DNA of 64,000 nt from Gammaproteobacteria bacterium. Lineage in GTDB: Bacteria; Pseudomonadota; Gammaproteobacteria; Eutrophobiales; Eutrophobiaceae. The position numbers and the translations under genes were made by a program. Of the stretch, positions 1 through 64,000 are shown one piece after another (position 1 is the first letter of the stretch; the number at the start of each line of letters is the position of its first letter). The notes beneath the pieces are model-generated. The model was not told the origin of the DNA, searched no databases, and was given only the letters and a program-made list of their open reading frames with translations. The stretch covers positions 1 to 64,000 of the forward strand of contig JAPOQU010000013.1 of assembly GCA_026710545.1 (NCBI GenBank). Direction: 5' to 3'.

Positions 1-130
1 GGGCCGGGAAGCGGTCGCCCGCGGCGTTACGCCGCTTGGCAAGGACGCGCCATTCCCGGCACGGCGTGCCTTGCGCTCAACCGCTTCCCGACCCGCTGAA
101 CATGTCAATATTAAGTTGAAAGAGTACTAG
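1..130. repeat. Half copy of a CTAG-ended MITE-like element
   Basis: These bases recur as a reverse complement at 21064-21193 with only about two differences (CA against TG near base 60). The right end reads TTAAGTTGAAAGAGTACTAG and is the terminal inverted repeat of the full element at 21064-21332. The left end of this copy lies before the window. It is GC-rich and internally palindromic (GAAGCGGT...ACCGCTTC). No coding capacity is apparent. The family name is inferred; the repeat itself is seen directly. Confidence 0.75.
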
Positions 131-143
131 GCAGAACAGGGCA

Positions 144-167
144 GGGGACAGATTTAAATCTGTCCCC
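144..167. repeat. 24-bp perfect palindrome, GGGGACAGATTT family
   Basis: GGGGACAGATTT is followed directly by its reverse complement. Close relatives stand at 9669-9692, 9719-9742 and 27446-27469. It lies 33 bases before the first gene and could form a cruciform or a transcript hairpin. Its role is unknown. Confidence 0.8.
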
Positions 168-199
168 GTTTGCTCTCCACACTTTAAGCAACTGAAACC

Positions 200-1516
200 A
201 TGATGCAACAGGTAAGCAGCAATTATTTGAAGGAAATCATGACGGATGCCCATAACAGGACCCTGGAACTGGTGGCCGGCCTGGATGAAGAGCAACTGAT
301 CGGGCCGAAGCTACCCATCGTCAATCCGTTACGCTGGGAGATCGGCCACGTGGCCTGGTTCCATGAGAAGTTTATCCTGCGCGACCTGTATGGCCGCCCC
401 CCGCTGCTGGCAAACGGTGACGCCATCTATGATTCCATCGCCATCCATCACGAGCAGCGCTGGGACCTGCCGCTGTTGAGCATGCAGGAGACGCTGGATT
501 ACATCGAGAACGTCCTCGATGACTGCCTGTCGCTGTTGCCGGACGGTGACGCGGACCCGGCGCAGAGTTACATTTACCGGTTTTCCACCTACCATGAAGA
601 CATGCATACCGAGGCTTATTGCTGGTCGCGCCAGACCCTGGCCTATTCGAAGCCTTCGTTTGCAAATGCGCTGAGACCGGAAGATGCGGACGCCGGGGCC
701 TGGCCCGGGGATGCGGCTGTCCCGGGAGGGGTATTTTTTCCTGGAGCCGGCAAGGAAACACCGTTTGTCTTCGATAACGAAAAATGGGCGCATGAAGTAA
801 CCGTCGAACCGTTTCACATGGCAAAAGCGCCGGTCACCAACGCCGGGTTCATGGAATTTGTCAATGCGGCGGGGTATCGATACCGGGAATTCTGGTGCGA
901 CGAAGGCTGGGCCTGGCGTGAGCAGGCAAATGCAGAACATCCGGTGTACTGGATTGCCGGCGACCGGGGGGAATGGCGGTTGAGGCGGTTTAATGAGACT
1001 GTGGAAATGCCGCTGCACCAACCTGTCATTCATGTGAACTGGTATGAAGCCGACGCGTATTGCCGCTGGGCAGGCAGGCGTTTGCCGGCGGAAGTGGAGT
1101 GGGAAGCCGCAGCACTGGGCGAGCCTGCGCAAGGCAACAGCAAACTTGCCTTGAAAAAACGCAGCTATCCGTGGGGAGAACAGTCGCCGGATAGTCGGCA
1201 GGCCAATCTCGATGGCCGTGCGCTGGGATGTATCGACGTGGCTGCCTTGCCTGCAGGAGACAGCGCCTTTGCCTGCCGGCAGATGATCGGCAACGTATGG
1301 GAATGGACATCAAGTACGTTTGCCCCGTTTCCCGGGTTTTCTCCGGATGCCTACAAGGAATATTCCGAACCACTGTTTTATGACACCAGGGTATTGAAAG
1401 GCGGCGCCTGGGCAACCCGGAGTCGCATGATCACGGGCCGGTACCGTAATTTTTTCACCCCGGACCGGCGCGACGTGCTGGCGGGATTCAGGACCTGCGC
1501 GCTAACTTCAAGTTAG
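200..1516 (+). CDS. EgtB/SenA-type non-heme iron C-S or C-Se bond-forming enzyme
   Basis: The 438-residue protein has an N-terminal DinB-like helical domain (about 1-160) and a C-terminal FGE-sulfatase fold (about 190-438, with GNVWEWTSS and GGAWATRSR). This is the architecture of EgtB (ergothioneine sulfoxide synthase) and SenA (selenoneine synthase). The iron ligands fit the family: H50 in GHVAWFH and the HX3HXE motif HEDMHTE (H132, H136). Two ATGs stand in tandem at 200 and 203. The next gene, 92 bases downstream on the same strand, is selA, so a selenium role is attractive. No egtD, senB or selD lies nearby. The family is clear; the choice between sulfur and selenium is not. Confidence 0.8.
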   Translation: MMQQVSSNYLKEIMTDAHNRTLELVAGLDEEQLIGPKLPIVNPLRWEIGHVAWFHEKFILRDLYGRPPLLANGDAIYDSIAIHHEQRWDLPLLSMQETLDYIENVLDDCLSLLPDGDADPAQSYIYRFSTYHEDMHTEAYCWSRQTLAYSKPSFANALRPEDADAGAWPGDAAVPGGVFFPGAGKETPFVFDNEKWAHEVTVEPFHMAKAPVTNAGFMEFVNAAGYRYREFWCDEGWAWREQANAEHPVYWIAGDRGEWRLRRFNETVEMPLHQPVIHVNWYEADAYCRWAGRRLPAEVEWEAAALGEPAQGNSKLALKKRSYPWGEQSPDSRQANLDGRALGCIDVAALPAGDSAFACRQMIGNVWEWTSSTFAPFPGFSPDAYKEYSEPLFYDTRVLKGGAWATRSRMITGRYRNFFTPDRRDVLAGFRTCALTSS

Positions 1517-1608
1517 TTGCTATAAAAACTAATATAATATTAATAAGTTAAGAAATAAACTAAATGTGAAATATTAGATGTCTATCACATTGAGGACTTA
1601 ATTCGGGA

Positions 1609-3003
1609 ATGAACAGTGACAAACAGCATCTCAGAAGCCTGCCGTCGGTAGATCGCGTGCTGCGCGAGGCGGGCCATCTTGCCGAACGATGGGGACATGA
1701 GCGTGTCACGGCGGCAATTCGCAATGAGCTTGAACAGATGCGAAATAACCCGGAAGCGTTAAACACTGCCGACAAGACATCATTATTAAGCCATGTCGCG
1801 GCTGCCGTTGAAACTGAACTGGAAAATGCCGCGCAGAGCAGTCTGGTCAGCGTATTCAACCTGACCGGCACGGTATTGCATACCAACCTGGGCCGCGCAT
1901 CACTCCCCGAGGAGGCATTGCAAGCGGTGCAGGTCGTGGCGCGTTCACCGTCCAACCTGGAATACGATTTGGAGACCGGAGTGCGCGGTGATCGCGATAG
2001 TCACGTAGAACGGCTGCTGTGTCAGCTCTGTGATGTGGAAGCAGCAACGGTGGTGAACAACAATGCCGCCGCGGTACTGCTGGTGTTGAATACGCTGGCA
2101 ACGGGGTTGGAGGTCCCGGTTTCCCGGGGCGAACTGGTCGAGATCGGCGGTTCATTTCGCATCCCGGAAATCATGCAGAGTTCAGGGTGCGTCCTGGTCG
2201 AGGTCGGTACGACCAACCGTACCCACCTGAAGGATTATAAAAATGCCGTAAACGATAGGACCGCGCTGTTGCTCAAGGTGCATGCGAGCAATTATCAGAT
2301 CCAGGGCTTTACCCGCAGCGTTACCGAAACGGAACTGGCGCAACTGGCCCATGAGTGCGGATTGCCTTTTGTTGTCGATTTGGGCAGCGGTAACCTGGTC
2401 GACTTTCCCGCGTTCAACCTGCCCGATGAACCCACCGTGGCGCACACGGTGAGAAGCGGCGCGGATATCGTCACGTTCAGTGGCGACAAGCTGCTGGGCG
2501 GTCCCCAGTGCGGCATAATCGCAGGTAAACGGGAATTGATAACCAGGTTCAAGAAGAACCCCATGAAACGGGCCCTGCGCGTCGACAAGATGACGCTGGC
2601 TGCCCTGTTGGAAGTATTCAGGCTCTATCAGGACCCGTCCCGGCTGGCGGAAAAACTGCCGACCCTTGCATTCCTGACCCGGCCGGCTGCCGAGATACGC
2701 ACCCAGGCCGAACGGATCGCTCCCAGGGTAGCAGAAGCGTTGGCGCCCCGTTATGAAGTCGCGGTAAGCGAATGCCACAGCCAGGTGGGTAGCGGCGCAC
2801 TACCGGTTGATACGCTACCCAGCTATGGTTTAAGGATCAGCGCGGCGGATGAGTCGGATGAAGCGATCAGGCAACTGGCCGAGTCCATGCGCCGGCTGGC
2901 TGTACCGGTCATTGGCCGCATCAATAAGGGAGCGTACTTCCTGGACCTGCGTTGTCTCGATAGGGAGGAAGAATTTATTGCCCAGCTTGAGCAGTCGAAA
3001 TAA
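1609..3003 (+). CDS. selA: L-seryl-tRNA(Sec) selenium transferase
   Basis: A PLP-dependent enzyme that converts seryl-tRNA(Sec) to selenocysteinyl-tRNA(Sec) using selenophosphate. The 464 residues match the usual bacterial length. The N-terminal domain begins LRSLPSVDRVL and has the FNLTGTVLHTNLGRA segment. The Schiff-base lysine is K294 in FSGDKLLGGPQ. The start ATG at 1609 follows an AT-rich 92-base spacer, so the gene may have its own promoter. selB usually follows selA but does not here; the next gene is convergent, 32 bases away. Cytoplasmic decameric enzyme by family knowledge. Confidence 0.95.
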   Translation: MNSDKQHLRSLPSVDRVLREAGHLAERWGHERVTAAIRNELEQMRNNPEALNTADKTSLLSHVAAAVETELENAAQSSLVSVFNLTGTVLHTNLGRASLPEEALQAVQVVARSPSNLEYDLETGVRGDRDSHVERLLCQLCDVEAATVVNNNAAAVLLVLNTLATGLEVPVSRGELVEIGGSFRIPEIMQSSGCVLVEVGTTNRTHLKDYKNAVNDRTALLLKVHASNYQIQGFTRSVTETELAQLAHECGLPFVVDLGSGNLVDFPAFNLPDEPTVAHTVRSGADIVTFSGDKLLGGPQCGIIAGKRELITRFKKNPMKRALRVDKMTLAALLEVFRLYQDPSRLAEKLPTLAFLTRPAAEIRTQAERIAPRVAEALAPRYEVAVSECHSQVGSGALPVDTLPSYGLRISAADESDEAIRQLAESMRRLAVPVIGRINKGAYFLDLRCLDREEEFIAQLEQSK

Positions 3004-3035
3004 CGTCTTTCTTATCCGACCTGTACTTGACCGGG

Positions 3036-4097
3036 CTAAGCACATATTTCATTGGCAGCAAGATTTTTCAACAAGCTGTCGTTATCAACGGCCCCTTCGA
3101 TTTCACGCAGCCACCTGCGGTACTGGATGGATACCATATCAGTCGGAACGGAAATCTCGTTAATGTCGAATGGGATTTGCGGCGGGTTCTGTGCTTCGAT
3201 CACCACAATATCTTCTTCCAGTACACGTTCCTGAAAGGCAAGATGGGGATAATCGGGCTCATCCTTGTTGTGATCACGGCAGGTAAACCAGAAACTGCGG
3301 CAATGGCCCTCGTCAAGGGGTGATGCGCTCATCCATAATATGGCCCGATTTCCTTTTCCGGCTTTGCTGATGAGTTCAAATTCCAGGTTAACGGTAAACG
3401 GCATGGTAATCCGGTAATTCGTTTTTCCCATTAAAGACACGTCCGGGATAGGCATATCGTCAGTCTGGGGGTTGAAATGAAAAACCAATTGGCCGTTATT
3501 ACGTTCGATTGACGGGGGAGATACTTCTGTCATGTTCGGATCAAACAGTGTATTCGGATGCACGTAAGGAAAATGGGCTAAATCCACAAAATTCTCCAGG
3601 CGCCTGGCCGCGGAAGTTGGCCAGGTATAGGGTTTGCCGATAACTGCCTTGAACGCGTCATCGTCAAATCCGGGACAGGGAGGGATTTCTGTCGCTGCAT
3701 CAGTTTCAAGACGAACCCAAACGAGATCGTATTTTACTTCGGCAGCATATTTTTGAATTTTCGCACGACCCGGTATTCTTAAATCACGGCACGCAGGAAT
3801 GTCGACACATTTTCCGGTACTGTCATAGGCCCAGCCATGATAACGGCAGCGTATTCTCCCATCGTCTATGAATCCCCTGGACAAGGATGTTGACCGGTGC
3901 GCGCACCGATCAGCGAAAGCGGAAATACTCCCGTCCAGTTTTGCTATAACCAGGGCCTCACCCAGCAACTGCACCTGGAGCGGGCCATTACCGGAGGGGT
4001 CTGCTGAATACAATTCCTCCAGTGTGCAGACAGGATGCCAAAAGTGACGCCAGGTCTCTTCTTTGATAAACCGGCCATTTGTTTTCTCACTGGTCAT
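3036..4097 (-). CDS. Rieske [2Fe-2S] oxygenase, aromatic ring-hydroxylating or O-demethylase alpha subunit
   Basis: The 353-residue protein has a Rieske motif C65-x-H67...C84-x2-H87 (CAHRS and CRYHGW) and a mononuclear iron site N169-x2-D172-x2-H175-x4-H180 (ENFVDLAHFPYVH). Single-subunit enzymes of this length include vanillate O-demethylase VanA and related demethylases. It is the last gene of the minus-strand protocatechuate cluster, 82 bases after ligB, with a strong hairpin between them. A role in delivering a methoxylated or substituted aromatic acid to protocatechuate is inferred. No ferredoxin reductase partner (VanB type) lies in the window, so electron supply must come from elsewhere. 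The substrate is unknown. Confidence 0.85.
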   Translation of the reverse strand: MTSEKTNGRFIKEETWRHFWHPVCTLEELYSADPSGNGPLQVQLLGEALVIAKLDGSISAFADRCAHRSTSLSRGFIDDGRIRCRYHGWAYDSTGKCVDIPACRDLRIPGRAKIQKYAAEVKYDLVWVRLETDAATEIPPCPGFDDDAFKAVIGKPYTWPTSAARRLENFVDLAHFPYVHPNTLFDPNMTEVSPPSIERNNGQLVFHFNPQTDDMPIPDVSLMGKTNYRITMPFTVNLEFELISKAGKGNRAILWMSASPLDEGHCRSFWFTCRDHNKDEPDYPHLAFQERVLEEDIVVIEAQNPPQIPFDINEISVPTDMVSIQYRRWLREIEGAVDNDSLLKNLAANEICA

Positions 4098-4114
4098 GTA
4101 ATTCCCCTGTATGC

Positions 4115-4167
4115 GGGGTCAGGTCGCACAATGCACACTATAGCTGTGCATTGTGCGACCTGACCCC
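4115..4167. terminator. 23-bp perfect stem with 7-base loop between ligB and the Rieske gene
   Basis: GGGGTCAGGTCGCACAATGC plus ACA pairs perfectly with its complement around the loop CTATAGC. The same GGGGTCAGGTCGCACA core occurs at 11096-11213. It sits between the ligB stop and the Rieske start, so it could attenuate transcription into the Rieske gene or protect the upstream mRNA. There is no U-tract. It is best regarded as a dispersed repeat that may act as a processing or termination site. Confidence 0.6.
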
Positions 4168-4179
4168 ATTTTCTCGTGT

Positions 4180-5037
4180 TCAGGCTGCAGCGCTTGTGAG
4201 CGTATCCTCCAGAACGGTCAATCCCATCCCTGATAACATCGGCAGGTAGTAATTCCGGTGGATCTTGTTGACCTTCGGGGTCAAGGCGCCGCGCATCCCT
4301 AGCCACACCATCATCTCCACCGCTTCGGCGCCACCACGTTCCATCCATTCATCATGAGGGATATCGACCAGGCTTTCCGGATCGTCTTCGATCCGGTCAA
4401 GAAATTCCTTGTCCCAGTCCGAGTTCATATGGCCGAAACGATCGCCGTGCAACTGGTGAGAAAGTCCACCGGTGCCCACAACAACAACACGCACGTCATC
4501 GGGATAGGACTCTACGGCTGTGCGCAGTGCCTGTCCGAGTTTCCATAACCGGTGCGGTGTCGGTAACGGATGCTGCAGCACGTTGACCTGGAAGGGCACA
4601 GTCCTGACGCTCCAGTCAGGCTCATGATCAAACAATAACGGCAATGGCACCAGGAGGCCATGGTCCATCACCATCTCCTGGCAAATGGTAAGATCGAATT
4701 CACTCTCTACCACCAGGGAGTTGGCCAGGTGCCAGGAAAAGACGGCATCACCCTTTACCGCGGGCAGCGGACGCGCGCCCCAGCCTTCATCACCGATAGG
4801 GTACTCATCGGCAACACCCAGCGCGAACGTCGGGTACTTGTCGAAAAAGAAATCGGTGCCGTGATCGTTGTACAGAACGATGGCGTGAGTTATCCCGACG
4901 TCCTTCAACCAGGCTTTTGCAGGCTTATAACCGTCAAACAGGGGCTTCCACCCCGGCGCCTCCTGCTGGTTTTGATCGAAAGCCACGCCAACCGAAGGAA
5001 CGTGGGACGAACCGATACCGGCAACTAGTCTACCCAT
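4180..5037 (-). CDS. ligB: Protocatechuate 4,5-dioxygenase beta (catalytic) subunit
   Basis: A class III (LigB-type) extradiol dioxygenase that opens protocatechuate to 4-carboxy-2-hydroxymuconate-6-semialdehyde. In the 285 residues the Fe(II) ligands H12 (GSSHVPS) and H59 (YNDHG) are where LigB has H12 and H61, and the GGLSHQLHGD block carries the conserved catalytic histidine. A glutamate in the GGAEAVEMM segment is the probable third ligand. It follows ligA by 25 bases on the same strand, and the two form an alpha/beta enzyme. pobA just upstream makes its substrate. Gallate or another carboxycatechol remains possible. Confidence 0.92.
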   Translation of the reverse strand: MGRLVAGIGSSHVPSVGVAFDQNQQEAPGWKPLFDGYKPAKAWLKDVGITHAIVLYNDHGTDFFFDKYPTFALGVADEYPIGDEGWGARPLPAVKGDAVFSWHLANSLVVESEFDLTICQEMVMDHGLLVPLPLLFDHEPDWSVRTVPFQVNVLQHPLPTPHRLWKLGQALRTAVESYPDDVRVVVVGTGGLSHQLHGDRFGHMNSDWDKEFLDRIEDDPESLVDIPHDEWMERGGAEAVEMMVWLGMRGALTPKVNKIHRNYYLPMLSGMGLTVLEDTLTSAAA

Positions 5038-5062
5038 TGTTTTGCTCCACTGTGTTTTGCCG

Positions 5063-5431
5063 CTACATATTCTGCCGCAATGGCACGTTGCGGGTTTTCA
5101 TGAATTCTTCCACCGATTCGCCACGCTGCTGCGCACCGATGGGGACCAGGCCATCACCGGTCATGGCGCCCACTTTCAACAGCATATAGATGTTGCCGCC
5201 GCCTTCTTCTATCAGTGCCTTCCAGTCCTTCTCTTTAACCTTTTGCTTCTCCCACGCGGAAAGACCGTAGCCATCCATGTAGCCATCCGGATCCTGACGA
5301 TAGGCCTCCCGGTTTTCGGCTTTGTGAAGAGAAAAGGCAAAACTGTTCAGCTTCAGCCCTTGCTGCGACCTTTGCCCGGTGAACACGCATGTGCCCGGGA
5401 TATGATCACTGTGACCGGTTTCTCTACTCAT
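5063..5431 (-). CDS. ligA: Protocatechuate 4,5-dioxygenase alpha subunit
   Basis: The small helical subunit that caps the LigB active site. At 122 residues it is slightly shorter than Sphingobium LigA (139). Recognisable segments are LNSFAFSLHKAENREAY and LLKVGAMTGDGLVPIGAQQR near the C-terminus. It lies between pobA (106 bases upstream) and ligB (25 bases downstream) on the minus strand, so the pair should be co-expressed. The ATG at 5431 opens MSRETGHSD. The position beside ligB and the family-typical C-terminal half make the call firm. Confidence 0.9.
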   Translation of the reverse strand: MSRETGHSDHIPGTCVFTGQRSQQGLKLNSFAFSLHKAENREAYRQDPDGYMDGYGLSAWEKQKVKEKDWKALIEEGGGNIYMLLKVGAMTGDGLVPIGAQQRGESVEEFMKTRNVPLRQNM

Positions 5432-5537
5432 TATTCTCTACCTGGTTCGTGAAAAGTTGAAGGGACGCGGACCCCGTCAGACTGTGCAGTATGCGCATAT
5501 CGGCACAGGTGATCAATGTACAGGAAGGGGTTCGCAC

Positions 5538-6722
5538 TCAAATCTCCGGCCAGTAATCGAACGGTAGCCCTGTATGTTGCCTGGCATAGGATATCTGGGA
5601 GGTCTCGTCAGACACCAGGTATTCCAGTTCCGCCACTTGCATACGGCGTTCGAAGGGGTTGCTGTCGGGGTGGATATGATACTTGGCCGTGTTACCGGAG
5701 GAAAAACGCTGGCACTGGAGGTTGCGCGCCAGGGCGACGCCGGCATAGCGGTCTAAAATGGTAGCATCGTCTTTTGTAAAGTATTCGATCAGCGCGGCGG
5801 ACAGGACACTCACATCGGCAAAGGCCGCGTTAAGGCCCTTGGCGCCCGTCGGCGGGACGATGTGCGAGGCGTCACCGCACAGAAACAAACGGCCATGGGA
5901 CATGGGTTGGGAGAAAAAACTCCGCAGCGGGGTCACGTCTTTCTGGAAGATCTCCCCTCGCTCAAGCTCCCAGCCGGGTGCCCCCAGGCGCGTATCGAGT
6001 TCTTCCCAGATCCGCTCATCGGGCCATTCGTTGAGATCTTCATCCGGCGCGCACTGGAGATAGAGCCGCGATATTTTCGGTGAACGCATGCTCAACAGGG
6101 CAAAGCCGCGTTCATGATGGCAAAACATCGCTACCTCTTTCGACGGAGGCGCCTTGGCCATCACACCGAGCCAACCATAGGGATAAACATTCTCGTACGT
6201 CTTGAGGATGCCGGCCGGGATCGCATGACGCGAAAGGCCATGAAAACCGTCGGCCCCGATAACGAAATCACAGCTAATTTCCTTATCCACGCCCTCGTGA
6301 GCGTACTTCACTGTCGGGGAATCGCCCTCGATACCTTCGATTGCCGTGGCGGGCGCCTCATAGAAAACCTTGTGATCTTCCGCTGCCAGCGCGCCCAACA
6401 GGTCCTTGGTAAGCTCCGACTGACCGTATATGGTGACGCCAACCCCTATCAGCTTATCGAAATCGAGAAAGTGATGCTCGTTATGCAGGCCGATGACCAC
6501 CCCCGGATGATACATGCATTCCTTTTTCAGGCGTTCGCCGACACCGGCCTTGATCATCAGGTCTACCGCGTTTTTCTCCATGACGCCGGCGCGAATGCGA
6601 CTCTCGACGTATTCACGGCTTTTCCTTTCCAGGACGACACTTTCGATCCCGCGCTGGCGCAATATCCAGGCCAGGAGCGAACCTGCCGGGCCGGCGCCCA
6701 CTATCACGACTGGTACATGCAT
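5538..6722 (-). CDS. pobA: 4-hydroxybenzoate 3-monooxygenase
   Basis: A group A flavoprotein monooxygenase that turns 4-hydroxybenzoate into protocatechuate with NAD(P)H and O2. It has 394 residues, the family length. The FAD dinucleotide motif is VIVGAGPAG (G9-x-G11-x2-G14). The second FAD motif, GDASHIVPPTGAKGLN, lies near residue 290. ERKSREYVESRIRAGV matches the PobA substrate and FAD region. Its start overlaps the end of ligJ by 19 bases, which suggests translational coupling. It supplies substrate for the ligAB pair next door. Confidence 0.95.
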   Translation of the reverse strand: MHVPVVIVGAGPAGSLLAWILRQRGIESVVLERKSREYVESRIRAGVMEKNAVDLMIKAGVGERLKKECMYHPGVVIGLHNEHHFLDFDKLIGVGVTIYGQSELTKDLLGALAAEDHKVFYEAPATAIEGIEGDSPTVKYAHEGVDKEISCDFVIGADGFHGLSRHAIPAGILKTYENVYPYGWLGVMAKAPPSKEVAMFCHHERGFALLSMRSPKISRLYLQCAPDEDLNEWPDERIWEELDTRLGAPGWELERGEIFQKDVTPLRSFFSQPMSHGRLFLCGDASHIVPPTGAKGLNAAFADVSVLSAALIEYFTKDDATILDRYAGVALARNLQCQRFSSGNTAKYHIHPDSNPFERRMQVAELEYLVSDETSQISYARQHTGLPFDYWPEI

Positions 6723-7756
6723 TGTCTTGTCTCCTGGTCCGAATTATATTCGTTTAAGCGGGCAAATACACTGCGGGCATTGCCCTCAAAGATGGCCTTT
6801 TTCTCGTCTTTGTCCAGTGCATTGTTGTTATCGATGTAACGTTTGGTGTCGTCGAAATAATGGCCGGTCTCAGGGTCTATGCCGCGTACTGCGCCTATCA
6901 TTTCAGATGCAAACAAGATATTTTTGGAGGGGATTACGTCCACCAGCAAATCAATCCCGGGCTGGTGATAAACACAGGTATCAAAGTAAACATTATTCAT
7001 CAACAATTCATCGAGCGGAGGCAGTCCCATCATGTCGGCCAGGCCGCGGAATCGCCCCCAGTGATAGGGTACCGCACCGCCACCATGGGGGATGATGAAC
7101 CTGATGTCCGGAAAATCCCGGCACACGGTCGATGTCATCAACTGCATAAAGGCCGTAGTGTCGGCGCTCAGGTAATAGGAACCGGTGGTTTGAAAGGCAT
7201 GATTACAAGCCCCGCTCACATGGATCATGGCGGGGACATCCAGTTCGCACATTTTTTCGTATATCGGATACCAGTAGCGATCTCCCAGGGGAGGGGAGTC
7301 CCAGTGGCCGCCCGATGGATCAGGATTCAGGTTAAACCCGACAAAACCGAACTCAAGTACACAACGCTGCAGTTCCAGAACGGCATTACCTAATCCTGCC
7401 CCTGGTGTCTGGGGTAACTGGCAACCGCCGGCGAAGTTGTCCGGGTATAACTGCGTGATGCGATAGATTAACTCGTTACAGTGCTCAGACCAGAATTTAC
7501 TGGTGCTCTCATTGCCGAGATGATGCCCCATCCAGCTGGCGCGCGGCGAGAATATGGTGAGATCGATACCCCGTGTCCGTTGCAGTTTTAACTGTGCTCC
7601 TTCAAGGCTTTCCCGCAACTGGTCATCGCTGATATCGATGACGCCTTTCTCATGTTGGAAGTGTGCGTCTTCGGCCAGCTCCGCTTTTTGTTGCTCGCGG
7701 TATTCGCCCAGCGCAGCCGGCGCCGTGGTGTAGTGCCCGTGGCAATCAATAACCAT
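6704..7756 (-). CDS. ligJ: 4-oxalomesaconate hydratase (amidohydrolase-2 fold)
   Basis: LigJ adds water to 4-oxalomesaconate to give 4-carboxy-4-hydroxy-2-oxoadipate. The 350-residue protein opens with the metal-binding HxH in VIDCHGHYTT. It carries the ACMSD-like segments FNLNPDPSGG, MIHVSGACNH and IPHGGGAVPYHWGRFRG, a set typical of LigJ. Two bases separate it from ligK upstream, and it overlaps pobA by 19 bases, placing it in the middle of one operon (galD-ligK-ligJ-pobA-ligAB). The amidohydrolase family also contains decarboxylases, but context and motifs favour the hydratase. Confidence 0.92.
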   Translation of the reverse strand: MVIDCHGHYTTAPAALGEYREQQKAELAEDAHFQHEKGVIDISDDQLRESLEGAQLKLQRTRGIDLTIFSPRASWMGHHLGNESTSKFWSEHCNELIYRITQLYPDNFAGGCQLPQTPGAGLGNAVLELQRCVLEFGFVGFNLNPDPSGGHWDSPPLGDRYWYPIYEKMCELDVPAMIHVSGACNHAFQTTGSYYLSADTTAFMQLMTSTVCRDFPDIRFIIPHGGGAVPYHWGRFRGLADMMGLPPLDELLMNNVYFDTCVYHQPGIDLLVDVIPSKNILFASEMIGAVRGIDPETGHYFDDTKRYIDNNNALDKDEKKAIFEGNARSVFARLNEYNSDQETRQCMYQS

Positions 7757-7758
7757 GA

Positions 7759-8457
7759 TCAGTCGTTTAAATCGTCCGGTGAATCCAGGTAAACCAGGCC
7801 CGCTTTTTCCAGTCGCGGGCGCATGTCGTATATATCCAGGCCTAAAATACCGTTTGCCAGTTGTTCACGCTTCCCCGCCTCATTTTGTTCCCGGGTCCGG
7901 GCCGCGGCCAAAGCAGATTCGGCCCGATGTCTCGGTATTACTACCACGCCGTCATCATCCGCAACCACTACATCACCCGGATTGACGGCCTGGCCGGCAC
8001 AGACGATGGGTACGTTTACCGAACCAGGCGTGTTTTTAACCGTGCCCCGGGCAGACACCGCTTTGGACCAAACGGGGAAACTCATATCCTCCAGTGTTGC
8101 CACGTCGCGTACGCCGGCATCTATCACAAGGCCTTGTACACCTCGGGCCTGGGCCGAAGTGGCCAATAAATCACCAAACATGCCGTCGGTATTGTCCGTG
8201 GTGCAAGCTGCCACGAGGATGTCTCCAGGCCGGCAAAGCTCGATAGCCACATGCAACATCCAGTTGTCGCCAGGCTGGGCCAGAATTGTTATGGCACTGC
8301 CTGCCATCCGGGCGCGCCGGTATATGGGCCGCATATAGGGTTTTAACAAACCCGTCCGTCCCAGTGCTTCATGTATTGTGGCGACGCCCAGGCTACCCAG
8401 CGCCTCCACGACCGCGGCATCTGCCCGCTCAATGTTTCTAACTGCTACCGTTCTCAT
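7759..8457 (-). CDS. ligK: 4-carboxy-4-hydroxy-2-oxoadipate aldolase (RraA-like fold)
   Basis: A class II aldolase that splits 4-carboxy-4-hydroxy-2-oxoadipate into pyruvate and oxaloacetate, the last step of the 4,5-cleavage pathway. The ATG at 8457 ([11 protein letters not shown]) gives 232 residues and has GAGAGG upstream. An in-frame ATG at 8496 would add 13 residues lying inside galD and is less likely. Family motifs are [13 protein letters not shown] and LVIDAGVRD, with the Arg-Asp pair that binds substrate and metal. The gene overlaps galD by 20 bases and sits 2 bases before ligJ. Confidence 0.92.
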
Positions 8458-9544
8458 TACCTTTGTTTCCCTCTCCAGCGGGAACATACACCACACCCCT
8501 GCTCAACAGGCGTGCAGTGCGCAGCAAGCCTACTTTTTCAATCACCGGAAATTGTCCGGATGCATCCACTTGCAGAGTTACGGAAATCTCTCCGATGGGG
8601 TGTTCCACTGATATGGTATTGACTTCACCTCGTGGACGTTCGACGATGTCCTCTACGACCGATCCGGGTAATATGCAGGCGGTAGCTGCCGACACCGCCC
8701 CCAATACCCCGACAGCCGCGTGACATTTATGAGGAATGAACGTTCGTGTGTTGACCAATCCTCCATTTACAGCCGGCGATACGAGGCACATCTTCGGAAT
8801 GGTCTTGTTTTTCACGTCATCAAGGTTCATTTCGGGGCCGATTTGAAGTCGAATCGACTCCAGTCTCGACTTTAAATTCTCATTCGCGTTCAGTTCAGGC
8901 GGTGACTCATAGCCGCTGATGCCGAAATCATTTGCCCGCAAGACCACCACAGGCATGCCATTGTCGACGCAGGTCATTTCCACATCGTCTACAATATCCA
9001 GTACCCGGCCGGTGGGCAGGAGGTCTCCACAGATTGAGCCGGCCAGATCCTGATAGGAGCAAAGCACCGGCGCCGCACTACCGGGCACACCATCAATCTG
9101 AACTTCGCCCTCGTACTCTGTTTTGCCGCCGGGAGTAGACAGTTCCAACTCGCTCAATTTTCCGCTGTTGACCAGATGCACAGTAAGCCGGGTTGTTTCT
9201 TCAGTTACCGGGACCAGGCCGGCCTCCAGGGCAAAGGGCCCGACGCCCGCGAGGATATTTCCGCAATTTGGTGTGGTATCGACCTTGTCCTGCCCCACCA
9301 CGACCTGAACGAACAGGAAGTCGATATCTGCGTCCGGCCGGGACGAGCGGCTCACGATAGCCACCTTGCTGGTGAGGGGATCGGCGCCGCCCAGGCCGTC
9401 TATCTGCCGCTCACCCCGGCCCATGGCATCAAGCAGCACTTCGTTACGCCGTGCCGGGTCCGCGGGTAAATCTTCAGCAAGGAAATACAATCCTTTCGAA
9501 CTCCCGCCGCGTATTTGCATATACGGAATCGCTGACTGTTTCAC
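8438..9544 (-). CDS. galD: 4-oxalomesaconate tautomerase (PrpF family)
   Basis: GalD converts the keto form produced after LigI into the enol form of 4-oxalomesaconate used by LigJ. The 368-residue protein has a two-domain diaminopimelate epimerase-like PrpF fold. It starts with the hallmark [13 protein letters not shown] and carries [11 protein letters not shown] with the conserved catalytic-region cysteine. It is the first gene of the operon running leftward to ligB and the Rieske gene. The region upstream (9545-9789) is shared with the divergent LysR regulator. PrpF and other PrpF-like isomerases are alternatives; the lig context decides. Confidence 0.9.
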
Positions 9545-9601
9545 GTTCGCGCTTCTGGTTTGTGTAATAACAGCGTATTTATATTCCGTTCAGCCATCCA
9601 A

Positions 9602-9618
9602 TGGGAATTAATTACCCA
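9602..9618. promoter_or_regulatory. Candidate operator in the galD/LysR divergent region
   Basis: TGGGAATTAATTACCCA is a near-perfect inverted repeat with an AT-rich centre, about 58 bases upstream of the galD start. LysR-type regulators bind such dyads between divergent promoters. This assignment is inference from position and symmetry only. Confidence 0.35.
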
Positions 9619-9668
9619 ATCATGCGAAAAAGTAATCCGGCCGTCCTCACCATGTCCCCGGCCCATCC

Positions 9669-9692
9669 GGGGACGGACTTAAGTCCGTCCCC
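9669..9692. repeat. GGGGAC palindrome, copy in the divergent promoter region
   Basis: GGGGACGGACTT is followed by its exact reverse complement. A second near-copy (one central change) follows 26 bases later. Both belong to the family also seen at 144 and 27446. Confidence 0.8.
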
Positions 9693-9718
9693 AAAGCAAA
9701 CAACGCCCCGGTCCATCC

Positions 9719-9742
9719 GGGGACGGACTTGAGTCCGTCCCC
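9719..9742. repeat. GGGGAC palindrome, second tandem copy
   Basis: GGGGACGGACTT is followed by GAGTCCGTCCCC, one mismatch from a perfect palindrome. The flanking bases CCGGTCCATCC also repeat those before the first copy, so the unit was duplicated in tandem (period about 50 bases). A third partial piece, AGTCCCCAATG, follows. Confidence 0.8.
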
Positions 9743-9789
9743 AATGTAACAGTCCCCAATGCAACATGCCTGTTTCCCGTCCTGAATAA

Positions 9790-11088
9790 TTGTATAAAAA
9801 CTGCTATCTTACTGAAAAAACGTCATGTTGGAACAGAGTGAGTAACGATAATCTCCACATTCCGGGAGTCAGTCTCCGCCATCTCAAATCTGCCCTGTAC
9901 GTAGCAGAATACAAAAACGTGACGCGCGCTGCCAACAAACTGAACCGTTCCCAGACCACCATTACTAAAGCAATCTGTGAACTGGAAGCAACCCTGGGCG
10001 CACGGCTGTTTGACCGGGCCGCAACGGGTATGATGCCCACTGTATATGGCGAAGCCCTGGCTCGCAGGGTAAGACTGGTGGTTGATGAATTTGACAAGGC
10101 CGGGAAATCATACCAGGCATTCAAACCCGGCGGACGGCACTACCACTCAATACCGGTTTTCTCACTGGATATCAGTTACAAGCGGTTGGCAGCCTTTGTG
10201 GCGCTTTACGAGAAGCGTAACGTCACCGCCGCTGCGCAGACTCTGGGGATAAGCAAAACAGCAGTCTATAACTCCATGCGATACCTGGAGGAGTTGCTGG
10301 AATTACCTCTTTTCCAGACTGAACCTCACGGGGTAACACCAACCGGCCTGGCCACGATTCTCGTACGACACACCAAACTGGCATTTTCACAAATCCATCA
10401 AGCCATTGACGATATCGCCAACCTGGATGGAGTGACCCAGGGACGTGTCGTGATCGGAACGCTGCCTTATACCCGAACCTACCTGACACCTGTCGCCATC
10501 AACAGGTTGCTGGAAAAATATCCCCAGATTGATGTGGTCACCCGGGAGGGTCCCTACGATATACTGGAGTCGTCCTTGCGAAGCGGCGATATCGACTTCA
10601 TTGTGGGCGCCATTCGCAATATCGAAAACCGTACTGATATCGTTACCGAAAAACTCTTTGAAGATCGGTTGTCTGTGATTGCGCGCAAGGACCACCCGCT
10701 GGCCGGCAGGTCGAGAATCAACTTCAAGGAGATGCAGGACGCGCAATGGGTGTTGCCCGCCGGGGGAAGCCCCAGTCGGCAATTGTTCGATGAGACGCTG
10801 TTGCGTCACGACATGCTCGTGCCGGAGCATGCGGTGGAGACCAGTTCCCTGTCCATGGTAAGAGGGCTCCTGATGGACAGTGACCGGGTAGCCCTGTTAT
10901 CGGAACACCAGATTTATTATGACATGCAGTTCGGCATACTGGACGTTTTGCCGGTCGTACTGGAGGACACTTATCGCCCCATCGGTCTGACGCTGCGGGC
11001 CCATACCCAACCCTCGCCTGCGGCTGAATTGTTCCTGGGATTCCTCAGGGAAGTCTCAGAGGAAATTCACCACCAGGGCACGGCGTAA
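9790..11088 (+). CDS. LysR-type regulator with two tandem HTH domains, probable regulator of the protocatechuate cluster
   Basis: The 432 residues exceed the usual LysR length of about 300 because there are two winged-helix segments. The first spans about 25-95 (LRHLKSALYVAEYKNVTRAA, then RLFDRAATGMMPTVYGE). The second spans about 130-200 (YKRLAAFVALYEKRNVTAAA, then LPLFQTEPHGVTPTGL). A single periplasmic-binding-type effector domain follows (about 215-425, from GRVVIGTLPYTRTYL). It is divergent from galD, which implies control of the lig operon in response to a ring-cleavage intermediate. A GTG at 9838 (VSNDNLHIPG) is an alternative start that keeps both HTH domains. Tandem-HTH LysR proteins are uncommon. 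Confidence 0.88.
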   Translation: MYKNCYLTEKTSCWNRVSNDNLHIPGVSLRHLKSALYVAEYKNVTRAANKLNRSQTTITKAICELEATLGARLFDRAATGMMPTVYGEALARRVRLVVDEFDKAGKSYQAFKPGGRHYHSIPVFSLDISYKRLAAFVALYEKRNVTAAAQTLGISKTAVYNSMRYLEELLELPLFQTEPHGVTPTGLATILVRHTKLAFSQIHQAIDDIANLDGVTQGRVVIGTLPYTRTYLTPVAINRLLEKYPQIDVVTREGPYDILESSLRSGDIDFIVGAIRNIENRTDIVTEKLFEDRLSVIARKDHPLAGRSRINFKEMQDAQWVLPAGGSPSRQLFDETLLRHDMLVPEHAVETSSLSMVRGLLMDSDRVALLSEHQIYYDMQFGILDVLPVVLEDTYRPIGLTLRAHTQPSPAAELFLGFLREVSEEIHHQGTA

Positions 11089-11095
11089 AAGTGAT

Positions 11096-11213
11096 GGGGT
11101 CAGGTCGCACATTGAAAGTGATGGGGTCAGGTCGCACATTGCACACATTCTCAAAGGCTCATATTCATTCCTTCGTATGCAATGTGTGCAATGTGCGACC
11201 TGACCCCATCACT
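11096..11213. terminator. Repeated TGACCCC hairpin between convergent genes
   Basis: GGGGTCAGGTCGCACATTG occurs twice in direct order (11096 and 11123). The second copy pairs with an inverted copy ending at 11213. The perfect stem runs 33 bases (11117-11149 with 11181-11213) around a loop of about 31 bases. It separates the convergent lysR and ligI genes and could end transcription from both sides. The core is shared with the hairpin at 4115. Confidence 0.6.
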
Positions 11214-11223
11214 TGCAATATCA

Positions 11224-12111
11224 TCAGCTGAGTTCTTCCGGCCAATACAGGCGCATCGGGTTGTCTACCAGCAGTTTTTGTTGCAGTTCTTCCGTAGGGG
11301 CAATACGAGGTATGTAATCTACCAGTTTACCATCGTCCGGCATGTGAGACTTCATGTTGGGGTGAGGCCAGTCGGTTCCCCATAACACGCGGTCCGGGAA
11401 AGCGTCGATCACACGCCGGGCGAAGGGGATGACATCTTCATAGCCTGGCGGACCAACTGCTGAAATCCGTTCCGGACAACTGACCTTCGACCAGAAATTC
11501 TCGTTCTCGGCCAACAGTTTGATAAACAGATTAAACCCTGGGCCATTGACCGGTTGGCTGACATCGGGGCGGCCCATATGATCCACCACCACCGTAGCAG
11601 GCAAGGATGTGAAGAAATCGTAATACTCGGCAAGGTCTGCTGCCTCAAAATAGATAACGATGTGCCAGCCCAAAGGCACGATTCGCTCTGCGATACCGGC
11701 CAGTTCGTCAAAGGGCAAGCTGTCTACCAGGCGCTTTACAAAATTGAAGCGTATACCGCGTACACCGGCTACATGCAATTGTGCCAATTCATCATCGGTT
11801 ACACTGGACCGCACCGTAGCGATACCCCGAGCCTTGCCGCGGGAGGATTGCAAGGCATGCGCCAGGGCACGATTGTCTGCGCCATGGCAGGTGGCCTGCA
11901 CGATCACATTGCGGGAGAAACCCAGGTGATCACGCAATTGCCACAGTTTGTCTTTGCCTGCATCGCAAGGGGTGTACTTTCTCTCCGGCGCAAAAGGGAA
12001 CTCTGCCACGGGGCCAAATACGTGGCAGTGTGCATCCACAGCTCCGTCAGGCACCATAAATTCAGGCGTACTGGGCGCCGGGTGAAATGGCAACCAATCG
12101 GGATCCATCAT
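11224..12111 (-). CDS. ligI: 2-pyrone-4,6-dicarboxylate lactonase
   Basis: An amidohydrolase that opens 2-pyrone-4,6-dicarboxylate to 4-oxalomesaconate. The 295 residues match LigI. The metal HxH is in GAVDAHCHVFGP near residue 28, followed by the LigI-typical FPFAPERKYTPCDA. Further marks are VVVDHMGRPD and the C-terminal WGTDWPHPN with the conserved metal-binding Asp. It overlaps the upstream dehydrogenase gene by 4 bases. Its presence means the pathway runs through the pyrone, so a dehydrogenase acting on the semialdehyde is needed. Confidence 0.94.
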   Translation of the reverse strand: MMDPDWLPFHPAPSTPEFMVPDGAVDAHCHVFGPVAEFPFAPERKYTPCDAGKDKLWQLRDHLGFSRNVIVQATCHGADNRALAHALQSSRGKARGIATVRSSVTDDELAQLHVAGVRGIRFNFVKRLVDSLPFDELAGIAERIVPLGWHIVIYFEAADLAEYYDFFTSLPATVVVDHMGRPDVSQPVNGPGFNLFIKLLAENENFWSKVSCPERISAVGPPGYEDVIPFARRVIDAFPDRVLWGTDWPHPNMKSHMPDDGKLVDYIPRIAPTEELQQKLLVDNPMRLYWPEELS

Positions 12112-12938
12112 TTACCGGCCTTGCTTCCGTCAGTAGTTCCGGCGTTTTGAATTGAGGGAATAGCCGGCAAGCCCTCGGACATGAGCTTTTTAAGATTTTC
12201 CACTGTGGAATCAGTCATCAATGGCTCAATGCCCAGTTCCCGCAATAACACGGCAGATGCCTCCATTTCATGCAAGCGGCGCTCAGCGTGCACCTCGGAG
12301 CCCGTAACCAGGCGGCCCAGAAAGCGTTCATCAGCCTGTGTAATTTCTGTACTGATGTTTTGCCACAACCACTCGGACAAACCCGCTTGTTGCGCACCGC
12401 GCAAGGCCTCAATGGTCACGGCGGCCAGTCCTTTCATAAATACACTGCGTAACAACTTGCGAGTGGCCGCGTCACCCGCCCTGGGTCCCAGAGATTCTAC
12501 CGGCATGCCCAGGGGCAAAAAAGATTTTACAAACCGGTCAGCCCCCGTACCTGCTGCCAGTGCCCGGGTACGTATGCCGCTGCCCGGCACGATCTCCACC
12601 AGGGCAACGTCGGCAAAAGCGATACCGCGTTCGTCTGCTTTCTCAGCCAGTTGGCGTTTCAAGCCCGCGGGTCCGGTAGAAAAATCGGCATAGAGTGCAT
12701 TTTGGGGTATCTGCTCGAAGGACTGTGACAATGCTGTGGTAGCGTCCGAGGCCGCCGTTAACGCAAGGACCGCATCCACACCGGCTACCGCTTCTCCCGG
12801 GTCTTCGAAACGGCTTACTCCAGCCGGCGTTATCACGGGTGCGGGATCGTAGGCTTGCACGGAAATACCGGCCGACAGCAGGTCTGAACTGATGATGGAG
12901 CCGGCTTCGCCCAGACCAAAAATGCACACGGTTTTCAT
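12108..12938 (-). CDS. 6-phosphogluconate dehydrogenase-like NAD(P) oxidoreductase (DUF1932 type); candidate LigC replacement
   Basis: The ATG at 12938 gives 276 residues starting MKTVCIFGLGEAGSII with a Rossmann GxGxxG. An upstream in-frame ATG at 12971 adds 11 residues. The C-terminal half (about 190-260, RKLLRSVFMKGLAAVTIEAL) resembles the DUF1932 helical domain of 3-hydroxyacid-dehydrogenase-like proteins. The 4,5-cleavage pathway needs a semialdehyde dehydrogenase, normally LigC of the GFO/IDH/MocA family, and none is present. This gene overlaps ligI by 4 bases, so it may fill that role. That function is inference. A side activity on a different hydroxyacid is possible. Confidence 0.75.
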   Translation of the reverse strand: MKTVCIFGLGEAGSIISSDLLSAGISVQAYDPAPVITPAGVSRFEDPGEAVAGVDAVLALTAASDATTALSQSFEQIPQNALYADFSTGPAGLKRQLAEKADERGIAFADVALVEIVPGSGIRTRALAAGTGADRFVKSFLPLGMPVESLGPRAGDAATRKLLRSVFMKGLAAVTIEALRGAQQAGLSEWLWQNISTEITQADERFLGRLVTGSEVHAERRLHEMEASAVLLRELGIEPLMTDSTVENLKKLMSEGLPAIPSIQNAGTTDGSKAGK

Positions 12939-13000
12939 AAATTCTCCAAATTCACCGGAGTTTAAAGACAAGGCGGTGCGCCAGCCCTGCTATGCCTTCG

Positions 13001-13648
13001 TCAGGAACCCCAGGAATTCATAAGCGCCGCGCTATGGCAAACCGTACCAAACATTAAATGAATGTTCAGTAGTGCCGCCTCATGCAGCTCTACCGCCGGA
13101 GAGCCGACACACTCTTCCGGAACAACAATATTATAACCACGCATAAAACCGTCTCGTATGGTCGAATCCACGCATACGTTAGTGGCCACACCCGTAACAA
13201 CAAGTGTCTTCACGCATTGTTGCTGCAAAACAGCGTCCAATTCCGTATCAAAAAAGGCGTTGTAGCAATGCTTGGTTATAACTAATTCCCCATCAAGTGG
13301 TGAAACACCAAAGAATTCGGCGCCCCAACTTCCCTCTTCACATAAAATCTCATTGGTGGAGCCCGCCTGTCGCAATTTGCTCAGCATATTATCCGGAATG
13401 TAATGAGGGTCGTATGCCGCTTTTATCCAGATAACTGTAACCCTGTTATCGCGTGCAACCTCAACGAGCTGATTTATCGAGCCTGCCACTTCACTGCTCT
13501 GACCAACTTCCATACCCAACACACGCTGAACATAACCTTCCCTGGCACAAAAGTCGTTCTGCATATCAATTACCAGCAACGCTGTATTTGCAGGTGATAT
13601 ATCCACCGCAAACTCCGCTGGCCGGGCTGATGCTGCCATGTCACTCAT
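13001..13648 (-). CDS. Isochorismatase-fold cysteine hydrolase
   Basis: The ATG at 13648 gives 215 residues and overlaps the stop of the upstream LigB-like gene as ATGA, so translation is coupled. The fold marks are the catalytic Asp in LLVIDMQNDF (D28), a Lys in VITKHCYNAFFDT and the nucleophile Cys in VTGVATNVCVDSTIRDG, preceded by the VA-T cis-peptide region. Family members hydrolyse isochorismate, maleamate, N-carbamoylsarcosine, nicotinamide or ureas. Coupling to a ring-opening dioxygenase suggests amide hydrolysis of a nitrogen-bearing cleavage product, as maleamate amidases do in pyridine pathways. The actual substrate cannot be read from the sequence. Confidence 0.85.
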   Translation of the reverse strand: MSDMAASARPAEFAVDISPANTALLVIDMQNDFCAREGYVQRVLGMEVGQSSEVAGSINQLVEVARDNRVTVIWIKAAYDPHYIPDNMLSKLRQAGSTNEILCEEGSWGAEFFGVSPLDGELVITKHCYNAFFDTELDAVLQQQCVKTLVVTGVATNVCVDSTIRDGFMRGYNIVVPEECVGSPAVELHEAALLNIHLMFGTVCHSAALMNSWGS

Positions 13649-14487
13649 GTCAGATCCCAGAACGAACAGCCCAGACCGCATCGTAATGCCGGTTCTGCCT
13701 CATAACAGATAGTTTTTGCAGGATGGTCTCCGACTGTCCCCATTGCGGCTATCCAGGATAATAGCTCTGTCGTCCCGCCATCTCCGGCAGCCAGCATGCC
13801 TTCAATAGTCACTTCCTTTAACACCCTTTGCGGATTTCCTTCTTCCAGTAAAGCCAGGAACCAGCGATCATATTCTTCATCTACTTCAAAATAGTTAGGG
13901 CCACCCGGGTCATGAGACAGACCCCCCGTTGCCATAATTATTACACGATCGCCCTCAGGCAGCATGCCGCGTACGACTTCAGCCAGCGTTTCACCCATTT
14001 GATAACACAGATCAACGCTCGGTAAGGGAGGAACGGTACAGTTCATATTGATAGGGATTAGAGGAACATCATGCTCCGGTGTAACAAAGTGCAGAGGTAC
14101 TGACCAGTTATCATCAAATAAAAGATCATCGGAAAATGCAACACGAATTCCTGATCGATTTATCTCTCTTGCCAGGGTACGCGCATGATGCGACTTGCCC
14201 AATACCTTGTAGTCAGGCAAGGCAACCCAATCTTTGAACCATTCAGCAGGCCCACTCCATTCAGAGGCAACTCCTATACAGAAGTCGGGCGTATTGTCAA
14301 AAGGCAAATTCAACGCATGATCATTGGCAATGCCGATTATGTAATCCGGTTTTTTTGCACGTACCAGGACACCCATTTTCCGGAAGCCTGCCAGTATGCG
14401 CTTTTGAGTATCTTCCGGCGCTTTGTATAGCCATCCAGTCAAGGACGGGGCGTGACTAAGAGCAGCAGTTGCAACTATTTCTGCCAT
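13645..14487 (-). CDS. Second LigB-type extradiol dioxygenase, substrate unknown
   Basis: The 280-residue catalytic subunit has Fe(II) ligands H12 (ALSHAPS) and H57 (IANDHALNLPF), and the conserved MATGGLSHDPGGPNY block. A C-terminal GGTTELLSWIAAMG holds the probable glutamate ligand. It is clearly diverged from ligB at 4180, so it is not a recent duplicate. It is preceded by a LigA-like subunit and followed, with a 4-base overlap, by an isochorismatase-type hydrolase. It probably opens a different carboxycatechol or aminophenol-like ring; gallate and 3-O-methylgallate are also possible. The call at family level is firm, the substrate is not. Confidence 0.88.
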   Translation of the reverse strand: MAEIVATAALSHAPSLTGWLYKAPEDTQKRILAGFRKMGVLVRAKKPDYIIGIANDHALNLPFDNTPDFCIGVASEWSGPAEWFKDWVALPDYKVLGKSHHARTLAREINRSGIRVAFSDDLLFDDNWSVPLHFVTPEHDVPLIPINMNCTVPPLPSVDLCYQMGETLAEVVRGMLPEGDRVIIMATGGLSHDPGGPNYFEVDEEYDRWFLALLEEGNPQRVLKEVTIEGMLAAGDGGTTELLSWIAAMGTVGDHPAKTICYEAEPALRCGLGCSFWDLT

Positions 14488-14548
14488 TGTTTCAGGGTTC
14501 CAATTTTTTCAGATTTTTGAATTTTTAGATAATCTGTCTTAATTCTAC

Positions 14549-14848
14549 TCAATGCAGATCATCAAGATGCCTGGCGTAGGCCTTGCATGCTTCGCTCTCA
14601 TTATGGTTGTGAGCAACGCCATGGAACAGACGGCTTATCTGCGGCAAGAAATATGGATGTACTCCCAGTTCAGCCAATTGACCAATATTTTCCTCGCGCC
14701 ACGCGGCTTTTTCCTCTTCGGATAATCCATATACAGCCATAATTTGTTCGAGATCTCTGGTAAACCGTTCGTACATTTCCGGACTCCGTCGAACCTCAAA
14801 AACCATACGATTAGACGGCAGAGTGCGATCAGTATTCATAATCCCCAT
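14549..14848 (-). CDS. Second LigA-like dioxygenase small subunit
   Basis: The ATG at 14848 (MGIMNTDRTL) follows GAGGAG at a good distance and gives 99 residues. An in-frame start at 14899 would add 17 unlikely residues. The body VFEVRRSPEMYERFTRDLEQIM...YGLSEEEKAAW...GVHPYFLPQISRLFHG is the LigA-type helical subunit domain seen in LigAB and related enzymes. It stands 61 bases upstream of the second LigB-like gene, the same order as ligA-ligB. It heads the minus-strand operon that continues through the hydrolase, dehydrogenase and ligI. Confidence 0.85.
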   Translation of the reverse strand: MGIMNTDRTLPSNRMVFEVRRSPEMYERFTRDLEQIMAVYGLSEEEKAAWREENIGQLAELGVHPYFLPQISRLFHGVAHNHNESEACKAYARHLDDLH

Positions 14849-14935
14849 GTTAGACTCCTCATGTTGATGTAGATTGACGCTTATTGTTGTTGAGATCAAA
14901 GGCGGATACTACTGACCAAAAGCACAGGTAGTAGC

Positions 14936-14977
14936 CGACCCGCTGAACATGGCAATATCAGGTTGAAAGAGTACTAG
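14936..14977. repeat. Solo end of the CTAG MITE family
   Basis: GACCCGCTGAACATGGCAAT, then a short diverged stretch, then GTTGAAAGAGTACTAG, matches bases 89-130 and the reverse of 21064-21105 with a few changes. Only one end is present. It lies in the 272-base gap between the LigA-like gene and the amidohydrolase. Nothing else was recognised in that gap. Confidence 0.75.
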
Positions 14978-15120
14978 AATCCTTGAATGGTTTTTTCCTT
15001 TACAAAAAGGTCAAGTTTTTGTGGCGATGCACAATCGCATTGACAGCTACATGCTTGTCGGTATGAGGCGAAGCTTCGCTAGACTATGGCTGACACCAGT
15101 GTAAATACCAATTAAGCCGT

Positions 15121-16887
15121 ATGAGAGTAGTCCTCAGAAGTGCAGTATTATCCGTACTGATTTTTATCGGATGTTTTAGCCAGGCCGAAAACTTTTCCGG
15201 ACAAGTATTCACTAACGGAAAAATTATTACCGTTAATCAAAACTTCGATATCGTTGAGGCCCTTGCTATACGCGGAGGCAAGTTTCTTGCCGTGGGCAGT
15301 AACAAGCAGGTACTGGAGGCAGCCGGATCCAATGCCGAGATCATTGACCTGAAGGGGAGAACAGTAATTCCAGGTTTTATTGACGGCCATGCCCACATGG
15401 ATAGAGAAGGTTTGAAGTTTATATTGCCATCTCTTCAAGGAGTGCACTCCATTGAGGATATTCTTGCAGTCGTCCGGCAGGAGGTAAAAAACAAAAAACC
15501 CGGAGAATGGATTGTCACCATGCCCATCGGGGATTACCCTGACTTCAATAAAAAACCCAGCCAGCTTAAAGAGAAGCGCTACCCTACTCGCTGGGATCTG
15601 GATCGAGTCGCACCCAATAATCCTGTGTATATTAAAGGCCGATGGTTTTACTGGAGCTTTGATTCTCCAATAGTTTCTATTGCTAACAGTTATGCACTGA
15701 AACTGGCTGGGATCAGTAATGAAACGCAAGCTCCTTACCCGGCGTTAAAAATTTTAAAAAACAGTTTGGGTGTGCCAAACGGAATCTTTGAAGAGCCCGG
15801 TCCTCTTACTGCCATTGAGTATAGCCTGATGAAAGTGGCGCCTCGCTTTAGCCACCAGGATAGAGTCGATGCCTTGATATATTCCATGCAGCAATACAAT
15901 ACTGTCGGCACCACCAGTGTTTATGAAGGTCATGGAGTTGCACCACCAGTAATACAGGCCTATAAAGAGTTGCATGAACAGGGCAAACTCACTGTAAGGA
16001 GCCACTTGGTGATGAGTCCGGCCTGGGATACTGTCGCCAAAGTCAAACCTCTGACGATAATGCGAAATTGGGCAAGTTACCTCAGTGGTAAGGGCACAGG
16101 AGATGAACTGCTTAGAATAAGTGGTATTTATACTGCAGTTGGCAATTCAAGAGTAGATGATATTCGCCGTAAAGACAGCAACTACCCAAACTGGTCCGGT
16201 TTTAGTGTTGATGTATTATTACCGAAGGACAGGGCATCTCTATTTGATCTACTGTCGGCCTCCGCCAAGACAAATATACGCGCCCATGCAATTACATATC
16301 TGGAAAAAGATATTGATCAGCATTTGCAGGTCCTGGAGAAAGTACATCAGGAAACCCCCATCGATAAGAAGCGTTTTGTAATGGAGCATGTAAGTTTTGT
16401 CAGTGAACAAAACCAGCATAAAATTAAAAAATTGGGAGTGATCCCAACAGTAATACCTGGTCCGATGATCTGGAAAAGCGGCTTGAGGCAAACCAGAAAC
16501 CTGGAACCGGTAAAAGCAAATACCTATGTGCCACTGAAAAGCTTTGTCGACAAAGGGATCCCTTTTGTTATCGGGACCGATAATATGCCCTACAACCCGC
16601 TACATGCATTGTGGGCATCCGTTACTCGAGTGGATGCAACCACCGGGAAAGTAAGCTCCCCTGAACAAAGAATATCCCGAAAAGAAGCGCTGAAAGCGTT
16701 AACTATAAACGCAGCCTATTTAAGTTATGAAGAAGATATAAAAGGTTCCATTGAAGTGGGCAAACTGGCGGATATGGCCATTCTCTCCAAAGACTATTTG
16801 ACAGTGCCTGATGAAGAAATTCGCCATATTGAAGTATTAATGACCTTACTGGGTGGTCAAGTAGTCTTTAAATCTGAAAATTATTAG
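15121..16887 (+). CDS. Exported amidohydrolase-3 (YtcJ-like) family protein
   Basis: The 588-residue metal-dependent hydrolase has an N-terminal signal peptide (hydrophobic 7-19, likely cleaved after FSQA), so it acts in the periplasm. The amidohydrolase signature GFIDGHAHMD carries the HxH metal ligands. A GTDNMPYNPLHALWASV segment near residue 490 has the conserved Asp, and the C-terminal LSYEEDIKGSIEVGKLADMA is the classic beta-sandwich return. YtcJ-like enzymes act on amide, formamide or ester bonds of small molecules. The substrate is unknown. The gene is convergent with a MalT-like regulator 25 bases away, and an MFS transporter follows beyond it. It looks visibly richer in A+T than the lig genes. 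Confidence 0.85.
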   Translation: MRVVLRSAVLSVLIFIGCFSQAENFSGQVFTNGKIITVNQNFDIVEALAIRGGKFLAVGSNKQVLEAAGSNAEIIDLKGRTVIPGFIDGHAHMDREGLKFILPSLQGVHSIEDILAVVRQEVKNKKPGEWIVTMPIGDYPDFNKKPSQLKEKRYPTRWDLDRVAPNNPVYIKGRWFYWSFDSPIVSIANSYALKLAGISNETQAPYPALKILKNSLGVPNGIFEEPGPLTAIEYSLMKVAPRFSHQDRVDALIYSMQQYNTVGTTSVYEGHGVAPPVIQAYKELHEQGKLTVRSHLVMSPAWDTVAKVKPLTIMRNWASYLSGKGTGDELLRISGIYTAVGNSRVDDIRRKDSNYPNWSGFSVDVLLPKDRASLFDLLSASAKTNIRAHAITYLEKDIDQHLQVLEKVHQETPIDKKRFVMEHVSFVSEQNQHKIKKLGVIPTVIPGPMIWKSGLRQTRNLEPVKANTYVPLKSFVDKGIPFVIGTDNMPYNPLHALWASVTRVDATTGKVSSPEQRISRKEALKALTINAAYLSYEEDIKGSIEVGKLADMAILSKDYLTVPDEEIRHIEVLMTLLGGQVVFKSENY

Positions 16888-16912
16888 GTACTTTCGTATC
16901 AAATTGCCTCTT

Positions 16913-19597
16913 TCATAAATTCGGTATTGGAACAACACTTTTTCTTGACCTGGCAGCGCTGACAGCCTGGGTTCGATTATGAACACCCAGTTTGACGTAG
17001 ATGTTGGCCAGGTGGAATTTAACGGTTGACTCACTGATACCAAGGTCTCCGGCAATAACCTTGTTTGGCCTGCCTTCTGTAATTTTATCCAATATTTCGT
17101 CTTCTCGGGGTGTAAACAGACTGGACGGCTTTTGTAGTTTCTCTTCGATCTGCCTGATAATATCCAGCGTAAATTCGGTCAACCTGAGATCAGTGTTCAG
17201 CGTGTTGATATTACGCAGCAGGAGTTTCAATAGAGGGATTATTCTTTTGCCTTCATTGAGCAAGGCACGAATCAGATTCTCCTTCATCGCTTCATCCAGG
17301 CCCATGGATAAGAGGGCCAAGGCCTCTTGCTCCTCCCCCAACTCAGCTAAAACCTCAGCCTTCAGGACATGTAGCTCGATCCGAAAAGGCAGCCGATCTG
17401 CCGCCATCTCTCCTGGTTGGATAGTATTCAGCACTACCAGTGCTTGTTTTGGCTTACCGAGGTACAAGTAGAGTCTGCTCAACACCAGGGTTGCGACCTG
17501 ACATTCCCGCCAGCCAATTTCATTCTGTTCATATAGCTGTCTAAACTGTGTTACCTGGGGATTGTCTCGGACAACTTGTTGGGCTTGTTGCAATTCTCCC
17601 GCGCGGGTCAGCAATTCAACTCGCAGTAAAATCACAAGCCACTGTAATGGTACCATACGTCGCCTGCTGGCAAAGTCGTCAGCAAGCTCCAGCAGCGCCA
17701 GCGCGGGCTCGAGGCCATCCCGGGCAAATACTATGCTGACCGCGGTCGTATAGCTGTTGATGCACACCTCCGATTGGATGGATAAGTGCCCTAGTTGATC
17801 TGAAGCACAATCCAGAAATGCATAGGCGGTATCCATCTCATTGCGTTGGTAATGCACGCCGGCGGTTAACAATTGCACTAACTTCATCAGCGACGCATCA
17901 CTGGCAAGGTGTTGGCGCGTCAGTTCTCCCGCACGGCCGTAATATCTTAGCGCATCATTAAGTCTGCCGCAGGCCATGGAAATTATTCCCAGATCCAGGC
18001 TGGCATGGTATTCAGAATAGAACGCCTGGGCTCTGCCGAGCTTATCTACTGCAGTAAGAGCGGCCATCCGGGCAGCGGAAAACTTCCCTCGCCTGAAATA
18101 CAATAACCATAATGAGCAATAGACCCAGCCATGAAGCCAAAGATCTGAGCCGGATACTTCTTCGCAAGCACGTTCAGTTTCCTCGATTTCTGCTTCCAGG
18201 CTGGGATAGTCCACATAACCGACCAGGATCAACCGCAGCGTACGCGCGTAGCGCAGAAAGTTTGGGCTCGGAGTATAACTTTCTGTAGCTTTCGCCTCGG
18301 CCAGTAATTTCTTTGCCTGATCGATATCACCTTCGTTGGCGAAGATCATGGCTTTCCCAATTTTCAACGATGGGTTTTGATCTATCCAATCATCAGGAAT
18401 GGAAGACAATATCCGTTGCAATAACTCGAATCCTTGTTGCCAACCGAGGTTGGGGCCACCTACTTTCTCAAATAAAGTGGCAGTGAGTTCTATGTCGCCG
18501 GCACGAACCGCGTGTTCAATGGCATCCAAAGCTAAATCATTGTCAGCAAACCATTCGCATGCGCGCTGGTGTAAAGTGATCAGATAGGCTTTTCCTTTTC
18601 GTTTCAGCAGTCTACGCAGATAATCGGCGAGTAAGGAATGGTGGCGATACCAGGTATGCTCGTCGTCGATGGGATCCAGCAAGCCATCTAATGATTTTAA
18701 AATTTCGAAGATTTGTTCGCTATCATCACGACCTAAAATCGTGTTGGATAAATCACTGCAAATCCTGTCCAGAAATGCGGTATCGATTAAAAATTCCTGG
18801 CAAGTCTCCGGTAAAGTTTCCAGTACCTGGTGGGCAAGATAATCGGCTATGTCTTCACGAACACTCCCGTATCGTGCCGGTGGTTTGGAGCCCTGCCGGT
18901 CGTCAAGCCAATGCAAGCGCATGAGCTGCAATGCAATGGGCCATCCCTCGGTCTGATCTGCCACTAAAGTCAACGTATCATCGGTGCTGTCTAATTGCAT
19001 AAACTCACAGATTTCCTGTTCGACGAAGCGTAGTTCGTTGGCGGTCAGTTGCAACAGAAGTCCTTGAGCGCGCAACGCCGAGATGGTCAGGGATGGGAAA
19101 TCTCGGCTGGAGATAGCGAGTTGGAAATTCTCGGGTGACCTTTTGATTAGCAGATCCAATACAATATCAACTTCAGAAGACTCGATGAAATGATAGTCTT
19201 CCAATATAAGGACGGTATTCTCAGAACTTTTTTCCAATTCGCCACACAAGGTAATAACAACTTCCGGCGAGGTGAGTCGGTGCAGGGGATTGCTCATGAA
19301 ATTTCGCAAAGCTTTTAAATCAAGCCCTGCCTCCTGCAAGGCGTTAACGATATACATCAGAACAGTCAGGGCGCTCGAGTCGACGGGATCAAAACTAACC
19401 CAAGCGGTTTTTAGGTTCATTTCAACCCGATGGTTGTACCATTGTGCCAGCAATGTCGATTTGCCGTAGCCCGCAGGTGATTGCACGAGAGTGAGCCGCT
19501 GTTGCTCGTTCATCAAGCGGTTAAGCAAATGCACTCTCGGCAAGGTATGGTCACCGAGTGGTGGTGGGCGGAGTTTTCCAGAAAGAACTGAGTGCAT
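16913..19597 (-). CDS. MalT-like LuxR-family ATP-dependent transcriptional activator
   Basis: A large STAND-type regulator of 894 residues from the ATG at 19597 (MHSVLSGKLRPPPLGDHTLP), which aligns with typical MalT-family starts. An ATG at 19702 adds 35 residues. The order is an NTPase domain with Walker A SPAGYGKSTLL (about residue 45) and Walker B-like LILEDYHFI, then a winged helix, a long TPR-like helical array (about 400-800) and a C-terminal LuxR HTH (FTPREDEILDKITEGRPNKV, ISESTVKFHLANIY). By family knowledge, effector plus ATP triggers oligomerisation and activation. Likely targets are the flanking amidohydrolase and the divergent MFS gene 196 bases away. Confidence 0.9.
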   Translation of the reverse strand: MHSVLSGKLRPPPLGDHTLPRVHLLNRLMNEQQRLTLVQSPAGYGKSTLLAQWYNHRVEMNLKTAWVSFDPVDSSALTVLMYIVNALQEAGLDLKALRNFMSNPLHRLTSPEVVITLCGELEKSSENTVLILEDYHFIESSEVDIVLDLLIKRSPENFQLAISSRDFPSLTISALRAQGLLLQLTANELRFVEQEICEFMQLDSTDDTLTLVADQTEGWPIALQLMRLHWLDDRQGSKPPARYGSVREDIADYLAHQVLETLPETCQEFLIDTAFLDRICSDLSNTILGRDDSEQIFEILKSLDGLLDPIDDEHTWYRHHSLLADYLRRLLKRKGKAYLITLHQRACEWFADNDLALDAIEHAVRAGDIELTATLFEKVGGPNLGWQQGFELLQRILSSIPDDWIDQNPSLKIGKAMIFANEGDIDQAKKLLAEAKATESYTPSPNFLRYARTLRLILVGYVDYPSLEAEIEETERACEEVSGSDLWLHGWVYCSLWLLYFRRGKFSAARMAALTAVDKLGRAQAFYSEYHASLDLGIISMACGRLNDALRYYGRAGELTRQHLASDASLMKLVQLLTAGVHYQRNEMDTAYAFLDCASDQLGHLSIQSEVCINSYTTAVSIVFARDGLEPALALLELADDFASRRRMVPLQWLVILLRVELLTRAGELQQAQQVVRDNPQVTQFRQLYEQNEIGWRECQVATLVLSRLYLYLGKPKQALVVLNTIQPGEMAADRLPFRIELHVLKAEVLAELGEEQEALALLSMGLDEAMKENLIRALLNEGKRIIPLLKLLLRNINTLNTDLRLTEFTLDIIRQIEEKLQKPSSLFTPREDEILDKITEGRPNKVIAGDLGISESTVKFHLANIYVKLGVHNRTQAVSAARSRKSVVPIPNL

Positions 19598-19793
19598 AAT
19601 TCTCAATGATTTGCACCTGCCTGTAGTGATTAGGCTCCGATAACTCCAGTGAGGAACAGAAAAATTTAAGCCACCATTTGAGAAAGGTATTATGCTGAAC
19701 AATTGTTAATCTGGCAAAAAAATGTGGTCTGCCCCAGGGTTATCATGAGTTTTCCTAAACGGTGCGTGGCATAAGAACGGAGAGAGGGTCACA

Positions 19794-21020
19794 ATGACCG
19801 AAGAAATAACAGAATCAACACCAATGAATGGTAAGAGCTTTTTGGGCTACGATTACAAGGCATTACTACTAATCGGAGGCTGCGCTGGAGCCTGGTTTGT
19901 TGGTTACCTGGTTAACGGCATTGCACCGATTTTCATGCAAACGCTTGGTTCAACGTTAGCTATTTCAGAGAGCGCTGCGGGCTACCTGATATCAATAGAG
20001 TTTGCGGGTGCGGGGTTGGCAACCTTATTTGTTGGTGCTCAAGTCGACAGACTTTCAAAACGATCAGTTGCCTTGGCCGGGTGTTTGTTGGCGGTTGCCG
20101 CCAATGTTGGCAGCATGTTCATTGATCATTATGGAAGTTTGTTGGCGATAAGGCTGCTTGCGGGTATCGGAACGGGATCTGCTGTGGTTGGCGGTGCAGC
20201 AGCCGTGGCAAGGTATCGTGAGCCGGAGCGGATGTACGGTGTCGTAAATGTACTGCTGGCAATTTCCTTTTCGGCATCGGTAGTAATCGTCAGTAACGTT
20301 CTGGGAGTATTTGGCAAACCGGGTGTGTTTGGGTTTGTTGCAGTAGCCTATGCCGCGATGATACCCCTGATCTTTCTACTGCCGACTGATATTAATTTAA
20401 GCGGGGAAAAGCAAGAGAGACACAAACTGCCTGTTGTGGGCTTAGGAGTTACTTTCGTTGCTGGTTATGTCATTGCTATGATCGGACAGAACGCTGGCTG
20501 GGTCTTCGCAGTGGCAATTGGTGAGTCCAGTGGGTTCAATCTAGAACAAATTGGTAAAATTATCGGCATTTCGGCCATAAGCGGTGTGGCGGGAGCGATG
20601 CTGTCGGCGTCGATTGGCACACGATTTGGTCGTGCAATTCCGGCGGCCGCAGGGGTATCGGCACTAGGTTTAACCTGGGGTACGATGTGCCTGGTTCCGA
20701 GTTCAACCATGTTTCCCGTCCTTATTATTGTTAATTCGATCTCATTCTATTTTTGTGTCTCGTTTCTGGTTGGCGTGGCGGCCAAGCTTGATGAATGGGG
20801 CCGGTGGGCTTCTGTGACAGCAGGATCAACGTTGTTCGGAAGTATTATAGGACCTGCTGTCGGGGGTATCCTAGTACAGTACGGAGGCATAAATGTACTG
20901 GGCTGGTCAATACTGTGCAGTACCGGTATTTCGCTAACTCTGATTCTATTCGTGGTAATACTCCTCGCCGGCAAGGAGGCCCGCCAGGCGAATACCGCAA
21001 CTACCCCCGATCCGCGCTAA
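19794..21020 (+). CDS. Major facilitator superfamily transporter
   Basis: The 408-residue inner-membrane protein has about 12 hydrophobic segments. The MFS inter-helix motif is seen as VGAQVDRLSKRSVALAG after helix 2. A short charged N-terminus (EEITESTPMNGKSF) precedes helix 1. The start ATG at 19794 has GGAGAGAGG just upstream. It is divergent from the MalT-like regulator and near the exported amidohydrolase, so it probably imports a product of that enzyme. This link is inference. The right flank is the MITE-like element at 21064. Confidence 0.88.
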   Translation: MTEEITESTPMNGKSFLGYDYKALLLIGGCAGAWFVGYLVNGIAPIFMQTLGSTLAISESAAGYLISIEFAGAGLATLFVGAQVDRLSKRSVALAGCLLAVAANVGSMFIDHYGSLLAIRLLAGIGTGSAVVGGAAAVARYREPERMYGVVNVLLAISFSASVVIVSNVLGVFGKPGVFGFVAVAYAAMIPLIFLLPTDINLSGEKQERHKLPVVGLGVTFVAGYVIAMIGQNAGWVFAVAIGESSGFNLEQIGKIIGISAISGVAGAMLSASIGTRFGRAIPAAAGVSALGLTWGTMCLVPSSTMFPVLIIVNSISFYFCVSFLVGVAAKLDEWGRWASVTAGSTLFGSIIGPAVGGILVQYGGINVLGWSILCSTGISLTLILFVVILLAGKEARQANTATTPDPR

Positions 21021-21063
21021 AACCAGGTCCCTTCTAGTCGATGATGGCCTGATACACTAACCT

Positions 21064-21332
21064 CTAGTACTCTTTCAACTTAATATTGACATGTTCAGCG
21101 GGTCGGGAAGCGGTTGAGCGCAAGGCACGCCGCACCGGGAATGGCGCGTCCTTGCCAAGCGGCGTAACGCCGCGGGCGACCGCTTCCCGGCCCGCCCGCA
21201 GGGAGCCACACAGCAACGCCAATACGGCGTTGCAGCCCTTGACAAGGGCGCGCCATTCTCTGCGGGCTGCGCCTTGTCTTGGCGTTGCTGTGTAGCTCTG
21301 AACATGTCAATATTAACTGGAAAGGGTACTAG
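21064..21332. mobile_element. Complete MITE-like element with CTAG ends
   Basis: The 269-base element begins CTAGTACTCTTTCAACTTAA and ends with the inverted counterpart TTAACTGGAAAGGGTACTAG. The terminal inverted repeats are about 37 bases with a few mismatches. Inside are two more inverted repeats: a GC-rich GAAGCGGT arm and a CACAGCAACGCCAA/TTGGCGTTGCTGTG pair. There is no open reading frame of note. Half of it is repeated at 1-130 and one end at 14936-14977. Mobilisation would need a transposase supplied in trans. It fills most of the gap 21021-21406. Confidence 0.7.
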
Positions 21333-21406
21333 TGCCCGGCACTCACTCTCCCTGACCTGCAATGTCCGGCAAAGATTAACCGGCGCTGACTTGAAAATTA
21401 TCCCGG

Positions 21407-23812
21407 TCAGTTAAAATTCCGGCGCACACTGACAGACCAGGTGGCCGGCATGCCGTACACGCCCTCTACACCATTGTTATTGGCAAAACCCGTGATGATA
21501 TAAGCCTCGTCGGCCACGTTGCGTCCCGCCGCGGTAACCGACCATGCATCGGCGGCATCGCGCCAGGTCAGCGAGAGATTCAACAGGGTATAGGCGGGCT
21601 GCACCAGTAACGGCGTATTCCGGTCATCATTGGCGACCTTGCTGGTATGGGACAGGTCAAGCCGCGGCGTCAACGTGCCCATATCACCCAGGTTGATGGA
21701 ATATTGCGCAGCGGCGTTGATGTTCCATTCCGGCGCGTTGATCAGGTCATCATCAATGTCGAAGGCGACACCCTCATCCAGCTTGACGTATTCCGCATCC
21801 AGGTAGCCTACGCCGACCTGCAGTAGCGCTTCGGGTACCGGCACTGCGGTCATTTCCAGTTCAAATCCGAGGATTTCCGCTGCTGCCGCGTTGACCGTGG
21901 ACAGGCCTATGGTGCCTGCACTGTCACTCTCGTCGGAGGTGACCTGCATATCCGTGTAGTCGGTGAAAAATACCGCGCCGTTGAAGCGCATGCGATTATC
22001 AAGCAGGGTGGTTTTGAAACCGCCTTCGTAGACCTTCACGAACTCGGGCCCCGCAACCGGGGCTTCACGCTTTGCCGGAAAGACCCGTTGAGTGAAGGCG
22101 CCGGCCTTGAATCCTTCCGAGTACGAGACGTACGTCATGATATCGTCGGTCCAGCGGAAAGACAGGTTGACATAGGGTTGCACCTCACTTGCATTGGAAT
22201 GGGCCGGCACCATGGGTAACACGCAGGAACCTTCGGTATTGGCAGGTGTCAGCGGCGTCCCCTCACAATCAAACGGCGAGGCAGGCGATATGGACAGCGG
22301 GAACGGGACACCCCTGTCGATACCCACATGGGAGTCCGCGACAAATTCCTTTTCCTCGTCCGTATACCGCACGCCCGCGGTCAGTGATAACTGGTCCGTC
22401 ACGTCAAAAGTGCCCTGGGCAAACACGGCCTTGCTCTCGTTGTCTATCGTGCCGCCGCTGTCGAACACGGTATTGAACGGCAACTCCACCACGTCCAGGT
22501 GCTTGCCCGTTTCCTTCAGGTAATACAACCCGATCATCCATTCCAGGCGATCTTCGAACGCGTTGCCCAGCAACTGGAGTTCCTGGGTGGTCTGTTTTTG
22601 CTCATAGTCGTTGGCGGTGCGGACAATCACGTGGACCGGCAGCTTCGAATGGCCGGTATCCCGGGACCAGAAACCGTCTTCCACCCGGCGGTGCGCAGAA
22701 ATGGATTTTACCGTAAGGTTATCGGTAATATCCCATTCCAGGGTGCCGCTGACACCCCAGACATTCAACTCGGAATCCGGACGTACGGCAACCCCGAACC
22801 GGTCATTGTTACTTAGTTCCGGCGTCGCGCTCAGGTGGCTGCTCCAGGTCTTGAACGGCCCTACCACCCATTGATCGTTGTAACATTTGTCATTTCCGAA
22901 ACGGGCAGGGTCAGTACTGACCACGAAACCGCCGCAGGCCGGGTCGCCGGATACCAGGTTATTAAGTTTGGGGAAGAACCCGTCTTCCGCTACGTCGATC
23001 AGCACATTGGGCGCGGGCGCCTCATCGGTAGTGGAGTAATCTCCGGTTATGTCCACCGTGAGCGCGTCGGACGGCGTCCAGCGGAACGCCAGCCGGCCGG
23101 AGAGGTCTTCGTTATCACCCAGGTCCGGCCCGTCTCCCAGGTTTTTCACGTAACCGTCCCGGTTCCTGGTGGACAAAGAGAGGCTGCCCGCCAGGCTCTC
23201 GCCCATGGGGATGTTCACATAACCGTTGGCGTCAATACGGTCATAACTGCCGGTCGTCACCTCCACCCGGCCGAACACCTTGTCGGTGGACGGCTTCTTG
23301 GTAACCACGGAGATGGCGCCGCCTATGGTATTTCTTCCGAACAATGTGCCCTGGGGGCCGCGCAACACCTCGATCCGTTCCACGTCCACCGTATCCATGA
23401 CCTGGCCGATGGTACGGGCGATATACACCCCGTCCAGGTAAATACCCACACCCGGATCAACGGGCAAGGCCCAGTCGGCGCTGCCGACGCCGCGGATCAT
23501 GACGATGGCTGCCGAATTACCGGCAGCGATTGGCGCGGTAAAATCGAATACGACGTTGGGGGTGAACTCACCCAGGTCGGAGAAGTCAACTGCGCCGCGT
23601 TCCTCCAGGTCGGTAGCAGTGAATGCCGCGACCGATATGGGCGTGTCCTGCAAACTTTCTTCACGCTTTCTGGCGGTTACTACAATCTCCTCCAGGGCGC
23701 CCGCCTGCGCGAGCAATTCGGAAGATGTAGTTACGAGCAGGCAAGCGGACAAAAAAAGCTGGAAAATGCCAACTGCATATCCGGTTTTGTTCCTGGTGTC
23801 GGGATTGGTCAT
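21407..23812 (-). CDS. TonB-dependent outer-membrane receptor
   Basis: The 801-residue protein has a signal peptide (hydrophobic 15-33, cleavage near LLAQA). A plug domain follows: LEEIVVTARKREESLQDTPI, then IMIRGVGSADWALPVDPGVG and VERIEVLRGPQGTLFGRNTI. The long beta-barrel ends in a terminal aromatic residue region (WSVSVRRNFN), as expected for BAM-assembled barrels. Receptors with this IVVTARKR type of plug are abundant in marine and soil gammaproteobacteria and take up siderophores, vitamins or organic substrates. The substrate is unknown. It stands alone, convergent with the MFS gene across the MITE-like element. Confidence 0.92.
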   Translation of the reverse strand: MTNPDTRNKTGYAVGIFQLFLSACLLVTTSSELLAQAGALEEIVVTARKREESLQDTPISVAAFTATDLEERGAVDFSDLGEFTPNVVFDFTAPIAAGNSAAIVMIRGVGSADWALPVDPGVGIYLDGVYIARTIGQVMDTVDVERIEVLRGPQGTLFGRNTIGGAISVVTKKPSTDKVFGRVEVTTGSYDRIDANGYVNIPMGESLAGSLSLSTRNRDGYVKNLGDGPDLGDNEDLSGRLAFRWTPSDALTVDITGDYSTTDEAPAPNVLIDVAEDGFFPKLNNLVSGDPACGGFVVSTDPARFGNDKCYNDQWVVGPFKTWSSHLSATPELSNNDRFGVAVRPDSELNVWGVSGTLEWDITDNLTVKSISAHRRVEDGFWSRDTGHSKLPVHVIVRTANDYEQKQTTQELQLLGNAFEDRLEWMIGLYYLKETGKHLDVVELPFNTVFDSGGTIDNESKAVFAQGTFDVTDQLSLTAGVRYTDEEKEFVADSHVGIDRGVPFPLSISPASPFDCEGTPLTPANTEGSCVLPMVPAHSNASEVQPYVNLSFRWTDDIMTYVSYSEGFKAGAFTQRVFPAKREAPVAGPEFVKVYEGGFKTTLLDNRMRFNGAVFFTDYTDMQVTSDESDSAGTIGLSTVNAAAAEILGFELEMTAVPVPEALLQVGVGYLDAEYVKLDEGVAFDIDDDLINAPEWNINAAAQYSINLGDMGTLTPRLDLSHTSKVANDDRNTPLLVQPAYTLLNLSLTWRDAADAWSVTAAGRNVADEAYIITGFANNNGVEGVYGMPATWSVSVRRNFN

Positions 23813-24011
23813 ATTAGTTCCCCTGTGGAAATTATCTACGCAAAGGTGCCGAGTTTACAGGCTTTCGCCAGGCATGTCTTATAAAATATATATCCCGAAA
23901 ATATCACTGTGTCCTATGACCCGAGACTCACAGGGAAGGGTCTTGTTACAACAGGACTTGAGGCGGATTATCATTTATAATCGCTTATTTACTGGAAACT
24001 TGGAGAACTTC

Positions 24012-24641
24012 TTGGACGCATACTCATCAGAAACGCAACAGGTCGAGGAAATTAAGAAGTGGTGGCGTGAAAACGGCTTGTCCGTCGTGCTCGGCCTGAC
24101 ACTGGGTGTATCCGGCATTTTCGGCTGGCGTTACTGGCAGGACGTGAAAGTGGAACAGGCAGAAGCCGCTTCCGTTCTGTACTCCGACATGATCGCCGCC
24201 TTCGTGAACGATGACACGGCAGACGCCCGGGATAATGCCGACAGGATACTGGCGGATTACAGGAACACCACTTACGGTGTCTTCGCCATGCTGGGACTGG
24301 CCCGGCTGGCCGTAGCCGATGATGACCTGGACGCCGCCGAATCACACCTGCGCGAGGCGCTTGAACAGAACAGGGATGCCTCATTTTCTCACGTCATCCG
24401 CATGAGGCTGGTGCGCGTCCTGATCAGCCAGGACAGGCTGGATGAAGCAAGCAGCATGATAAACCGGCACGGAACAGGAGAGTTTGCTTCCGCCTATGAC
24501 GAGTTGATGGGAGATATCAGCGCCCTGCAGGGAGACTTCGAAGCCGCGCGCGCCGCATATCAGCAGTCCATCAACGGGGCGCTCGCCGCGGGACGGGATA
24601 TTTCCACCCTTGAACTCAAACTCAACAATATTGGACAATAG
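24012..24641 (+). CDS. yfgM: YfgM-type ancillary SecYEG/chaperone protein
   Basis: A TTG start at 24012 is preferred: GGAG lies six bases upstream and the resulting DAYSSETQQVEEIKKWWREN aligns with the E. coli YfgM N-terminus. It gives 209 residues. One transmembrane helix follows (about 20-40, GLSVVLGLTLGVSGIFGWRY), then periplasmic TPR-like repeats (AMLGLARLAVADDDLDAAESH and EASSMIN...GDISALQGDFEAAR). YfgM links the Sec translocon to periplasmic chaperones. bamB begins 48 bases downstream and der follows, the conserved gammaproteobacterial order. hisS, the usual upstream neighbour, is absent here; a TonB receptor lies there instead. Confidence 0.9.
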   Translation: MDAYSSETQQVEEIKKWWRENGLSVVLGLTLGVSGIFGWRYWQDVKVEQAEAASVLYSDMIAAFVNDDTADARDNADRILADYRNTTYGVFAMLGLARLAVADDDLDAAESHLREALEQNRDASFSHVIRMRLVRVLISQDRLDEASSMINRHGTGEFASAYDELMGDISALQGDFEAARAAYQQSINGALAAGRDISTLELKLNNIGQ

Positions 24642-24688
24642 CCGTCTCCGGTAGTTGGTTCTTGGTTGCTGGTTACTGGAAACTGAAC

Positions 24689-25900
24689 ATGCGATATATC
24701 ACCCTGCTCATACTTGCGGTAATCCTGTCAGGCTGCGCCGCGACGGAAAGAGTGACAAATTATTTCAAGGGGGGCAGCGACAACGCCGAACCTCCCAACC
24801 CCCTGGTCGAATTCAGGCCGCTTGTCAACGTTATCCAGCTCTGGAAAAAAAATAACGGTGTAGGTACGGATGAACAATACCTGAAGCTGGCGCCGGTCAT
24901 CGTCAATCAGCGCCTGTATATTGTCGATTCGGCCGGCAGCATCGGGGCAATGGATGCGACAAACGGCAAACGCTTATGGCAGAAAAAGATTGCCGCGTCT
25001 GAATCAATCGACGGTAAATCCGGCTGGTTACGGGGTGGCGATATCCATATAACGGGCGGCCCCGGCTACGGTGAGAATACGCTCATGGTCGGTTCCCTTG
25101 AGGGTGAAATCATATCCCTGTCCTCAGAAAACGGCAGTGAACTGTGGCGTACACGGGTTTCCAGTGAGGTGTTATCCGCTCCGCAACGGGACTCGGATAT
25201 CGTTATCGTCAGGACAATCGACGGCAAGGTATTCGGTATCGATGGCGACAAGGGAAGAAGACTGTGGATTTATGACCGGACGGTGCCGCCGCTGACTCTC
25301 AGGGGCACGAGCACGCCGGCAATAGACAGCGGCATCGTGGTGGCCGGATTCGACGGCGGAAAAATGGCCGCGCTGGATGTGCGCACCGGTAAACTGCTTT
25401 GGGAAACCAGCATATCCGCCGCCCGGGGACGCTCCGAACTCGAACGGATGGTCGATATCGATTCCGAACCCATGATAGTAGACGGCACTGTCTATATCGC
25501 CACGTTCCAGGGCCATGTAGCAGCGGTGCAACTGGAAACAGGCCGCATCCTGTGGAGCAGCGATCTCTCTTCCTATGCCGGTTTCAGCGCGGATGAACAA
25601 AACATCTATGTCAGTGACGAGGAAAGCCATGTGTGGGCGCTGGACAGGTTCAGCGGGTCGGTACTGTGGGAGCAGGATAACCTGCACGCCCGGGCGATCA
25701 CCGCGCCCGCCGCTATCGGCGATCAAATCGTCGTAGGCGACCTGGAAGGCTATTTACACTGGATCAGCAAAAAAACCGGTGAGTTCACCGCCCGGGAACG
25801 ACTGTGCAAGGACCCTGTCATTGCAAAACCTATTGTAGTCGGCAAGATAGCCTACGCATATTGCAGTGACGGCCGCCTGGCTGCCTATACCTACCGCTGA
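24689..25900 (+). CDS. bamB: Outer membrane assembly lipoprotein BamB
   Basis: The start at 24689 places a lipoprotein signal MRYITLLILAVILSGC with the lipidated Cys at residue 16; an in-frame ATG at 24662 would spoil it. The 403-residue protein is an eight-bladed PQQ-type beta-propeller with repeated motifs such as VDSAGSIGAMDATNGKRLWQ, LDVRTGKLLWETSI and VQLETGRILWSSDL. BamB binds BamA and aids folding of beta-barrel proteins in the outer membrane. It sits between yfgM and der as usual. A palindrome separates it from der. Confidence 0.95.
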   Translation: MRYITLLILAVILSGCAATERVTNYFKGGSDNAEPPNPLVEFRPLVNVIQLWKKNNGVGTDEQYLKLAPVIVNQRLYIVDSAGSIGAMDATNGKRLWQKKIAASESIDGKSGWLRGGDIHITGGPGYGENTLMVGSLEGEIISLSSENGSELWRTRVSSEVLSAPQRDSDIVIVRTIDGKVFGIDGDKGRRLWIYDRTVPPLTLRGTSTPAIDSGIVVAGFDGGKMAALDVRTGKLLWETSISAARGRSELERMVDIDSEPMIVDGTVYIATFQGHVAAVQLETGRILWSSDLSSYAGFSADEQNIYVSDEESHVWALDRFSGSVLWEQDNLHARAITAPAAIGDQIVVGDLEGYLHWISKKTGEFTARERLCKDPVIAKPIVVGKIAYAYCSDGRLAAYTYR

Positions 25901-25911
25901 ATACAATCGGA

Positions 25912-25943
25912 AATCAGGCATTACGAATTCGTAATGCCTGATT
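25912..25943. terminator. 32-base perfect palindrome between bamB and der
   Basis: AATCAGGCATTACGAA is followed directly by its reverse complement. It lies 11 bases after bamB and 15 before der, so a transcript hairpin could modulate read-through. No U-tract follows, and termination is uncertain. Confidence 0.5.
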
Positions 25944-25958
25944 CCAAATTGATCCCCC

Positions 25959-27359
25959 ATGACCCCTGTAATCGCCATTGTCGGTTGTCCCAACGTCGGG
26001 AAATCCACTTTGTTCAATCGCCTGACGCGTTCCCGTGCGGCGCTGGTAGCGGATGAACCGGGCGTGACCAGGGACAGGAAATACGGCTATGCCAACCTGC
26101 ACAATTCCGGCATGCTCGTGTGTGATACCGGCGGGATAGCCGGCAGTACCGAAGATCATCACCAGATAGTGGAATCGGTCAGCGGGCAGACCATGCAGGC
26201 CATGGAGGAGGCAGATGCGGTCTTATGGCTGGTAGACGGCCGTTCGGGGTTGACGGCCGGCGATATTGAACTGGCCGCAATCATGAGGAAACTGGCGAAA
26301 CCGGTGTTACTGGTGGTAAACAAGATCGACGGGATAGGCCGGGAGACCGCAATGTCCGAGTTCCATTCCATGGGCGGGTTTGCCGCGCCCATACCGGTTT
26401 CGGCACAAGCCGGGGACGGCATCAGCGAATTGCTCGATGCAATCGCTGCATCATTACCGCAAGCCAGCGCGTCGCCGCCAGAAAACGCCGGTGCCGTCAA
26501 AATTTCCGTTATCGGCCGTCCCAACGTCGGCAAGTCGACCCTGATTAACAGGGTCATCGGGGAAAACAGGGTGCTGACCTCCGACCTGCCGGGAACCACC
26601 CGCGACAGCATAACGATCCCGTTCCGGCGCCGGCAGAACGATTACTTGCTGATAGATACGGCCGGCATTCGAAGACGCCCCAAGGTAACCGGCAAAATAG
26701 AAAAGTTCAGCGTCATAAAAAGCCTGAAGGCCATTGAAGAATGCAACGTTGTCATATTGGTGCTGGACGCCCGCGATGTCATTTCCGACCAGGACCAGAC
26801 CCTGCTCGGAATAATCAGCCAGTCGGGGAAATCCCTGATTATCGCGGTCAACAAGTGGGATGGCCTGAGCGCCTACCAGAAAGCGACCATTGAGCGGCAA
26901 CTCGACAGGAAGACCGGTTTTATCGACTACGCCGTTACCCGGTACATATCAGCATTGCACGGGACGGGCATAGGGAAACTGTTCGACAGCGTAGATAAAA
27001 TTATCCGCTCACGGCAGCAGGATCTCAACTCGTCAACCGTAACCGGTATGCTGCAGGAAGCGCTGGCGGCAAATCCTCCACCCCTGGTAAGGGGGCGGCG
27101 CATCAAGCTCAAGTATGCCCACCTGGGAGGAAACGACCCGGTCCGCATCATCATCCACGGAAACCAGACCAGGGATATCCCGGCAAATTACCAGCGTTAT
27201 TTAGCCAATCATTTCCGCAAAAGAATGAAGTTGACGGGAACGCCTGTCTTCATCGAGTTCAAGCACGGCGATAATCCATACAAATCGTTGCGCAACACCC
27301 TGACCAAACGTCAAATCCGCAAACGCAGGCGCTTGATCAAACACTCCCGGAAAAACTGA
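25959..27359 (+). CDS. der: Ribosome biogenesis GTPase Der (EngA)
   Basis: Der has two consecutive GTPase domains and a KH-like C-terminal domain and acts in 50S subunit maturation. The 466 residues fit. Domain 1 has GCPNVGKSTLFN (about 8-19), DEPGVTRD and VVNKIDG. Domain 2 has GRPNVGKSTLIN (about 187), DLPGTTRD, LIDTAGIRRR and AVNKWDG. The basic C-terminus ends KRQIRKRRRLIKHSRKN. It is the last gene of the yfgM-bamB-der block; the accessory island begins directly after its stop. Confidence 0.97.
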   Translation: MTPVIAIVGCPNVGKSTLFNRLTRSRAALVADEPGVTRDRKYGYANLHNSGMLVCDTGGIAGSTEDHHQIVESVSGQTMQAMEEADAVLWLVDGRSGLTAGDIELAAIMRKLAKPVLLVVNKIDGIGRETAMSEFHSMGGFAAPIPVSAQAGDGISELLDAIAASLPQASASPPENAGAVKISVIGRPNVGKSTLINRVIGENRVLTSDLPGTTRDSITIPFRRRQNDYLLIDTAGIRRRPKVTGKIEKFSVIKSLKAIEECNVVILVLDARDVISDQDQTLLGIISQSGKSLIIAVNKWDGLSAYQKATIERQLDRKTGFIDYAVTRYISALHGTGIGKLFDSVDKIIRSRQQDLNSSTVTGMLQEALAANPPPLVRGRRIKLKYAHLGGNDPVRIIIHGNQTRDIPANYQRYLANHFRKRMKLTGTPVFIEFKHGDNPYKSLRNTLTKRQIRKRRRLIKHSRKN

Positions 27360-27370
27360 GCTTGATTAAC

Positions 27371-27436
27371 CGGCATAGGTCAGTCCCTTGTGTTTCATCA
27401 GGTCCGGAATGAACTGACGCGCAGGCAAACAGCCCC
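27371..27436 (-). pseudogene. Remnant of an abiEi-type antitoxin gene
   Basis: Read on the minus strand, this segment encodes GCLPARQFIPDLMKHKGLTY followed by AG. The intact abiEi at 35175 encodes GCLPAHQFIPDLMEYKGLNY and then YAG (about residues 73-95). The DNA also matches 35699-35763 closely. Neither the start nor the rest of the gene is present. It lies 11 bases beyond the der stop, so it marks an older, lost AbiE locus or a partial duplication at the left edge of the island. Confidence 0.8.
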
Positions 27437-27445
27437 AAGGCGTTC

Positions 27446-27469
27446 GGGGACGGATTTAAATCCGTCCCC
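27446..27469. repeat. 24-bp perfect palindrome, GGGGACGGATTT family
   Basis: GGGGACGGATTT is followed directly by its reverse complement. It abuts the abiEi remnant. Same family as 144-167 and 9669-9742. The remainder of the gap 27470-27608 shows nothing recognisable. Confidence 0.8.
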
Positions 27470-27608
27470 TGGCGTACAAATGTCCCGGGACGAAGTCACT
27501 ATTATTATGGGCCTGCGCCGCCTGATAATCGTCCCGATTTTTTCATTGCCCGATTGAATTGAAAAAAGTGATATGCTTACAGGGCGCTGCATTCAAAGGA
27601 GTCTGACA

Positions 27609-27842
27609 ATGAGCAAAGAATTAATCGGCATAATTGGATTATTTATCAGCCTGGCCGTTGCAACCGCTTCCGTCATTGGCGTTGTACAGGCTGGCGCTTC
27701 GGAGTTGCGCGCGGATATGCGTATCATGCAATCACAAATAAGCGACTTGCAACAACGTATATCCAGGGTTGAGACCAAGCTAGATAGCGCATTCCCTGAT
27801 GCAACCGAAACAGCACAGGCAAGCAATATCAAGGTGCCGTGA
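27609..27842 (+). CDS. Small single-pass membrane protein with coiled coil
   Basis: The ATG at 27609 has AAAGGAG at a good distance and gives 77 residues; an ATG at 27573 lacks such a site. One transmembrane helix (about 4-26, LIGIIGLFISLAVATASVIG) precedes a heptad-like coiled coil (ADMRIMQSQISDLQQRISRV, about 35-60) and a polar tail. I do not recognise the family, though haemolysin XhlA-like and similar small proteins share this layout. It lies in the island 105 bases upstream of the TerB-domain gene. Whether it belongs to that system is unknown. Confidence 0.65.
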   Translation: MSKELIGIIGLFISLAVATASVIGVVQAGASELRADMRIMQSQISDLQQRISRVETKLDSAFPDATETAQASNIKVP

Positions 27843-27947
27843 ACTTGTTCACAAGCTGTACATAACCGCCTCGAGTGCGGCGTGGTGAATTGTACCAACT
27901 CATAGACCAGTTCTTGGTTGACTACCTGCGCGTGAACCAAGCAGTGT

Positions 27948-30818
27948 GTGGGTAAGGTATTGCCCATATCAATATTAGCGCCATTTCGAACTGTGTCAGA
28001 GAACCAATATCAACAAAACAGGACGCGTGCCGAGCAGGTAGCTACAGGCAAGTGGATATCTCCCGGACAAACCGTAAAAATTGCAAATTTTGGGATCAAA
28101 GGTGGTTATTTTTATTATGGGGGAGAACAATTAAAGGCTCGGGATAATTTATGGCACCGAAGCATCACCGATGATCCTGAAAGGGGTATAGGGTACGTAG
28201 AATGGCTGGCAAGCAGTCGGGATGACCCTGATTGTGACATAGGCTATGTTTTTCTGTATTTCTATGGGATTGAACGTAGGCTTCTTGTGGACAGAAAACA
28301 ATTGTCTCCTTTTGATCGGCAGGCTTTGATCGATGAAATATGGCGATTAAAAAGAATCTATGGTGGCGACAGTACTTTCAACCGAACTGCTACTAATCTT
28401 TTAGCCCATGTTTGGGTCATAATTCGTGAAAAGTTTCGAACAATACCAGCAAAGCCTGATGAATCATTGCTGACTGGGACACGAGAATTTACCTCTGCAT
28501 TCAAGTATTTGTTGGGCAAGGCAGTGGCTGGTGGCACTCCTGTTTCAAGTGAACTTGCCCTAGCATGGGTTAGAAGTCATCCGAAGATTATCGATTTTCT
28601 TGATCCTGCTATGCTTTATAATAAAGGGTTCAGATCATCGTTTGAACTTCGCTATCAGGGAAAATACGGACAAGGCATTACTATTTGGCCCGATAGCACA
28701 AAATTGCAATTGGTGTATCATCCTGCAAGCCCTACTCTCGGTTGCCATATTATCAAGTTAGATATTCTTGACCCCAATCCTGGTCGCTTAACACGCCCAT
28801 TTATAAAGCTGGTACAACTCGCAGAATTATGTGTGGGTCACAGGTTAAATTCTGTCCCCAAAGTTACAAAGAAGAACATTAGAAAGTCTGCCAAGTGGAT
28901 TTATCCTGGTCAAATTGTGAAGATTGGGAATATTAAAATCAAAGGTGGATATTTTTATTTTGGGAAGAGCATTGATAATACCGAAGCTTCACTGATAGAT
29001 ACTGATTTACAGGTCGACGAATCATCTTCTGAATATAGACTGAGGTTAAACAAATTTTGGCCTCGATATCGTGATATGTCTCCTCGAAATCGTGGCGCTT
29101 ATTTGCGCTGGCTCGCAAGCAACCGTGATGATCCAGACTGTTACATGGGCTATGTATTTCTGTATTTCTACGGCATCGAATACAGGCTTCTTGTTGATGG
29201 AAAGCATATATCTTCTGTGGAGCGAGGTGTATTAATCGAAGAAATATGGCGGTTAAAGCGAATATATGGTGACAAGAGTTCTTTCAATAATGTAACAAAC
29301 TTTTTCGATTTCCTTCGAATCATTGAAGCACAGTCCGATAAATCATTGCTAGCCGGCACACGACAATTCACCAAGGAATTCAAGTATTTATTGGGCAAAG
29401 CAGTGGCCGAAGGTGCTCCCGTTTCAAGTGAGCTTGCTCTGGCTTGGGTTAGAAGCCATCCTGATTTTAGTCTCAGGTCTCCTACCAGACGTTACACAAA
29501 AAAGTTCGACTTGTTGTTTAAACTGCGGTATGAGGAAAAATATGGGCCTGGGATCATCCTTCAACCAAACAAAACTAAATTACGTTTGGACTATTATCCT
29601 GCAAGCACTACTCTTCGACGTTATCGGAGTATTACGTTAGATCTTCCTGATCCCAGCCGTTTAAAGGCCCCAGTTAAAACACTGATGCACATCGTAACGT
29701 TGTGCACTGATGAGTTGGATGCTTATTATGAGCAGGCCAAGTTTAGAAACCTGAAATCCTGGCTTCGCTCCAAGACGACAAATTCTTTTGGTATCGTTCA
29801 AACAGAAGATCTTTCATCAAAAGTTTGGGGAAACAGTCCTATAAAGATAAACAAAAAAGAAGCAGAAACGTTAGCAAACCTTGTTGAAAAAGCCGGTTTT
29901 GGATTAGCGCCTGATATACGGTTCCACCACGCTAAACCAGAAATCAGCGGACGTGTTGTTATATTCGAAAATGGACATGGCCCGGATTTCACTCCTGGTG
30001 ATGAGTTTAACCATCTTAGAACGATTCTGCGGCTGGGAGCCATGATTGCAACCGCAGACGGTCGAGTTGATAAAACGGAAATATCTGTAGTTGACAGGTT
30101 AATTTCAGATAACTCTGATCTTTCAGAAACCGAAAAGAAATCCTTACATGCTTATTTACATTGGCGTCTCAAAACGAGACCTGATATGAGTGGCCTTAAG
30201 AACCAATTACAGAACTTAAATTATCGTCAAAAGTCAGCAATTGGTCACATTCTTGTAGGTGTCGCTCTTGCAGACGGAAAAATCGAACCAATGGAAATTA
30301 AACAACTCCGCAAATTATATACTTTGCTGGGACTTGATGATGCGCTGGTTCCCAGTGATATTCATAATCTGAAATCAAGGAAAATCAAATCTTCACCCTA
30401 TGGCAGTCAGACACAAACGAAGGTAAACAATCTATCAAGCCCTGCAACTTCGCTTAATCCCGTACTGCTTGATGTATGTAAAGAAGAAACCGAAGGCGTT
30501 AAGGCTGTTCTTGACTCAATCTTTGTGGAAGAGAATATCAAGGATGAAAACGAGAATATGAGGGGCGATGTTGTCGCAACTCCACAAATAACAGGGCTTG
30601 ATGATGCTCACACACGCTTCTACGAGAAGTTAATTTGCAAGGATAAATGGTCATCAGAAGAAGTTGAAGATATATGTAAAGAATTAAATCTAATGGTTTA
30701 TGGCGCGATTGAAGTCATCAATGAGTGGGCATTTAATAATGTTAATGCTCCTCTGATAGAAGACGAGGGCGTTATCAATATTGACCTTGCGGTTGCACAA
30801 GAAATACGAGCGCTTTAA
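27948..30818 (+). CDS. sngA: TerB-domain protein of a Shango-type defence operon, with duplicated TerB_N module
   Basis: The 956-residue protein has two tandem copies of a TerB N-terminal-type module. Copy 1 spans about 34-300 (GKWISPGQTVKI, GYVFLYFYGIERRLLVD, LALAWVRSHP). Copy 2 spans about 313-595 with the same motifs, GYVFLYFYGIEYRLLVD and LALAWVRSHP. A TerB-like helical domain follows (about 685-810, MIATADGRVDKTE and GVALADGKIEPMEIKQL), then a TerB-C-like tail. Only 18 bases separate it from an ATPase gene, which overlaps a helicase gene. TerB-type protein, ATPase and helicase together match Shango, a described anti-phage system. The GTG at 27948 is the first in-frame start; a GTG at 27993 is an alternative. 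Confidence 0.8.
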   Translation: MGKVLPISILAPFRTVSENQYQQNRTRAEQVATGKWISPGQTVKIANFGIKGGYFYYGGEQLKARDNLWHRSITDDPERGIGYVEWLASSRDDPDCDIGYVFLYFYGIERRLLVDRKQLSPFDRQALIDEIWRLKRIYGGDSTFNRTATNLLAHVWVIIREKFRTIPAKPDESLLTGTREFTSAFKYLLGKAVAGGTPVSSELALAWVRSHPKIIDFLDPAMLYNKGFRSSFELRYQGKYGQGITIWPDSTKLQLVYHPASPTLGCHIIKLDILDPNPGRLTRPFIKLVQLAELCVGHRLNSVPKVTKKNIRKSAKWIYPGQIVKIGNIKIKGGYFYFGKSIDNTEASLIDTDLQVDESSSEYRLRLNKFWPRYRDMSPRNRGAYLRWLASNRDDPDCYMGYVFLYFYGIEYRLLVDGKHISSVERGVLIEEIWRLKRIYGDKSSFNNVTNFFDFLRIIEAQSDKSLLAGTRQFTKEFKYLLGKAVAEGAPVSSELALAWVRSHPDFSLRSPTRRYTKKFDLLFKLRYEEKYGPGIILQPNKTKLRLDYYPASTTLRRYRSITLDLPDPSRLKAPVKTLMHIVTLCTDELDAYYEQAKFRNLKSWLRSKTTNSFGIVQTEDLSSKVWGNSPIKINKKEAETLANLVEKAGFGLAPDIRFHHAKPEISGRVVIFENGHGPDFTPGDEFNHLRTILRLGAMIATADGRVDKTEISVVDRLISDNSDLSETEKKSLHAYLHWRLKTRPDMSGLKNQLQNLNYRQKSAIGHILVGVALADGKIEPMEIKQLRKLYTLLGLDDALVPSDIHNLKSRKIKSSPYGSQTQTKVNNLSSPATSLNPVLLDVCKEETEGVKAVLDSIFVEENIKDENENMRGDVVATPQITGLDDAHTRFYEKLICKDKWSSEEVEDICKELNLMVYGAIEVINEWAFNNVNAPLIEDEGVINIDLAVAQEIRAL
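28841..28857. repeat. Half-palindrome remnant at the internal duplication joint of the TerB gene
   Basis: CAGGTTAAATTCTGTCCCC resembles the right half of the GGGGACAGATTT palindrome family. It lies exactly between the two TerB_N copies and encodes the atypical linker HRLNSVPKVTKK. It may mark where the duplication arose. The resemblance is partial, so this is suggestive only. Confidence 0.4.
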
Positions 30819-30836
30819 CTACGAGGAGAGTTATCT

Positions 30837-32144
30837 GTGGCGAAGGACAAAATTCGACCAAAAGAACGTGATTCAATCATCCGGTCACTGAAATCAGGCG
30901 TTACACCCAAAGTGGGTATTCGGCACATCCAGGTAGGACGCGTGAATGAAATAAAATCACTATACAAAGATATTGAAAGAGTGGTTTCCGGAGGCGCTGT
31001 TTTCAGGCTTATCATCGGTGAATACGGTTCCGGCAAAACATTCTTTCTCAGTGTGGTGAAGTCTATCGCGTTGGAAATGAAAATGGTAACGGTGAGTGCC
31101 GACCTCTCCCCTGATAGACGCCTACATGCTTCGGGCGGTCAGGCAAGACATTTATATTCTGAACTTATGCGGAATCTTGCCACCCGAAATAAACCGGAGG
31201 GTAACGCTATCAACAGCGTTGTGGAGCGCTTTATCACACTGGCAAGGCAAGAGGCTGACAACCATGACAAAACAGTAGTATCAGTTATCAATGAGCGTTT
31301 AAGTCAATTGACCGAGCTTGTTGGCGGTTATGATTTTGCCAAGGTTATAGAAGCATACTGGGATGGCTTTGAATCCGGTAATGACATTCTGAAAGCACAT
31401 GCCATTCGCTGGCTGCGTGCGGAATATACCACAAAGACAGATGCAAGGAGGGATCTGAATGTTAGAACAATTATCTCCGATAATTCATTTTACGATTCGC
31501 TGAAATTACTCAGTCTGTTTGTTCGGCAGGCGGGTTATGCAGGGCTTCTGGTGAACCTGGATGAGATGGTCAATCTTTACAAGCTTAATAATACGCGAGC
31601 CAGAGTATCAAATTATGAGCAAATAATGCGTATATTAAATGATTGTTTACAGGGGACAGCTGAATATATTGGTTTCCTGATGGGGGGCACACCTGAATTT
31701 CTTCTGGACACTCGTAAAGGTCTCTATAGCTATGAAGCCTTGCAGTCAAGATTAGCTGAAAACCCCTTTGCACAAAAAGCGGGCGTGATTGATTACTCCT
31801 CGCCGGCCTTACATCTGGCAAATCTGACCCCCGAGGAACTATATTTACTGCTTGGTAACTTAAGGCATGTGTTCGCTTCTGGTGAGCAAAACAACTATCT
31901 GGTACCGGATAAAGCGCTAAAGTCATTTTTAAATCATTGCAGCCAAAAAATTGGCGATGCCTACTTCAGAACGCCTCGAAATACAATTAAAGCTTTTGTC
32001 GATATGCTTGCCGTACTTGAGCAAAACCCTGGTATCAATTGGCATGATCTTGTTGAGAAGATAGACATTGAAGAGGACAAAGTGAGCGATATGCCGGAGG
32101 TGGAGACAATGAGAGAGGATGAACTGGCAAGTTTCACAATTTAG
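30837..32144 (+). CDS. sngB: BrxD-like (DUF2791) P-loop ATPase of the Shango-type operon
   Basis: The 435-residue ATPase starts at a GTG (30837) preceded by GAGGAGAG. Walker A is GEYGSGKTFFL (about 61-71), and the Walker B-like strand is GLLVNLDEMVNLYKL near 240. AEYIGFLMGGTPEFLLD and ENPFAQKAGVIDYSSP are typical of the BrxC/BrxD-related family seen in type 2 BREX. No other BREX gene is here. Its end overlaps the helicase gene by 26 bases. In Shango the ATPase is the second of three genes, as seen here. The mechanism is not settled; it is likely to couple ATP hydrolysis to the TerB protein and the helicase. Confidence 0.85.
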   Translation: MAKDKIRPKERDSIIRSLKSGVTPKVGIRHIQVGRVNEIKSLYKDIERVVSGGAVFRLIIGEYGSGKTFFLSVVKSIALEMKMVTVSADLSPDRRLHASGGQARHLYSELMRNLATRNKPEGNAINSVVERFITLARQEADNHDKTVVSVINERLSQLTELVGGYDFAKVIEAYWDGFESGNDILKAHAIRWLRAEYTTKTDARRDLNVRTIISDNSFYDSLKLLSLFVRQAGYAGLLVNLDEMVNLYKLNNTRARVSNYEQIMRILNDCLQGTAEYIGFLMGGTPEFLLDTRKGLYSYEALQSRLAENPFAQKAGVIDYSSPALHLANLTPEELYLLLGNLRHVFASGEQNNYLVPDKALKSFLNHCSQKIGDAYFRTPRNTIKAFVDMLAVLEQNPGINWHDLVEKIDIEEDKVSDMPEVETMREDELASFTI

Positions 32145-34359
32145 TGAAAGCAACGACTTTGCTCGGCTCGACCCCAGAATTCAAAAATGGGTCTATAAAC
32201 AAGGATGGCAAGACCTGAGGGATATCCAGAAAAAATCCATAACTCCAATTCTCGCTGGCAATACTGACGTTGTCATCAGCGCCTCTACTGCGGCGGGAAA
32301 AACCGAGGCCGCTTTTTTACCTGCCTGCAGTTTAGCGGCGGACAAAAAGGAAGGATTCGGTATCCTGTACATCAGCCCGTTAAAGGCGCTGATTAATGAT
32401 CAGTACCGTAGGCTGGTAAGCCTTTGTGATGACCTTGATATGGCCGTTACGGCCTGGCATGGAGACAGTTCTCAAGCCAGAAAAAAATATGCAAAACAGA
32501 ATCCTGAGGGAATATTATTAATTACGCCGGAGTCTCTTGAGTCTCTGTTGATGCGGGAACCCGGTTGGGTCAGGTCGGCCTTTGAAACAATACAAGGCAT
32601 CATCATTGATGAATACCATGCGTTTGTCGGATTTGAACGCGGTTGTCATTTACAGTCGCTGATGCACCGATTAGAACACCTCATAGATAGACATACACAA
32701 CCGATACCAAGAATCGCACTCAGTGCAACACTGGGTGACATGGATAGCGTTCAAAGCTATTTGAGGCCATCAAAACTCATTCCTTGCCAGTTGATACAGG
32801 ATAAGCAAGCCCGGAACACATTAAAAATACAAGTGCGCGGTTATTTAAATAAGCCTCCTCCAAAAACCCATAATCCTGATGGAATCACCAGCCAACCTTC
32901 AAGCGCTGATGAAAAAATAGCGGATGATTTATTCGGGACTCTTCGCGGCGAATCCCACCTCATTTTTGCAAATAGCAGGAGGAGAACTGAACACTTTGCA
33001 GTGTCACTGAGCGACCTCTGCGAACGGCATCATGTGCCTAATGAATTTTTTCCTCATCACGGGTCATTGTCTAAAGAATTGCGTTTTGAACTGGAAGGTC
33101 GTCTTCATAAAGAAAACTTGCCTACCACAGCAGTTTGTACCATGACCCTTGAACTTGGAATCGATATTGGAAAGGTCAAGTCAATTGCGCAAGTGACTGC
33201 TCCTCACTCCGTTGCCAGTTTAAGACAACGGCTTGGCAGGTCGGGCAGAAGAGGAGAGCCGGCAATTCTAAGAATATATATATCAGAAGACGAGTTGAAT
33301 GTTAATTCCAGTTTGGGGGACAAGCTCAGATTAGAACTGTTGCAAAGTATAGCCATGCTCCGTCTATTAGTGAGTGAAAAATGGTATGAGCCGCCTGATA
33401 TACACTTGTATCATTTTTCGACATTGCTTCATCAAATCCTGGCCATCATTGCACAATGGGGTGGGGTAAGGCCCGATCAGGTCTGGGGGCTTTTATGTAA
33501 AAGTGGCCCTTTCAGGCGGACTACAGTTGATCACTTCAAGACGTTGCTTTCATACATGGGACAAACAGATTTCATTGTTCAGCTTAATAGTGGAGAACTG
33601 GTCTTGGGCAAAACAGGTGAACGCCTTGTAAACCACTATAGTTTTTATTCCGTTTTTAAAACCCCTGACGAATATCGAATTGTTGTTGAGGGAAAAACAT
33701 TGGGTACACTCCCCATAGATTCCATGATATTACCCGACCAGCATATTGTTTTTGGTGGTCGCCGCTGGAAGGTCAAAGATGTCGACAGCGAGAAGAAGAC
33801 AATCTCTGTTACGCCCGCAAAAGGAGGGGAACCGCCCAGGTTTGGAGGGGGCGGTATGGGAATTCATGACCGGATCAGGCAGGAAATGTACGAAATATAC
33901 CGGTCTGGCGACCATAGAATCAGTGTTGGAGATGTTAAATTGGAGTTTATGGATGAGATAGGTCAGAACCTATTCCGTGAGGGTCTTGAATACTTCAGAG
34001 ATATTAATCTTGAATTTGACCGCATCGTCCAACTTGGAAGTGATGTTTTCATTGTTCCATGGATGGGAGATAAGCTAGCAAATACGTTGGTTGCGATGCT
34101 GAAGTCCTCTGGATATGAGGCTAGTGCTTTCGCAGGGATAATTGAAATCAATAACGCAAACAAATCTGAAATTGGCGAATGTCTAAAATCTATAATCTCC
34201 TCACCAATACCTGAAAATACTGAACTAGCCAAAGCGGTAAAAAACAAACACACGGAAAAATTTGATCATCTACTACCGGAACAACTATTGAATACAGCTT
34301 ATGGCGCAAAGGCTTTTGATACGGAAAAGACTGTCTTATGGCTGTCACGGATTTTGTGA
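32119..34359 (+). CDS. sngC: Lhr/BrxHI-like superfamily 2 DEAD-type helicase of the Shango-type operon
   Basis: The 746-residue helicase starts inside the 3' end of the ATPase gene. Motif I is SASTAAGKTEAAF (about 52-64), motif II is IIIDEYHAFV (DEYH, about 157), and motif III is ALSATLGD. The second RecA domain has HHGSLSKELR, LELGIDIGKV and motif VI QRLGRSGRRGEPA, as in Lhr-type helicases. A C-terminal region of about 350 residues follows without motifs I could name. Lhr-like helicases partner BrxD in type 2 BREX and form the third component in Shango. The operon ends here, 27 bases before the convergent abiEii. Confidence 0.88.
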   Translation: MNWQVSQFSESNDFARLDPRIQKWVYKQGWQDLRDIQKKSITPILAGNTDVVISASTAAGKTEAAFLPACSLAADKKEGFGILYISPLKALINDQYRRLVSLCDDLDMAVTAWHGDSSQARKKYAKQNPEGILLITPESLESLLMREPGWVRSAFETIQGIIIDEYHAFVGFERGCHLQSLMHRLEHLIDRHTQPIPRIALSATLGDMDSVQSYLRPSKLIPCQLIQDKQARNTLKIQVRGYLNKPPPKTHNPDGITSQPSSADEKIADDLFGTLRGESHLIFANSRRRTEHFAVSLSDLCERHHVPNEFFPHHGSLSKELRFELEGRLHKENLPTTAVCTMTLELGIDIGKVKSIAQVTAPHSVASLRQRLGRSGRRGEPAILRIYISEDELNVNSSLGDKLRLELLQSIAMLRLLVSEKWYEPPDIHLYHFSTLLHQILAIIAQWGGVRPDQVWGLLCKSGPFRRTTVDHFKTLLSYMGQTDFIVQLNSGELVLGKTGERLVNHYSFYSVFKTPDEYRIVVEGKTLGTLPIDSMILPDQHIVFGGRRWKVKDVDSEKKTISVTPAKGGEPPRFGGGGMGIHDRIRQEMYEIYRSGDHRISVGDVKLEFMDEIGQNLFREGLEYFRDINLEFDRIVQLGSDVFIVPWMGDKLANTLVAMLKSSGYEASAFAGIIEINNANKSEIGECLKSIISSPIPENTELAKAVKNKHTEKFDHLLPEQLLNTAYGAKAFDTEKTVLWLSRIL

Positions 34360-34386
34360 AAGTTTGTTTCTAAGAGATGAAGTTAC

Positions 34387-35178
34387 TCATTCTGACAGCA
34401 GAGAGATCAACGCGTTCCGGACCTTTTCCGCCATCATGTCCGGTTCCCACGTGTAGCCCGGGGCAAGAAGGGGTCCGATATCGCTTGTAAAATTTTCATC
34501 TCGCAGCTTGTCGGTAATGTTGTCCTCGAACTGCTTTCTCGAGACTGTATGGCCTCCGTGGTCCATGTACTCGTAGAAGATATTGACTATCTTTTCGGGG
34601 CTAACCTTCCCACTATCCAGTGCAATAGCGAGATCAAAGAGATCACGTCCCTTCTTTCGCTGATACAGAGCGCGGAGCTTCGTGCCCAGCAGTTCGTTAA
34701 GCTCGTAGCTCTGGATTGAACACGATCCTTCGTACCACCGAGAGCGTAGTTCGAAAGGTATCTCTCTGAAGCCTTCCACAGCGAAGTGTTCGCGTGTATT
34801 GATTTCGACTTTTAGCCGAAGGGGTAATTGCGGAGAGCCTTCGGACTCAAATCGGTAGTTGAAGGTGATGCGGGACTGGGTTTGTTTGTAATTCGGTTTA
34901 CCCAACCACGGATTCAGAACCTCATTCAGTGCGGCCATGACCGGTCCCGCCGGTTCAGCGTTCACCTGAACGAGATCAATATCTTCAGAATACCTTGCCG
35001 GTGGCAGGTGGAGTTTAAACAGAGCCGTACCGCCTCGGAAAGCAAGCGCGTTGTGTAATACTTCATTCGAGAATATCTCTACGAGCGCGCGGCTGATGAC
35101 GAGGTCCTGCTCGACCTGTGCGTCATCTACCCACGGCGCTTGGTCCCGCCACTCTGTGATGTAGTCTTGAGGGATCAT
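34387..35178 (-). CDS. abiEii: AbiEii nucleotidyltransferase toxin
   Basis: The 263-residue protein belongs to the AbiEii/DUF1814 family of nucleotidyltransferase-like toxins. The signature is FRGGTALFKLH followed by PPARYSEDIDLVQV, with the paired acidic residues DxD of the catalytic site. ELLGTKLRALYQRKKGRDLFD is the family's second conserved block. Its ATG overlaps the stop of abiEi as ATGA. AbiE systems cause abortive infection and act as type IV toxin-antitoxin pairs. Related toxins modify tRNA ends; that activity is assumed by family. The gene is convergent with the Shango-type operon, forming one defence island. Confidence 0.93.
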   Translation of the reverse strand: MIPQDYITEWRDQAPWVDDAQVEQDLVISRALVEIFSNEVLHNALAFRGGTALFKLHLPPARYSEDIDLVQVNAEPAGPVMAALNEVLNPWLGKPNYKQTQSRITFNYRFESEGSPQLPLRLKVEINTREHFAVEGFREIPFELRSRWYEGSCSIQSYELNELLGTKLRALYQRKKGRDLFDLAIALDSGKVSPEKIVNIFYEYMDHGGHTVSRKQFEDNITDKLRDENFTSDIGPLLAPGYTWEPDMMAEKVRNALISLLSE

Positions 35179-35978
35179 ATGTCAGGCTCCAGTTCCGTAT
35201 TCACAATCAGCTTCCAGTCGGAAGCGCGGTGGCTGTCTGCACCCTCATGCCCCGGCGCCAACATAGTATATCCGCGAGCGTGTTCGTGAACGTAGGTCCG
35301 TATATTCTCTGCGACGGCGACCTGCTCGACCAGCTCCAGGATGTAACCGAGCCGCTGGACCCAGGTGACAGGCGCCGTTACCGCAACTGTTACTAATGCT
35401 GCCGGGTCGATCTCGCTGGCGAGTTCAGACAGGATTGTCGCAACCTGGTCCAGCCCACCGACATGTTCCGGGTAACCTGCAAGGTCAAGCGCCGTTGCTT
35501 CCGGTGTCGAAACGCGAAGTTCGCCCCGCTCTGTATTGAACAAGCGCACCGATATTTCCTCAATCTTATTTCTGGCGATGAATTTGACCCGCACTTTGCC
35601 GCAACGAATCGGTCTGCGGTTTCTCGCCAGGAAGACCTGGAATTCCTGCGGACGCTGGTGAGCCGCCCCGTAGTATTGCGCGGCGGTCAGCAGGCCCGCG
35701 TAATAGTTCAGTCCCTTGTACTCCATCAGGTCCGGAATGAACTGATGCGCAGGTAGACAGCCCAGGGAGCGGTATTCCGGTGGGATGATGACATAGAATC
35801 CGCGGAAGGGAGATGCAACCTGCCCCTGTTTGCCGAGCCGATTCAAGGCCAGCTTGCAGGCATCGGGTGAGACCTTCAGTGCTGCCCGCGCCTCTTCCGA
35901 GGTGAAGCTGTAATGCCCCTTCGATGCCAGCTGCGTGATGAGATCTTTGGCTGTAATGCGTTCAGAGTTCAATTTCAC
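35175..35978 (-). CDS. abiEi: AbiEi antitoxin / transcriptional repressor
   Basis: The 267-residue protein has an N-terminal winged helix (about 8-60, KGHYSFTSEEARAALKVSPD then LNRLGKQGQV) and a C-terminal antitoxin domain. Conserved blocks are RGFYVIIPPEYRSLGCLPA and HQFIPDLMEYKGLNYYAGLL, and a later STPEATALDLAGYPEHVGGLD. AbiEi proteins bind the promoter and repress the operon. Just upstream, AAGTATCAAAAAATGATAC is an inverted repeat that could be the operator (35985-36003). A decayed partial copy lies at 27371. Confidence 0.92.
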   Translation of the reverse strand: MKLNSERITAKDLITQLASKGHYSFTSEEARAALKVSPDACKLALNRLGKQGQVASPFRGFYVIIPPEYRSLGCLPAHQFIPDLMEYKGLNYYAGLLTAAQYYGAAHQRPQEFQVFLARNRRPIRCGKVRVKFIARNKIEEISVRLFNTERGELRVSTPEATALDLAGYPEHVGGLDQVATILSELASEIDPAALVTVAVTAPVTWVQRLGYILELVEQVAVAENIRTYVHEHARGYTMLAPGHEGADSHRASDWKLIVNTELEPDI

Positions 35979-35984
35979 TTTCTA

Positions 35985-36003
35985 AAAGTATCAAAAAATG
36001 ATA
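35985..36003. promoter_or_regulatory. Candidate AbiEi operator
   Basis: AAGTATCAAAAAATGATACA contains the dyad GTATCA/TGATAC with a six-base AT spacer, beginning six bases upstream of the abiEi start. AbiEi-type antitoxins repress their own promoters through inverted repeats. This is inference from position and symmetry. Confidence 0.4.
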
Positions 36004-36077
36004 CATTTTGCAAGTGAAATCGTTAAAAAACCAGAGCCATGGAACTCATTATTGAGTTCTCTTAAATTGAAACGGTA

Positions 36078-37145
36078 TTAATTTACCGGATAACGGTCGC
36101 GGATTAACGTCAGTATGCGGGCAGCGTCATCCGTTGCTTCCCATTCATCATCTTCATTAACCACGATCAGTTCGGTTTTGTTGCCCACCCCTGTCAGGCT
36201 GATCTGGTACGAAGCCTGCGCCGCTTCCCCGTCTTTCCAGAAGGCCAGTTTGGAGAAAAAGCCTTTCTTCTTATCGCGCATTTCGGCAGCGGTCACCTGG
36301 TAAAACCCCTTTGCCGCATCCCCGCCGGTTACCTGCAGCCCGCTGTTGCGCAAGGCGACCCCGGTATTTTTCCAGGCCTGTTCAAAGGCTTCCGGAATGG
36401 TCAGGTACATTTTACCCTCGCCGGCGTCAACCACCCGAACCTCCCGGCCCGAACCGGTGCGGGAGGCAGCGCCGGCAACCTCATTAGAGGCTACTGCAGG
36501 CGCGGGCGCGGGTTCGGCGACAGGTTTGCCGGCGTCAATGAACAGGCTGAGATCTGCAACCAGTTGCCGCTCCAGTCTCGCATCCTTGTCATGGTCAAGC
36601 CAGTCTGCGTTCTCATCAATCCGGGTCTGGCGCTGCTGGCTGATGATCAGCATGGTAACGTCCTGGCTATCGCCTTGTTCGGCAAAAATCTTGTATTTAT
36701 GACGATATTGCAAGCCGGTTTGCTCAGCTGCCTCGGACCAGCCTGTTTCCAGCACTCCCAGTTCCTCATCTTCCAGTTCGATGGGATAGTTTTTTGTCTC
36801 GAAAAATTCGAGCAGCGCCGGCCAGGCCAGGTATAACGGCATGGACAGGGATAACCATTGCTCGTCAGTATCCGTTGTCCCCATGGGCGCCTCTGTGCTC
36901 GCCGGTCCACGCGGGTTCCTGTATCTGGATAACGTAGCAGGCGCCTCGTTGGGAATATTCATGGAATCATTGATAGCATCCGCAGTCAGGTCGGGGGGGA
37001 TCTCCAGATCCGGCATGCTTTCACTTTTCTTGTATTCGGTTTTCTTATCAGGCAGTAGTTTCCCGACATCAGGCATATAAGCACAGGACGTCACGAAGCA
37101 TAAGCCGCTCACACCCAACACGAAATTTAAAATCGTTTTTTTCAT
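36078..37145 (-). CDS. bamC: Outer membrane assembly lipoprotein BamC
   Basis: The 355-residue lipoprotein has a type II signal with lipobox VTSC and lipidated Cys at residue 21. The unstructured N-terminal segment that binds BamD follows (YMPDVGKLLPDKKTEYKKS then MPDLEIPPDLT), with the family's PDLxxPPDL motif. Two helix-grip domains follow (about 100-205 and 245-355). A proline/alanine linker (about 208-222, KPVAEPAPAPAVAS) separates them. It begins 3 bases after the dapA stop, the conserved dapA-bamC order. The defence island ends just beyond its stop. Confidence 0.93.
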   Translation of the reverse strand: MKKTILNFVLGVSGLCFVTSCAYMPDVGKLLPDKKTEYKKSESMPDLEIPPDLTADAINDSMNIPNEAPATLSRYRNPRGPASTEAPMGTTDTDEQWLSLSMPLYLAWPALLEFFETKNYPIELEDEELGVLETGWSEAAEQTGLQYRHKYKIFAEQGDSQDVTMLIISQQRQTRIDENADWLDHDKDARLERQLVADLSLFIDAGKPVAEPAPAPAVASNEVAGAASRTGSGREVRVVDAGEGKMYLTIPEAFEQAWKNTGVALRNSGLQVTGGDAAKGFYQVTAAEMRDKKKGFFSKLAFWKDGEAAQASYQISLTGVGNKTELIVVNEDDEWEATDDAARILTLIRDRYPVN

Positions 37146-37148
37146 AAA

Positions 37149-38036
37149 TCACAATACCTCGGCTTGTTTCATTGCGGCTTCAACTTGCGGACAAAATTCT
37201 TCGGACAGCCAGGTCATAGGCAAACGGATGCCGTCTTCAATAAGACCCATGCGCGCGACAGCCCACTTGGCCGGAATCGGGTTCGACTCCAGGAACAGGG
37301 ACTGGTGCAATCCCAGCAGTTTTGCATCAAGCGCCTTCGCTGCCTCCCGCTGACCGGTGCGCGCCAGCCTGGTCAATTCATGCATGGCAGCCGGTGCGAC
37401 ATTGGCGGTCACGGAAATAACGCCGTCACCCCCCATAAGCATAAAATCACAAGCTGTTTCATCATCGCCGCTCAACAGCAAAAAATCATCACCGCAATCT
37501 TCCCGGATTGCCCTGACACGCGTCAAGTCGCCTGTCGCTTCCTTGACGCCGACGATATTATCAAGCTGTGCCAATGCGGATACGGTGCCGGGCAACATGT
37601 CGCAGGCAGTACGCCCGGGTACGTTGTACAGAATCTGCGGGATAGCCACGCGTTCGGCGACAACTTTGAAATGCTCATACAAACCCGCCTGGGTCGGTTT
37701 ATTGTAATACGGGGTTACCAGCAGGCAGGCATCGGCCCCTGCCTCCCTGGCGCAGTCCGTCAATTCAATGGCTTCAATAGTCGAATTTGCGCCCGTTCCG
37801 GCGATGACGGGGACGCGCTTGTTGACTATTTGCACAACCCGCCTGATGACCTCACAGTGCTCCGCCGTCATCAGGGTAGCGGATTCGCCGGTGGTGCCGA
37901 CGGCTACGATACCGTCAGACTTGTTCTCGATATGGTATTCAAGCACCCTCTCCAGTCCTTCCAGGTCTACCTGCGTATCCGGCCCGGCCCCGCTCTTCAT
38001 GGGGGTGACAACGGCAACAAGGCTACCTGTAAACAT
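37149..38036 (-). CDS. dapA: 4-hydroxy-tetrahydrodipicolinate synthase
   Basis: DapA condenses pyruvate with aspartate semialdehyde in lysine and diaminopimelate synthesis. The ATG at 38036 (MFTGSLVAVVTPM) gives 295 residues and aligns with the E. coli start. A TTG at 38054 would add six residues. Marks are VAVGTTGESATL, the Tyr in ILYNVPGRTACD and the Schiff-base Lys in IVGVKEATGDLTR. bamC follows by 3 bases; gcvR is divergent 238 bases away. No leader, riboswitch or attenuator was recognised in that 238-base gap. Confidence 0.96.
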   Translation of the reverse strand: MFTGSLVAVVTPMKSGAGPDTQVDLEGLERVLEYHIENKSDGIVAVGTTGESATLMTAEHCEVIRRVVQIVNKRVPVIAGTGANSTIEAIELTDCAREAGADACLLVTPYYNKPTQAGLYEHFKVVAERVAIPQILYNVPGRTACDMLPGTVSALAQLDNIVGVKEATGDLTRVRAIREDCGDDFLLLSGDDETACDFMLMGGDGVISVTANVAPAAMHELTRLARTGQREAAKALDAKLLGLHQSLFLESNPIPAKWAVARMGLIEDGIRLPMTWLSEEFCPQVEAAMKQAEVL

Positions 38037-38274
38037 ATCGCTCGTATTCTGCAAGGTGAAAACAAATCCGATGTATCAAATGCACACCTGTCGTTCCCCT
38101 GCTGGCACAACGTCACATATTGCGTATAATGAGGGGAAGTAAGTCCATTGTAGTATAATAAAACGAGTATGGTACTTGTCCGACCCGCTAAAGACAAGAT
38201 AATCAGGAAACTGTTTATTACGCGGGATCCGTTTTAAACACCGGCTTTTTGGACCCCTCACCCGGACCACATTA

Positions 38275-38802
38275 ATGATACAGTTTCTTGCCCTCACCGT
38301 TATCGGCAAACACGATCCCGCCCTGTCCGAACGGCTGACCGGCGCCATATCGGAATGCGGCTGCAATATCCGGGAAAGCCGGATAACCATCCTGGGCCAG
38401 GAATTTTCCATGCTGTTGCTCCTCTCCGGAAACTGGAATGCCGTTGTAAAGGTTGAAGATGCCCTGAACAGGCTGGGAAAAGAGCTGGATTTATCGATCA
38501 ACATGCGCCGGACCGAATTAAACAAGTCGCAAAAAAACCTGATGCCGTACGCCATAGACGTCGTATGCAGCGACCGTATCGGCGTGGTAAACCGCATCAC
38601 CCGCTTTATCCTGGATAACGGCATTCAAATCCGGGACTTGTACACAACCACTTACGAGGCATCTCACACCGGTACCGAGATGTTTTCCCTGCACCTGACC
38701 ATCCACGTCCCGGTGGAAATTTCCATTTCGTCGCTGCGCAACGACTTCCTGGAATTCTGCGACCAGTTGAACCTGGATGCGATCATCGAACCGGTAAAAT
38801 AA
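38275..38802 (+). CDS. gcvR: GcvR-like double-ACT regulatory protein
   Basis: The 175-residue protein consists of two ACT domains, about 3-80 (LALTVIGKHDPALSERLTGA) and about 90-165 (DVVCSDRIGVVNRITRFILD). In E. coli GcvR antagonises GcvA and represses the glycine cleavage operon when glycine is low. Here it lies between dapA and bcp, the usual gammaproteobacterial position. The ATG at 38275 has no strong ribosome site (ACCACATTA). No gcv gene is in the window, so the role rests on family and position. Confidence 0.88.
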   Translation: MIQFLALTVIGKHDPALSERLTGAISECGCNIRESRITILGQEFSMLLLLSGNWNAVVKVEDALNRLGKELDLSINMRRTELNKSQKNLMPYAIDVVCSDRIGVVNRITRFILDNGIQIRDLYTTTYEASHTGTEMFSLHLTIHVPVEISISSLRNDFLEFCDQLNLDAIIEPVK

Positions 38803-38848
38803 GGATATTTACTCTGACCCCAAATCTCACAACCCTGGATATCACTGA

Positions 38849-39316
38849 ATGACTACTGTAAACACGGGCGCCACGGTGCCGGACTTTGAGTTGCCGGCTA
38901 CGGGTGACAAAACCATCAAATTAACCGACCTGAAGGGAAACAACGTGGTCCTGTACTTCTACCCCAAAGACAGCACGCCGGGTTGCACCCTGGAAGGTCA
39001 GGACTTCCGCGACAATATCGAAGAATTCAACTCGCGCGGGACGATCATCCTCGGCGTTTCCAGGGACAGTATAAAATCCCATGAAAAATTCAAAACAAAC
39101 CAGTCGTTCCCTTTCGATCTGCTGTCCGACCGGGATGAACTGCTATGCAGGCTGTTCGACGTCATCAAGGAAAAAAACATGTACGGCAAAAAGGTGATGG
39201 GGATCGAACGCAGCACGTTCCTGATTGACGCGTCCGGCACGCTGCGCAGGGAGTGGCGCAAGGTCAAGGTAAAAGGCCACGTGAACGAAGTACTGGAGGC
39301 GGTTAAAACTCTCTGA
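38849..39316 (+). CDS. bcp: Thiol peroxidase, Bcp/PrxQ type
   Basis: The 155-residue peroxiredoxin reduces H2O2 and organic peroxides. The peroxidatic cysteine is C46 in DSTPGCTLEGQDFRD. The resolving cysteine that E. coli Bcp has five residues later is absent (Q51 stands there), so this is a 1-Cys or atypical member that needs an external thiol partner. GVSRDSIKSHEKF and the C-terminal FLIDASGTLRREWRKVK are family typical. A TGACCCC half-repeat lies just before the start (38813-38827), 46 bases after gcvR. Confidence 0.93.
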   Translation: MTTVNTGATVPDFELPATGDKTIKLTDLKGNNVVLYFYPKDSTPGCTLEGQDFRDNIEEFNSRGTIILGVSRDSIKSHEKFKTNQSFPFDLLSDRDELLCRLFDVIKEKNMYGKKVMGIERSTFLIDASGTLRREWRKVKVKGHVNEVLEAVKTL

Positions 39317-39354
39317 CGGCCGGAGCCGCCCCCGTTATCCGCCGGAACGGCGCG

Positions 39355-39439
39355 GATATTTGGGGTCAGAGCAAAAATAATCACCCGTGAAAAACACCGG
39401 TTTGTCTTCAGAATAATTTTTGCTCTGACCCCAAATATC
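39355..39439. terminator. 24-bp perfect stem hairpin between bcp and perM
   Basis: GATATTTGGGGTCAGAGCAA plus AAAT pairs exactly with its complement at 39416-39439, around a loop of about 37 bases. It separates two convergent genes and ends inside the last two bases of the perM stop. The TGACCCC core links it to the hairpins at 4115 and 11117. Single half copies stand at 38813 and 40588. A bidirectional terminator role is plausible. Confidence 0.6.
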
Positions 39440-40511
39440 AGGCACCTGCTTCAGGCAACTGCTCCTCGCTGGTGGGCCAGACATTGATCAAGGCCTTGAC
39501 CAGGGTAGCCAGCGGAATGGCGAAGAACACGCCCCAGAACCCCCATAACCCGCCAAATACCAGTATGGCGACGATGATCGCTACCGGATGCAGGTTGACC
39601 ACGTCCGAAAACAGGATGGGCACCAGCACGTTGCCGTCCAGGAACTGCAGGATGAAATAGGCAACGACCAGCCAGATGAAGACCGGATCGAAACCCCACT
39701 GGAAATAAGCCACCAGGGCGACAGGCAAGGTCACCACGGCGGCGCCGATATAGGGGATCAATACGGACAGGCCCACGGTAATGGAGAGCAGGGAAGCGTA
39801 ATTCAATCCGAACAGAGAGAAAACGATGTACGAGGTCACCCCGACGATGGCTATCTCATAGACCTTGCCGCGTATGTAATTGCCGAATTGCGCGTCCATC
39901 TCCAGCCACAGGTGGCCGACCAGGGTGCGGTCACTGGGCAGGAAGCGGCTCAGCCAGCCCAGGACCAGGTCCTTGTCCTTCAGCAAAAAGAAAATCATCA
40001 AGGGCACCAGGATCAGGTAAATGAGAACAGTGATGATGGCAGGAATCGACGCCACCGAAACGGACACGACACCCTGTCCGAAATCACTGGCGCCGCGCCG
40101 CAGGGCAAGGCCTATCTCGTTAACCAGTTCGGCGGAAATGATGTCGGGATATTGTTCCGGCAGGTGCAGCAACAGTTCCTGCCCGCGGCTCAGCATGCCT
40201 GGAAATTCCTGGACAAACTGGCTTGCCTGCCCGGACAGGATCGGCAACAGGCCGATCACGATGAAACCCATAACCAGGATAAACAACAGGAATACCAGCG
40301 AGACGGCCGTTAATCTCGGCACCTGTCTGGCGGTCAGTTTCACAATCGGCCCTTCCAGCATGTAGGCGATCACAACCGCTGCGAGCAACGGCGTCAGCAT
40401 GCCGCCCATAAAATAGAAAACGACAAAAGCGGCAGCCAGGAGAATTACCAGCACGGCAGCCTGGGGATGGGTAAAATAGCGCCGGTACCAATCGTTTATA
40501 AAGTCGAACAT
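39438..40511 (-). CDS. perM: AI-2E family transporter (PerM-like)
   Basis: The 357-residue inner-membrane protein has about eight hydrophobic segments, beginning AVLVILLAAAFVVFYFMGGM. The AI-2E signature region is SVLIPYIGAAVVTLPVALVA near residue 240, followed by LQFLDGNVLVPILFSDVVNLHPVAII. Members include TqsA (AI-2 export) and Na+/H+ antiporters, so the substrate is open. The order bcp-perM is common in gammaproteobacteria. The upstream gap 40512-40737 (226 bases) holds a TGACCCCAAATATCC half-repeat at 40588 and no gene. Confidence 0.88.
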   Translation of the reverse strand: MFDFINDWYRRYFTHPQAAVLVILLAAAFVVFYFMGGMLTPLLAAVVIAYMLEGPIVKLTARQVPRLTAVSLVFLLFILVMGFIVIGLLPILSGQASQFVQEFPGMLSRGQELLLHLPEQYPDIISAELVNEIGLALRRGASDFGQGVVSVSVASIPAIITVLIYLILVPLMIFFLLKDKDLVLGWLSRFLPSDRTLVGHLWLEMDAQFGNYIRGKVYEIAIVGVTSYIVFSLFGLNYASLLSITVGLSVLIPYIGAAVVTLPVALVAYFQWGFDPVFIWLVVAYFILQFLDGNVLVPILFSDVVNLHPVAIIVAILVFGGLWGFWGVFFAIPLATLVKALINVWPTSEEQLPEAGA

Positions 40512-40737
40512 GTGTTTACCTAGTCACCGGCCAATCGCAGATATTTGATCTGAGTGTTACCGGCTTATTTTGTGTATTTTTACACTGACCCCAAATATCC
40601 GGTAACCATCAACGTCTGCATGATAACGTCAAACAAGGTAATAGACCAGACGGGTATGGCTGTTTTATGTATGATGTTTTTCCGACCTGAGACAATTCGC
40701 TGCTGATGCACAATCCTCTCCCCCGCCCGATCCGACC

Positions 40738-41796
40738 ATGGAACCAGACACACTTGCAGCCGCGATAAAGACCTGGGGAACGGAAATCGGCTTCCAGCAG
40801 GTAGGCATTACCGGCATCGACCTTGCGGAAGACGAACACCACCTGCTCGACTGGCTCGACCGGGGGATGCACGGGGAGATGGCTTACATGGAGCGCCACG
40901 GCAGCAAACGTTCCCGGCCCGAGCGCCTGCGGCCGGGTACCCTGCGGGTTATTTCCGCGCGCATGGACTACCTGCCTGCCAAGGCAACACCTGCCCAGTC
41001 AGTGCTGGACGGCAAGGAGATGGCTTATGTGTCGCGCTATGCGCTGGGCCGGGATTACCACAAGGTGATGCGTTCGCGGCTGAAAAAACTGGCGCGCCGG
41101 GTTGAAGCGGCCATCGGTCCCTTCGGCTACCGGGTTTTTACCGACACCGCGCCGGTGCTGGAGAAGGCGCTGGCGCGCAACGCCGGGCTGGGCTGGATCG
41201 GGAAACACAGCAACCTGCTGCACACCGAGGCCGGATCATGGTTTTTTATCGGCGAGATATACACCGACCTGCCCCTGCCCGTGGACGAAAAGTTTGCCGG
41301 GGAACACTGCGGCGCCTGCCAGGCGTGTATCGACGTCTGCCCGACCCGCGCCATCGTCGCGCCTTACCAGGTCGATGCCCGGCGCTGTATCTCCTACCTG
41401 ACTATTGAATACCGCGGCGTCATACCCGAGGAGTTCCGCACTGCAATGGGCAACCGCATCTACGGTTGTGACGACTGCCAACTGGTCTGCCCCTGGAACA
41501 GGTTCGCACAGAATTCCACTGAGCCGGACTACCTCCCGCGCCAGCGGCTGGATTCGGTCACACTGGTCGAGTGTTTCCTCTGGAGTGAAAGCGACTTCAA
41601 CGATAAAACGGAGGGCAGCGCCATCCGGCGTATCGGCTACGAATGCTGGTTACGCAATGTTGCCGTCGCCCTGGGTAACGCACCCGGTTCAGCAGCGGTC
41701 ATCGATGCCCTGAATTCTCGCAAGGACCATCCCTCGGCCCTGGTGCGGGAACACGTAAACTGGGCCCTGGCACAGCACCGGGAAACGCTCAGGTAG
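40738..41796 (+). CDS. queG: Epoxyqueuosine reductase
   Basis: QueG removes the epoxide oxygen from epoxyqueuosine in tRNA, the last step of queuosine synthesis, with cobalamin and two [4Fe-4S] clusters. The 352 residues match. The ferredoxin-like motifs are CGACQACIDVCPTRAI (near 190) and CDDCQLVCPWNRFA (near 245), with RRCISYLTIEYRG between them. KATPAQSVLDGKEMAYVSRY and the cobalamin-side NAGLGWIGKH are typical. The C-terminal HEAT-like repeat is present. The last 8 bases overlap the convergent methyltransferase gene. Confidence 0.96.
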   Translation: MEPDTLAAAIKTWGTEIGFQQVGITGIDLAEDEHHLLDWLDRGMHGEMAYMERHGSKRSRPERLRPGTLRVISARMDYLPAKATPAQSVLDGKEMAYVSRYALGRDYHKVMRSRLKKLARRVEAAIGPFGYRVFTDTAPVLEKALARNAGLGWIGKHSNLLHTEAGSWFFIGEIYTDLPLPVDEKFAGEHCGACQACIDVCPTRAIVAPYQVDARRCISYLTIEYRGVIPEEFRTAMGNRIYGCDDCQLVCPWNRFAQNSTEPDYLPRQRLDSVTLVECFLWSESDFNDKTEGSAIRRIGYECWLRNVAVALGNAPGSAAVIDALNSRKDHPSALVREHVNWALAQHRETLR

Positions 41797-42703
41797 AACA
41801 GCCGGGCACGTCTGCGGCGTACGCCGATATTCTTGTTTCGGCCAACCCGGCGTATTCGGGGTCGATTTCGTAGGCCACGTAATCCCTGCGATCCTTCAAG
41901 GCAGCAAGGCAAACCGTCCCGCTGCCGGCGAACGGGTCGAGAACCACGTCACCCCTGAATGAATATAACTGGATTAACCGGTGCGGCAACTCTTCCGGAA
42001 AAGGCGCGGGATGGCCTATTTTATTTGCCGACACCGCCGGGAAATCCCACACGCTCCGGGTCCACTCGAGGAATGCGTCCCGCTCTATGGTGCTCTCCCG
42101 GCCGGCTTTGTCCCTGGAAAACGACCCTTTGGAAAACACCAGGATATACTCATGGACATCCCGCAATACCGGGTTAGCCGCGGATTGCCAACTACCCCAG
42201 GCGGTGGATGAACCGGCGCTGGACCCCTTGTTCCAGATTATTTCACCGCGCATCAGGTAACCGATGGCAGTCATCGCTTCCATGATATGGCCGTGCAGCG
42301 GGATGTAAGGCTTACGCCCGAGATTCGCCACGTTGATACAGGCGCGCCCGCCGGGAACCAGGACCCGGTATGTCTCTTTCCAGACCGCGCCAAGCAGGTC
42401 CAGGTATTCGTCGAGGCTCAAATCATCGTCGTATTCCTTGGCGGCATTATATGGCGGCGAAGTGATCATCAGGTGGACACTGTTGTCAGGCAGTTCCGCC
42501 ATGTGTTCGCTTGATTTGCAGAAAATCCTGTTTATATACGCCGGCGGGATTTCATTTTCTTCATAGTCTCCCGTATCCTCCCTGCCCTGGCCCTCGTACA
42601 TCCTGGTATTGTAAAACGCGGAAGCATCATGGCTGCTTCTCCCGGGCGCGCCGAATGCGCTCGTCGCCGTTCCCTGTTTGCGTTTCCGGGGCCGGGTCAC
42701 CAT
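41789..42703 (-). CDS. Orphan DNA methyltransferase (beta-class, N4-cytosine or N6-adenine)
   Basis: The 304-residue enzyme has the catalytic motif TSPPYN at residues 81-86, ahead of the AdoMet motif I DPFAGSGTV near 260, which is the beta-class order. The target-recognition region is between them. The S/T-PPY form is often N4-cytosine but also occurs in N6-adenine enzymes. The ATG at 42703 follows the cyclase stop by one base; a TTG at 42721 and an ATG at 42601 region are alternatives. No restriction enzyme gene is adjacent, so it is an orphan that may modify, protect or regulate. The recognition site cannot be read. Confidence 0.88.
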   Translation of the reverse strand: MVTRPRKRKQGTATSAFGAPGRSSHDASAFYNTRMYEGQGREDTGDYEENEIPPAYINRIFCKSSEHMAELPDNSVHLMITSPPYNAAKEYDDDLSLDEYLDLLGAVWKETYRVLVPGGRACINVANLGRKPYIPLHGHIMEAMTAIGYLMRGEIIWNKGSSAGSSTAWGSWQSAANPVLRDVHEYILVFSKGSFSRDKAGRESTIERDAFLEWTRSVWDFPAVSANKIGHPAPFPEELPHRLIQLYSFRGDVVLDPFAGSGTVCLAALKDRRDYVAYEIDPEYAGLAETRISAYAADVPGCST

Positions 42704-42704
42704 C

Positions 42705-43481
42705 TCATTCCATAAACGCAAATATTCTCGCCTGGGCCTGGGAGCCGTCCTTCACCGGCAGCACGCCGATCACGGCAACTGCGCCCCTGACGGGCAGATC
42801 ATCCAGGTTGTTCATGTTTTCGACCTGGAATTTTCCTGCGCCAAGCATAAGCCTGTGCACGGGAAAACTTAAATCGTTACCCGGGTCCAGACTCAGGGTA
42901 TCTATGCCTATCCCGGCGACGTCCCGCTCCACCAGCAACTGCGCGGCCGCGACGGAAAACCCGGGGAAATGCAGCACGCCTGCCTCGTCCTGGTTGACAT
43001 AGGCCTGCGGGTCGTGAAACTTTTTGTGCCAGCCCGTGTTCATGACTACCAGGCCTCCCGGCATGATGCGGCCGTTACGCTCCTCCCAGGACAGGACGTC
43101 AGCGACGGATAATTGGTAGTCAGGCTCCAGGGCGGCCTTGTCCTGAACCCCGATGACTGCAACGGGGAGCACCAGGTCATCCAGGCCCAGTTCGTTAACG
43201 GAGGCTCCGCCTTCGATGAAGTGCGCCGGGGCATCGATATGGGTGCCGATATTTTCCCAGAGGAAAAACCGGTGCATCCGGTATCCCTTGTCATAGTCCG
43301 CCAGCCGCTCAATCACAAACGGCGCGGTCCCCGGCCAGAACGGCATGTCCTCATGCAGGGCATGGGTCAGGTCGACCACCTGCCGCGCGTCAAAAGGATG
43401 TGCCAGGTCAGCGGGTTGAACGCCGGCAGACAGGCAAAAATACAGGAGGCAGGCGCCGGGCAGCTGAAGCTTGTTATTCAT
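42705..43481 (-). CDS. Exported cyclase-family (kynurenine formamidase-like) metal hydrolase
   Basis: The ATG at 43481 has GGAGGGG five bases upstream and gives 258 residues with a signal peptide (about 5-20, QLPGACLLYFCLSAGVQPA). The cyclase motif HxGTHxDAPxHF is seen as NIGTHIDAPAHF, which binds Mn or Zn. A second site is GIGIDTLSLDPG. Family members act on N-formylkynurenine, isatin and other cyclic amides. The substrate here is unknown. It is followed within one base by a DNA methyltransferase gene, an unexpected partner. The class II aldolase is divergent 82 bases away. Confidence 0.85.
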   Translation of the reverse strand: MNNKLQLPGACLLYFCLSAGVQPADLAHPFDARQVVDLTHALHEDMPFWPGTAPFVIERLADYDKGYRMHRFFLWENIGTHIDAPAHFIEGGASVNELGLDDLVLPVAVIGVQDKAALEPDYQLSVADVLSWEERNGRIMPGGLVVMNTGWHKKFHDPQAYVNQDEAGVLHFPGFSVAAAQLLVERDVAGIGIDTLSLDPGNDLSFPVHRLMLGAGKFQVENMNNLDDLPVRGAVAVIGVLPVKDGSQAQARIFAFME

Positions 43482-43563
43482 GTCCCCTCCATCAGTTGCT
43501 GTCATGTGGTTTCGATCAATGCGTTAAAGGGAAACTTTGATACGGATCATATATTATTCGCCC

Positions 43564-44202
43564 ATGGATCATACAAGTTTACGGGAAGCGATTATAGGCG
43601 CCGCGCGCGCACTGCAAAAAAACCGGCTTGGCACAGGCACCGCCGGCAACGTCAGCGCCAGGGTCGCGCAAGGTTACCTGATAACGCCGACGGGAATGGA
43701 TTACGAGGCGCTGGCGCCCGCGGATATCGTCAGCATGGACCTGCGCGGCAGGCGCGCCGAAGGGGACCTGAAACCCTCAAGTGAATGGCGCTTTCACCAG
43801 GACATCTATGCACAACGGCCCGATACACACGCCATCGTCCACACCCATTCGCCCTATGCCACTGCATTGGCCTGTACCCGCCAGGACCTGCCTGCGTTTC
43901 ACTACATGGTCGCGGGCGCGGGCGGCGCTTCCATTCGTTGTGCCGGGTACGCCACCTACGGTACCCAGGAATTGTCCGACCACGCACTGGCGGCGCTGGC
44001 GGGCCGCCAGGCCTGCCTGCTGGCCAACCACGGCGTCATCGCACTGGGCAAGGACGTGGGCGCCGCCTTCAAGATGGCGCAACTCGTTGAGGAACTGGCC
44101 AGGCAATACCTGTTAAGCCGCATGCTGGGGTCTCCCGTGCTGCTGGACGAGGCTGAAATGGACGTCAACCTGGAAAAATTCAGGGATTATGGCAAACATT
44201 GA
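43564..44202 (+). CDS. Class II aldolase/adducin family protein
   Basis: The ATG at 43564 (MDHTSLREAI) gives 212 residues; an ATG at 43537 adds nine. The zinc site is HTHSPYATAL (near 93-95) with the later ANHGVIALGKD histidine. The N-terminal GTGTAGNVSAR and PTGMDYEAL bind the phosphate of L-fuculose phosphate or similar substrates. The catalytic Glu region is PSSEWRFHQDIY. FucA, RhaD, MtnB and ribulose phosphate epimerases share this fold. Context (TauE exporter 56 bases downstream) does not fix the substrate. Confidence 0.85.
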   Translation: MDHTSLREAIIGAARALQKNRLGTGTAGNVSARVAQGYLITPTGMDYEALAPADIVSMDLRGRRAEGDLKPSSEWRFHQDIYAQRPDTHAIVHTHSPYATALACTRQDLPAFHYMVAGAGGASIRCAGYATYGTQELSDHALAALAGRQACLLANHGVIALGKDVGAAFKMAQLVEELARQYLLSRMLGSPVLLDEAEMDVNLEKFRDYGKH

Positions 44203-44221
44203 TTTTTAAAGAACAAAATCT

Positions 44222-44248
44222 AATCTGCGTTAATCTGCGTAATCTGCG
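44222..44248. repeat. Tandem AATCTGCGT short repeats
   Basis: AATCTGCGT occurs three times nearly head to tail between the aldolase and TauE genes (spacing 10 then 9 bases). Such AATCTGCG strings are found between genes in many bacterial genomes. No function is known to me. Confidence 0.7.
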
Positions 44249-44258
44249 AATAAAATAG

Positions 44259-45008
44259 ATGGAAATCTGGCAATACATCATCCTCTTCCTGGTTGGTATT
44301 GTCGTCGGTTTCGTCAACGTCATGGCAGGCGGTGGTTCGCTGCTGAGCATCCCGATCATGTTGTTCATGGGCGTCCCCGGTCCCGTCGCCAACGGCACCA
44401 ACCGGATCGCGATAATCGCGCAGATGGCCACGGCGGTCGTTGCGTTTTTCAAAAAAGGCTATTCGGATTTCAGGCTCAGCCTGTCCCTGGCCCTTGCCGC
44501 GCTCCCCGGTGCAGTGGCCGGCGCCTATGCCGGAACCCGCCTCGAAGGTATCTGGTTTAACCGTATTGTCGCAATCATCACGCTGGCCGTAATGCTGCTT
44601 ATGGCTATTAAACAGGATGAGAAAACCTATGCCGGGACGCCTTCTGAAAAACCGCGCCTGCTGCTTGCCCATATCCTGATGTTTTTTGTGGGACTTTACG
44701 GCGGTTTTATCCAGATCGGGATCGGTTTCCTGTTCCTGCCCATACTGAACAGGACCCTCGGACTTGACCTGGTCAGGGTCAACATGCACAAGACCTTCAT
44801 TATCAGTTTCTACACCACGGCCGCCCTGATCGTATTCGCCTGGCAGGTGGAGATTTTCTGGGTTTTAGGCATCTGCCTGGCCGTAGGCACATCCATCGGT
44901 GCATGGATCAGCGCCCACGTGCAGGTAAGCAAGGGCGAATGGATTATCAAGGTAGTGCTGAACACCGTACTGGTGCTGATTATCGTCAAGCTGTTATTCT
45001 TCAGTTGA
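44259..45008 (+). CDS. TauE/SafE-family sulfite or organosulfur exporter
   Basis: The 249-residue membrane protein has about eight helices. The family's N-terminal repeat is VGIVVGFVNVMAGGGSLLSI, with the G-rich signature repeated in the second half as FFVGLYGGFIQIGIGFLFLP. Members export sulfite, sulfoacetate or related anions. The ATG at 44259 follows the short repeat region without a strong ribosome site. It stands between the class II aldolase and a zinc-ribbon protein on the plus strand. The substrate is unknown. Confidence 0.87.
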   Translation: MEIWQYIILFLVGIVVGFVNVMAGGGSLLSIPIMLFMGVPGPVANGTNRIAIIAQMATAVVAFFKKGYSDFRLSLSLALAALPGAVAGAYAGTRLEGIWFNRIVAIITLAVMLLMAIKQDEKTYAGTPSEKPRLLLAHILMFFVGLYGGFIQIGIGFLFLPILNRTLGLDLVRVNMHKTFIISFYTTAALIVFAWQVEIFWVLGICLAVGTSIGAWISAHVQVSKGEWIIKVVLNTVLVLIIVKLLFFS

Positions 45009-45049
45009 CGCAATAAGATAGCTGGTCCCGGATATAATTTTCAGAGACT

Positions 45050-45442
45050 ATGCACGGTAAACCGGAACACCTGAAATGCTGGAAATGCGGCGCCGGCCTG
45101 GACTACCTGCTCATGCCGTTGTCCAGGAGCGCCCACTGCAAGGCCTGTGAGGCGGCGCTGCACGTGTGCAGGATGTGCCGGTTTTATGACCCCAGGGTTG
45201 CAAAACAGTGCCGTGAGCCCGTCGCCGATGCGGTCAAAGACAAGGACAGGCCGAATTTCTGTGATTATCTTGAATTAAACCCGCAGGCGTGGGAGCCCGC
45301 CGATCATTCGCAAGCGGACAGCGCCGCCTCAGACCTGAATGACCTGTTCGGCCTGGACGCGGCGGGTGGGGCAAGCGGGACGTCTGCTTCGGCAGAACAA
45401 TCCCGGCAGGAACTGGATGACCTGTTTGATTTGAATAAATAG
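45050..45442 (+). CDS. Zinc-ribbon-like cysteine-rich protein of unknown function
   Basis: The 130-residue protein has an N-terminal cysteine cluster: CWKCGAG, then HCKACEAALHVCRMCRFYDP, and later CRE and NFCDYL, about nine cysteines in 70 residues. This suggests two zinc-binding sites. An acidic low-complexity tail (about 85-130) repeats LNDLFGLD and LDDLFDLNK, a possible short linear binding motif at the C-terminus. I do not recognise a named family, though similar short cysteine-rich proteins occur widely in gammaproteobacteria. It is convergent with trpC, 34 bases away. Confidence 0.75.
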   Translation: MHGKPEHLKCWKCGAGLDYLLMPLSRSAHCKACEAALHVCRMCRFYDPRVAKQCREPVADAVKDKDRPNFCDYLELNPQAWEPADHSQADSAASDLNDLFGLDAAGGASGTSASAEQSRQELDDLFDLNK

Positions 45443-45476
45443 CACCTGAGCAAATCCGGGTTGATCCCGTAGTTTT

Positions 45477-46271
45477 CTAACCGATAAGCGCGCGCAACTG
45501 CGCGCCGGGATCATCAGCCCGCAGCAACGCTTCACCTACCAGAAAAGCATGCACGTCGCGGTTGCGCATGAGTTCTATGTCCGCACGGCTGTTAATGCCG
45601 CTTTCCGTCACCACGGTCCGGTCATGGAACACGTCCGGCAGCAGGCCCAGCGTCGTTTCCAGGGATGTCTCAAAGGTATGCAGGTTGCGGTTGTTTATGC
45701 CTATCAGCGGCGTGCGCAGCAGCAGGCCGCGTTCCAGTTCCTCGCGATTGTGCACCTCCACCAGCACGTCGAGGCCGATATCGGCAGCAGTTGCCGCCAG
45801 TTCCTGCAGGCTGAAGTCGTCCAGGGCAGCGACGATCAGCAGGATGCAGTCCGCCCCGATGGCTTTTGCCTCGTACACCTGGTACGGGTCGATGATAAAA
45901 TCCTTGCGCAGCAGCGGCAGATCGGTTGCGCTCCCGGCCTGTTGCAGGTGCCTGTCGGAACCCTGAAAGAATTTCTCATCGGTCAGTACGGACAGGCACA
46001 CAGCCCCGGCGTCCGCATAGGCCCGTGCGATCGCTTCCGGGTCAAAATCCCTGCGGATGACACCCTTGCTGGGAGATGCCTTTTTGACCTCGGCAATGAC
46101 CGCGGCCCGGCCGTTATCGATGGCGCCGCGGATACACCGGTAGAACCCCCGGGCAGGAGCCGTATCCCTGACCTGCTGCTGCAACTGCGCCGGGGACACG
46201 GCTGTTTTCCTTGCGGCAACCCATTCCCGCTTGTAGTCCAGTATGGTTGCCAGGATATCGGTCGTATTCAA
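45477..46271 (-). CDS. trpC: Indole-3-glycerol phosphate synthase
   Basis: TrpC closes the indole ring in tryptophan synthesis. It is the monofunctional TIM-barrel form of 264 residues; no TrpF fusion is present. Marks are [16 protein letters not shown] with the catalytic Lys, [40 protein letters not shown] and [12 protein letters not shown]. It follows trpD by 5 bases as the last gene of the rpe-trpG-trpD-trpC set. Confidence 0.96.
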
Positions 46272-46276
46272 CGCTG

Positions 46277-47302
46277 TCAGCCCGCCAGCCGGTTTGTCAG
46301 CGACGCGAGTTCCTGCAACTTTTTCATTGCCGCGCCGGAAGCAATGGCCTGCCTGGCAAGTCCGATCCCCTGTTCCACATCCGGCGCCAGACCGGCGACG
46401 TAAATGGCGGCGGCGGCATTCAGCAAGACGATATCCATGGCCGGTCCCGGGTTGTTTTCGAGGACGGAGAGCATGATGCCGTGGCTTTGTTCTGCGCTGG
46501 TGACGACCAGTTCGGAGACAATTCCGGGTTTGATCCCGAATTGTTGCGGCGTGATTTGATACCTGGTGATGCGGCCGTCCTTAAGCTCGGCCACGTCGGT
46601 TCGCGCAGAGTTGCTTATCTCATCAAGTCCGTCGTGCGAGCGCACGACCATGCAGTGTTCGCTGCCGAGCCGCTGCATGACGCGGGCAAACACATCCAGC
46701 AGGTCCGGCTGGTAGACACCGATCAACTGGCGTTTGACGTATGCCGGGTTGGTCATGGGCCCCAGCAGGTTGAATACACTCCTGGCAGCCAGTTCCCGGC
46801 GCGGTCCCGCTGCGTACCTGGTCGCCGGGTGGTGGGCCGGCGCAAACATGAAACCTATCCCCACCCGGTTGATGCACTCAGCTACGTGCTCCGGTTTCAG
46901 TCCCAGTTTGACTCCCGCCTGTTCCAGCGCATCGGCGCTGCCGGAGCGGCTCGAAATCGAACGGTTATTGTGTTTTGCAACCTTGCCCCCGGCGGCCGCG
47001 ATAACGAAGGACGCCGTGGTGGAAATATTGAAGGTGTGCGCGCCGTCACCGCCGGTGCCGACGATATCCACCAGGTGAGGGCCGTCAACGTGTACTCTTA
47101 CGGCAAATTCGCGCATCACCGAGGCTGCTGCGCCGATCTCCTCGATTGTTTCACCTTTCATGCGCAGGGCTACCAGGAAGCCGCCGATTTGCGCTTCGGT
47201 CATTTTCCCCGACATCATGTCCTGCATCACGGCCCGCATGATATCGACAGGCAGGTCACCGCCGTTGATGACTTCGTTCAGTGCGGACTGGACACTCATC
47301 AT
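46277..47302 (-). CDS. trpD: Anthranilate phosphoribosyltransferase
   Basis: TrpD attaches the PRPP ribose to anthranilate. The 341 residues match. The glycine-rich PRPP loop is [16 protein letters not shown] (near 80), followed by [18 protein letters not shown] and the [15 protein letters not shown] region. [18 protein letters not shown] is also typical. It overlaps trpG by 4 bases and precedes trpC by 5. PRPP is supplied by prs nearby, an incidental link. Confidence 0.96.
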
Positions 47303-47886
47303 TGGGAACTGATGCGGAGATAATTCCTGAGCAGGTCATGACCGAAAGTGGTCAGTATCGACTCGGGGTGGAACTGTACGCCGAAAACAGGATACTCCTT
47401 GTGCCTTACCCCCATGATCTCGTCAATCCCGCCGTCATTCATCCTGGTCCAGGCGGTGACTTCCAGGCACTCAGGCAGCGATGCCCGGTCGACCACCAGG
47501 GAGTGGTAACGTGTTGCGACAAACGGGCTTTCCAGCCCGCCGAAGACGTCCGAACTTTCATGATAAATATCGGAGGTCTTGCCGTGCATGATACTGTTGG
47601 CATGGATGATGCGCCCGCCCAGGGCCTGGCCGATACTCTGGTGTCCGAGGCATACCCCCAATATGGGGATTTTATCCTTGAACTCGTTAATGACGTCAAC
47701 CGATATGCCTGCTTCGCTCGGGGTACAGGGGCCGGGCGAGATGACGATATGCTCCGGTTCGAGTTCGTGGATTCGCTCCAGGGTAATCTGATCGTTCCGG
47801 TAAACGCTCACCTCCTGGCCCAGTTCGCCGAAGTACTGGACCAGGTTGTAGGTAAAGGAGTCGTAATTGTCGATCATCAGTAACAT
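47299..47886 (-). CDS. trpG: Anthranilate synthase glutamine amidotransferase component
   Basis: TrpG supplies ammonia to TrpE (or to PabB). The ATG at 47886 ([20 protein letters not shown]) gives 195 residues; an ATG at 47877 is possible. The catalytic Cys is in [15 protein letters not shown], and the His-Glu pair in [10 protein letters not shown]. It begins 13 bases after rpe. trpE and gph, which often stand between rpe and trpG in gammaproteobacteria, are not here. The protein may therefore serve both TrpE and PabB. Confidence 0.95.
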
Positions 47887-47899
47887 GGGCAATCCCGCA

Positions 47900-48577
47900 C
47901 TATTCCCCGGCAACCTGTTGCAATGCCGTCCTCATGGCGTCGATGACCCCGGCATAATCGGCGCTCCCGAAAATCGCCGACCCCGCCACAAACGTGTCGG
48001 CGCCGGCGGCGGCTATTTCGGCAATGTTCTCCGCTTTCACGCCGCCGTCAATCTCGAGGCGAATATCCAGACCGGAGGCATCGATGATCTCTCTTGCCGC
48101 GCGCAGCTTGCCCAGCGCGGCGGGGATGAAGCTCTGCCCGCCGAAACCGGGGTTGACGGACATGATCAAGACCATATCGACCTTGTCGATGACGTGGCGC
48201 AGATGCTCCAGCGGCGTTGCCGGGTTGAATACCAGCCCGGCGCGGCACCCGTTGTCCCTCACCAGTTGCAGGGTCCGGTCAACATGCCGGCTCGCCTCGG
48301 GGTGGAACGTGATGATATCGGCGCCGGCGGCGGCAAAATCGGGGATGATCCGGTCCACCGGTTCGATCATCAGGTGCACGTCCAGGGGCGCGGTCACGCC
48401 GTAATCCCGCAAGGCGCGCACGACCACCGGGCCGAAAGTCAGGTTGGGCACGTAGTGGTTATCCATTACGTCCACGTGGATATAGTCGGCGCCGGCCGCG
48501 AGCACAGCCTCCACCTCCTGGCCCAGGCGGGCCATATCGGCGGACAGTATTGACGGGGCGATGATGTAATCGGACAT
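47900..48577 (-). CDS. rpe: Ribulose-phosphate 3-epimerase
   Basis: Rpe interconverts ribulose 5-phosphate and xylulose 5-phosphate in the pentose phosphate cycle. The 225-residue TIM barrel has [31 protein letters not shown] with metal ligands, [30 protein letters not shown] and [11 protein letters not shown]. It is the first gene of the set that continues with trpG. The start ATG at 48577 leaves a 74-base gap to the ychF stop, with a TGACCCT half-repeat at about 48624. Confidence 0.96.
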
Positions 48578-48651
48578 AGACGCGGATTATATCGGACTTG
48601 AGGGGGTGGGGCTATTTTATACTGACCCTGAACATGCCAGGCAGGTGAGCG

Positions 48652-49743
48652 TCAGACGTTGAAGCGGAACAGTATCACGTCACCATCCGCAACAATGTAG
48701 TCCCGTCCTTCCAGGCGCCACTTGCCGGCGGTTTTTGCGCCCTGTTCGCCCTGGTGCTCAACGAAATCATCATAGGCGATTACCTCGGCGCGAATAAATC
48801 CCTTCTCGAAATCCGTATGGATACTACCGGCAGCGCCGGGGGCGCCGGTTCCCTTCCTGATGGTCCAGGCCCGGACTTCCCTGGGCGTCATCGTGAAAAA
48901 AGTGTGCAGGTCAAGCAGTTCATAACCGGCCCGGATGAGCCGGTGCAGACCGGGTTCGGGCAGTCCCAGGTCACGCAGGAACTCGTCCCTGCTGTCTTCG
49001 TCCAGTTCGGCTATCTCGGTCTCAAAAGCAGCCGATACGGCGAGCAGGTGAGCGCCGTCCGCGCGTGCGCGCGGCGCCAGTTGCGCCAGCGATTGATTGG
49101 TGGAAACGCCGTTTTCCTCCACGTTGGCGATATACAGGACCGGTTTTTCCGTCAGCAGGCCCAACTCCCGCGCCATGCCACGTTCCGCGCTCCCCTCCGG
49201 CAGGGTTCTGGCAGGTGCACCAGTGTCGATATGGGCGGCCAGGGTGGCCAGTTTCCGGCAGCGTTCCAGCGCCTGTTTATCGCCGGTTTTTGCGACTTTC
49301 CCGGTCTTTTGTGAAGCCCGTTGCACGCTCTCCAGGTCGGCCAGGCACAGTTCCGTGTTGACCGTGTCAAGATCGGTCAGCGGGTCTATCCTGCCGTCGA
49401 CATGGACGATGTTGTCATCCTCGAAGCAGCGCAGCACCTGGGCGATGGCGTGCATCTCGCGTATATGACCTAAAAACTTGTTGCCCAGTCCTTCCCCTTT
49501 CGATGCGCCCGCGACCAGGCCCGCTATGTCGACAAATTCCACATGGGCAGGCACAAGGCGTTCCGGCCTGGCAATCCGGGCGATAGCCTGCAACCGGGCA
49601 TCGGGTACGGGCACTATGCCGGTGTTGGGCTCAATGGTGCAGAACGGGTAGTTTTCGGCGCTGACCGCGGCATTGGTCAAGGCATTGAACAGGGTGGACT
49701 TACCTACGTTTGGCAACCCGACGATCCCGCATTTGAAACCCAT
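48652..49743 (-). CDS. ychF: Redox-responsive ATPase/GTPase YchF
   Basis: The 363-residue Obg-related P-loop protein has Walker A IVGLPNVGKSTLFNAL (about 6-21), switch I and DIAGLVAGASKGEGLGN. The usual NKxD specificity motif is replaced by NVEE (YIANVEENG), which gives ATP preference in the family. A coiled-coil insertion and a C-terminal TGS domain (about 280-363, TFFTMTPREVRAWTIRKGT) follow. It binds ribosomes and responds to oxidative stress by family knowledge. It follows pth by 19 bases, a conserved pair. Confidence 0.96.
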   Translation of the reverse strand: MGFKCGIVGLPNVGKSTLFNALTNAAVSAENYPFCTIEPNTGIVPVPDARLQAIARIARPERLVPAHVEFVDIAGLVAGASKGEGLGNKFLGHIREMHAIAQVLRCFEDDNIVHVDGRIDPLTDLDTVNTELCLADLESVQRASQKTGKVAKTGDKQALERCRKLATLAAHIDTGAPARTLPEGSAERGMARELGLLTEKPVLYIANVEENGVSTNQSLAQLAPRARADGAHLLAVSAAFETEIAELDEDSRDEFLRDLGLPEPGLHRLIRAGYELLDLHTFFTMTPREVRAWTIRKGTGAPGAAGSIHTDFEKGFIRAEVIAYDDFVEHQGEQGAKTAGKWRLEGRDYIVADGDVILFRFNV

Positions 49744-49762
49744 TACGGTATGTCTGCGCGGG

Positions 49763-50347
49763 TTATTGAGTGTGCAGGCGGGTCATGGCCTTGTCCAGTT
49801 CTTCGCTGAACAGAAAAGGCAGTATTTCCATACCTCTTAGCAGTGCCTGGTTGATCAACTCCGTGTCACCGCTGCCGGGCCTTCCCAGTACGTGCGCCAG
49901 CACCCGGGTTTTGTCCCCCGGGTGGCTTACCCCTATTCTCAGTCTCAGGTATTCGGACGCGCCGAGTGTTTCGCTGATGTCCCGCAACCCCTTATGCCCG
50001 CCATGACCGCCGCCTTGTTTCAGGCGAATCACGCCCGCTTCCAGGTCTATCTCGTCGTGAACAACCAGGATCCGTGCAGGCTCGATCCGGTAATAATCGG
50101 CAACGGCATGAACTGCGCGTCCGCTGTTGTTCATAAAGGTGGCCGGTTTGAAAAGCAGGCAATCAATACCGGGAGCCCTGATGCGGGCGAGGTCGCCGGA
50201 AAATTTTTTTTGGGCGGTGAAGCTGACCTGGTGCTTGTCGGCAAGCATGTCAACGAACCAGAAACCGGCATTGTGGCGCGTCGTCGAATAATCAGCGCCC
50301 GGATTACCCAGGCCTGCTATGAGTTTCAAGCCGGTTGGTTCGCTCAC
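49763..50347 (-). CDS. pth: Peptidyl-tRNA hydrolase
   Basis: Pth releases tRNA from stalled peptidyl-tRNA. The 194-residue enzyme has the catalytic histidine H25 in LGNPGADYSTTRHNAGFWFV, plus FMNNSGRAVHAVADYY, LVVHDEIDLEAG and GGHGGHKGLRDI. It stands between rplY and ychF in the usual order. The gap to rplY is 66 bases with no recognised terminator. Confidence 0.96.
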   Translation of the reverse strand: MSEPTGLKLIAGLGNPGADYSTTRHNAGFWFVDMLADKHQVSFTAQKKFSGDLARIRAPGIDCLLFKPATFMNNSGRAVHAVADYYRIEPARILVVHDEIDLEAGVIRLKQGGGHGGHKGLRDISETLGASEYLRLRIGVSHPGDKTRVLAHVLGRPGSGDTELINQALLRGMEILPFLFSEELDKAMTRLHTQ

Positions 50348-50413
50348 CCGGAAACCAGAAGATTACGGTTTGACGTGAATATTGCCAGGTTTGCCCAGGA
50401 TCAGGTCCCCTGC

Positions 50414-51091
50414 CTATTCTTCTTCTTCCGTATCCGCCTCTGCCTGTTCCTGATCCTCTGCTTCTGCCTCTACTCCTTCCAGTTCTTCTTCGTGCTCCTC
50501 TTCCTCCATGCCGCCCTTGGGCAGGTTCACGGTTGCCACCGATGCAGATGCATCCCCGCCATGTAGCAGGGCATAGATTTCGACCCCCTCGGGCAACTCG
50601 ATATCGCTGACGTGCACGGTATCGCCCAGGTTCATGTCTGCCAGGTCCACGTCTATGAATTCCGGCAGGTCCTTGGGCAGGCAACTGATTTCCAGTTCGG
50701 TCATGATGCGGCTCACCACGCCGCCACCGGTCTTGACGCCCGGGCTCAGGTGTTCATTAATGAAATGAATCGGCACCCGCATGGTGATTTTCTGTTTCTC
50801 GTCAATGCGCAGGAAATCGACGTGCAGAATTTCGCTTTTATAGGGATGTCTCTGTAAATCCTTTAAAACAACCTGCTCACTTCCGCTGTCGAAGTTGATG
50901 GTCAGGATGCTTGAGTAAAAAGCCTCATGGTCGAGCCGGTGCAGCACATCATCATGCAGTACCGATATCGACTGCGGTTCTTTATTCGCCCCGTACACGG
51001 TACCGGGAATTCTGCCCGAACGGCGCAGGCGCCGACTTGAATTCTTTCCCAGTTCGTTACGCGGCTGTACATTTAATTCATAAGCTTGCAT
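50414..51091 (-). CDS. rplY: Large ribosomal subunit protein bL25, long (CTC) form
   Basis: The ATG at 51091 (MQAYELNVQPRNELGKNSSR) gives 225 residues. An N-terminal 5S rRNA-binding L25 domain (about 1-95) is followed by a TL5/CTC-type C-terminal domain (about 100-190, PIHFINEHLSPGVKTGGGVV and ELPEGVEIYALL). The tail is a long acidic run ending EEE. The short E. coli L25 lacks the second domain. It follows prs closely, 10 bases after its stop, as in many gammaproteobacteria. Confidence 0.95.
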   Translation of the reverse strand: MQAYELNVQPRNELGKNSSRRLRRSGRIPGTVYGANKEPQSISVLHDDVLHRLDHEAFYSSILTINFDSGSEQVVLKDLQRHPYKSEILHVDFLRIDEKQKITMRVPIHFINEHLSPGVKTGGGVVSRIMTELEISCLPKDLPEFIDVDLADMNLGDTVHVSDIELPEGVEIYALLHGGDASASVATVNLPKGGMEEEEHEEELEGVEAEAEDQEQAEADTEEEE

Positions 51092-51101
51092 TTCATAACT
51101 C

Positions 51102-52055
51102 TCAATCAATAAACATGGAACTCAGCGATTCTCCTTCGGAAATCCGGCGGATACTTTCCGCCAGCATTGTTGCAACGCTGAGTTGGCGGATTTTATCACA
51201 TTCTGCGGCAGCGTCACGCAACGGAATGGTATCCGTGACGACCAGTTCATCCAGCAGAGATGAATTGATATTATCCAACGCCCTGCCTGACAGTACCGGG
51301 TGTGTGCAGTACGCGACGACCCGGTCGGCGCCGAAGTTCTTCAAGGCGTTGGCTGCCTTGCACAGCGTGCCGGCCGTGTCCACCATGTCATCCACGATAA
51401 TGCAGGTCCGGTCTTTCACATCGCCGATAATATTCATTACCTCGGACTCGTTCGCCTTTGGCCGGCGTTTGTCGATAATGGCCAGGTCGGTATCATCCAG
51501 TTGCTTGGCAATGGCGCGCGCCCGCACCACACCGCCCACATCAGGCGAAACCACGATCTGTCTTTCGTATTTGTGCTTCCATATATCGCCCAGCAACACC
51601 GGGGTCGCATACACGTTATCCAGCGGCATATCGAAAAAACCCTGGATCTGATCGGCATGGAGATCCACCGTCAACACCCTGGAGATGCCGGTGATCCCGA
51701 CCATGTCCGCCACTACCTTTGCCGTGATGGGAACCCTGGCCGACCTCGACCTGCGGTCCTGGCGCGCATAGCCCATGTAGGGAAGCACGGCCGTGATCCG
51801 TTCCGCCGATGCCCTTCTCAATGCGTCCGCGATGATCAGCATTTCCATTAAATTATCATTGGCGGGCGTACACAGTGACTGCAGGATAAACACGTCGCGC
51901 CCGCGTACATTCTCCGCAATCTCCACCATGACTTCGCCGTCGCTGAACCGGCCGACGTTGATCTTGCCCATGGGCATGTTCAGACGGCGCGCGATTTCAC
52001 CCGCCAGAACCGGGTTGGCATTCCCGGAAAACAACATTACATCGTCTAGTGACAT
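51102..52055 (-). CDS. prs: Ribose-phosphate pyrophosphokinase
   Basis: Prs makes PRPP for nucleotide, His and Trp synthesis. The ATG at 52055 ([15 protein letters not shown]) gives 317 residues; a TTG at 52070 would add five. Marks are [13 protein letters not shown], the ATP region [20 protein letters not shown], and [14 protein letters not shown]. The PRPP-binding loop is [17 protein letters not shown] tRNA-Gln gene lies 26 bases upstream on the same strand, the typical arrangement after ispE, although ispE itself is not here. Confidence 0.97.
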
Positions 52056-52080
52056 CGATTTTTCCCGCAATTTTTCAATC

Positions 52081-52155
52081 TGGCAGGGGCGCCAGGATTC
52101 GAACCTGGGAATGCAGGGATCAAAACCCTGTGCCTTACCACTTGGCTACGCCCCT
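52081..52155 (-). tRNA. tRNA-Gln (anticodon TTG)
   Basis: On the minus strand the 75-base gene starts AGGGGCGTAGCCAAGTGGTA and pairs its acceptor AGGGGCG with CGCCCCT before the discriminator G and an encoded CCA. The anticodon loop ACAGGGTTTTGATCCCTGC carries TTG. The T arm is CCAGGTTCGAATCCTGG. It is nearly identical to other gammaproteobacterial tRNA-Gln genes and lies just upstream of prs. Confidence 0.96.
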
Positions 52156-52275
52156 ATCAAAATCTGCGATCTCCAGCACGACCCGGTGTACAGTTATAAC
52201 AAAGTGGTTTCAACAAGGAACTGCGGCGGACTTTCCATTGTAACACAGCACGGAGTGGGTAAAGGAATAAAAATA

Positions 52276-52542
52276 CTAGCGTAACTGGCTGTCCTTGCTG
52301 CCGCGCCGGTTGTATCCGCTGGAAAAGGCCTGTTCCTTATCATGATCGGTCTGGCAGTTGACGCAAAAACGCACACCGGGGACTGCCCGTTTCCGCTCGG
52401 CAGGGATCGTTGCTCCGCATTCCTCGCAATGGTCCAGGCTCTCGCCTTCGGGCAACCGGCTGCGTGCGTGTTTTACCGCATCATCAATACTGGCATCGAT
52501 CTGTTCCTGCACCGCCCCGTCGCGGGACCATCCACCGGCCAT
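52276..52542 (-). CDS. DksA/TraR-type zinc-finger protein, YbiI family
   Basis: The ATG at 52542 (MAGGWSRDGAVQEQID) has AGGAG seven bases upstream and gives 88 residues, the same length and layout as E. coli YbiI. A start at 52557 is unlikely. The four-Cys zinc finger is C-x2-C (CEECGATIP), then C-x2-C (FCVNCQ). The C-terminus ends in GYNRRGSKDSQLR, identical in YbiI. Its function is unknown; DksA relatives act on RNA polymerase, but this short form lacks the DksA coiled-coil tip. Confidence 0.92.
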   Translation of the reverse strand: MAGGWSRDGAVQEQIDASIDDAVKHARSRLPEGESLDHCEECGATIPAERKRAVPGVRFCVNCQTDHDKEQAFSSGYNRRGSKDSQLR

Positions 52543-52693
52543 CACTTTCTCCTGCATTAATTGGTAATCGAATTTAACTATAGCGCATTTTTACTATTCC
52601 GGATAAATCTACACAATTCATCCTGTTTATGCTTTATCTTGTCTATCCTGTCCATCCATGTTAAACATGCGGCATAATCTCCCTGTGTACTCT

Positions 52694-53209
52694 ATGCGTC
52701 CCATACCTGTATTACTCGGCCTGCTGGCCGGTCTGCTGGCACTGTGCGCACTGATCTTCAGCATTCCCGAACCCGGCAACGGTCATGCTGTGGCGCACCA
52801 CGCCGTAGACGGCATGCGCCAGGCGGGCGACGCCTGGCAACAGAGCGGGCCCGTGTTCCGTGTGGGCTATTGCCTGGGGGTATTAATCTACCTGATATTC
52901 AGCATCCTGGTCTATATCGGGGTGCCGCAGGCAAAACGTGACCGGACACTGAGGCTGGTGCATTCGGCGGCAACGCTGGCGGTACTGGGCATGTGGTCAT
53001 TTCTGATTTACCTGTCCTGGCAATACCTGCACTCCGGCGACCCGATGATCGGTTCCGCGTTTCCCCTGCCTACCCTGGTCATGTTGCTGGGTTTGTGGAT
53101 AGCCCCGGTGTCGTTTTCTCTTATTTATGTCCTGGGATTCAGACGCTGGATCTTCACCCCGGAAGACGAGGAAAAGTTCAGGCAGATCATGGAAAGTAAA
53201 CGACCATGA
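52694..53209 (+). CDS. Four-helix membrane protein coupled to a sodium:solute symporter
   Basis: The ATG at 52694 (MRPIPVLLGLLAGLLALCAL) gives 171 residues; starts at 52658 and 52667 would add residues that are not membrane-like. Four hydrophobic segments lie at about 4-25, 55-78, 92-115 and 125-148. A charged tail (FTPEDEEKFRQIMESKRP) ends the protein. Its stop overlaps the symporter ATG as ATGA, so translation is coupled. Small membrane partners occur for pantothenate (YhdT-PanF) and acetate (YjcH-ActP) symporters. I do not recognise the family itself. A role in assembly or substrate choice is inferred. Confidence 0.8.
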   Translation: MRPIPVLLGLLAGLLALCALIFSIPEPGNGHAVAHHAVDGMRQAGDAWQQSGPVFRVGYCLGVLIYLIFSILVYIGVPQAKRDRTLRLVHSAATLAVLGMWSFLIYLSWQYLHSGDPMIGSAFPLPTLVMLLGLWIAPVSFSLIYVLGFRRWIFTPEDEEKFRQIMESKRP

Positions 53210-54705
53210 TGGAAGCCTGGCGCAACCCGATTATCCTGCTGTCCCTGGTGCTGTACCTCGGAATTTGCATCGGCTTCGGTTTGTGGGCCATGCGCCGCAC
53301 GCACTCGACCAGGGACTTCTTCATGGCGGGCCGTTCCCTGGGGCCGCTGGTGCTCACATTCGCCATTTTTTCCAGTACCCTGAGCGGTTTCGGGTTTGTC
53401 GGCGGTCCCGGACTGGTTTATTCGATGGGGATGAGTTCCGCCTACATGATCATCGTGTCCACGGCAGGTTTCACGATGGGGTTTTTCCTGGTATCCAAAC
53501 GCATCCGCCTGATCGCGGAACTGCGCGACAACGTTTCCCTGCCGGGTATTGTCGCGGCCCGTTACAACAGCAATCCCGCGCGTCTATTAACAGCCCTGGC
53601 CATATTGCTCGGGGTGATGGGTTATCTCGCCACCCAGATACTGGCCATGGCAGTAGTCATGCAGTCCATCATCAACAGTGTCGGCTGGTTCGGTTCGACC
53701 AGCCTGCTGTTTTGCATGGCGGTGTCTTCCGCCGTATTGATATTTTACTGCGTCACGGGGGGCATCATCGCGTCCGTGTATACCGACGTTATACAGGGAT
53801 CCGCCATGGCTGTGGCGGGCATCCTTATCGTGTTTACCGTTTACGCAGTGTTTGACGGCAGCCTGGCCGGCGCTTCCCGTGTCCTGTACGAGGACGATCC
53901 CGCTGCGATCGGGCCGTTCGGTACCGAGGGCATGATCTGCGCGCTGTCCTGGTATTTCGTGTTCGGCCTGGGACTGGCCGGTCAGCCGCATATCATCACC
54001 AAGATGATGATGACGCGGAATCTCGCGGACAACCGTTATGTCCTGCCGGCATCGATCCTCGGCTATGCCTTGTCCGGGCTGCTGTGGATTATGCTGGGTT
54101 TTGCCATGCGGGCGCTGGTAATCCAGGGCGCTCACGCACCACTGGGTTCGCCCGACATGGCCGCCGCGGAATTCCTGCAGTTCTATACCCACCCCATCCT
54201 GGCAGGAGTCGTCTTTGCCGCGCTGTTTGCGGCGATCATGTCTACTGCCGACGGTTTCCTGAACGTGGGAACCGCCGCGGTTATCCACGATATCCCCATT
54301 GCCATACGCGGCCATGCAGTGAGGAATGAACTGTTCTGGGCGCGAGTGGTCACGGTCCTGCTCTCGGTGACGGCTGCAGGTTTTGCCCTGTTTTCCTATT
54401 ATGTGAATGAACGGCTGGTGGCCATCCTCGGGGTGTTCGGCTGGAGCACCTTCGCGGCCGCGATCGTGCCGGTGGTAGCCCTGGGTTTGAACTGGAAACG
54501 GGCTACGGCCGGCGCGGCCTGCGCGGCCATCGTCATCAGCCTGGCGCTCAACCTGTCACTCGAGTTATTTGCAATAGATATCCCCTGGGGCATACACGGC
54601 GGGTTTATCGCACTGCTGGTATCCATGATCAGCTTTATCGTGATCTCGCTGTTGCAAACGCCGAAACCGCTGGCAGAAGACATCGATGCCGTCATGGATA
54701 TGTAA
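53206..54705 (+). CDS. Sodium:solute symporter (SSS family)
   Basis: The 499-residue protein has about 13 transmembrane helices. Family marks are the start SLVLYLGICIGFGLWAMRR, then RDFFMAGRSLGPLVLTFAIF, GFGFVGGPGLVYSMGMSSAY and the sodium-site region FAAIMSTADGFLNVGTAAVI. The substrate (acetate, pantothenate, proline or other) cannot be decided. It starts at the overlap with its small partner and ends 31 bases before the convergent propeller gene. No catabolic enzyme adjoins it on the same strand. Confidence 0.9.
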   Translation: MMEAWRNPIILLSLVLYLGICIGFGLWAMRRTHSTRDFFMAGRSLGPLVLTFAIFSSTLSGFGFVGGPGLVYSMGMSSAYMIIVSTAGFTMGFFLVSKRIRLIAELRDNVSLPGIVAARYNSNPARLLTALAILLGVMGYLATQILAMAVVMQSIINSVGWFGSTSLLFCMAVSSAVLIFYCVTGGIIASVYTDVIQGSAMAVAGILIVFTVYAVFDGSLAGASRVLYEDDPAAIGPFGTEGMICALSWYFVFGLGLAGQPHIITKMMMTRNLADNRYVLPASILGYALSGLLWIMLGFAMRALVIQGAHAPLGSPDMAAAEFLQFYTHPILAGVVFAALFAAIMSTADGFLNVGTAAVIHDIPIAIRGHAVRNELFWARVVTVLLSVTAAGFALFSYYVNERLVAILGVFGWSTFAAAIVPVVALGLNWKRATAGAACAAIVISLALNLSLELFAIDIPWGIHGGFIALLVSMISFIVISLLQTPKPLAEDIDAVMDM

Positions 54706-54736
54706 CCCCGGGTTCCCTGCCGGGTCCGTTGCCGGG

Positions 54737-55681
54737 TCAAGCGTACGGCCAGATCTCCAGTCCGTGGATCGCATTCCTGATATCCATGGACAGGTTGACG
54801 CTGACGACTGTCTTGTTCGAGTGAAGATCGTATATGGTGATCGTGGAAGGTGAAGAACCGCCCGCGATAAACCTGTCGGACAGCGGACACAGTCCCCGGC
54901 CGAACCCCTGCCGGGCAATTTTTGTATCGTCCATCCCGGCAAAGCGGATTTCCTCTTCCGGGTAGCGCTTTATTCTGAACGCCCGGTCGCCCCCATTCCG
55001 GCCCACGTAGCGCACACAATCGGATTTTGTGTCGTTGAACAGCACCCCTTCCCTGAACGGCCGGGCGTTATGGCTGCCGGCCGGTAAACTGCAGGCTTCG
55101 GATATGCTGAAATCTTTTCCGAGATGCAACATGGCGCCCGTGTGCAGGCCGCTGAAATAGACACCGGTAGCCTGCACGGAAACCATGTTCAGGTGCAGGT
55201 TGTTCACAAATTCCGGGCCGTCGCTGGAACATGGGTCGAACTGTTGAAGCTGCCACTCAGAGCGCTGCCGCTCAATGTAAAGGCCCCGGGCAAACTCTTC
55301 CTGCGACAGGTTGAACACCAGGATACTGTCATAACCCGTCGAGGTCAGGAACAGCAGGTTGTCCTTTTTGCATATCTCGTGGCAATGCTTGAGATACGGG
55401 TTCCTGAATGAACGTTGTATCTGGAAATCCTGGTCATAAACGAACAGTTCATCGCTGGCGGCAATGTAAATCTCGCCATTGTGAAACTCAATGCCGCGCA
55501 GGCCCCGGTCCCAGCCGCGCCCGGTAAAATCAATGTCCGAGGTATTCCAGTCCACGTGCTGGAACGCCTCCCGCCGGTCGAAATCCACGGTAAATATCCC
55601 GCCATGGCTGTCCCCCTGCCCGCTGCCGCGCACCACCGAGGTGGCGATCAGCTTCGGCAGGTACGGCCTGTTACTCGCCAT
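54737..55681 (-). CDS. Beta-propeller-like protein, DUF4915/TIGR03032-like
   Basis: The 314-residue protein has no signal peptide. The repeated blade-like stretches are GGIFTVDFDRREAFQHVDW, GWDRGLRGIEFHNGEIYIAA, DELFVYDQDFQIQRSF, and LLFLTSTGYDSILVFNLSQ. HNARPFREGVLFNDTKSD and FGRGLCPLSDRFIAGGSSPS complete the propeller. TIGR03032-type proteins often stand near Asp/Asn hydroxylase-like and sulfotransferase genes, and here a hydroxylase-like gene lies two genes upstream. It begins 9 bases after the exported dehydrogenase. The function is unknown. Confidence 0.7.
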   Translation of the reverse strand: MASNRPYLPKLIATSVVRGSGQGDSHGGIFTVDFDRREAFQHVDWNTSDIDFTGRGWDRGLRGIEFHNGEIYIAASDELFVYDQDFQIQRSFRNPYLKHCHEICKKDNLLFLTSTGYDSILVFNLSQEEFARGLYIERQRSEWQLQQFDPCSSDGPEFVNNLHLNMVSVQATGVYFSGLHTGAMLHLGKDFSISEACSLPAGSHNARPFREGVLFNDTKSDCVRYVGRNGGDRAFRIKRYPEEEIRFAGMDDTKIARQGFGRGLCPLSDRFIAGGSSPSTITIYDLHSNKTVVSVNLSMDIRNAIHGLEIWPYA

Positions 55682-55690
55682 GCGCCGTAT

Positions 55691-56830
55691 TCAGTAGCCC
55701 CGGCCGATATCCACAACGTTCAACATGCGCTCGCCATTGATATAGCGCCGCAGGTTTTCCGTGATGACGATGCGGTTGCGCTCAAAGCCCTGGTCGGTCA
55801 TATACGAGATATGGGGGGTGATGATGACATTGGGCAGGGTCCACAGTTCATGGCCTTCGGTCAGCGGTTCGGGGTCGGTGACGTCCAGGCCTGCCCCGGC
55901 CAGCCTGCCGCTCTTCAGCGCCGCGATCAGCTCTGCGGTATCGGTGTTCCTGCCGCGCCCGATACTGATAAAGTACGCGCCTTGCCTGACCGCGGCAAAG
56001 AATTCCCTGCCGAATATCCCCGTCGTTTCCCGGGTCAGGGGCAGGGTATTGACGACCACGTGCGCCTGTGCGGCCAGTTCCGGCAGTTCATCAGACAGAC
56101 CCACGTAGTCGACAAACTCCGGCCCTTCCCTGCCGGAACGGCGGGTAGCGATGACCCGCATGCCCAGCGCTGCCGCCCGCCTTGCAACTTCTGTCCCGAT
56201 ACCGCCCAGCCCCACGACCAGCATGGTCTTCCCGCTGATTTCGATCATCGGGGAAGGCGTATCAGGCGGTCTCTGCCAGACTTGCTCCTGCTGCAGATGG
56301 TGGAAATACTGCAGGTTCCGGGTCAGCATCATAAGCATGGCAATGACGTGCTCCGCTATCGGCGGTCCGGCAGTGTGCTGCGAATTCGTCAGGATGAAAT
56401 CGGCTTGTTTTGCTTCCGGCGACAGGAGACAACGATCAACGCCGGTCCCGAAATGCTGCAGCCAGCGTAGGTTTTTTGCAATCCTGATCAGTTGCGGGCT
56501 GCAGATGCCCAGGATCACTTCCGCCTCCCCAAGTATGGTGATTTGCTCAGCGCTGAATTCCTGGCCGGTAACGGTAACGATTTCAATGCCGTCGCTGACT
56601 TTACCCAATGACTCCAGCAGTTCATCGCGCAAGCCCCAGCGCGCGGAAGGTATCATTACGACGATTTTTTCCGGCCTTTCCCACCCGGGTGATTCACGCA
56701 CAGGCCGTTCAGCTTCATCAAGGCGCAGTTGTTCGATGAGCGCCTGTGTTGCCGGGTCGGGTCCGGCGGCGCCTGCCGGCAGACACGTCAGCATCAATAC
56801 AACTGCAAATGCGGAGATAAGACTGTTCAT
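55691..56830 (-). CDS. D-2-hydroxyacid dehydrogenase-like protein with an export signal
   Basis: The ATG at 56830 (MNSLISAFAVVLMLTCLPAG) gives 379 residues with a clear signal peptide; an ATG at 56890 would add 20 residues ahead of it. The NAD-binding motif is VVGLGGIGTEVARRAA (about 205-220). The catalytic Arg, Glu and His are in SIGRGRNTDTAEL, DPEPLTEGHELW and ITPHISYMT. A D-2-hydroxyacid dehydrogenase needs NAD(H), which is not normally present in the periplasm, so export is odd. The signal-like segment may instead be a membrane anchor. It follows the hydroxylase-like gene by 19 bases. Confidence 0.8.
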   Translation of the reverse strand: MNSLISAFAVVLMLTCLPAGAAGPDPATQALIEQLRLDEAERPVRESPGWERPEKIVVMIPSARWGLRDELLESLGKVSDGIEIVTVTGQEFSAEQITILGEAEVILGICSPQLIRIAKNLRWLQHFGTGVDRCLLSPEAKQADFILTNSQHTAGPPIAEHVIAMLMMLTRNLQYFHHLQQEQVWQRPPDTPSPMIEISGKTMLVVGLGGIGTEVARRAAALGMRVIATRRSGREGPEFVDYVGLSDELPELAAQAHVVVNTLPLTRETTGIFGREFFAAVRQGAYFISIGRGRNTDTAELIAALKSGRLAGAGLDVTDPEPLTEGHELWTLPNVIITPHISYMTDQGFERNRIVITENLRRYINGERMLNVVDIGRGY

Positions 56831-56849
56831 GGTCGGGATACTGCCTCCG

Positions 56850-57413
56850 TTAATGCGCCCCGGCATTTCCACCCGGCGGCACGTAGTCAAAGATAAACGT
56901 AATCCTGTCCTCTGCGCCCTTGTTCATCACGCTGTGGACTTTCTGGTTGTTGATTTCATAGGCCTGTCCCACCTCCAGGCGAAACGGGCGGCCGTCGATC
57001 ATGAAACGGACCCTGGGGTTGGTAGTGATCGGGACATGGATGCGATGACTGAAATGAAATGACGGATGCGCGTCGCGGTGGGGCCTGATTTTACCGCCGG
57101 CAAGGAGTTTCGCCGCCATGGCGCGTATGATGGTCCCGCCCGCGGGGTAAAAATCGCTGATGATAGCGTGCATCAACGGCATGGCGACCTCGACCAGCCG
57201 GTCCCAGCCGGGCTGCTTGCTCACTTCGATATTGGGCCAGCCCGTCCCGTCCGTGAAAACCAGTACGATGGACTCCGTGTAGCGATGAACGTCGTATTCG
57301 TTCTGGCGCTGTTCCTGTTCGTACCAGGCGCCCTGCTCCTGGTCCAGGATGCGCTCGCGCAATGCGTCCATGTCTACCTGACCCAGAGATTTTATCGGTT
57401 CACCTATGTCCAT
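56850..57413 (-). CDS. Aspartyl/asparaginyl beta-hydroxylase-like protein
   Basis: The 187-residue 2-oxoglutarate/Fe(II) oxygenase-like domain has the first iron histidine H112 in PHRDAHPSFHFSHRIHVPI, the second H160 in NNQKVHSVMNKG and the 2-oxoglutarate arginine R170 in EDRITFIFDY. The animal enzyme lacks the acid ligand; here D114 is in position to serve. The protein is just the catalytic domain, without TPR repeats. It lies between the DUF2779 gene (20 bases upstream) and the exported dehydrogenase. The substrate may be a peptide or a small molecule. Confidence 0.85.
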   Translation of the reverse strand: MDIGEPIKSLGQVDMDALRERILDQEQGAWYEQEQRQNEYDVHRYTESIVLVFTDGTGWPNIEVSKQPGWDRLVEVAMPLMHAIISDFYPAGGTIIRAMAAKLLAGGKIRPHRDAHPSFHFSHRIHVPITTNPRVRFMIDGRPFRLEVGQAYEINNQKVHSVMNKGAEDRITFIFDYVPPGGNAGAH

Positions 57414-57433
57414 CGCACCAGCCTAACAACCAA

Positions 57434-59011
57434 TCAAGAAGACGTCAAAAACCGTACAATTTGCACCATGGCTTCGGTATCAAACCGGCAATAACGCAGC
57501 AACTGTTCTTCAAGTTCCGTTTTTCTTGCCGGGGTGGTTTCGGGGTTAATCGCTTCGATGTAGCCATCGGCTGCGGCCATTCCCTCGGCTATTCCCGCCA
57601 GCCCGGAGTAATCCATTGCAGCATCAACAGTAGGCGAAACCGCTTTTATGGACCATGACCCCAGCATCTTCGGGTGGTAGTAATGCTGCCTGACTATGGG
57701 GTGCAGGTCGACCAGGCGTTCGACGATTCCCGCCAGGCGCGCCGCCAGGTCCGGAAACATCTCGACCAGGCTGTTGATAACGCGTTTCTCATAGTTTGTA
57801 TACATAAACACCGGCCCGCTCGACCCCAGGCATTCAACCAGTCTTTGCGCCAGCGCGCGCATCGGCGGGTCGCCCGACAAATCCAGGAACTCGTGGTGGC
57901 GGATATCCTCAACACCGCCTTCGGTGGCGCCGTAGTCAACATGGCACGACCACTGCACGGGAACGGACTGATATGGACGCATCCCCGCCCAGAAGGGTAC
58001 GGCAGGTCCTATTGTCTCAAAATCCAGGAAATAGCGCGGGTATCCGAACTGCTCGAAGACCTGTTGCGCGTCCACCGATACATCAGCCTCCCCTTTGCGC
58101 GTGGCCGCGTGAATGCGCAAGCGTGTCTCACTGGTGAGCGCGGCTGCGTCCACATCCCTGATATCGCGGCAGCCGGCGTTAACCCAGTCAGCCAGTTCCG
58201 CCCTATTGCCGCCCAGGCCCATGACCGGGTATTCTGCCTGCGCCGGCCAGCAATGGGACATGAACGCGCACCCATAGGGGCTGTAACAGTGGCCGCCGAC
58301 CGGCATTTCCGGGACCGCTCCGGCAATGGCGCTTCGGGCTGCGCTGATCAATTCAACCACCTTGTCCTGGAGTTGCCGCGCCCTGGCCGTCAGGTCCTCT
58401 TCAACCAGCAAGCCGCGGTAATCAGCGCCGCCTTCGTACACAAACGCAGTGTCCACGTGGGCAAGGGATATTGTCTTGAGATCCAGGCCGGCGTTCCTGA
58501 GCACCCAGTACTGGATGGCGCAATCCACCTCGTGGTGGGCCTTGACGCTGGCGGCTGCTTTCACCTCGATGGCGCGCCAGCCTCCGCCTTCGACCGGCAG
58601 CAGGACATCGGCGCGCACAAGCACACCATCAAACTGAAACGTGGCTTCATAGATGGGCGCGTCGTGCCCGTTTGCCACCAGTTCAGCCGTCTGCTCCAGC
58701 GCCTCGTTCAATCCAACGGAATAGGGTATATCCACCCCGTCCCCTGAACCGAATACCTGCTTGGCTATTTCCCCCACCTGGTTCCCGGCGGCAAACAACG
58801 ACTCCGCCATGGAACTGGTCTCGGCCAGTTCCGGGTGATGCGCCTCCAGGTGCAGTTTCTTACCGCACTGCCAGGCCGAGATCAGGCGGGATTTGGAGAG
58901 GTAGGGTTTTGTCGGTGAATTCAACTTATATTGTGGCAATCTACTGCCTTTGCATATTTGTTTGATAGTCGCCGGCGCTGGAGAACTTCTGCCGTCTACT
59001 TCCCGGCCCAT
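57434..59011 (-). CDS. DUF2779 protein: RecB-like nuclease and 3'-5' exonuclease-like domains
   Basis: The 525-residue protein has an N-terminal RecB/Cas4-like nuclease domain (about 35-250) with ADVLLP and AIEVKAAASVKAHHEVD, and a cysteine cluster C-x5-C-x5-C in GHCYSPYGCAFMSHC suggestive of an iron-sulfur site. The C-terminal DUF2779 region has a DnaQ-like YFLDFETIGP (about 345), MYTNYEKRVI and CRFDTEAMVQIVRFL, with acidic residues typical of 3'-5' exonucleases. The ATG at 59011 overlaps the upstream ATPase gene by 16 bases; a TTG near 58935 is an alternative start closer to the conserved YLSKSRLISAWQC. A role in DNA or RNA processing or defence is possible. Confidence 0.8.
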   Translation of the reverse strand: MGREVDGRSSPAPATIKQICKGSRLPQYKLNSPTKPYLSKSRLISAWQCGKKLHLEAHHPELAETSSMAESLFAAGNQVGEIAKQVFGSGDGVDIPYSVGLNEALEQTAELVANGHDAPIYEATFQFDGVLVRADVLLPVEGGGWRAIEVKAAASVKAHHEVDCAIQYWVLRNAGLDLKTISLAHVDTAFVYEGGADYRGLLVEEDLTARARQLQDKVVELISAARSAIAGAVPEMPVGGHCYSPYGCAFMSHCWPAQAEYPVMGLGGNRAELADWVNAGCRDIRDVDAAALTSETRLRIHAATRKGEADVSVDAQQVFEQFGYPRYFLDFETIGPAVPFWAGMRPYQSVPVQWSCHVDYGATEGGVEDIRHHEFLDLSGDPPMRALAQRLVECLGSSGPVFMYTNYEKRVINSLVEMFPDLAARLAGIVERLVDLHPIVRQHYYHPKMLGSWSIKAVSPTVDAAMDYSGLAGIAEGMAAADGYIEAINPETTPARKTELEEQLLRYCRFDTEAMVQIVRFLTSS

Positions 59012-60234
59012 AAAGTCGATATGGGCGCGGCGGTAATCCGGCTTCCGAGCGAGTAGGTGGCGGGGCCGGTGTGGAGCACGACCCCGGCGATAAATTGATC
59101 GCTGAGATTATCCCGCAACCATGCCAAGTGACGGGCGTCCTCGCCTGAAGGAGCACTACTTGCCTTGACTTCTATCCCTATGATGCGTTGCCCGCGTAGT
59201 TCGGCGACGATGTCTATCTCAATACGTCCCCGCTCCGAGCGGAGGTGGTACAGCCTGGGCCGGGCGGTAGCCACGGTTGCTTCGGCCCGAAATTGAGCAG
59301 TCACAAAAGTTTCAAGGAGACGTCCCATCAGCTTGCCGTCACGCATTACCGCCGTAGTGTCAACGCCAAGCGCCCCACCCAGTAACGCAGAGTCGATCAA
59401 ATAGCGTTTGGGTGACAGGACCAGACGCTTGAGGCGGTTCGAGGTCCAGGCCGGCAGTTCATCAACTACCATCAGGTTCCTGAGCAAGCGTTCGTAGGCC
59501 AGCGCAGTCTTGCGGTTGATGCCGGCGGCGTCATAGAGGGTCTTATGTTCGGCAAGGCCGGCGGAGTTGAGCGCATACGCCTCAAAGTAGCGCCCGAGGC
59601 GGGCCGGGTCACGGCTGCCGTTGAGCGTCAGCGCGTCGCGGGTTAATAGTTGTTCAACGTAACTTTCCAGCCAGCGCTCGCGCACGCGCCCGGATAATGC
59701 CAATGCCGCTTCGGGGAACCCTCCTTGTAATGCCAGGTCGATATAACCGCGTAAATCGGGCGTATCGGAGGCGGGCGCCAGTTCCTCACCGGCAACCAGC
59801 CGGTCCACCAGGGGTTGCGCGGCATTGCCTGTCTGTTCGGCGACGGTCAACGGGTACATCGGGACTCGCACCACTCTCCCTGTTCCAGGCCAGGTTTCCG
59901 TATCAATATCGGCGCGCACGGACCCGGTCAGCAGGTAACGACCGGGGCGACTGTCAGAGTCCACCGCTCGTTTAACGGCGCCCAGCACCTCCGGCACGGC
60001 CTGCCATTCATCGAGCAATACCGGCTCCGGCAGGTCCCGCAGCGCGGCGTCGGGGTTGGCGCGAAACGCTGCGGCTTCATCGGCACGATCAAGCCGCACG
60101 ACCCTGGCCGCGTACCGGGCAGCCGTAGTCGTTTTGCCTGTGGCCCGGGGTCCCACGACCAGCAGGGCAGGCAATTCGGACAGAAGTTCCACCAGCAGCG
60201 GATCTATCAAGCGGGGCCTGTAGGCACTCATCAT
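58996..60234 (-). CDS. AAA-family ATPase with DUF4143 C-terminal domain
   Basis: The ATG at 60234 (MMSAYRPRLIDPLL) gives 412 residues; an upstream ATG at 60363 would translate three 23-base repeats out of phase with codons and is rejected. Walker A is GPRATGKTTTAARY (about 28-41), and Walker B is VLLDEWQAVPEVL. The LTGSVRAD sensor is present. The DUF4143 domain follows (about 215-400), with IIGIEVKASSAP resembling a PD-(D/E)xK nuclease-like core. Such ATPases are common single genes of unclear role, in places linked to toxin-like or defence loci. It overlaps the DUF2779 gene. Confidence 0.85.
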   Translation of the reverse strand: MMSAYRPRLIDPLLVELLSELPALLVVGPRATGKTTTAARYAARVVRLDRADEAAAFRANPDAALRDLPEPVLLDEWQAVPEVLGAVKRAVDSDSRPGRYLLTGSVRADIDTETWPGTGRVVRVPMYPLTVAEQTGNAAQPLVDRLVAGEELAPASDTPDLRGYIDLALQGGFPEAALALSGRVRERWLESYVEQLLTRDALTLNGSRDPARLGRYFEAYALNSAGLAEHKTLYDAAGINRKTALAYERLLRNLMVVDELPAWTSNRLKRLVLSPKRYLIDSALLGGALGVDTTAVMRDGKLMGRLLETFVTAQFRAEATVATARPRLYHLRSERGRIEIDIVAELRGQRIIGIEVKASSAPSGEDARHLAWLRDNLSDQFIAGVVLHTGPATYSLGSRITAAPISTLWAGK

Positions 60235-60261
60235 GCTGGCATGATACCATTTATCTTTGCG

Positions 60262-60330
60262 TTGAGTACCGTTTTCCCGCAGCCTTGAGTGCCGTTTTCC
60301 CGCGCTCTTGAGTACCGTTTTCCCGCAATG
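60262..60330. repeat. Three tandem 23-base repeats upstream of the AAA gene
   Basis: The unit TTGAGTACCGTTTTCCCGC plus four variable bases occurs at 60262, 60285 and 60308; the second has G for A at position 7. It lies 28 bases upstream of the minus-strand ATPase start. The period of 23 is not a multiple of three, so the region is not coding. It may be an operator array or a repeat-expansion product. Confidence 0.85.
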
Positions 60331-60442
60331 CAGTATCCGTAGCGACATTCCTGCGGCCAGCAATAATCTGCGTGGTGCGATTGGTCGGTATTTTAAGCTG
60401 GCGCACCAATTTTGACATTTGAGACGTAAACATCCATAATTC

Positions 60443-60470
60443 TTGCAGATCTAATATCTGATATTATATT
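60443..60470 (+). promoter_or_regulatory. Candidate sigma70 promoter for the plus-strand AAA gene, possibly leaderless
   Basis: TTGCAG at 60443 and TATATT at 60465 are 16 bases apart. The expected start point about seven bases after the -10 box is 60477, the A of the ATG. No ribosome binding site precedes that ATG. A leaderless transcript is inferred. Confidence 0.4.
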
Positions 60471-60476
60471 TGCAAA

Positions 60477-61706
60477 ATGTATATCCAGCGTTACCTGACC
60501 AGCACCATTAAACGGGCGATGACTTCCTTCCCTGTGGTACTGGTAACAGGCGCAAGACAAACCGGTAAGACGACCCTGTTGCGCACCGAGTTCGGCGAAT
60601 CCCACGAATATATTTCACTGGAGCGACCCGACATACGCAACCGCGCCCTGGCGGACCCAGTCGGCTTTTTTGCACAATACACCAGACCGCTGATCCTCGA
60701 TGAAATTCAATATGCCCCCGAACTCCTGCATTACATCAAGGAATTGATAGAACCGGAACGCAAGCCCGGCTGGTGGTTGCTGACGGGTTCACAGAACTTT
60801 TCCCTGATGCAGGGGGTGAGCCAGACACTCGCCGGCAGGGTGGCCGTTTTGACCCTTGACCCCTTGTCCGTCAGGGAACGGTTGCGACAAGCGCAAGTGA
60901 CGCCGGAAACCATGCTTGAACGGGTATTCACGGCGGCGCCCCGGACAGCCGGCAATGGTGAAGGACCCACGGTCAACCTTGCCGAATGGTTATTGCAGGG
61001 CGGCTTCCCTGAGCCCTGCCTGACTAAACAGGCAGACCGCCGGCTCTGGTTTTCCGGTTACGTGCAAACGTATCTTGAGCGCGACGTCCGGGATTTAACC
61101 CAGGTCAGCGACCTGGGCGCTTTCTCCAGGTTCCTCATGCTGGTTGCCGCGCGCACCGGCAACCTGCTGAATATGGCGGATCTCGCCGGTGAAATCGGTA
61201 TCAGCGCCCCGACGGTAAAGCGCTGGCTGTCCGTGCTGGAAACCAGCCAACTCATCTACCTGTTGCAACCCTATTACAAAAACTTCGGCAAGCGCATCCG
61301 CAAAAGCCCGAAACTGTACGTGCTCGACCCCGGTCTGGCGACGTTCCTGCTGGGTTTGCATAGCTGGGAAGCTGTCCTGCAGGGACCGAGTCTGGGTCCG
61401 CTGATTGAAACGGCAGTCGTCACTGAGTGGCTGAAACTCTTCCGCCAGCAGGGAGAACAACCCCATGTCTATTACTGGCAGTCCGGCGCAGGCAAAGAAG
61501 TGGATTTAATTATCGAACGCGACGGCAGACTGTATGGCATAGAGGTCAAGGCAACGGCAACCCCGACTGCGCAACATGGCAGCGCCCTCAAACGCTGGCT
61601 TGAACTTGCCGACTCGAACACCCGGGGCGCGCTTGCCTGTAACGTGGACCGGCCACAAACGTTAAGACCGGATATAAAGGCTGTTCCCTGGCACCTGGGC
61701 GGATAG
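60477..61706 (+). CDS. AAA-family ATPase with DUF4143 C-terminal domain, second copy type
   Basis: The 409-residue protein has Walker A VTGARQTGKTTLLRTEFG (about 20-37), Walker B LILDEIQYAPELLHYI, a sensor LTGSQNFSLMQ and the arginine-rich GFPEPCLT...YVQTYLERDV region. The DUF4143 part has DLAGEIGISAPTVKRWLSVL, a winged-helix-like segment. Its end has LIIERDGRLYGIEVKATAT, a PD-(D/E)xK-like core. It is divergent from the AAA gene at 58996 but clearly different from it, so the two are not a recent duplication. Its role is unknown. Confidence 0.88.
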   Translation: MYIQRYLTSTIKRAMTSFPVVLVTGARQTGKTTLLRTEFGESHEYISLERPDIRNRALADPVGFFAQYTRPLILDEIQYAPELLHYIKELIEPERKPGWWLLTGSQNFSLMQGVSQTLAGRVAVLTLDPLSVRERLRQAQVTPETMLERVFTAAPRTAGNGEGPTVNLAEWLLQGGFPEPCLTKQADRRLWFSGYVQTYLERDVRDLTQVSDLGAFSRFLMLVAARTGNLLNMADLAGEIGISAPTVKRWLSVLETSQLIYLLQPYYKNFGKRIRKSPKLYVLDPGLATFLLGLHSWEAVLQGPSLGPLIETAVVTEWLKLFRQQGEQPHVYYWQSGAGKEVDLIIERDGRLYGIEVKATATPTAQHGSALKRWLELADSNTRGALACNVDRPQTLRPDIKAVPWHLGG

Positions 61707-61722
61707 CTCGTCCAAGCCGCGC

Positions 61723-61759
61723 TCTCAGTAGAAGGTGGTCATGCCAAGGCCGAGAAATA
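61723..61759. repeat. 37-base direct repeat, left copy
   Basis: TCTCAGTAGAAGGTGGTCAT followed by GCCAAGGCCGAGAAATA recurs at 63486-63522 with 33 of 37 bases the same. The pair brackets the protease and the PIN toxin-antitoxin genes. Confidence 0.75.
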
Positions 61760-61847
61760 TGTCCGTGAATATGGCGAAGAATATAAACAACGCCAGAATC
61801 CCATTGGGTAAAAAGTCACCAAGTCTTATGGAGATTTGATCAATGAA
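61725..61847 (-). pseudogene. Possible membrane-protein C-terminal remnant
   Basis: On the minus strand an open frame reads GDFLPNGILALFIFFAIFTD and then IFLGLGMTTFY before a stop, a clear hydrophobic helix. There is no start codon in frame. The last residues FxxLGMTxxY-stop recur in the repeat copy at 63486. It may be a decayed gene end or a chance frame in a repeat. Confidence 0.3.
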
Positions 61848-62664
61848 TTTTCTTGTTGATGATGAACTGTTGCAAACGTGCAAACACGTCGCGACTATTT
61901 CGAGATTAAAATATCATGGGCCGGACCGATCATTCGTTCCACCCGCGACCAGCAAAACTGCTACTGTTACTTTTATTGAAGTCAATGATAAATCCTATGC
62001 AGTAACGGCCCGCCATGTAATTGAAAGTTTTAGAAATTCCGCTCTGCAGGAAGGGTATGAGGATGAAGGTTACTTGTGTGTCCAGTCCCCGGGTGTAGAC
62101 ATTAATGGTCCTTTTCTGACACCCCCTCCAACAGGGTTGATAACAGCAACTCCCGATATGGCAATTTGTCCGATTGACAAAAAACTTCCTAGTCGCATCA
62201 ACAAAGAGGCTTTCCAGGTTCTCGCTCAGAACGATGCGAATTGGCCTATCTCTCTGGCGGTGGCCATTGGGTTTCCGACCGATGAAAAACATGATCTACA
62301 AAACAGCCACGGTAACCTCAATTTAGCACTATCATGCGTTCATGCTGTAGCTGAAGGAATGGACTCCGACGGATTAAGCGATCAAGTACAGTTCTTCAGC
62401 GAGTTATCTGAGATGCCCACAGTTGGAAGCCTCAGCGGAATGAGTGGTGGCCCCGTCTTTTGGAGCGATGGTGCTAGACATGGGCTTCTTGGCTTTGTTA
62501 AAGAAGGCCTGGATATCTCCGTGAGTGAATGTGGAGATAAACCAAAGGTCCAGTTCATCTGTCAGCGGGTTGACTACGCTATCATGGAAAGGTGGACGAA
62601 TTATATCGACAGGAACTGGCAGTCAGAACGGGACAAAATAAATGCGATGTTCTGTGAATTGTGA
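61843..62664 (+). CDS. Trypsin-like serine protease-like protein
   Basis: The 273-residue protein has a full trypsin-like triad: H58 in YAVTARHVIES, D105 in ATPDMAICP and S201 in SLSGMSGGPVFW. There is no signal peptide or membrane helix, so it is likely cytoplasmic. It has no PDZ domain, unlike DegP. Cytoplasmic trypsin-like proteases of this type occur in some defence and signalling modules, but no partner is evident; the next genes are a toxin-antitoxin pair. The ATG at 61843 lies 136 bases after the AAA gene. Base composition is visibly more AT-rich than the AAA genes. Confidence 0.82.
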   Translation: MNFLVDDELLQTCKHVATISRLKYHGPDRSFVPPATSKTATVTFIEVNDKSYAVTARHVIESFRNSALQEGYEDEGYLCVQSPGVDINGPFLTPPPTGLITATPDMAICPIDKKLPSRINKEAFQVLAQNDANWPISLAVAIGFPTDEKHDLQNSHGNLNLALSCVHAVAEGMDSDGLSDQVQFFSELSEMPTVGSLSGMSGGPVFWSDGARHGLLGFVKEGLDISVSECGDKPKVQFICQRVDYAIMERWTNYIDRNWQSERDKINAMFCEL

Positions 62665-62738
62665 ATTGTCGATATGAGTGCATTAATGGTATAGTGCGGG
62701 GTCAGCTATACCGTTGCTTATGAGTTGGATTAAATAAC

Positions 62739-62978
62739 ATGTCACACCAGACTACAGGCTCGACTGACCTAACCCGCCGCGCATTGAAGGGTGCCGCGTC
62801 TCGGGAGAGTCGCTCCTTTGATTCTACTGTTAAAAAAAATCCGGAGCCAAGGAATATTCCGTCTGGTGGTAGCCCCAGGAAGGTCATCGCCAAAGCGCGA
62901 ACAAAGTCCGGCCTGAATGACGACGCCGCCATGTCCCTGGCAGTGGAGGAAGTGAGGCGATTGCGCGAAGGTCGATAA
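62739..62978 (+). CDS. Putative antitoxin of a PIN toxin pair
   Basis: The 79-residue basic, polar protein ends NDDAAMSLAVEEVRRLREGR, a helical segment typical of small antitoxins. The N-terminal part is disordered (TGSTDLTRRALKGAASRES, KKNPEPRNIPSGGSPRK). It lies 77 bases upstream of a PIN toxin gene on the same strand, which is the usual order. No ribbon-helix-helix or other DNA-binding motif was recognised, so the call rests on position and size. Confidence 0.55.
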   Translation: MSHQTTGSTDLTRRALKGAASRESRSFDSTVKKNPEPRNIPSGGSPRKVIAKARTKSGLNDDAAMSLAVEEVRRLREGR

Positions 62979-63055
62979 TCTGTTCAACGCACGTGACCAC
63001 GCGTCAATGCAGTTGAGACGAGGAAAATCGATGGGACGATGGAGACAGGAGGTCA

Positions 63056-63481
63056 ATGGCAAGGAAGATTGTCATAGTAGACACGAACGTTATTGTTTCA
63101 GGCCTGATTGGTTCGGACCCGAACAGTCCGCCTGCACGGATACTTGACGCGATGCTTGAGGGCGACTTTCCGTACGTTATGTCTACTGCCTTGTTCAACG
63201 AATATTCCTCAGTATTACGCCGACCGGCTGTTGTCAGGCAACACGGACTGACAGAGCCTGAAGTAGTCCTGTTGCTGACCAACCTGACTGAGAACGCAAT
63301 CTGGCATGATCCTGTTATCAGTAATATGGCGCCAGACTTCGGTGATAATCATATCTGGGCGTTGCTCGAGAGTCAGCCCCACGCTCTGCTCATAACAGGT
63401 GATAAACTGCTCATTGGCAATCCACCGACCGGTGCGATAGTGATTTCGCCTCGAAACGTCATCGAAATGATTTTGGCCTGA
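63056..63481 (+). CDS. PIN-domain toxin (putative TA system, COG1569 type)
   Basis: The 141-residue PIN ribonuclease-like protein has the N-terminal acid in IVIVDTNVIVSGL (D9), a middle glutamate in STALFNEYSSVLRRP and C-terminal acids in DFGDNHIWALL and LLITGDKLL. AGGAGG lies before the ATG at 63056. PIN toxins of this family cleave RNA. The small gene upstream is the likely antitoxin. Confidence 0.9.
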   Translation: MARKIVIVDTNVIVSGLIGSDPNSPPARILDAMLEGDFPYVMSTALFNEYSSVLRRPAVVRQHGLTEPEVVLLLTNLTENAIWHDPVISNMAPDFGDNHIWALLESQPHALLITGDKLLIGNPPTGAIVISPRNVIEMILA

Positions 63482-63485
63482 CCAT

Positions 63486-63522
63486 TCTCAGTAGATGGCG
63501 GTCATGCCAAGGGCGAAAAATA
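63486..63522. repeat. 37-base direct repeat, right copy
   Basis: TCTCAGTAGATGGCGGTCAT followed by GCCAAGGGCGAAAAATA matches 61723-61759 at 33 of 37 positions. It begins four bases after the PIN toxin stop. Confidence 0.75.
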
Positions 63523-63575
63523 AACAGGTATTCACGCCCGTAACCCGGTCAACCGGCATTGGCGCAGGAAAAGAA

Positions 63576-63936
63576 TCAGATATTCTCCCTGAACACATCC
63601 AGCCAGGGGCAGGTTTCCTCAACGATCAACTCCAACAGCACCGTCGCCCTGGTCATGGCGCAATACAGAATTTTGCGGGTCCTTTCATTGACTTCCAGTG
63701 ATTCATCCAGGTCGGTCAGGATGATGACCGGCGCCTGCTGGCCTTTATAGCGGAAGATCGTGTCGAAGATGAGTTCTCCTTGTATTTTTTTCGTCGACCC
63801 GGCTCCAGTGGACGCTGTGGAATACAGAATAGTCTGCCGGCAGTTCGGCTTGTAATTTTTTTAACGTGTCTAATTCTGCGGAATTGATATCCGGCATATC
63901 GGGGCCGGGTAGGCCTGAGGGGTAGGTTTTGGCCAT
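63576..63936 (-). pseudogene. Decayed NERD/UvrD-type helicase: fused ends of a deleted gene
   Basis: The minus-strand start encodes MAKTYPSGLPGPDMPDINSA, then ELDTLKKLQAELPADYSVFH, the N-terminal part of nuclease-related (NERD-like) helicases. It runs in place of about 500 or more missing residues into the helicase C-terminus, IFRYKGQQAPVIILTDLDE then LYCAMTRATVLLELIVEE. The two parts are in different frames around an A7 run near 63788, so an internal deletion and a frameshift have destroyed the gene. The stop of the C-terminal frame is at 63576. The last 64 bases of the window show nothing further. Confidence 0.75.
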
Positions 63937-64000
63937 TCTGTTACAGGTATCCTGGTTGATGGGTCTGACTTACTGCTTGAACAAAAAACGCACCACTTCA

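Follow-up and report, generated by a model that had tools for sequence, protein, structure and literature searches.

The window (the whole stretch of 64,000 nucleotides of gammaproteobacterial DNA analyzed here) contains three adjacent genes coding for the two subunits of an extradiol dioxygenase, LigA2 and LigB2 (together LigAB2), and for an isochorismatase-family cysteine hydrolase (ISO). By sequence tests this trio appears to be a class III extradiol dioxygenase system other than a protocatechuate or gallate dioxygenase, and on balance we lean towards its being a two-step catabolic module, in which LigAB2 would open a nitrogen-bearing ring and ISO would cut an amide-type C-N bond. As far as we searched, the clade to which LigB2 belongs, the His-to-Asp change in its active site and its coupling to an amidase are undescribed, the component families themselves being known. 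A sequence-only reading of this DNA had raised the possibility that the combination is undescribed, and in keeping with it no literature match was found for a LigB coupled with an isochorismatase, amidase, formamidase or aminomuconate deaminase, in a search that covered mainly freely accessible papers, so that an earlier description may exist.

Identification of the ligA-ligB-ISO trio

The same reading had described a diverged LigA/LigB pair followed by a Cys hydrolase through an ATGA overlap, and this arrangement was borne out (Table 1). The ligA2 gene starts with an ATG with GAGGAG upstream of it, and the end of LigB2 (...CTG ACA TGA) and the start of ISO (ATG AGT GAC) have ACATGAGTGAC in common. 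The length of ISO is counted from this ATGA start; the frame delimited by the ORF caller is longer and reaches upstream to 13681, within ligB2.

Table 1. Positions of the trio and of the genes discussed with it (window coordinates)
Feature	Position	Strand	Remarks
First pair: LigB1, LigA1	4180-5037, 5063-5431	-	NF009902 421 bits, above cut-off
LigI-type PDC hydrolase	11224-12111	-	PDB 4d8l (LigI) E 7e-108
DUF1932/NAD-binding dehydrogenase	12108-12938	-	ATG 12938; PF09130, PF03446; PDB 3qsg E 1e-25
Lineage-specific low-GC stretch	12953-21020		trio, Amidohydro_3 protein, MalT-like LuxR regulator, MFS transporter
ISO, RutB-like isochorismatase-family cysteine hydrolase	13001-13648	-	215 aa; PF00857 157.6 bits (cut-off 27)
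ligB2, catalytic class III extradiol dioxygenase subunit	13645-14487	-	280 aa; PF02900 109.7 bits (cut-off 26.3)
ligA2, small alpha subunit	14549-14848	-	99 aa; PF07746 35.1 bits (cut-off 25.3)
Amidohydro_3 protein, possibly secreted	15121-16887		within low-GC stretch
MalT-like LuxR regulator	16913-19702		within low-GC stretch
MFS transporter	19794-21020		within low-GC stretch

Both the PF02900 domain and the predicted fold place LigB2 among the class III (LigB-type) extradiol dioxygenases. Its AlphaFold2 model (pLDDT 87.5; alignments for these runs were used without rows from plasmid records) best matched LigAB (1bou, E 2e-20), with further matches to 3wku, 8k04 and 3vsh. The description of the pair as diverged also held, LigB2 being 25% identical to the first LigB of the window. 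It is 25–26% identical to LigB-type proteins, 33% over aligned residues to PydA, a 3,4-dihydroxypyridine dioxygenase, and 18–19% to 2-aminophenol dioxygenase. ISO combines a PF00857 domain with the Asp-Lys-Cys triad of isochorismatase-like cysteine hydrolases (Asp28, Lys126 and Cys159), which is invariant among the linked ISOs aligned.

Conservation of the module and exchange of its amidase

The order ligA-ligB-ISO recurs in 10 further loci and is thus more than a chance arrangement; with the window it is seen at 11 loci across alpha-, beta- and gammaproteobacteria. Nine of these relatives (47–61% identity) were detected when LigB2 was used to scan bacterial genomes, and a search of plasmids added Bosea sp. 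Tri-49 (49% identity); the hosts are eight alphaproteobacterial MAGs, Caballeronia and Bosea. At every one of the ten, ligA lies directly upstream and ISO directly downstream of ligB, the distances between the genes ranging from -8 to +59 nt. The ISO of the window scored 324 bits with a profile built from the linked ISOs, its own sequence included, as compared to 153 for the next-best ISO-like protein in the 53 genomes of the family. Members of the LigB2 clade were found in 4 of 53 genomes of the family, 2 of 369 sampled from the class and 1 of 398 sampled from the phylum, the present genome being counted in each.

Five other relatives of LigB2 (40–45% identity) come from three same-genus genomes, the gammaproteobacterium G171 and a plasmid of Corynebacterium glutamicum; at these loci the gene beside ligA-ligB codes for an FmdA (PF03069, acetamidase/formamidase) instead of ISO. 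In a maximum-likelihood tree the 16 LigBs form one clade with a support of 100/98, within which the 11 ISO-linked LigBs group at 99/97, with the Corynebacterium LigB as their sister (96/86). Hence, an amidase gene is present at the dioxygenase in all 16 members (ISO in 11 and FmdA in 5), and the two amidases are unrelated. Neither ISO nor FmdA was seen beside ligB in the nine outgroup loci for which neighboring genes are annotated (PydA, CarBb, MhpB, LigB, the H52 and Priestia relatives, L019, L020 and L054); alpha/beta hydrolases follow MhpB, CarBb, PydA and the Priestia relative. The simplest reading is a single replacement of FmdA by ISO in the clade. The occurrence of two unrelated amidases at the same place suggests that both hydrolyze one kind of bond, and this exchange is the best evidence for an amide-type C-N bond in the ring-opened product. 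A placement of PydA as sister of the clade was unsupported after the addition of PydA relatives, PydA grouping with H52 (96/94) and the deep nodes being weak. Several FmdA-type loci also have hydantoinase A/B or UbiD genes beside FmdA (hydantoinase A/B at L017:11009-14975 and at L025:2105-7944, the latter with UbiD too), and the substrate of these hydantoinases may be a lactam of the same pathway as the FmdA-type dioxygenase.

An altered active site in LigB2

LigB2 keeps the iron ligands His12, His57 and Glu241 and the base His192, and given these intact metal ligands and catalytic base, together with the intact triad of ISO, both enzymes look active. The second acid/base histidine (His124 in DesB, His127 in LigB and His115 in MhpB) is replaced by Asp126, and Asp is found here in 16 of 16 clade members. 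The equivalent position is occupied by His in LigB, GalA, MhpB and CarBb, by Asn in PydA and by Tyr in the 2-aminophenol dioxygenase CnbCb. In DesB, His124 forms a hydrogen bond to a hydroxyl of the substrate and is essential, the H124F variant having no detectable activity (PMC3962378). The presence of Asp126 in place of the usual His suggests that the neighboring group of the substrate would not be an ordinary catechol hydroxyl; it might, for example, be a ring NH, a keto or an amino group. Another invariant residue, Arg269, lies in a C-terminal stretch that aligns with LigB around Ser269-Asn270 and may bind a carboxylate. Alignment of LigA2 with its counterparts at the other loci shows G-V-H-P-Y...Q where LigA has its canonical G-N-I-Y...K stretch.

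These features bear on whether LigAB2 could simply be a second dioxygenase for protocatechuate or gallate that happens to lie beside an unrelated hydrolase, as might be supposed from its superfamily and from the protocatechuate 4,5-cleavage set alongside. LigB2 misses all of the curated NCBIfam cut-offs for these enzymes (115.7 vs 290, 96.6 vs 317 and 83.8 vs 412), its LigA partner is altered in the pocket stretch, and the second catalytic His of protocatechuate 4,5- and gallate dioxygenases is Asp126 here and Asp throughout the clade. Given this change in all 16 members, and an amidase linkage that is both conserved and swapped and hence not casual, we hold such an identity to be very improbable. 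LigAB2 also departs from the 2-aminophenol 1,6-dioxygenases in having a LigA-type rather than LigB-like alpha subunit and Asp rather than Tyr at the second-His position.

Affinities of ISO and the bond that it might cut

The nearest characterized or solved kin of ISO are RutB (3.4e-29) and the biuret hydrolase BiuH (3e-23), with the maleamate amidases scoring lower (NicF 7.6e-12, Ami 5.8e-13). Its AlphaFold2 model (pLDDT 87.9) likewise matched RutB and biuret hydrolase ahead of the maleamate amidases, the comparison to RutB/BiuH giving about 31% identity and a TM-score of 0.87. As both rankings favor RutB/BiuH, we rejected the maleamate amidases as its nearest kin, and the earlier guess of a maleamate amidase is weakened. 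ISO lies below the equivalog cut-offs of both RutB (TIGR03614, 132.6 vs 377.95) and BiuH (107.9 vs 370). Most of its pocket positions other than the triad vary in the ISO alignment, suggesting that the substrate need not be identical across the loci. RutB cleaves an N-acyl enamine derived from the opening of a pyrimidine (uracil) ring (PMC5806882), and some RutB-like enzymes are reported to have side activities (gamma-lactamase; PMC12553813).

The activity of RutB has a parallel in what ISO would do if the substrate were a hydroxypyridine or pyridone. LigAB2 would then act in the manner of PydA, converting a (carboxylated) dihydroxypyridine into an N-formyl enamide to be deformylated by ISO or FmdA, as is done in known pathways by the alpha/beta hydrolases PydB, KpiB and NicD. 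The N-acyl enamine cut by RutB is comparable (PMC5806882), KpiB is thought to deformylate 3-(N-formyl)-formiminopyruvate in the 3,4-dihydroxypyridine route (PMC7356986), FmdA belongs to a formamidase family, and PydA, a PF02900 protein too, has likewise lost the second His, to Asn. However, PydA did not group as sister of the clade in the tree, it lacks a LigA gene and the hydrolase that follows it is of the alpha/beta type, and the 2-hydroxymuconic semialdehyde pathway encoded at the trio locus L014 (see below) offers no direct entry for a pyridine ring; we regard this substrate class as a tentative possibility.

Relatives of both ISO and FmdA are primary-amide hydrolases, and this would also be compatible with a dihydroxybenzamide, that is, a carboxamide-bearing catechol opened by LigAB2, with ISO hydrolyzing the side-chain amide before or after cleavage. 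The conversion of carbamoyl-CHMS by ISO to CHMS would suit the genes that follow in this genome, and carbamoyl-HMSA with a decarboxylation would suit L014. Such a catechol, however, gives no reason for the loss of the His that positions a catechol hydroxyl (PMC3962378), nor for an amidase fixed beside the dioxygenase, and appears quite unlikely to us.

Genomic neighborhoods

The first LigA/LigB pair of the window, which lies outside the module and served for comparison, keeps the canonical DHG His in LigB1, which is 45% identical to Sphingobium LigB and 47% to a Burkholderia gallate dioxygenase. With a PobA-family 4-hydroxybenzoate 3-monooxygenase (over its subfamily and under its equivalog cut-off), a LigJ-like Amidohydro_2 protein, LigK (372 bits vs 304.5) and an OMA tautomerase (499 vs 440), this pair makes up a protocatechuate 4,5-cleavage set. 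ISO is separated by 62 nt from the DUF1932 dehydrogenase gene, which overlaps that of LigI by 4 nt, and these two genes may be co-transcribed with the trio; promoter and terminator scans returned no more than in shuffled sequence and thus lend this no support.

The DUF1932 dehydrogenase and LigI are members of the first cluster, that for protocatechuate. Two genomes of the same genus (G016 and G013) have this cluster at about 90% nucleotide identity with the dehydrogenase gene (88–89% identical) adjoining LigI and without the trio, and since they keep both genes in this way we rejected the pair as a conserved part of the trio pathway. The LigI of the window shares 90–94% identity with that of three same-genus genomes and 69% with that of a fourth; in G014 LigI is present and the dehydrogenase is absent from the cluster. 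No other trio locus has LigI joined to it. Nucleotide synteny with G016 and G013 ends at 12952, 14 nt before the ATG of the dehydrogenase, and the GC3 of the trio and of the three genes beyond it is 0.43–0.52 against 0.58–0.71 around them, marking them as compositionally foreign. The end of synteny and the low GC3 suggest that the trio was probably gained horizontally in front of the dehydrogenase-LigI pair, or else lost in the congeners. From its position it may now use the dehydrogenase-LigI pathway, so that the proposal that it feeds the same lower pathway retains the adjacency of these genes in its favor, whereas the congeners that keep both genes without the trio, and the uniqueness of the junction, count against it. 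The MalT-like regulator or the MFS transporter of the low-GC stretch may serve the trio pathway.

The DUF1932 dehydrogenase occurs with LigI in protocatechuate clusters without a true LigC in G000, G013 and G016, and is also found beside a LigC in G008 (L089); in G014, whose cluster lacks it, LigC is absent too. It is a candidate for an unrelated CHMS dehydrogenase or an accessory enzyme. Further along, the window has a complete candidate Shango defence system at 27948-34359 (SngA E 6e-95, SngB 8e-178, SngC 1e-270), adjoined by an AbiEi/AbiEii pair at 34387-35978.

Across the trio loci, an AHD-type amidohydrolase, an FCD regulator, Rieske oxygenases, a thioesterase and HyuAB are each present in part of the set only, suggesting that the pathway may differ among hosts. 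FCD/GntR regulators of one family lie near the trio in L009, L011, L014, L015 and Bosea, and VanA-type Rieske oxygenases or a reductase-like protein in L008, L009, L010 and L015. The oxygenases (L008:3789-5984, L010:11127-12191 and L015:7403-8680) hint at a demethylation or hydroxylation step ahead of ring opening. Directly after the trio in L009 is an unusual fusion of two cupin domains with an NAD-binding and a Rieske-reductase-type 2Fe-2S domain (11539-13260), and thioesterases of one family (PF13279, 59% identical) adjoin the trio in L009:8233-8736 and L010:8824-9276. The AHD amidohydrolase was rejected as an obligate fourth gene, as it adjoins the trio only in L014 and Bosea; the genomes of L008, L010 and L013 do have relatives (about 55% identity), which are not linked to the trio, and none was found in that of L011.

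L014 encodes a complete 2-hydroxymuconic semialdehyde lower pathway. Its combination of A-B-ISO with an ACMSD-family (PF04909) amidohydrolase, a 2-hydroxymuconic semialdehyde dehydrogenase and the lower meta pathway is what might be expected if LigAB2 opened an aminophenol-carboxylate of the 3-hydroxyanthranilate or 3-amino-4-hydroxybenzoate type, with ISO or FmdA as an aminomuconate-type deaminase. In the present genome the product would be CHMS, to be oxidized and hydrolyzed by the next two genes, and the trio does lie directly upstream of the dehydrogenase and LigI. An amidase-family gene within the aminophenol cluster of the pCNB plasmid and the match of the LigB2 fold to 2-aminophenol dioxygenases point in the same direction. 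Nevertheless, LigB2 has only the low identity to 2-aminophenol dioxygenase given above, the junction with dehydrogenase-LigI is confined to this genome, and the aminomuconate deaminases known to us are RidA-like or of the amidase-signature type, none being isochorismatase-like. We consider a substrate of this type unlikely.

Proposed function and its implications

In the two-step module that we favor, LigAB2, a class III extradiol dioxygenase that uses Fe(II) and whose active site is altered, would open a hydroxylated, nitrogen-bearing and probably carboxylated ring next to a ring hydroxyl. The product would hold an amide-type C-N bond, such as an N-formyl enamide, carboxamide or enamine, which ISO, with its Cys-Lys-Asp triad of the RutB/biuret-hydrolase type, would cut to release formate, carbamate or ammonia, FmdA doing the same job in the sister lineage. 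Entry into central metabolism may in this genome be via the neighboring PDC/OMA pathway, and later steps would differ by host. The nitrogen in the ring-opened product, the order of the steps, the likely carboxylate and the point of entry are all deduced rather than observed; ISO could also act on the substrate ahead of ring opening, or on something unrelated. The favored substrate is a carboxylated hydroxypyridine/pyridone or an aminophenol. The idea of a second, chemically different ring-opening route is supported by the conserved module, the amidase exchange and the loss of the His, the nitrogen-bearing nature of the aromatic being probable.

A wider interpretation, close to evenly poised in our judgment though not quite reaching that point, is that the clade is a separate extradiol line, with a His-to-Asp change for a carboxylated nitrogen ring and an obligate coupling to a swapped amidase (FmdA, then RutB-like), and would give environmental bacteria, some of them marine, an aerobic pathway for a natural N-aromatic that has so far gone undescribed. 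The trio is a concrete candidate for a missing ring-opening route of nitrogen heterocycles or aminophenols, and the clade offers a natural test of extradiol cleavage without the second acid/base His. Such members of the LigB family are readily labeled protocatechuate/gallate dioxygenases or left hypothetical, the dioxygenase subunits in Bosea and Corynebacterium being annotated "hypothetical protein"; the His-to-Asp change with an amidase partner is a clade marker that provides a testable sign of different chemistry.

Comparison with known systems

LigAB (protocatechuate 4,5-dioxygenase) and DesB (gallate dioxygenase) resemble LigAB2 in fold, metal ligands and base His, and LigA and LigB are separate in LigAB as they are here; LigAB2 differs from them in the Asp for the second His, the changed LigA pocket stretch and the amidase partner. 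In the PydA/PydB pair of the mimosine pathway, too, a dioxygenase of the LigB family lacks the second His and precedes a hydrolase, but Asn stands in place of Asp, there is no LigA, the hydrolase has the alpha/beta fold, and PydA is 33% identical to LigB2 over aligned residues. The 2-aminophenol 1,6-dioxygenases (AmnBA, CnbCaCb) share the class III fold, a nitrogen-bearing ring, a deaminating step and a lower meta pathway like that of L014, and are set apart by their alpha subunit, the Tyr and their low identity. In the nicotinate route (NicX/NicD/NicF), a dioxygenase also acts before hydrolysis of the opened nitrogen ring, and NicF is isochorismatase-like, as is ISO; NicX, unlike LigB2, is not LigB-like (PMC7356986), and NicF is more distant from ISO than is RutB. 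RutB and BiuH are Cys-Lys-Asp amidohydrolases like ISO, and RutB too acts on the product of a ring opening, that of uracil, whereas ISO falls below the equivalog cut-offs of both and has a non-heme iron dioxygenase as its partner.

Follow-up and report, generated by a model that had tools for sequence, protein, structure and literature searches.

Two questions are raised by the three-gene operon in the window (the whole stretch of 64,000 nucleotides analysed here, from contig JAPOQU010000013.1 of a Gammaproteobacteria bacterium): does it belong to the Shango defence system, and is the repeated module in its first protein the normal form of that protein or a departure from it? The initial annotation had described tightly packed genes for a TerB protein, a BrxD-like ATPase and a helicase and had assigned them to Shango, and both the ORFs and their Pfam domains were found as claimed (Table 1). 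A gap of 18 nt separates the first two genes, and the second and third share 26 nt; protein 1 contains TerB_N in two stretches followed by TerB and TerB_C, all above the gathering cut-offs, protein 2 contains BrxC_BrxD, and protein 3 contains DEAD and Helicase_C. When PADLOC was run on the three proteins, each was best matched by its own Shango model: SngA for protein 1 (E 5.9e-95), SngB for protein 2 (E 7.5e-178, versus 2.9e-43 for BrxD) and SngC for protein 3 (E 1.4e-270, 898 bits, versus 7.7e-114, 379 bits, for BrxHI). The HMMs, checked for an assignment outside Shango, thus place all three genes inside it, and the locus has a SngA, an adjoining SngB ATPase and a SngC helicase beside SngB. 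What it does not have is a SngA of the usual form, with a single TerB_N, an N-terminal transmembrane segment and a hinge of 68-78 residues, a form that we define from the present survey and not from a published criterion. As judged from the sequence, the locus is a real Shango system with a new SngA architecture, and sngABC is an intact chromosomal operon.

Table 1. Features of the Shango operon and its immediate neighbours (positions in the window).
Feature	Position	Strand	Description
77-aa ORF	27609..27842	+	upstream of sngA; by eye, N-terminus hydrophobic and followed by a heptad-like stretch
sngA	27948..30818	+	956 aa, GTG start; TerB_N-TerB_N-TerB-TerB_C; without transmembrane segment
TerB_N copy A	28044..28832	+	residues 33-295; conserved loop region eroded
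TerB_N copy B	28887..29705	+	residues 314-586; nearer family consensus
Shortened hinge, copy B to TerB	29715..29855	+	residues 590-636; YSRxLGR...LLP segment missing
TerB domain of SngA	30030..30344	+	residues 695-799; Pfam PF05099, E 1.9e-13
TerB_C domain of SngA	30411..30806	+	residues 822-953; Pfam PF15615, E 1e-21; winged-helix-like end
sngB	30837..32144	+	435 aa, GTG start; BrxC/BrxD-type ATPase
sngC	32119..34359	+	746 aa; SF2 helicase
abiEii + abiEi	34387..35978	-	type IV toxin-antitoxin pair; PADLOC AbiEii 2.1e-110, AbiEi 5.2e-94

The claim of two diverged modules of about 270 residues in protein 1 was confirmed. Across 285 aligned columns, copies A and B share 142 identical residues (50%; 243 bits, E 5e-84). 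Their local score is 628, whereas 500 shuffles of one copy averaged 34.6 (sd 5.2) and reached 57 at most, so the likeness is far beyond chance. At the DNA level they share 69% identity over 578 columns; with divergence of this order in both protein and DNA, an assembly echo of a single copy is very unlikely. A tree was built from 31 TerB_N modules, 29 of them drawn from the 84 other modules (the nearest in score and some deep ones). In it A and B were sisters with support of 100/97, indicating that the duplication arose in the lineage of this SngA, and a column occupied by Cys in 51 of 52 homologues is Tyr in both copies. By this phylogeny, SngA carries a lineage-specific tandem duplication of TerB_N.

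We then evaluated whether a double TerB_N might be the normal state of SngA. An alignment-based scan with one genome per species yielded at least 332 confirmed loci, of which the best 80 were taken, and a scan of viral contigs added 16 loci. A TerB_N model scan of these loci, together with those from the SngA model searches given below, gave 108 distinct ORFs other than the window's, from 107 loci, two of the ORFs being pieces of one broken gene (L096). A TerB/TerB_C tail was present in the same ORF in 97 of the 108, and 90 had this tail, were complete at the 5' end and covered at least 200 model positions; the other 18 were cut by contig ends, came from broken or partial genes, or were TerB_N ORFs without the tail. 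None carried a second copy (0/108; 0/90 among the complete ORFs). In one locus (L117) two partial TerB_N matches were found, which overlap by only 30 model positions and were read as one interrupted domain. We therefore reject the possibility that two TerB_N domains are the normal form of SngA, since none of the 108 other ORFs covers the model twice; among the 109 TerB_N ORFs that include that of the window, the doubled form is rare (1/109). The relatives are themselves Shango, with a SngB homologue in 78 and a SngC homologue in 75 of the 80 genome loci (L012-L091, fetched DNA), and two homologue alignments, with 52 and 50 other rows, were built. As a separate observation, nine of the viral contigs (L099-L107, two of them repeats) carry TerB_N ORFs without a TerB/TerB_C tail, and homologues of SngB and SngC are absent from their fetched DNA.

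Searches with the SngA model gave matches in 9 of 369 genomes at the level of the class, in 2 of 53 at that of the order and in 13 of 398 at that of the phylum; these counts include the window's own genome each time, and a few of the other matches are weak. Of the 40 nearest genomes, none but that of the window had a match to the SngA protein. Three weak matches were discarded, two (G177 and G327) that cover only the TerB region of the model and one (G001) in which rescanning found neither TerB_N nor the tail. For plasmids, 677 records matched; each matching place in the 60 inspected at even steps through the list spans at most 942 nt, equal to one domain, as two overlapping pieces in 59 records and a single piece in one. 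Phage records gave no match. In the open-access literature, among the matches listed and as far as titles and the starts of abstracts tell, we found no report of a SngA duplication, and the initial annotation, too, was not aware of one; the text consulted in the papers cited here mentions neither a SngA duplication nor a SngA membrane anchor.

The duplication is not the only departure in this protein: the initial annotation was right about the two modules and overlooked that an anchor is absent and a hinge is short. A transmembrane-like segment before TerB_N, scored within 150 residues of that domain, was present in 60 of 84 relatives at a hydropathy of at least 1.6 (L004-L097); six more scored 1.38-1.48, 16 scored lower and two were cut by contig ends, so that 60 to 66 of the 84 have the segment. 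Repeats had been left out of this set (L005/L012, L006/L020 and L093/L094 are identical; L089/L090 differ at 2 of 827 residues). In five of the 16 low scorers (L014, L036, L050, L072 and L085), the ORF contains a hydrophobic stretch at a greater distance upstream, which could be genuine or the product of an ORF call that is too long. The window SngA has an N-terminal hydropathy of 1.01 and no transmembrane segment, and no such segment was found on reading any frame of 27843-28060. The hinge between copy B and TerB (L590-K636) has 47 residues, versus 68-78 in 52 homologues, and the segment that it lacks contains an Arg and a Pro conserved in 99-100% of the 84 relatives. Nineteen of these 84 escaped a regular expression written for the hinge; on reading, 18 of them have YSR- or FSR...LP and L097 has YAR...LP. 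In the AF2 model, a single continuous helix (573-609) spans the hinge gap.

The reading that we put first, tentatively and at somewhat less than an even chance, is that sngABC carries a lineage-specific TerB_N duplication in which copy A serves as a built-in partner of copy B and replaces the role of the anchor and hinge. SngB, the BrxD-like ATPase, would load the SngC helicase on invading DNA or drive it there, while infection would be sensed by SngA, which would gate the SngB-SngC pair; both steps are proposed by analogy with what has been suggested for BrxD and BrxHI (PMC12839542). Copy A would probably be a covalent pseudo-dimer partner for copy B, as we infer from this one case, and would take over the positioning or oligomerising role of the anchor and hinge in an ordinary SngA, with the complex working as a soluble unit and not a membrane-tethered one. 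Such a pseudo-dimer assumes that TerB_N is a pairing domain, and the extra TerB_N and the missing anchor and hinge are, in the sequence of a single protein, a correlation only. Loss of the anchor needs no duplication, because the 16 low-scoring relatives have a single TerB_N.

At 50 columns the residue is conserved across at least 90% of the 84 relatives; copy B keeps 41 of these and copy A 35, and fewer than 41 are kept in only two relatives, L051 (35) and L097 (39). In the loop region 346-395 (B numbering), copy A keeps 5 of 12 conserved positions against 11 in copy B and has a 21-residue gap relative to B. In the GYVFLYFYGIER region (residues 396-420, B numbering), copy A keeps all 13 conserved positions and copy B 11. 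In GxERR, the first Arg after the Glu is retained by copy A and is Tyr in B, whereas the WPxY positions and R515 are retained by copy B and lost from A. Modelled alone by AF2 on 52 rows, copy A reached a pLDDT of 87.6 and a pTM of 0.87; confidence was low in its eroded loop and C-terminal end. In the full-length model, the pLDDT of copy B is mostly above 85; copy A has low confidence there, as no homologue row covers it, and the A-B interface is not readable. Copy A is thus, by alignment and model, a complete domain from which part of a conserved loop is missing, and it keeps the predicted fold and hydrophobic core. Comparison of the module A fold with the PDB gave no clear match (Foldseek best E 2.0; VIA-align among 269 chains, best Z 5.2, rmsd 4.7, 91 aligned), nor did comparison with viral models (best E 1.7), results that say nothing firm on fold novelty. 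A sequence search of the PDB with SngA returned only TerB-type chains and weak matches, none of them over TerB_N.

The TerB domain of SngA resembles a tellurite resistance protein (2ou3_A; Z 9.6, rmsd 5.0, 138 aligned). The end of TerB_C (SngA residues 878-956, 30579-30815) resembles winged-helix domains, with high-ranking structural matches to an NSE1-MAGE-G1 chain (Z 7.9, rmsd 3.3, 67 aligned), JetABC (Z 6.5, rmsd 2.4, 66 aligned) and MukBEF (Z 6.4, rmsd 3.2, 68 aligned); the range of these matches can be explained by a common arrangement.

The initial annotation had proposed that the second TerB_N widens recognition, the two diverged copies offering two binding faces for more phages or triggers. 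We regard this as unlikely, though far from negligible. The copies have diverged to half identity with a low pairwise dN/dS (0.24 over 260 codons, with third positions accounting for 142 of 297 differences), a ratio that the high dS of 1.59 makes rough and that does not separate the two copies, and each copy retains conserved residues that the other has lost, as the Arg of GxERR in A and WPxY and R515 in B. However, because its conserved loop is partly lost, copy A looks more like a scaffold than a second sensor.

A further possibility is that SngA is decaying, with anchor and hinge lost, copy A eroding and the operon no longer protective. The missing hinge and anchor, conserved in most relatives, and the column counts of both copies are consistent with such decay, as is the lack of an evident ribosome-binding site, by eye, before the GTG of sngA. 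Other features argue otherwise. SngA runs through 956 codons without a stop, and the low dN/dS between its copies also counts against decay. The Walker A motif of SngB is present (GEYGSGKT at residue 61); a simple Walker B pattern gave no match, and LLVNLDEM reads as one by eye. SngC has ASTAAGKT, DEYH, SAT, GIDI and QRLGRSGR. In rate trees built with 19 relatives, root-to-tip distances relative to the mean of the 11 relatives compared were 0.95 for SngB, 0.74 for SngC and 0.75 for the SngA tail, all ordinary. TerB_N copy B stood at 1.26, a point against the built-in-partner reading; an acceleration affecting the whole operon, which we had considered, was not seen. On balance, these features suggest that the operon is not a wreck, and we consider decay unlikely.

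The operon lies between der (EngA-type GTPase, 25959-27359) and bamC (NlpB/DapX lipoprotein, 36078-37145), both named by Pfam. The matched stretches of these genes are 2-105 bp apart in seven of ten relatives, 1970 bp apart in G003 and on separate contigs in G005 and G008. Since der and bamC nearly adjoin in most relatives, the approximately 8.7 kb between them in the window (27360-36077), which holds the 77-aa ORF, sngABC and an AbiEi/AbiEii pair, is an insert; the GC content is 0.415-0.463 in 2-kb steps across 27-35 kb and about 0.55 around it. The abiEii/abiEi genes are convergent with sngC and are a neighbour, not part of Shango. In the insert of G003 (L138), two genes have HEC-01A (3.3e-113) and HEC-01B (1.1e-61) as their best PADLOC models and form a candidate defence pair; the right edge of this insert resembles, by eye, the region upstream of abiEi in the window. 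The der-bamC site, nearly empty in seven of the ten relatives but occupied by Shango and AbiE in the window and by a HEC-01-type pair in G003, looks like a small defence hotspot in the genus. A GGGGACGGATTTAAATCCGTCCCC palindrome, which may be a dispersed repeat, lies just after der (27446-27469), and the near-empty sites of G002 and G006 (L136 and L140) contain similar palindromes. Rfam found only a tRNA in the window, and scans of 27300-36200 for promoters and terminators gave fewer hits than in shuffles. Outside the insert, an ORF at 41789-42721 on the minus strand (310 aa) matches the N6_N4_Mtase DNA methylase family (E 1.9e-43).

The position of the 77-aa ORF allows another explanation of the missing anchor, namely that this small gene supplies a membrane anchor in trans, so that the system would still be tethered and the duplication would be unrelated to anchoring. 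The ORF has the same orientation as sngA and ends 105 nt before it, and by eye it has a hydrophobic N-terminus, a heptad-like tail and a good ribosome-binding site (AAAGGAG 7 nt before the ATG). However, a search of the fetched Shango loci with E allowed up to 1 found no relative of it, and its weak matches lie elsewhere in genomes of the same genus, which makes an anchor in trans quite improbable. No PADLOC family matched the ORF. The idea that it is a split-off N-terminus of SngA was rejected, as in-frame stops separate the two and 27843-28060 holds no frame with a transmembrane segment. Very improbable, finally, is an origin of copy A from another SngA by recombination instead of tandem duplication, for although the branch of A is long (0.70, versus 0.32 for B) and the survey of donors incomplete, A and B are well-supported sisters and share the Tyr at the Cys column.

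Returning to copy A as a built-in partner of copy B, we can ask how far it may be extended. It is possible, if doubtful, that the locus represents a Shango subtype in which SngA, once a membrane-anchored sensor dependent on pairing with itself, has become soluble and self-contained and an internal TerB_N pseudo-dimer makes anchor and hinge dispensable. The variant lacks two features common in SngA and has a second TerB_N instead, beside an ordinary ATPase and helicase; if the subtype reading is true, it would be a natural experiment on the roles of the anchor, the hinge and TerB_N. Should the variant protect, anchor and hinge would not be essential and TerB_N would be the place to seek pairing or sensing; should it not protect, anchor and hinge would become prime candidates.

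Among known systems, the closest is the Shango of Pseudomonas aeruginosa PA14, which has the same gene order of TerB protein, ATPase and helicase and, according to PMC10250203, lowers the plating of several phages and also protects liquid cultures; the mechanism of Shango is given as unknown in a 2026 review (PMC12926258). The difference lies in SngA: the relatives examined have one TerB_N, and the SngA of the window has two, with no N-terminal transmembrane segment and a short hinge. The BrxD-BrxHI pair of type 2 BREX is also similar, as SngB and SngC match these PADLOC models too, but less well, and SngB scores 141.1 bits against the NCBIfam equivalog cut-off of 350 bits for BrxD; on reading the ORFs of 22000-42000, no PglX, PglZ, BrxC or PglW was recognised. 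A role of BrxD in loading or activating BrxHI is suggested in PMC12839542, and PMC12278908 places SngC in a helicase clade with BrxHI, DruE and DpdJ. TerB itself is more widely shared: PF05099 is listed for Shango and Bunzi (PMC10952713) and Dionysus as a TerB system (PMC12926258). Bunzi and the other TerB defence proteins thus have TerB in common with this locus by listing, and it is the ATPase and helicase that mark it as Shango.
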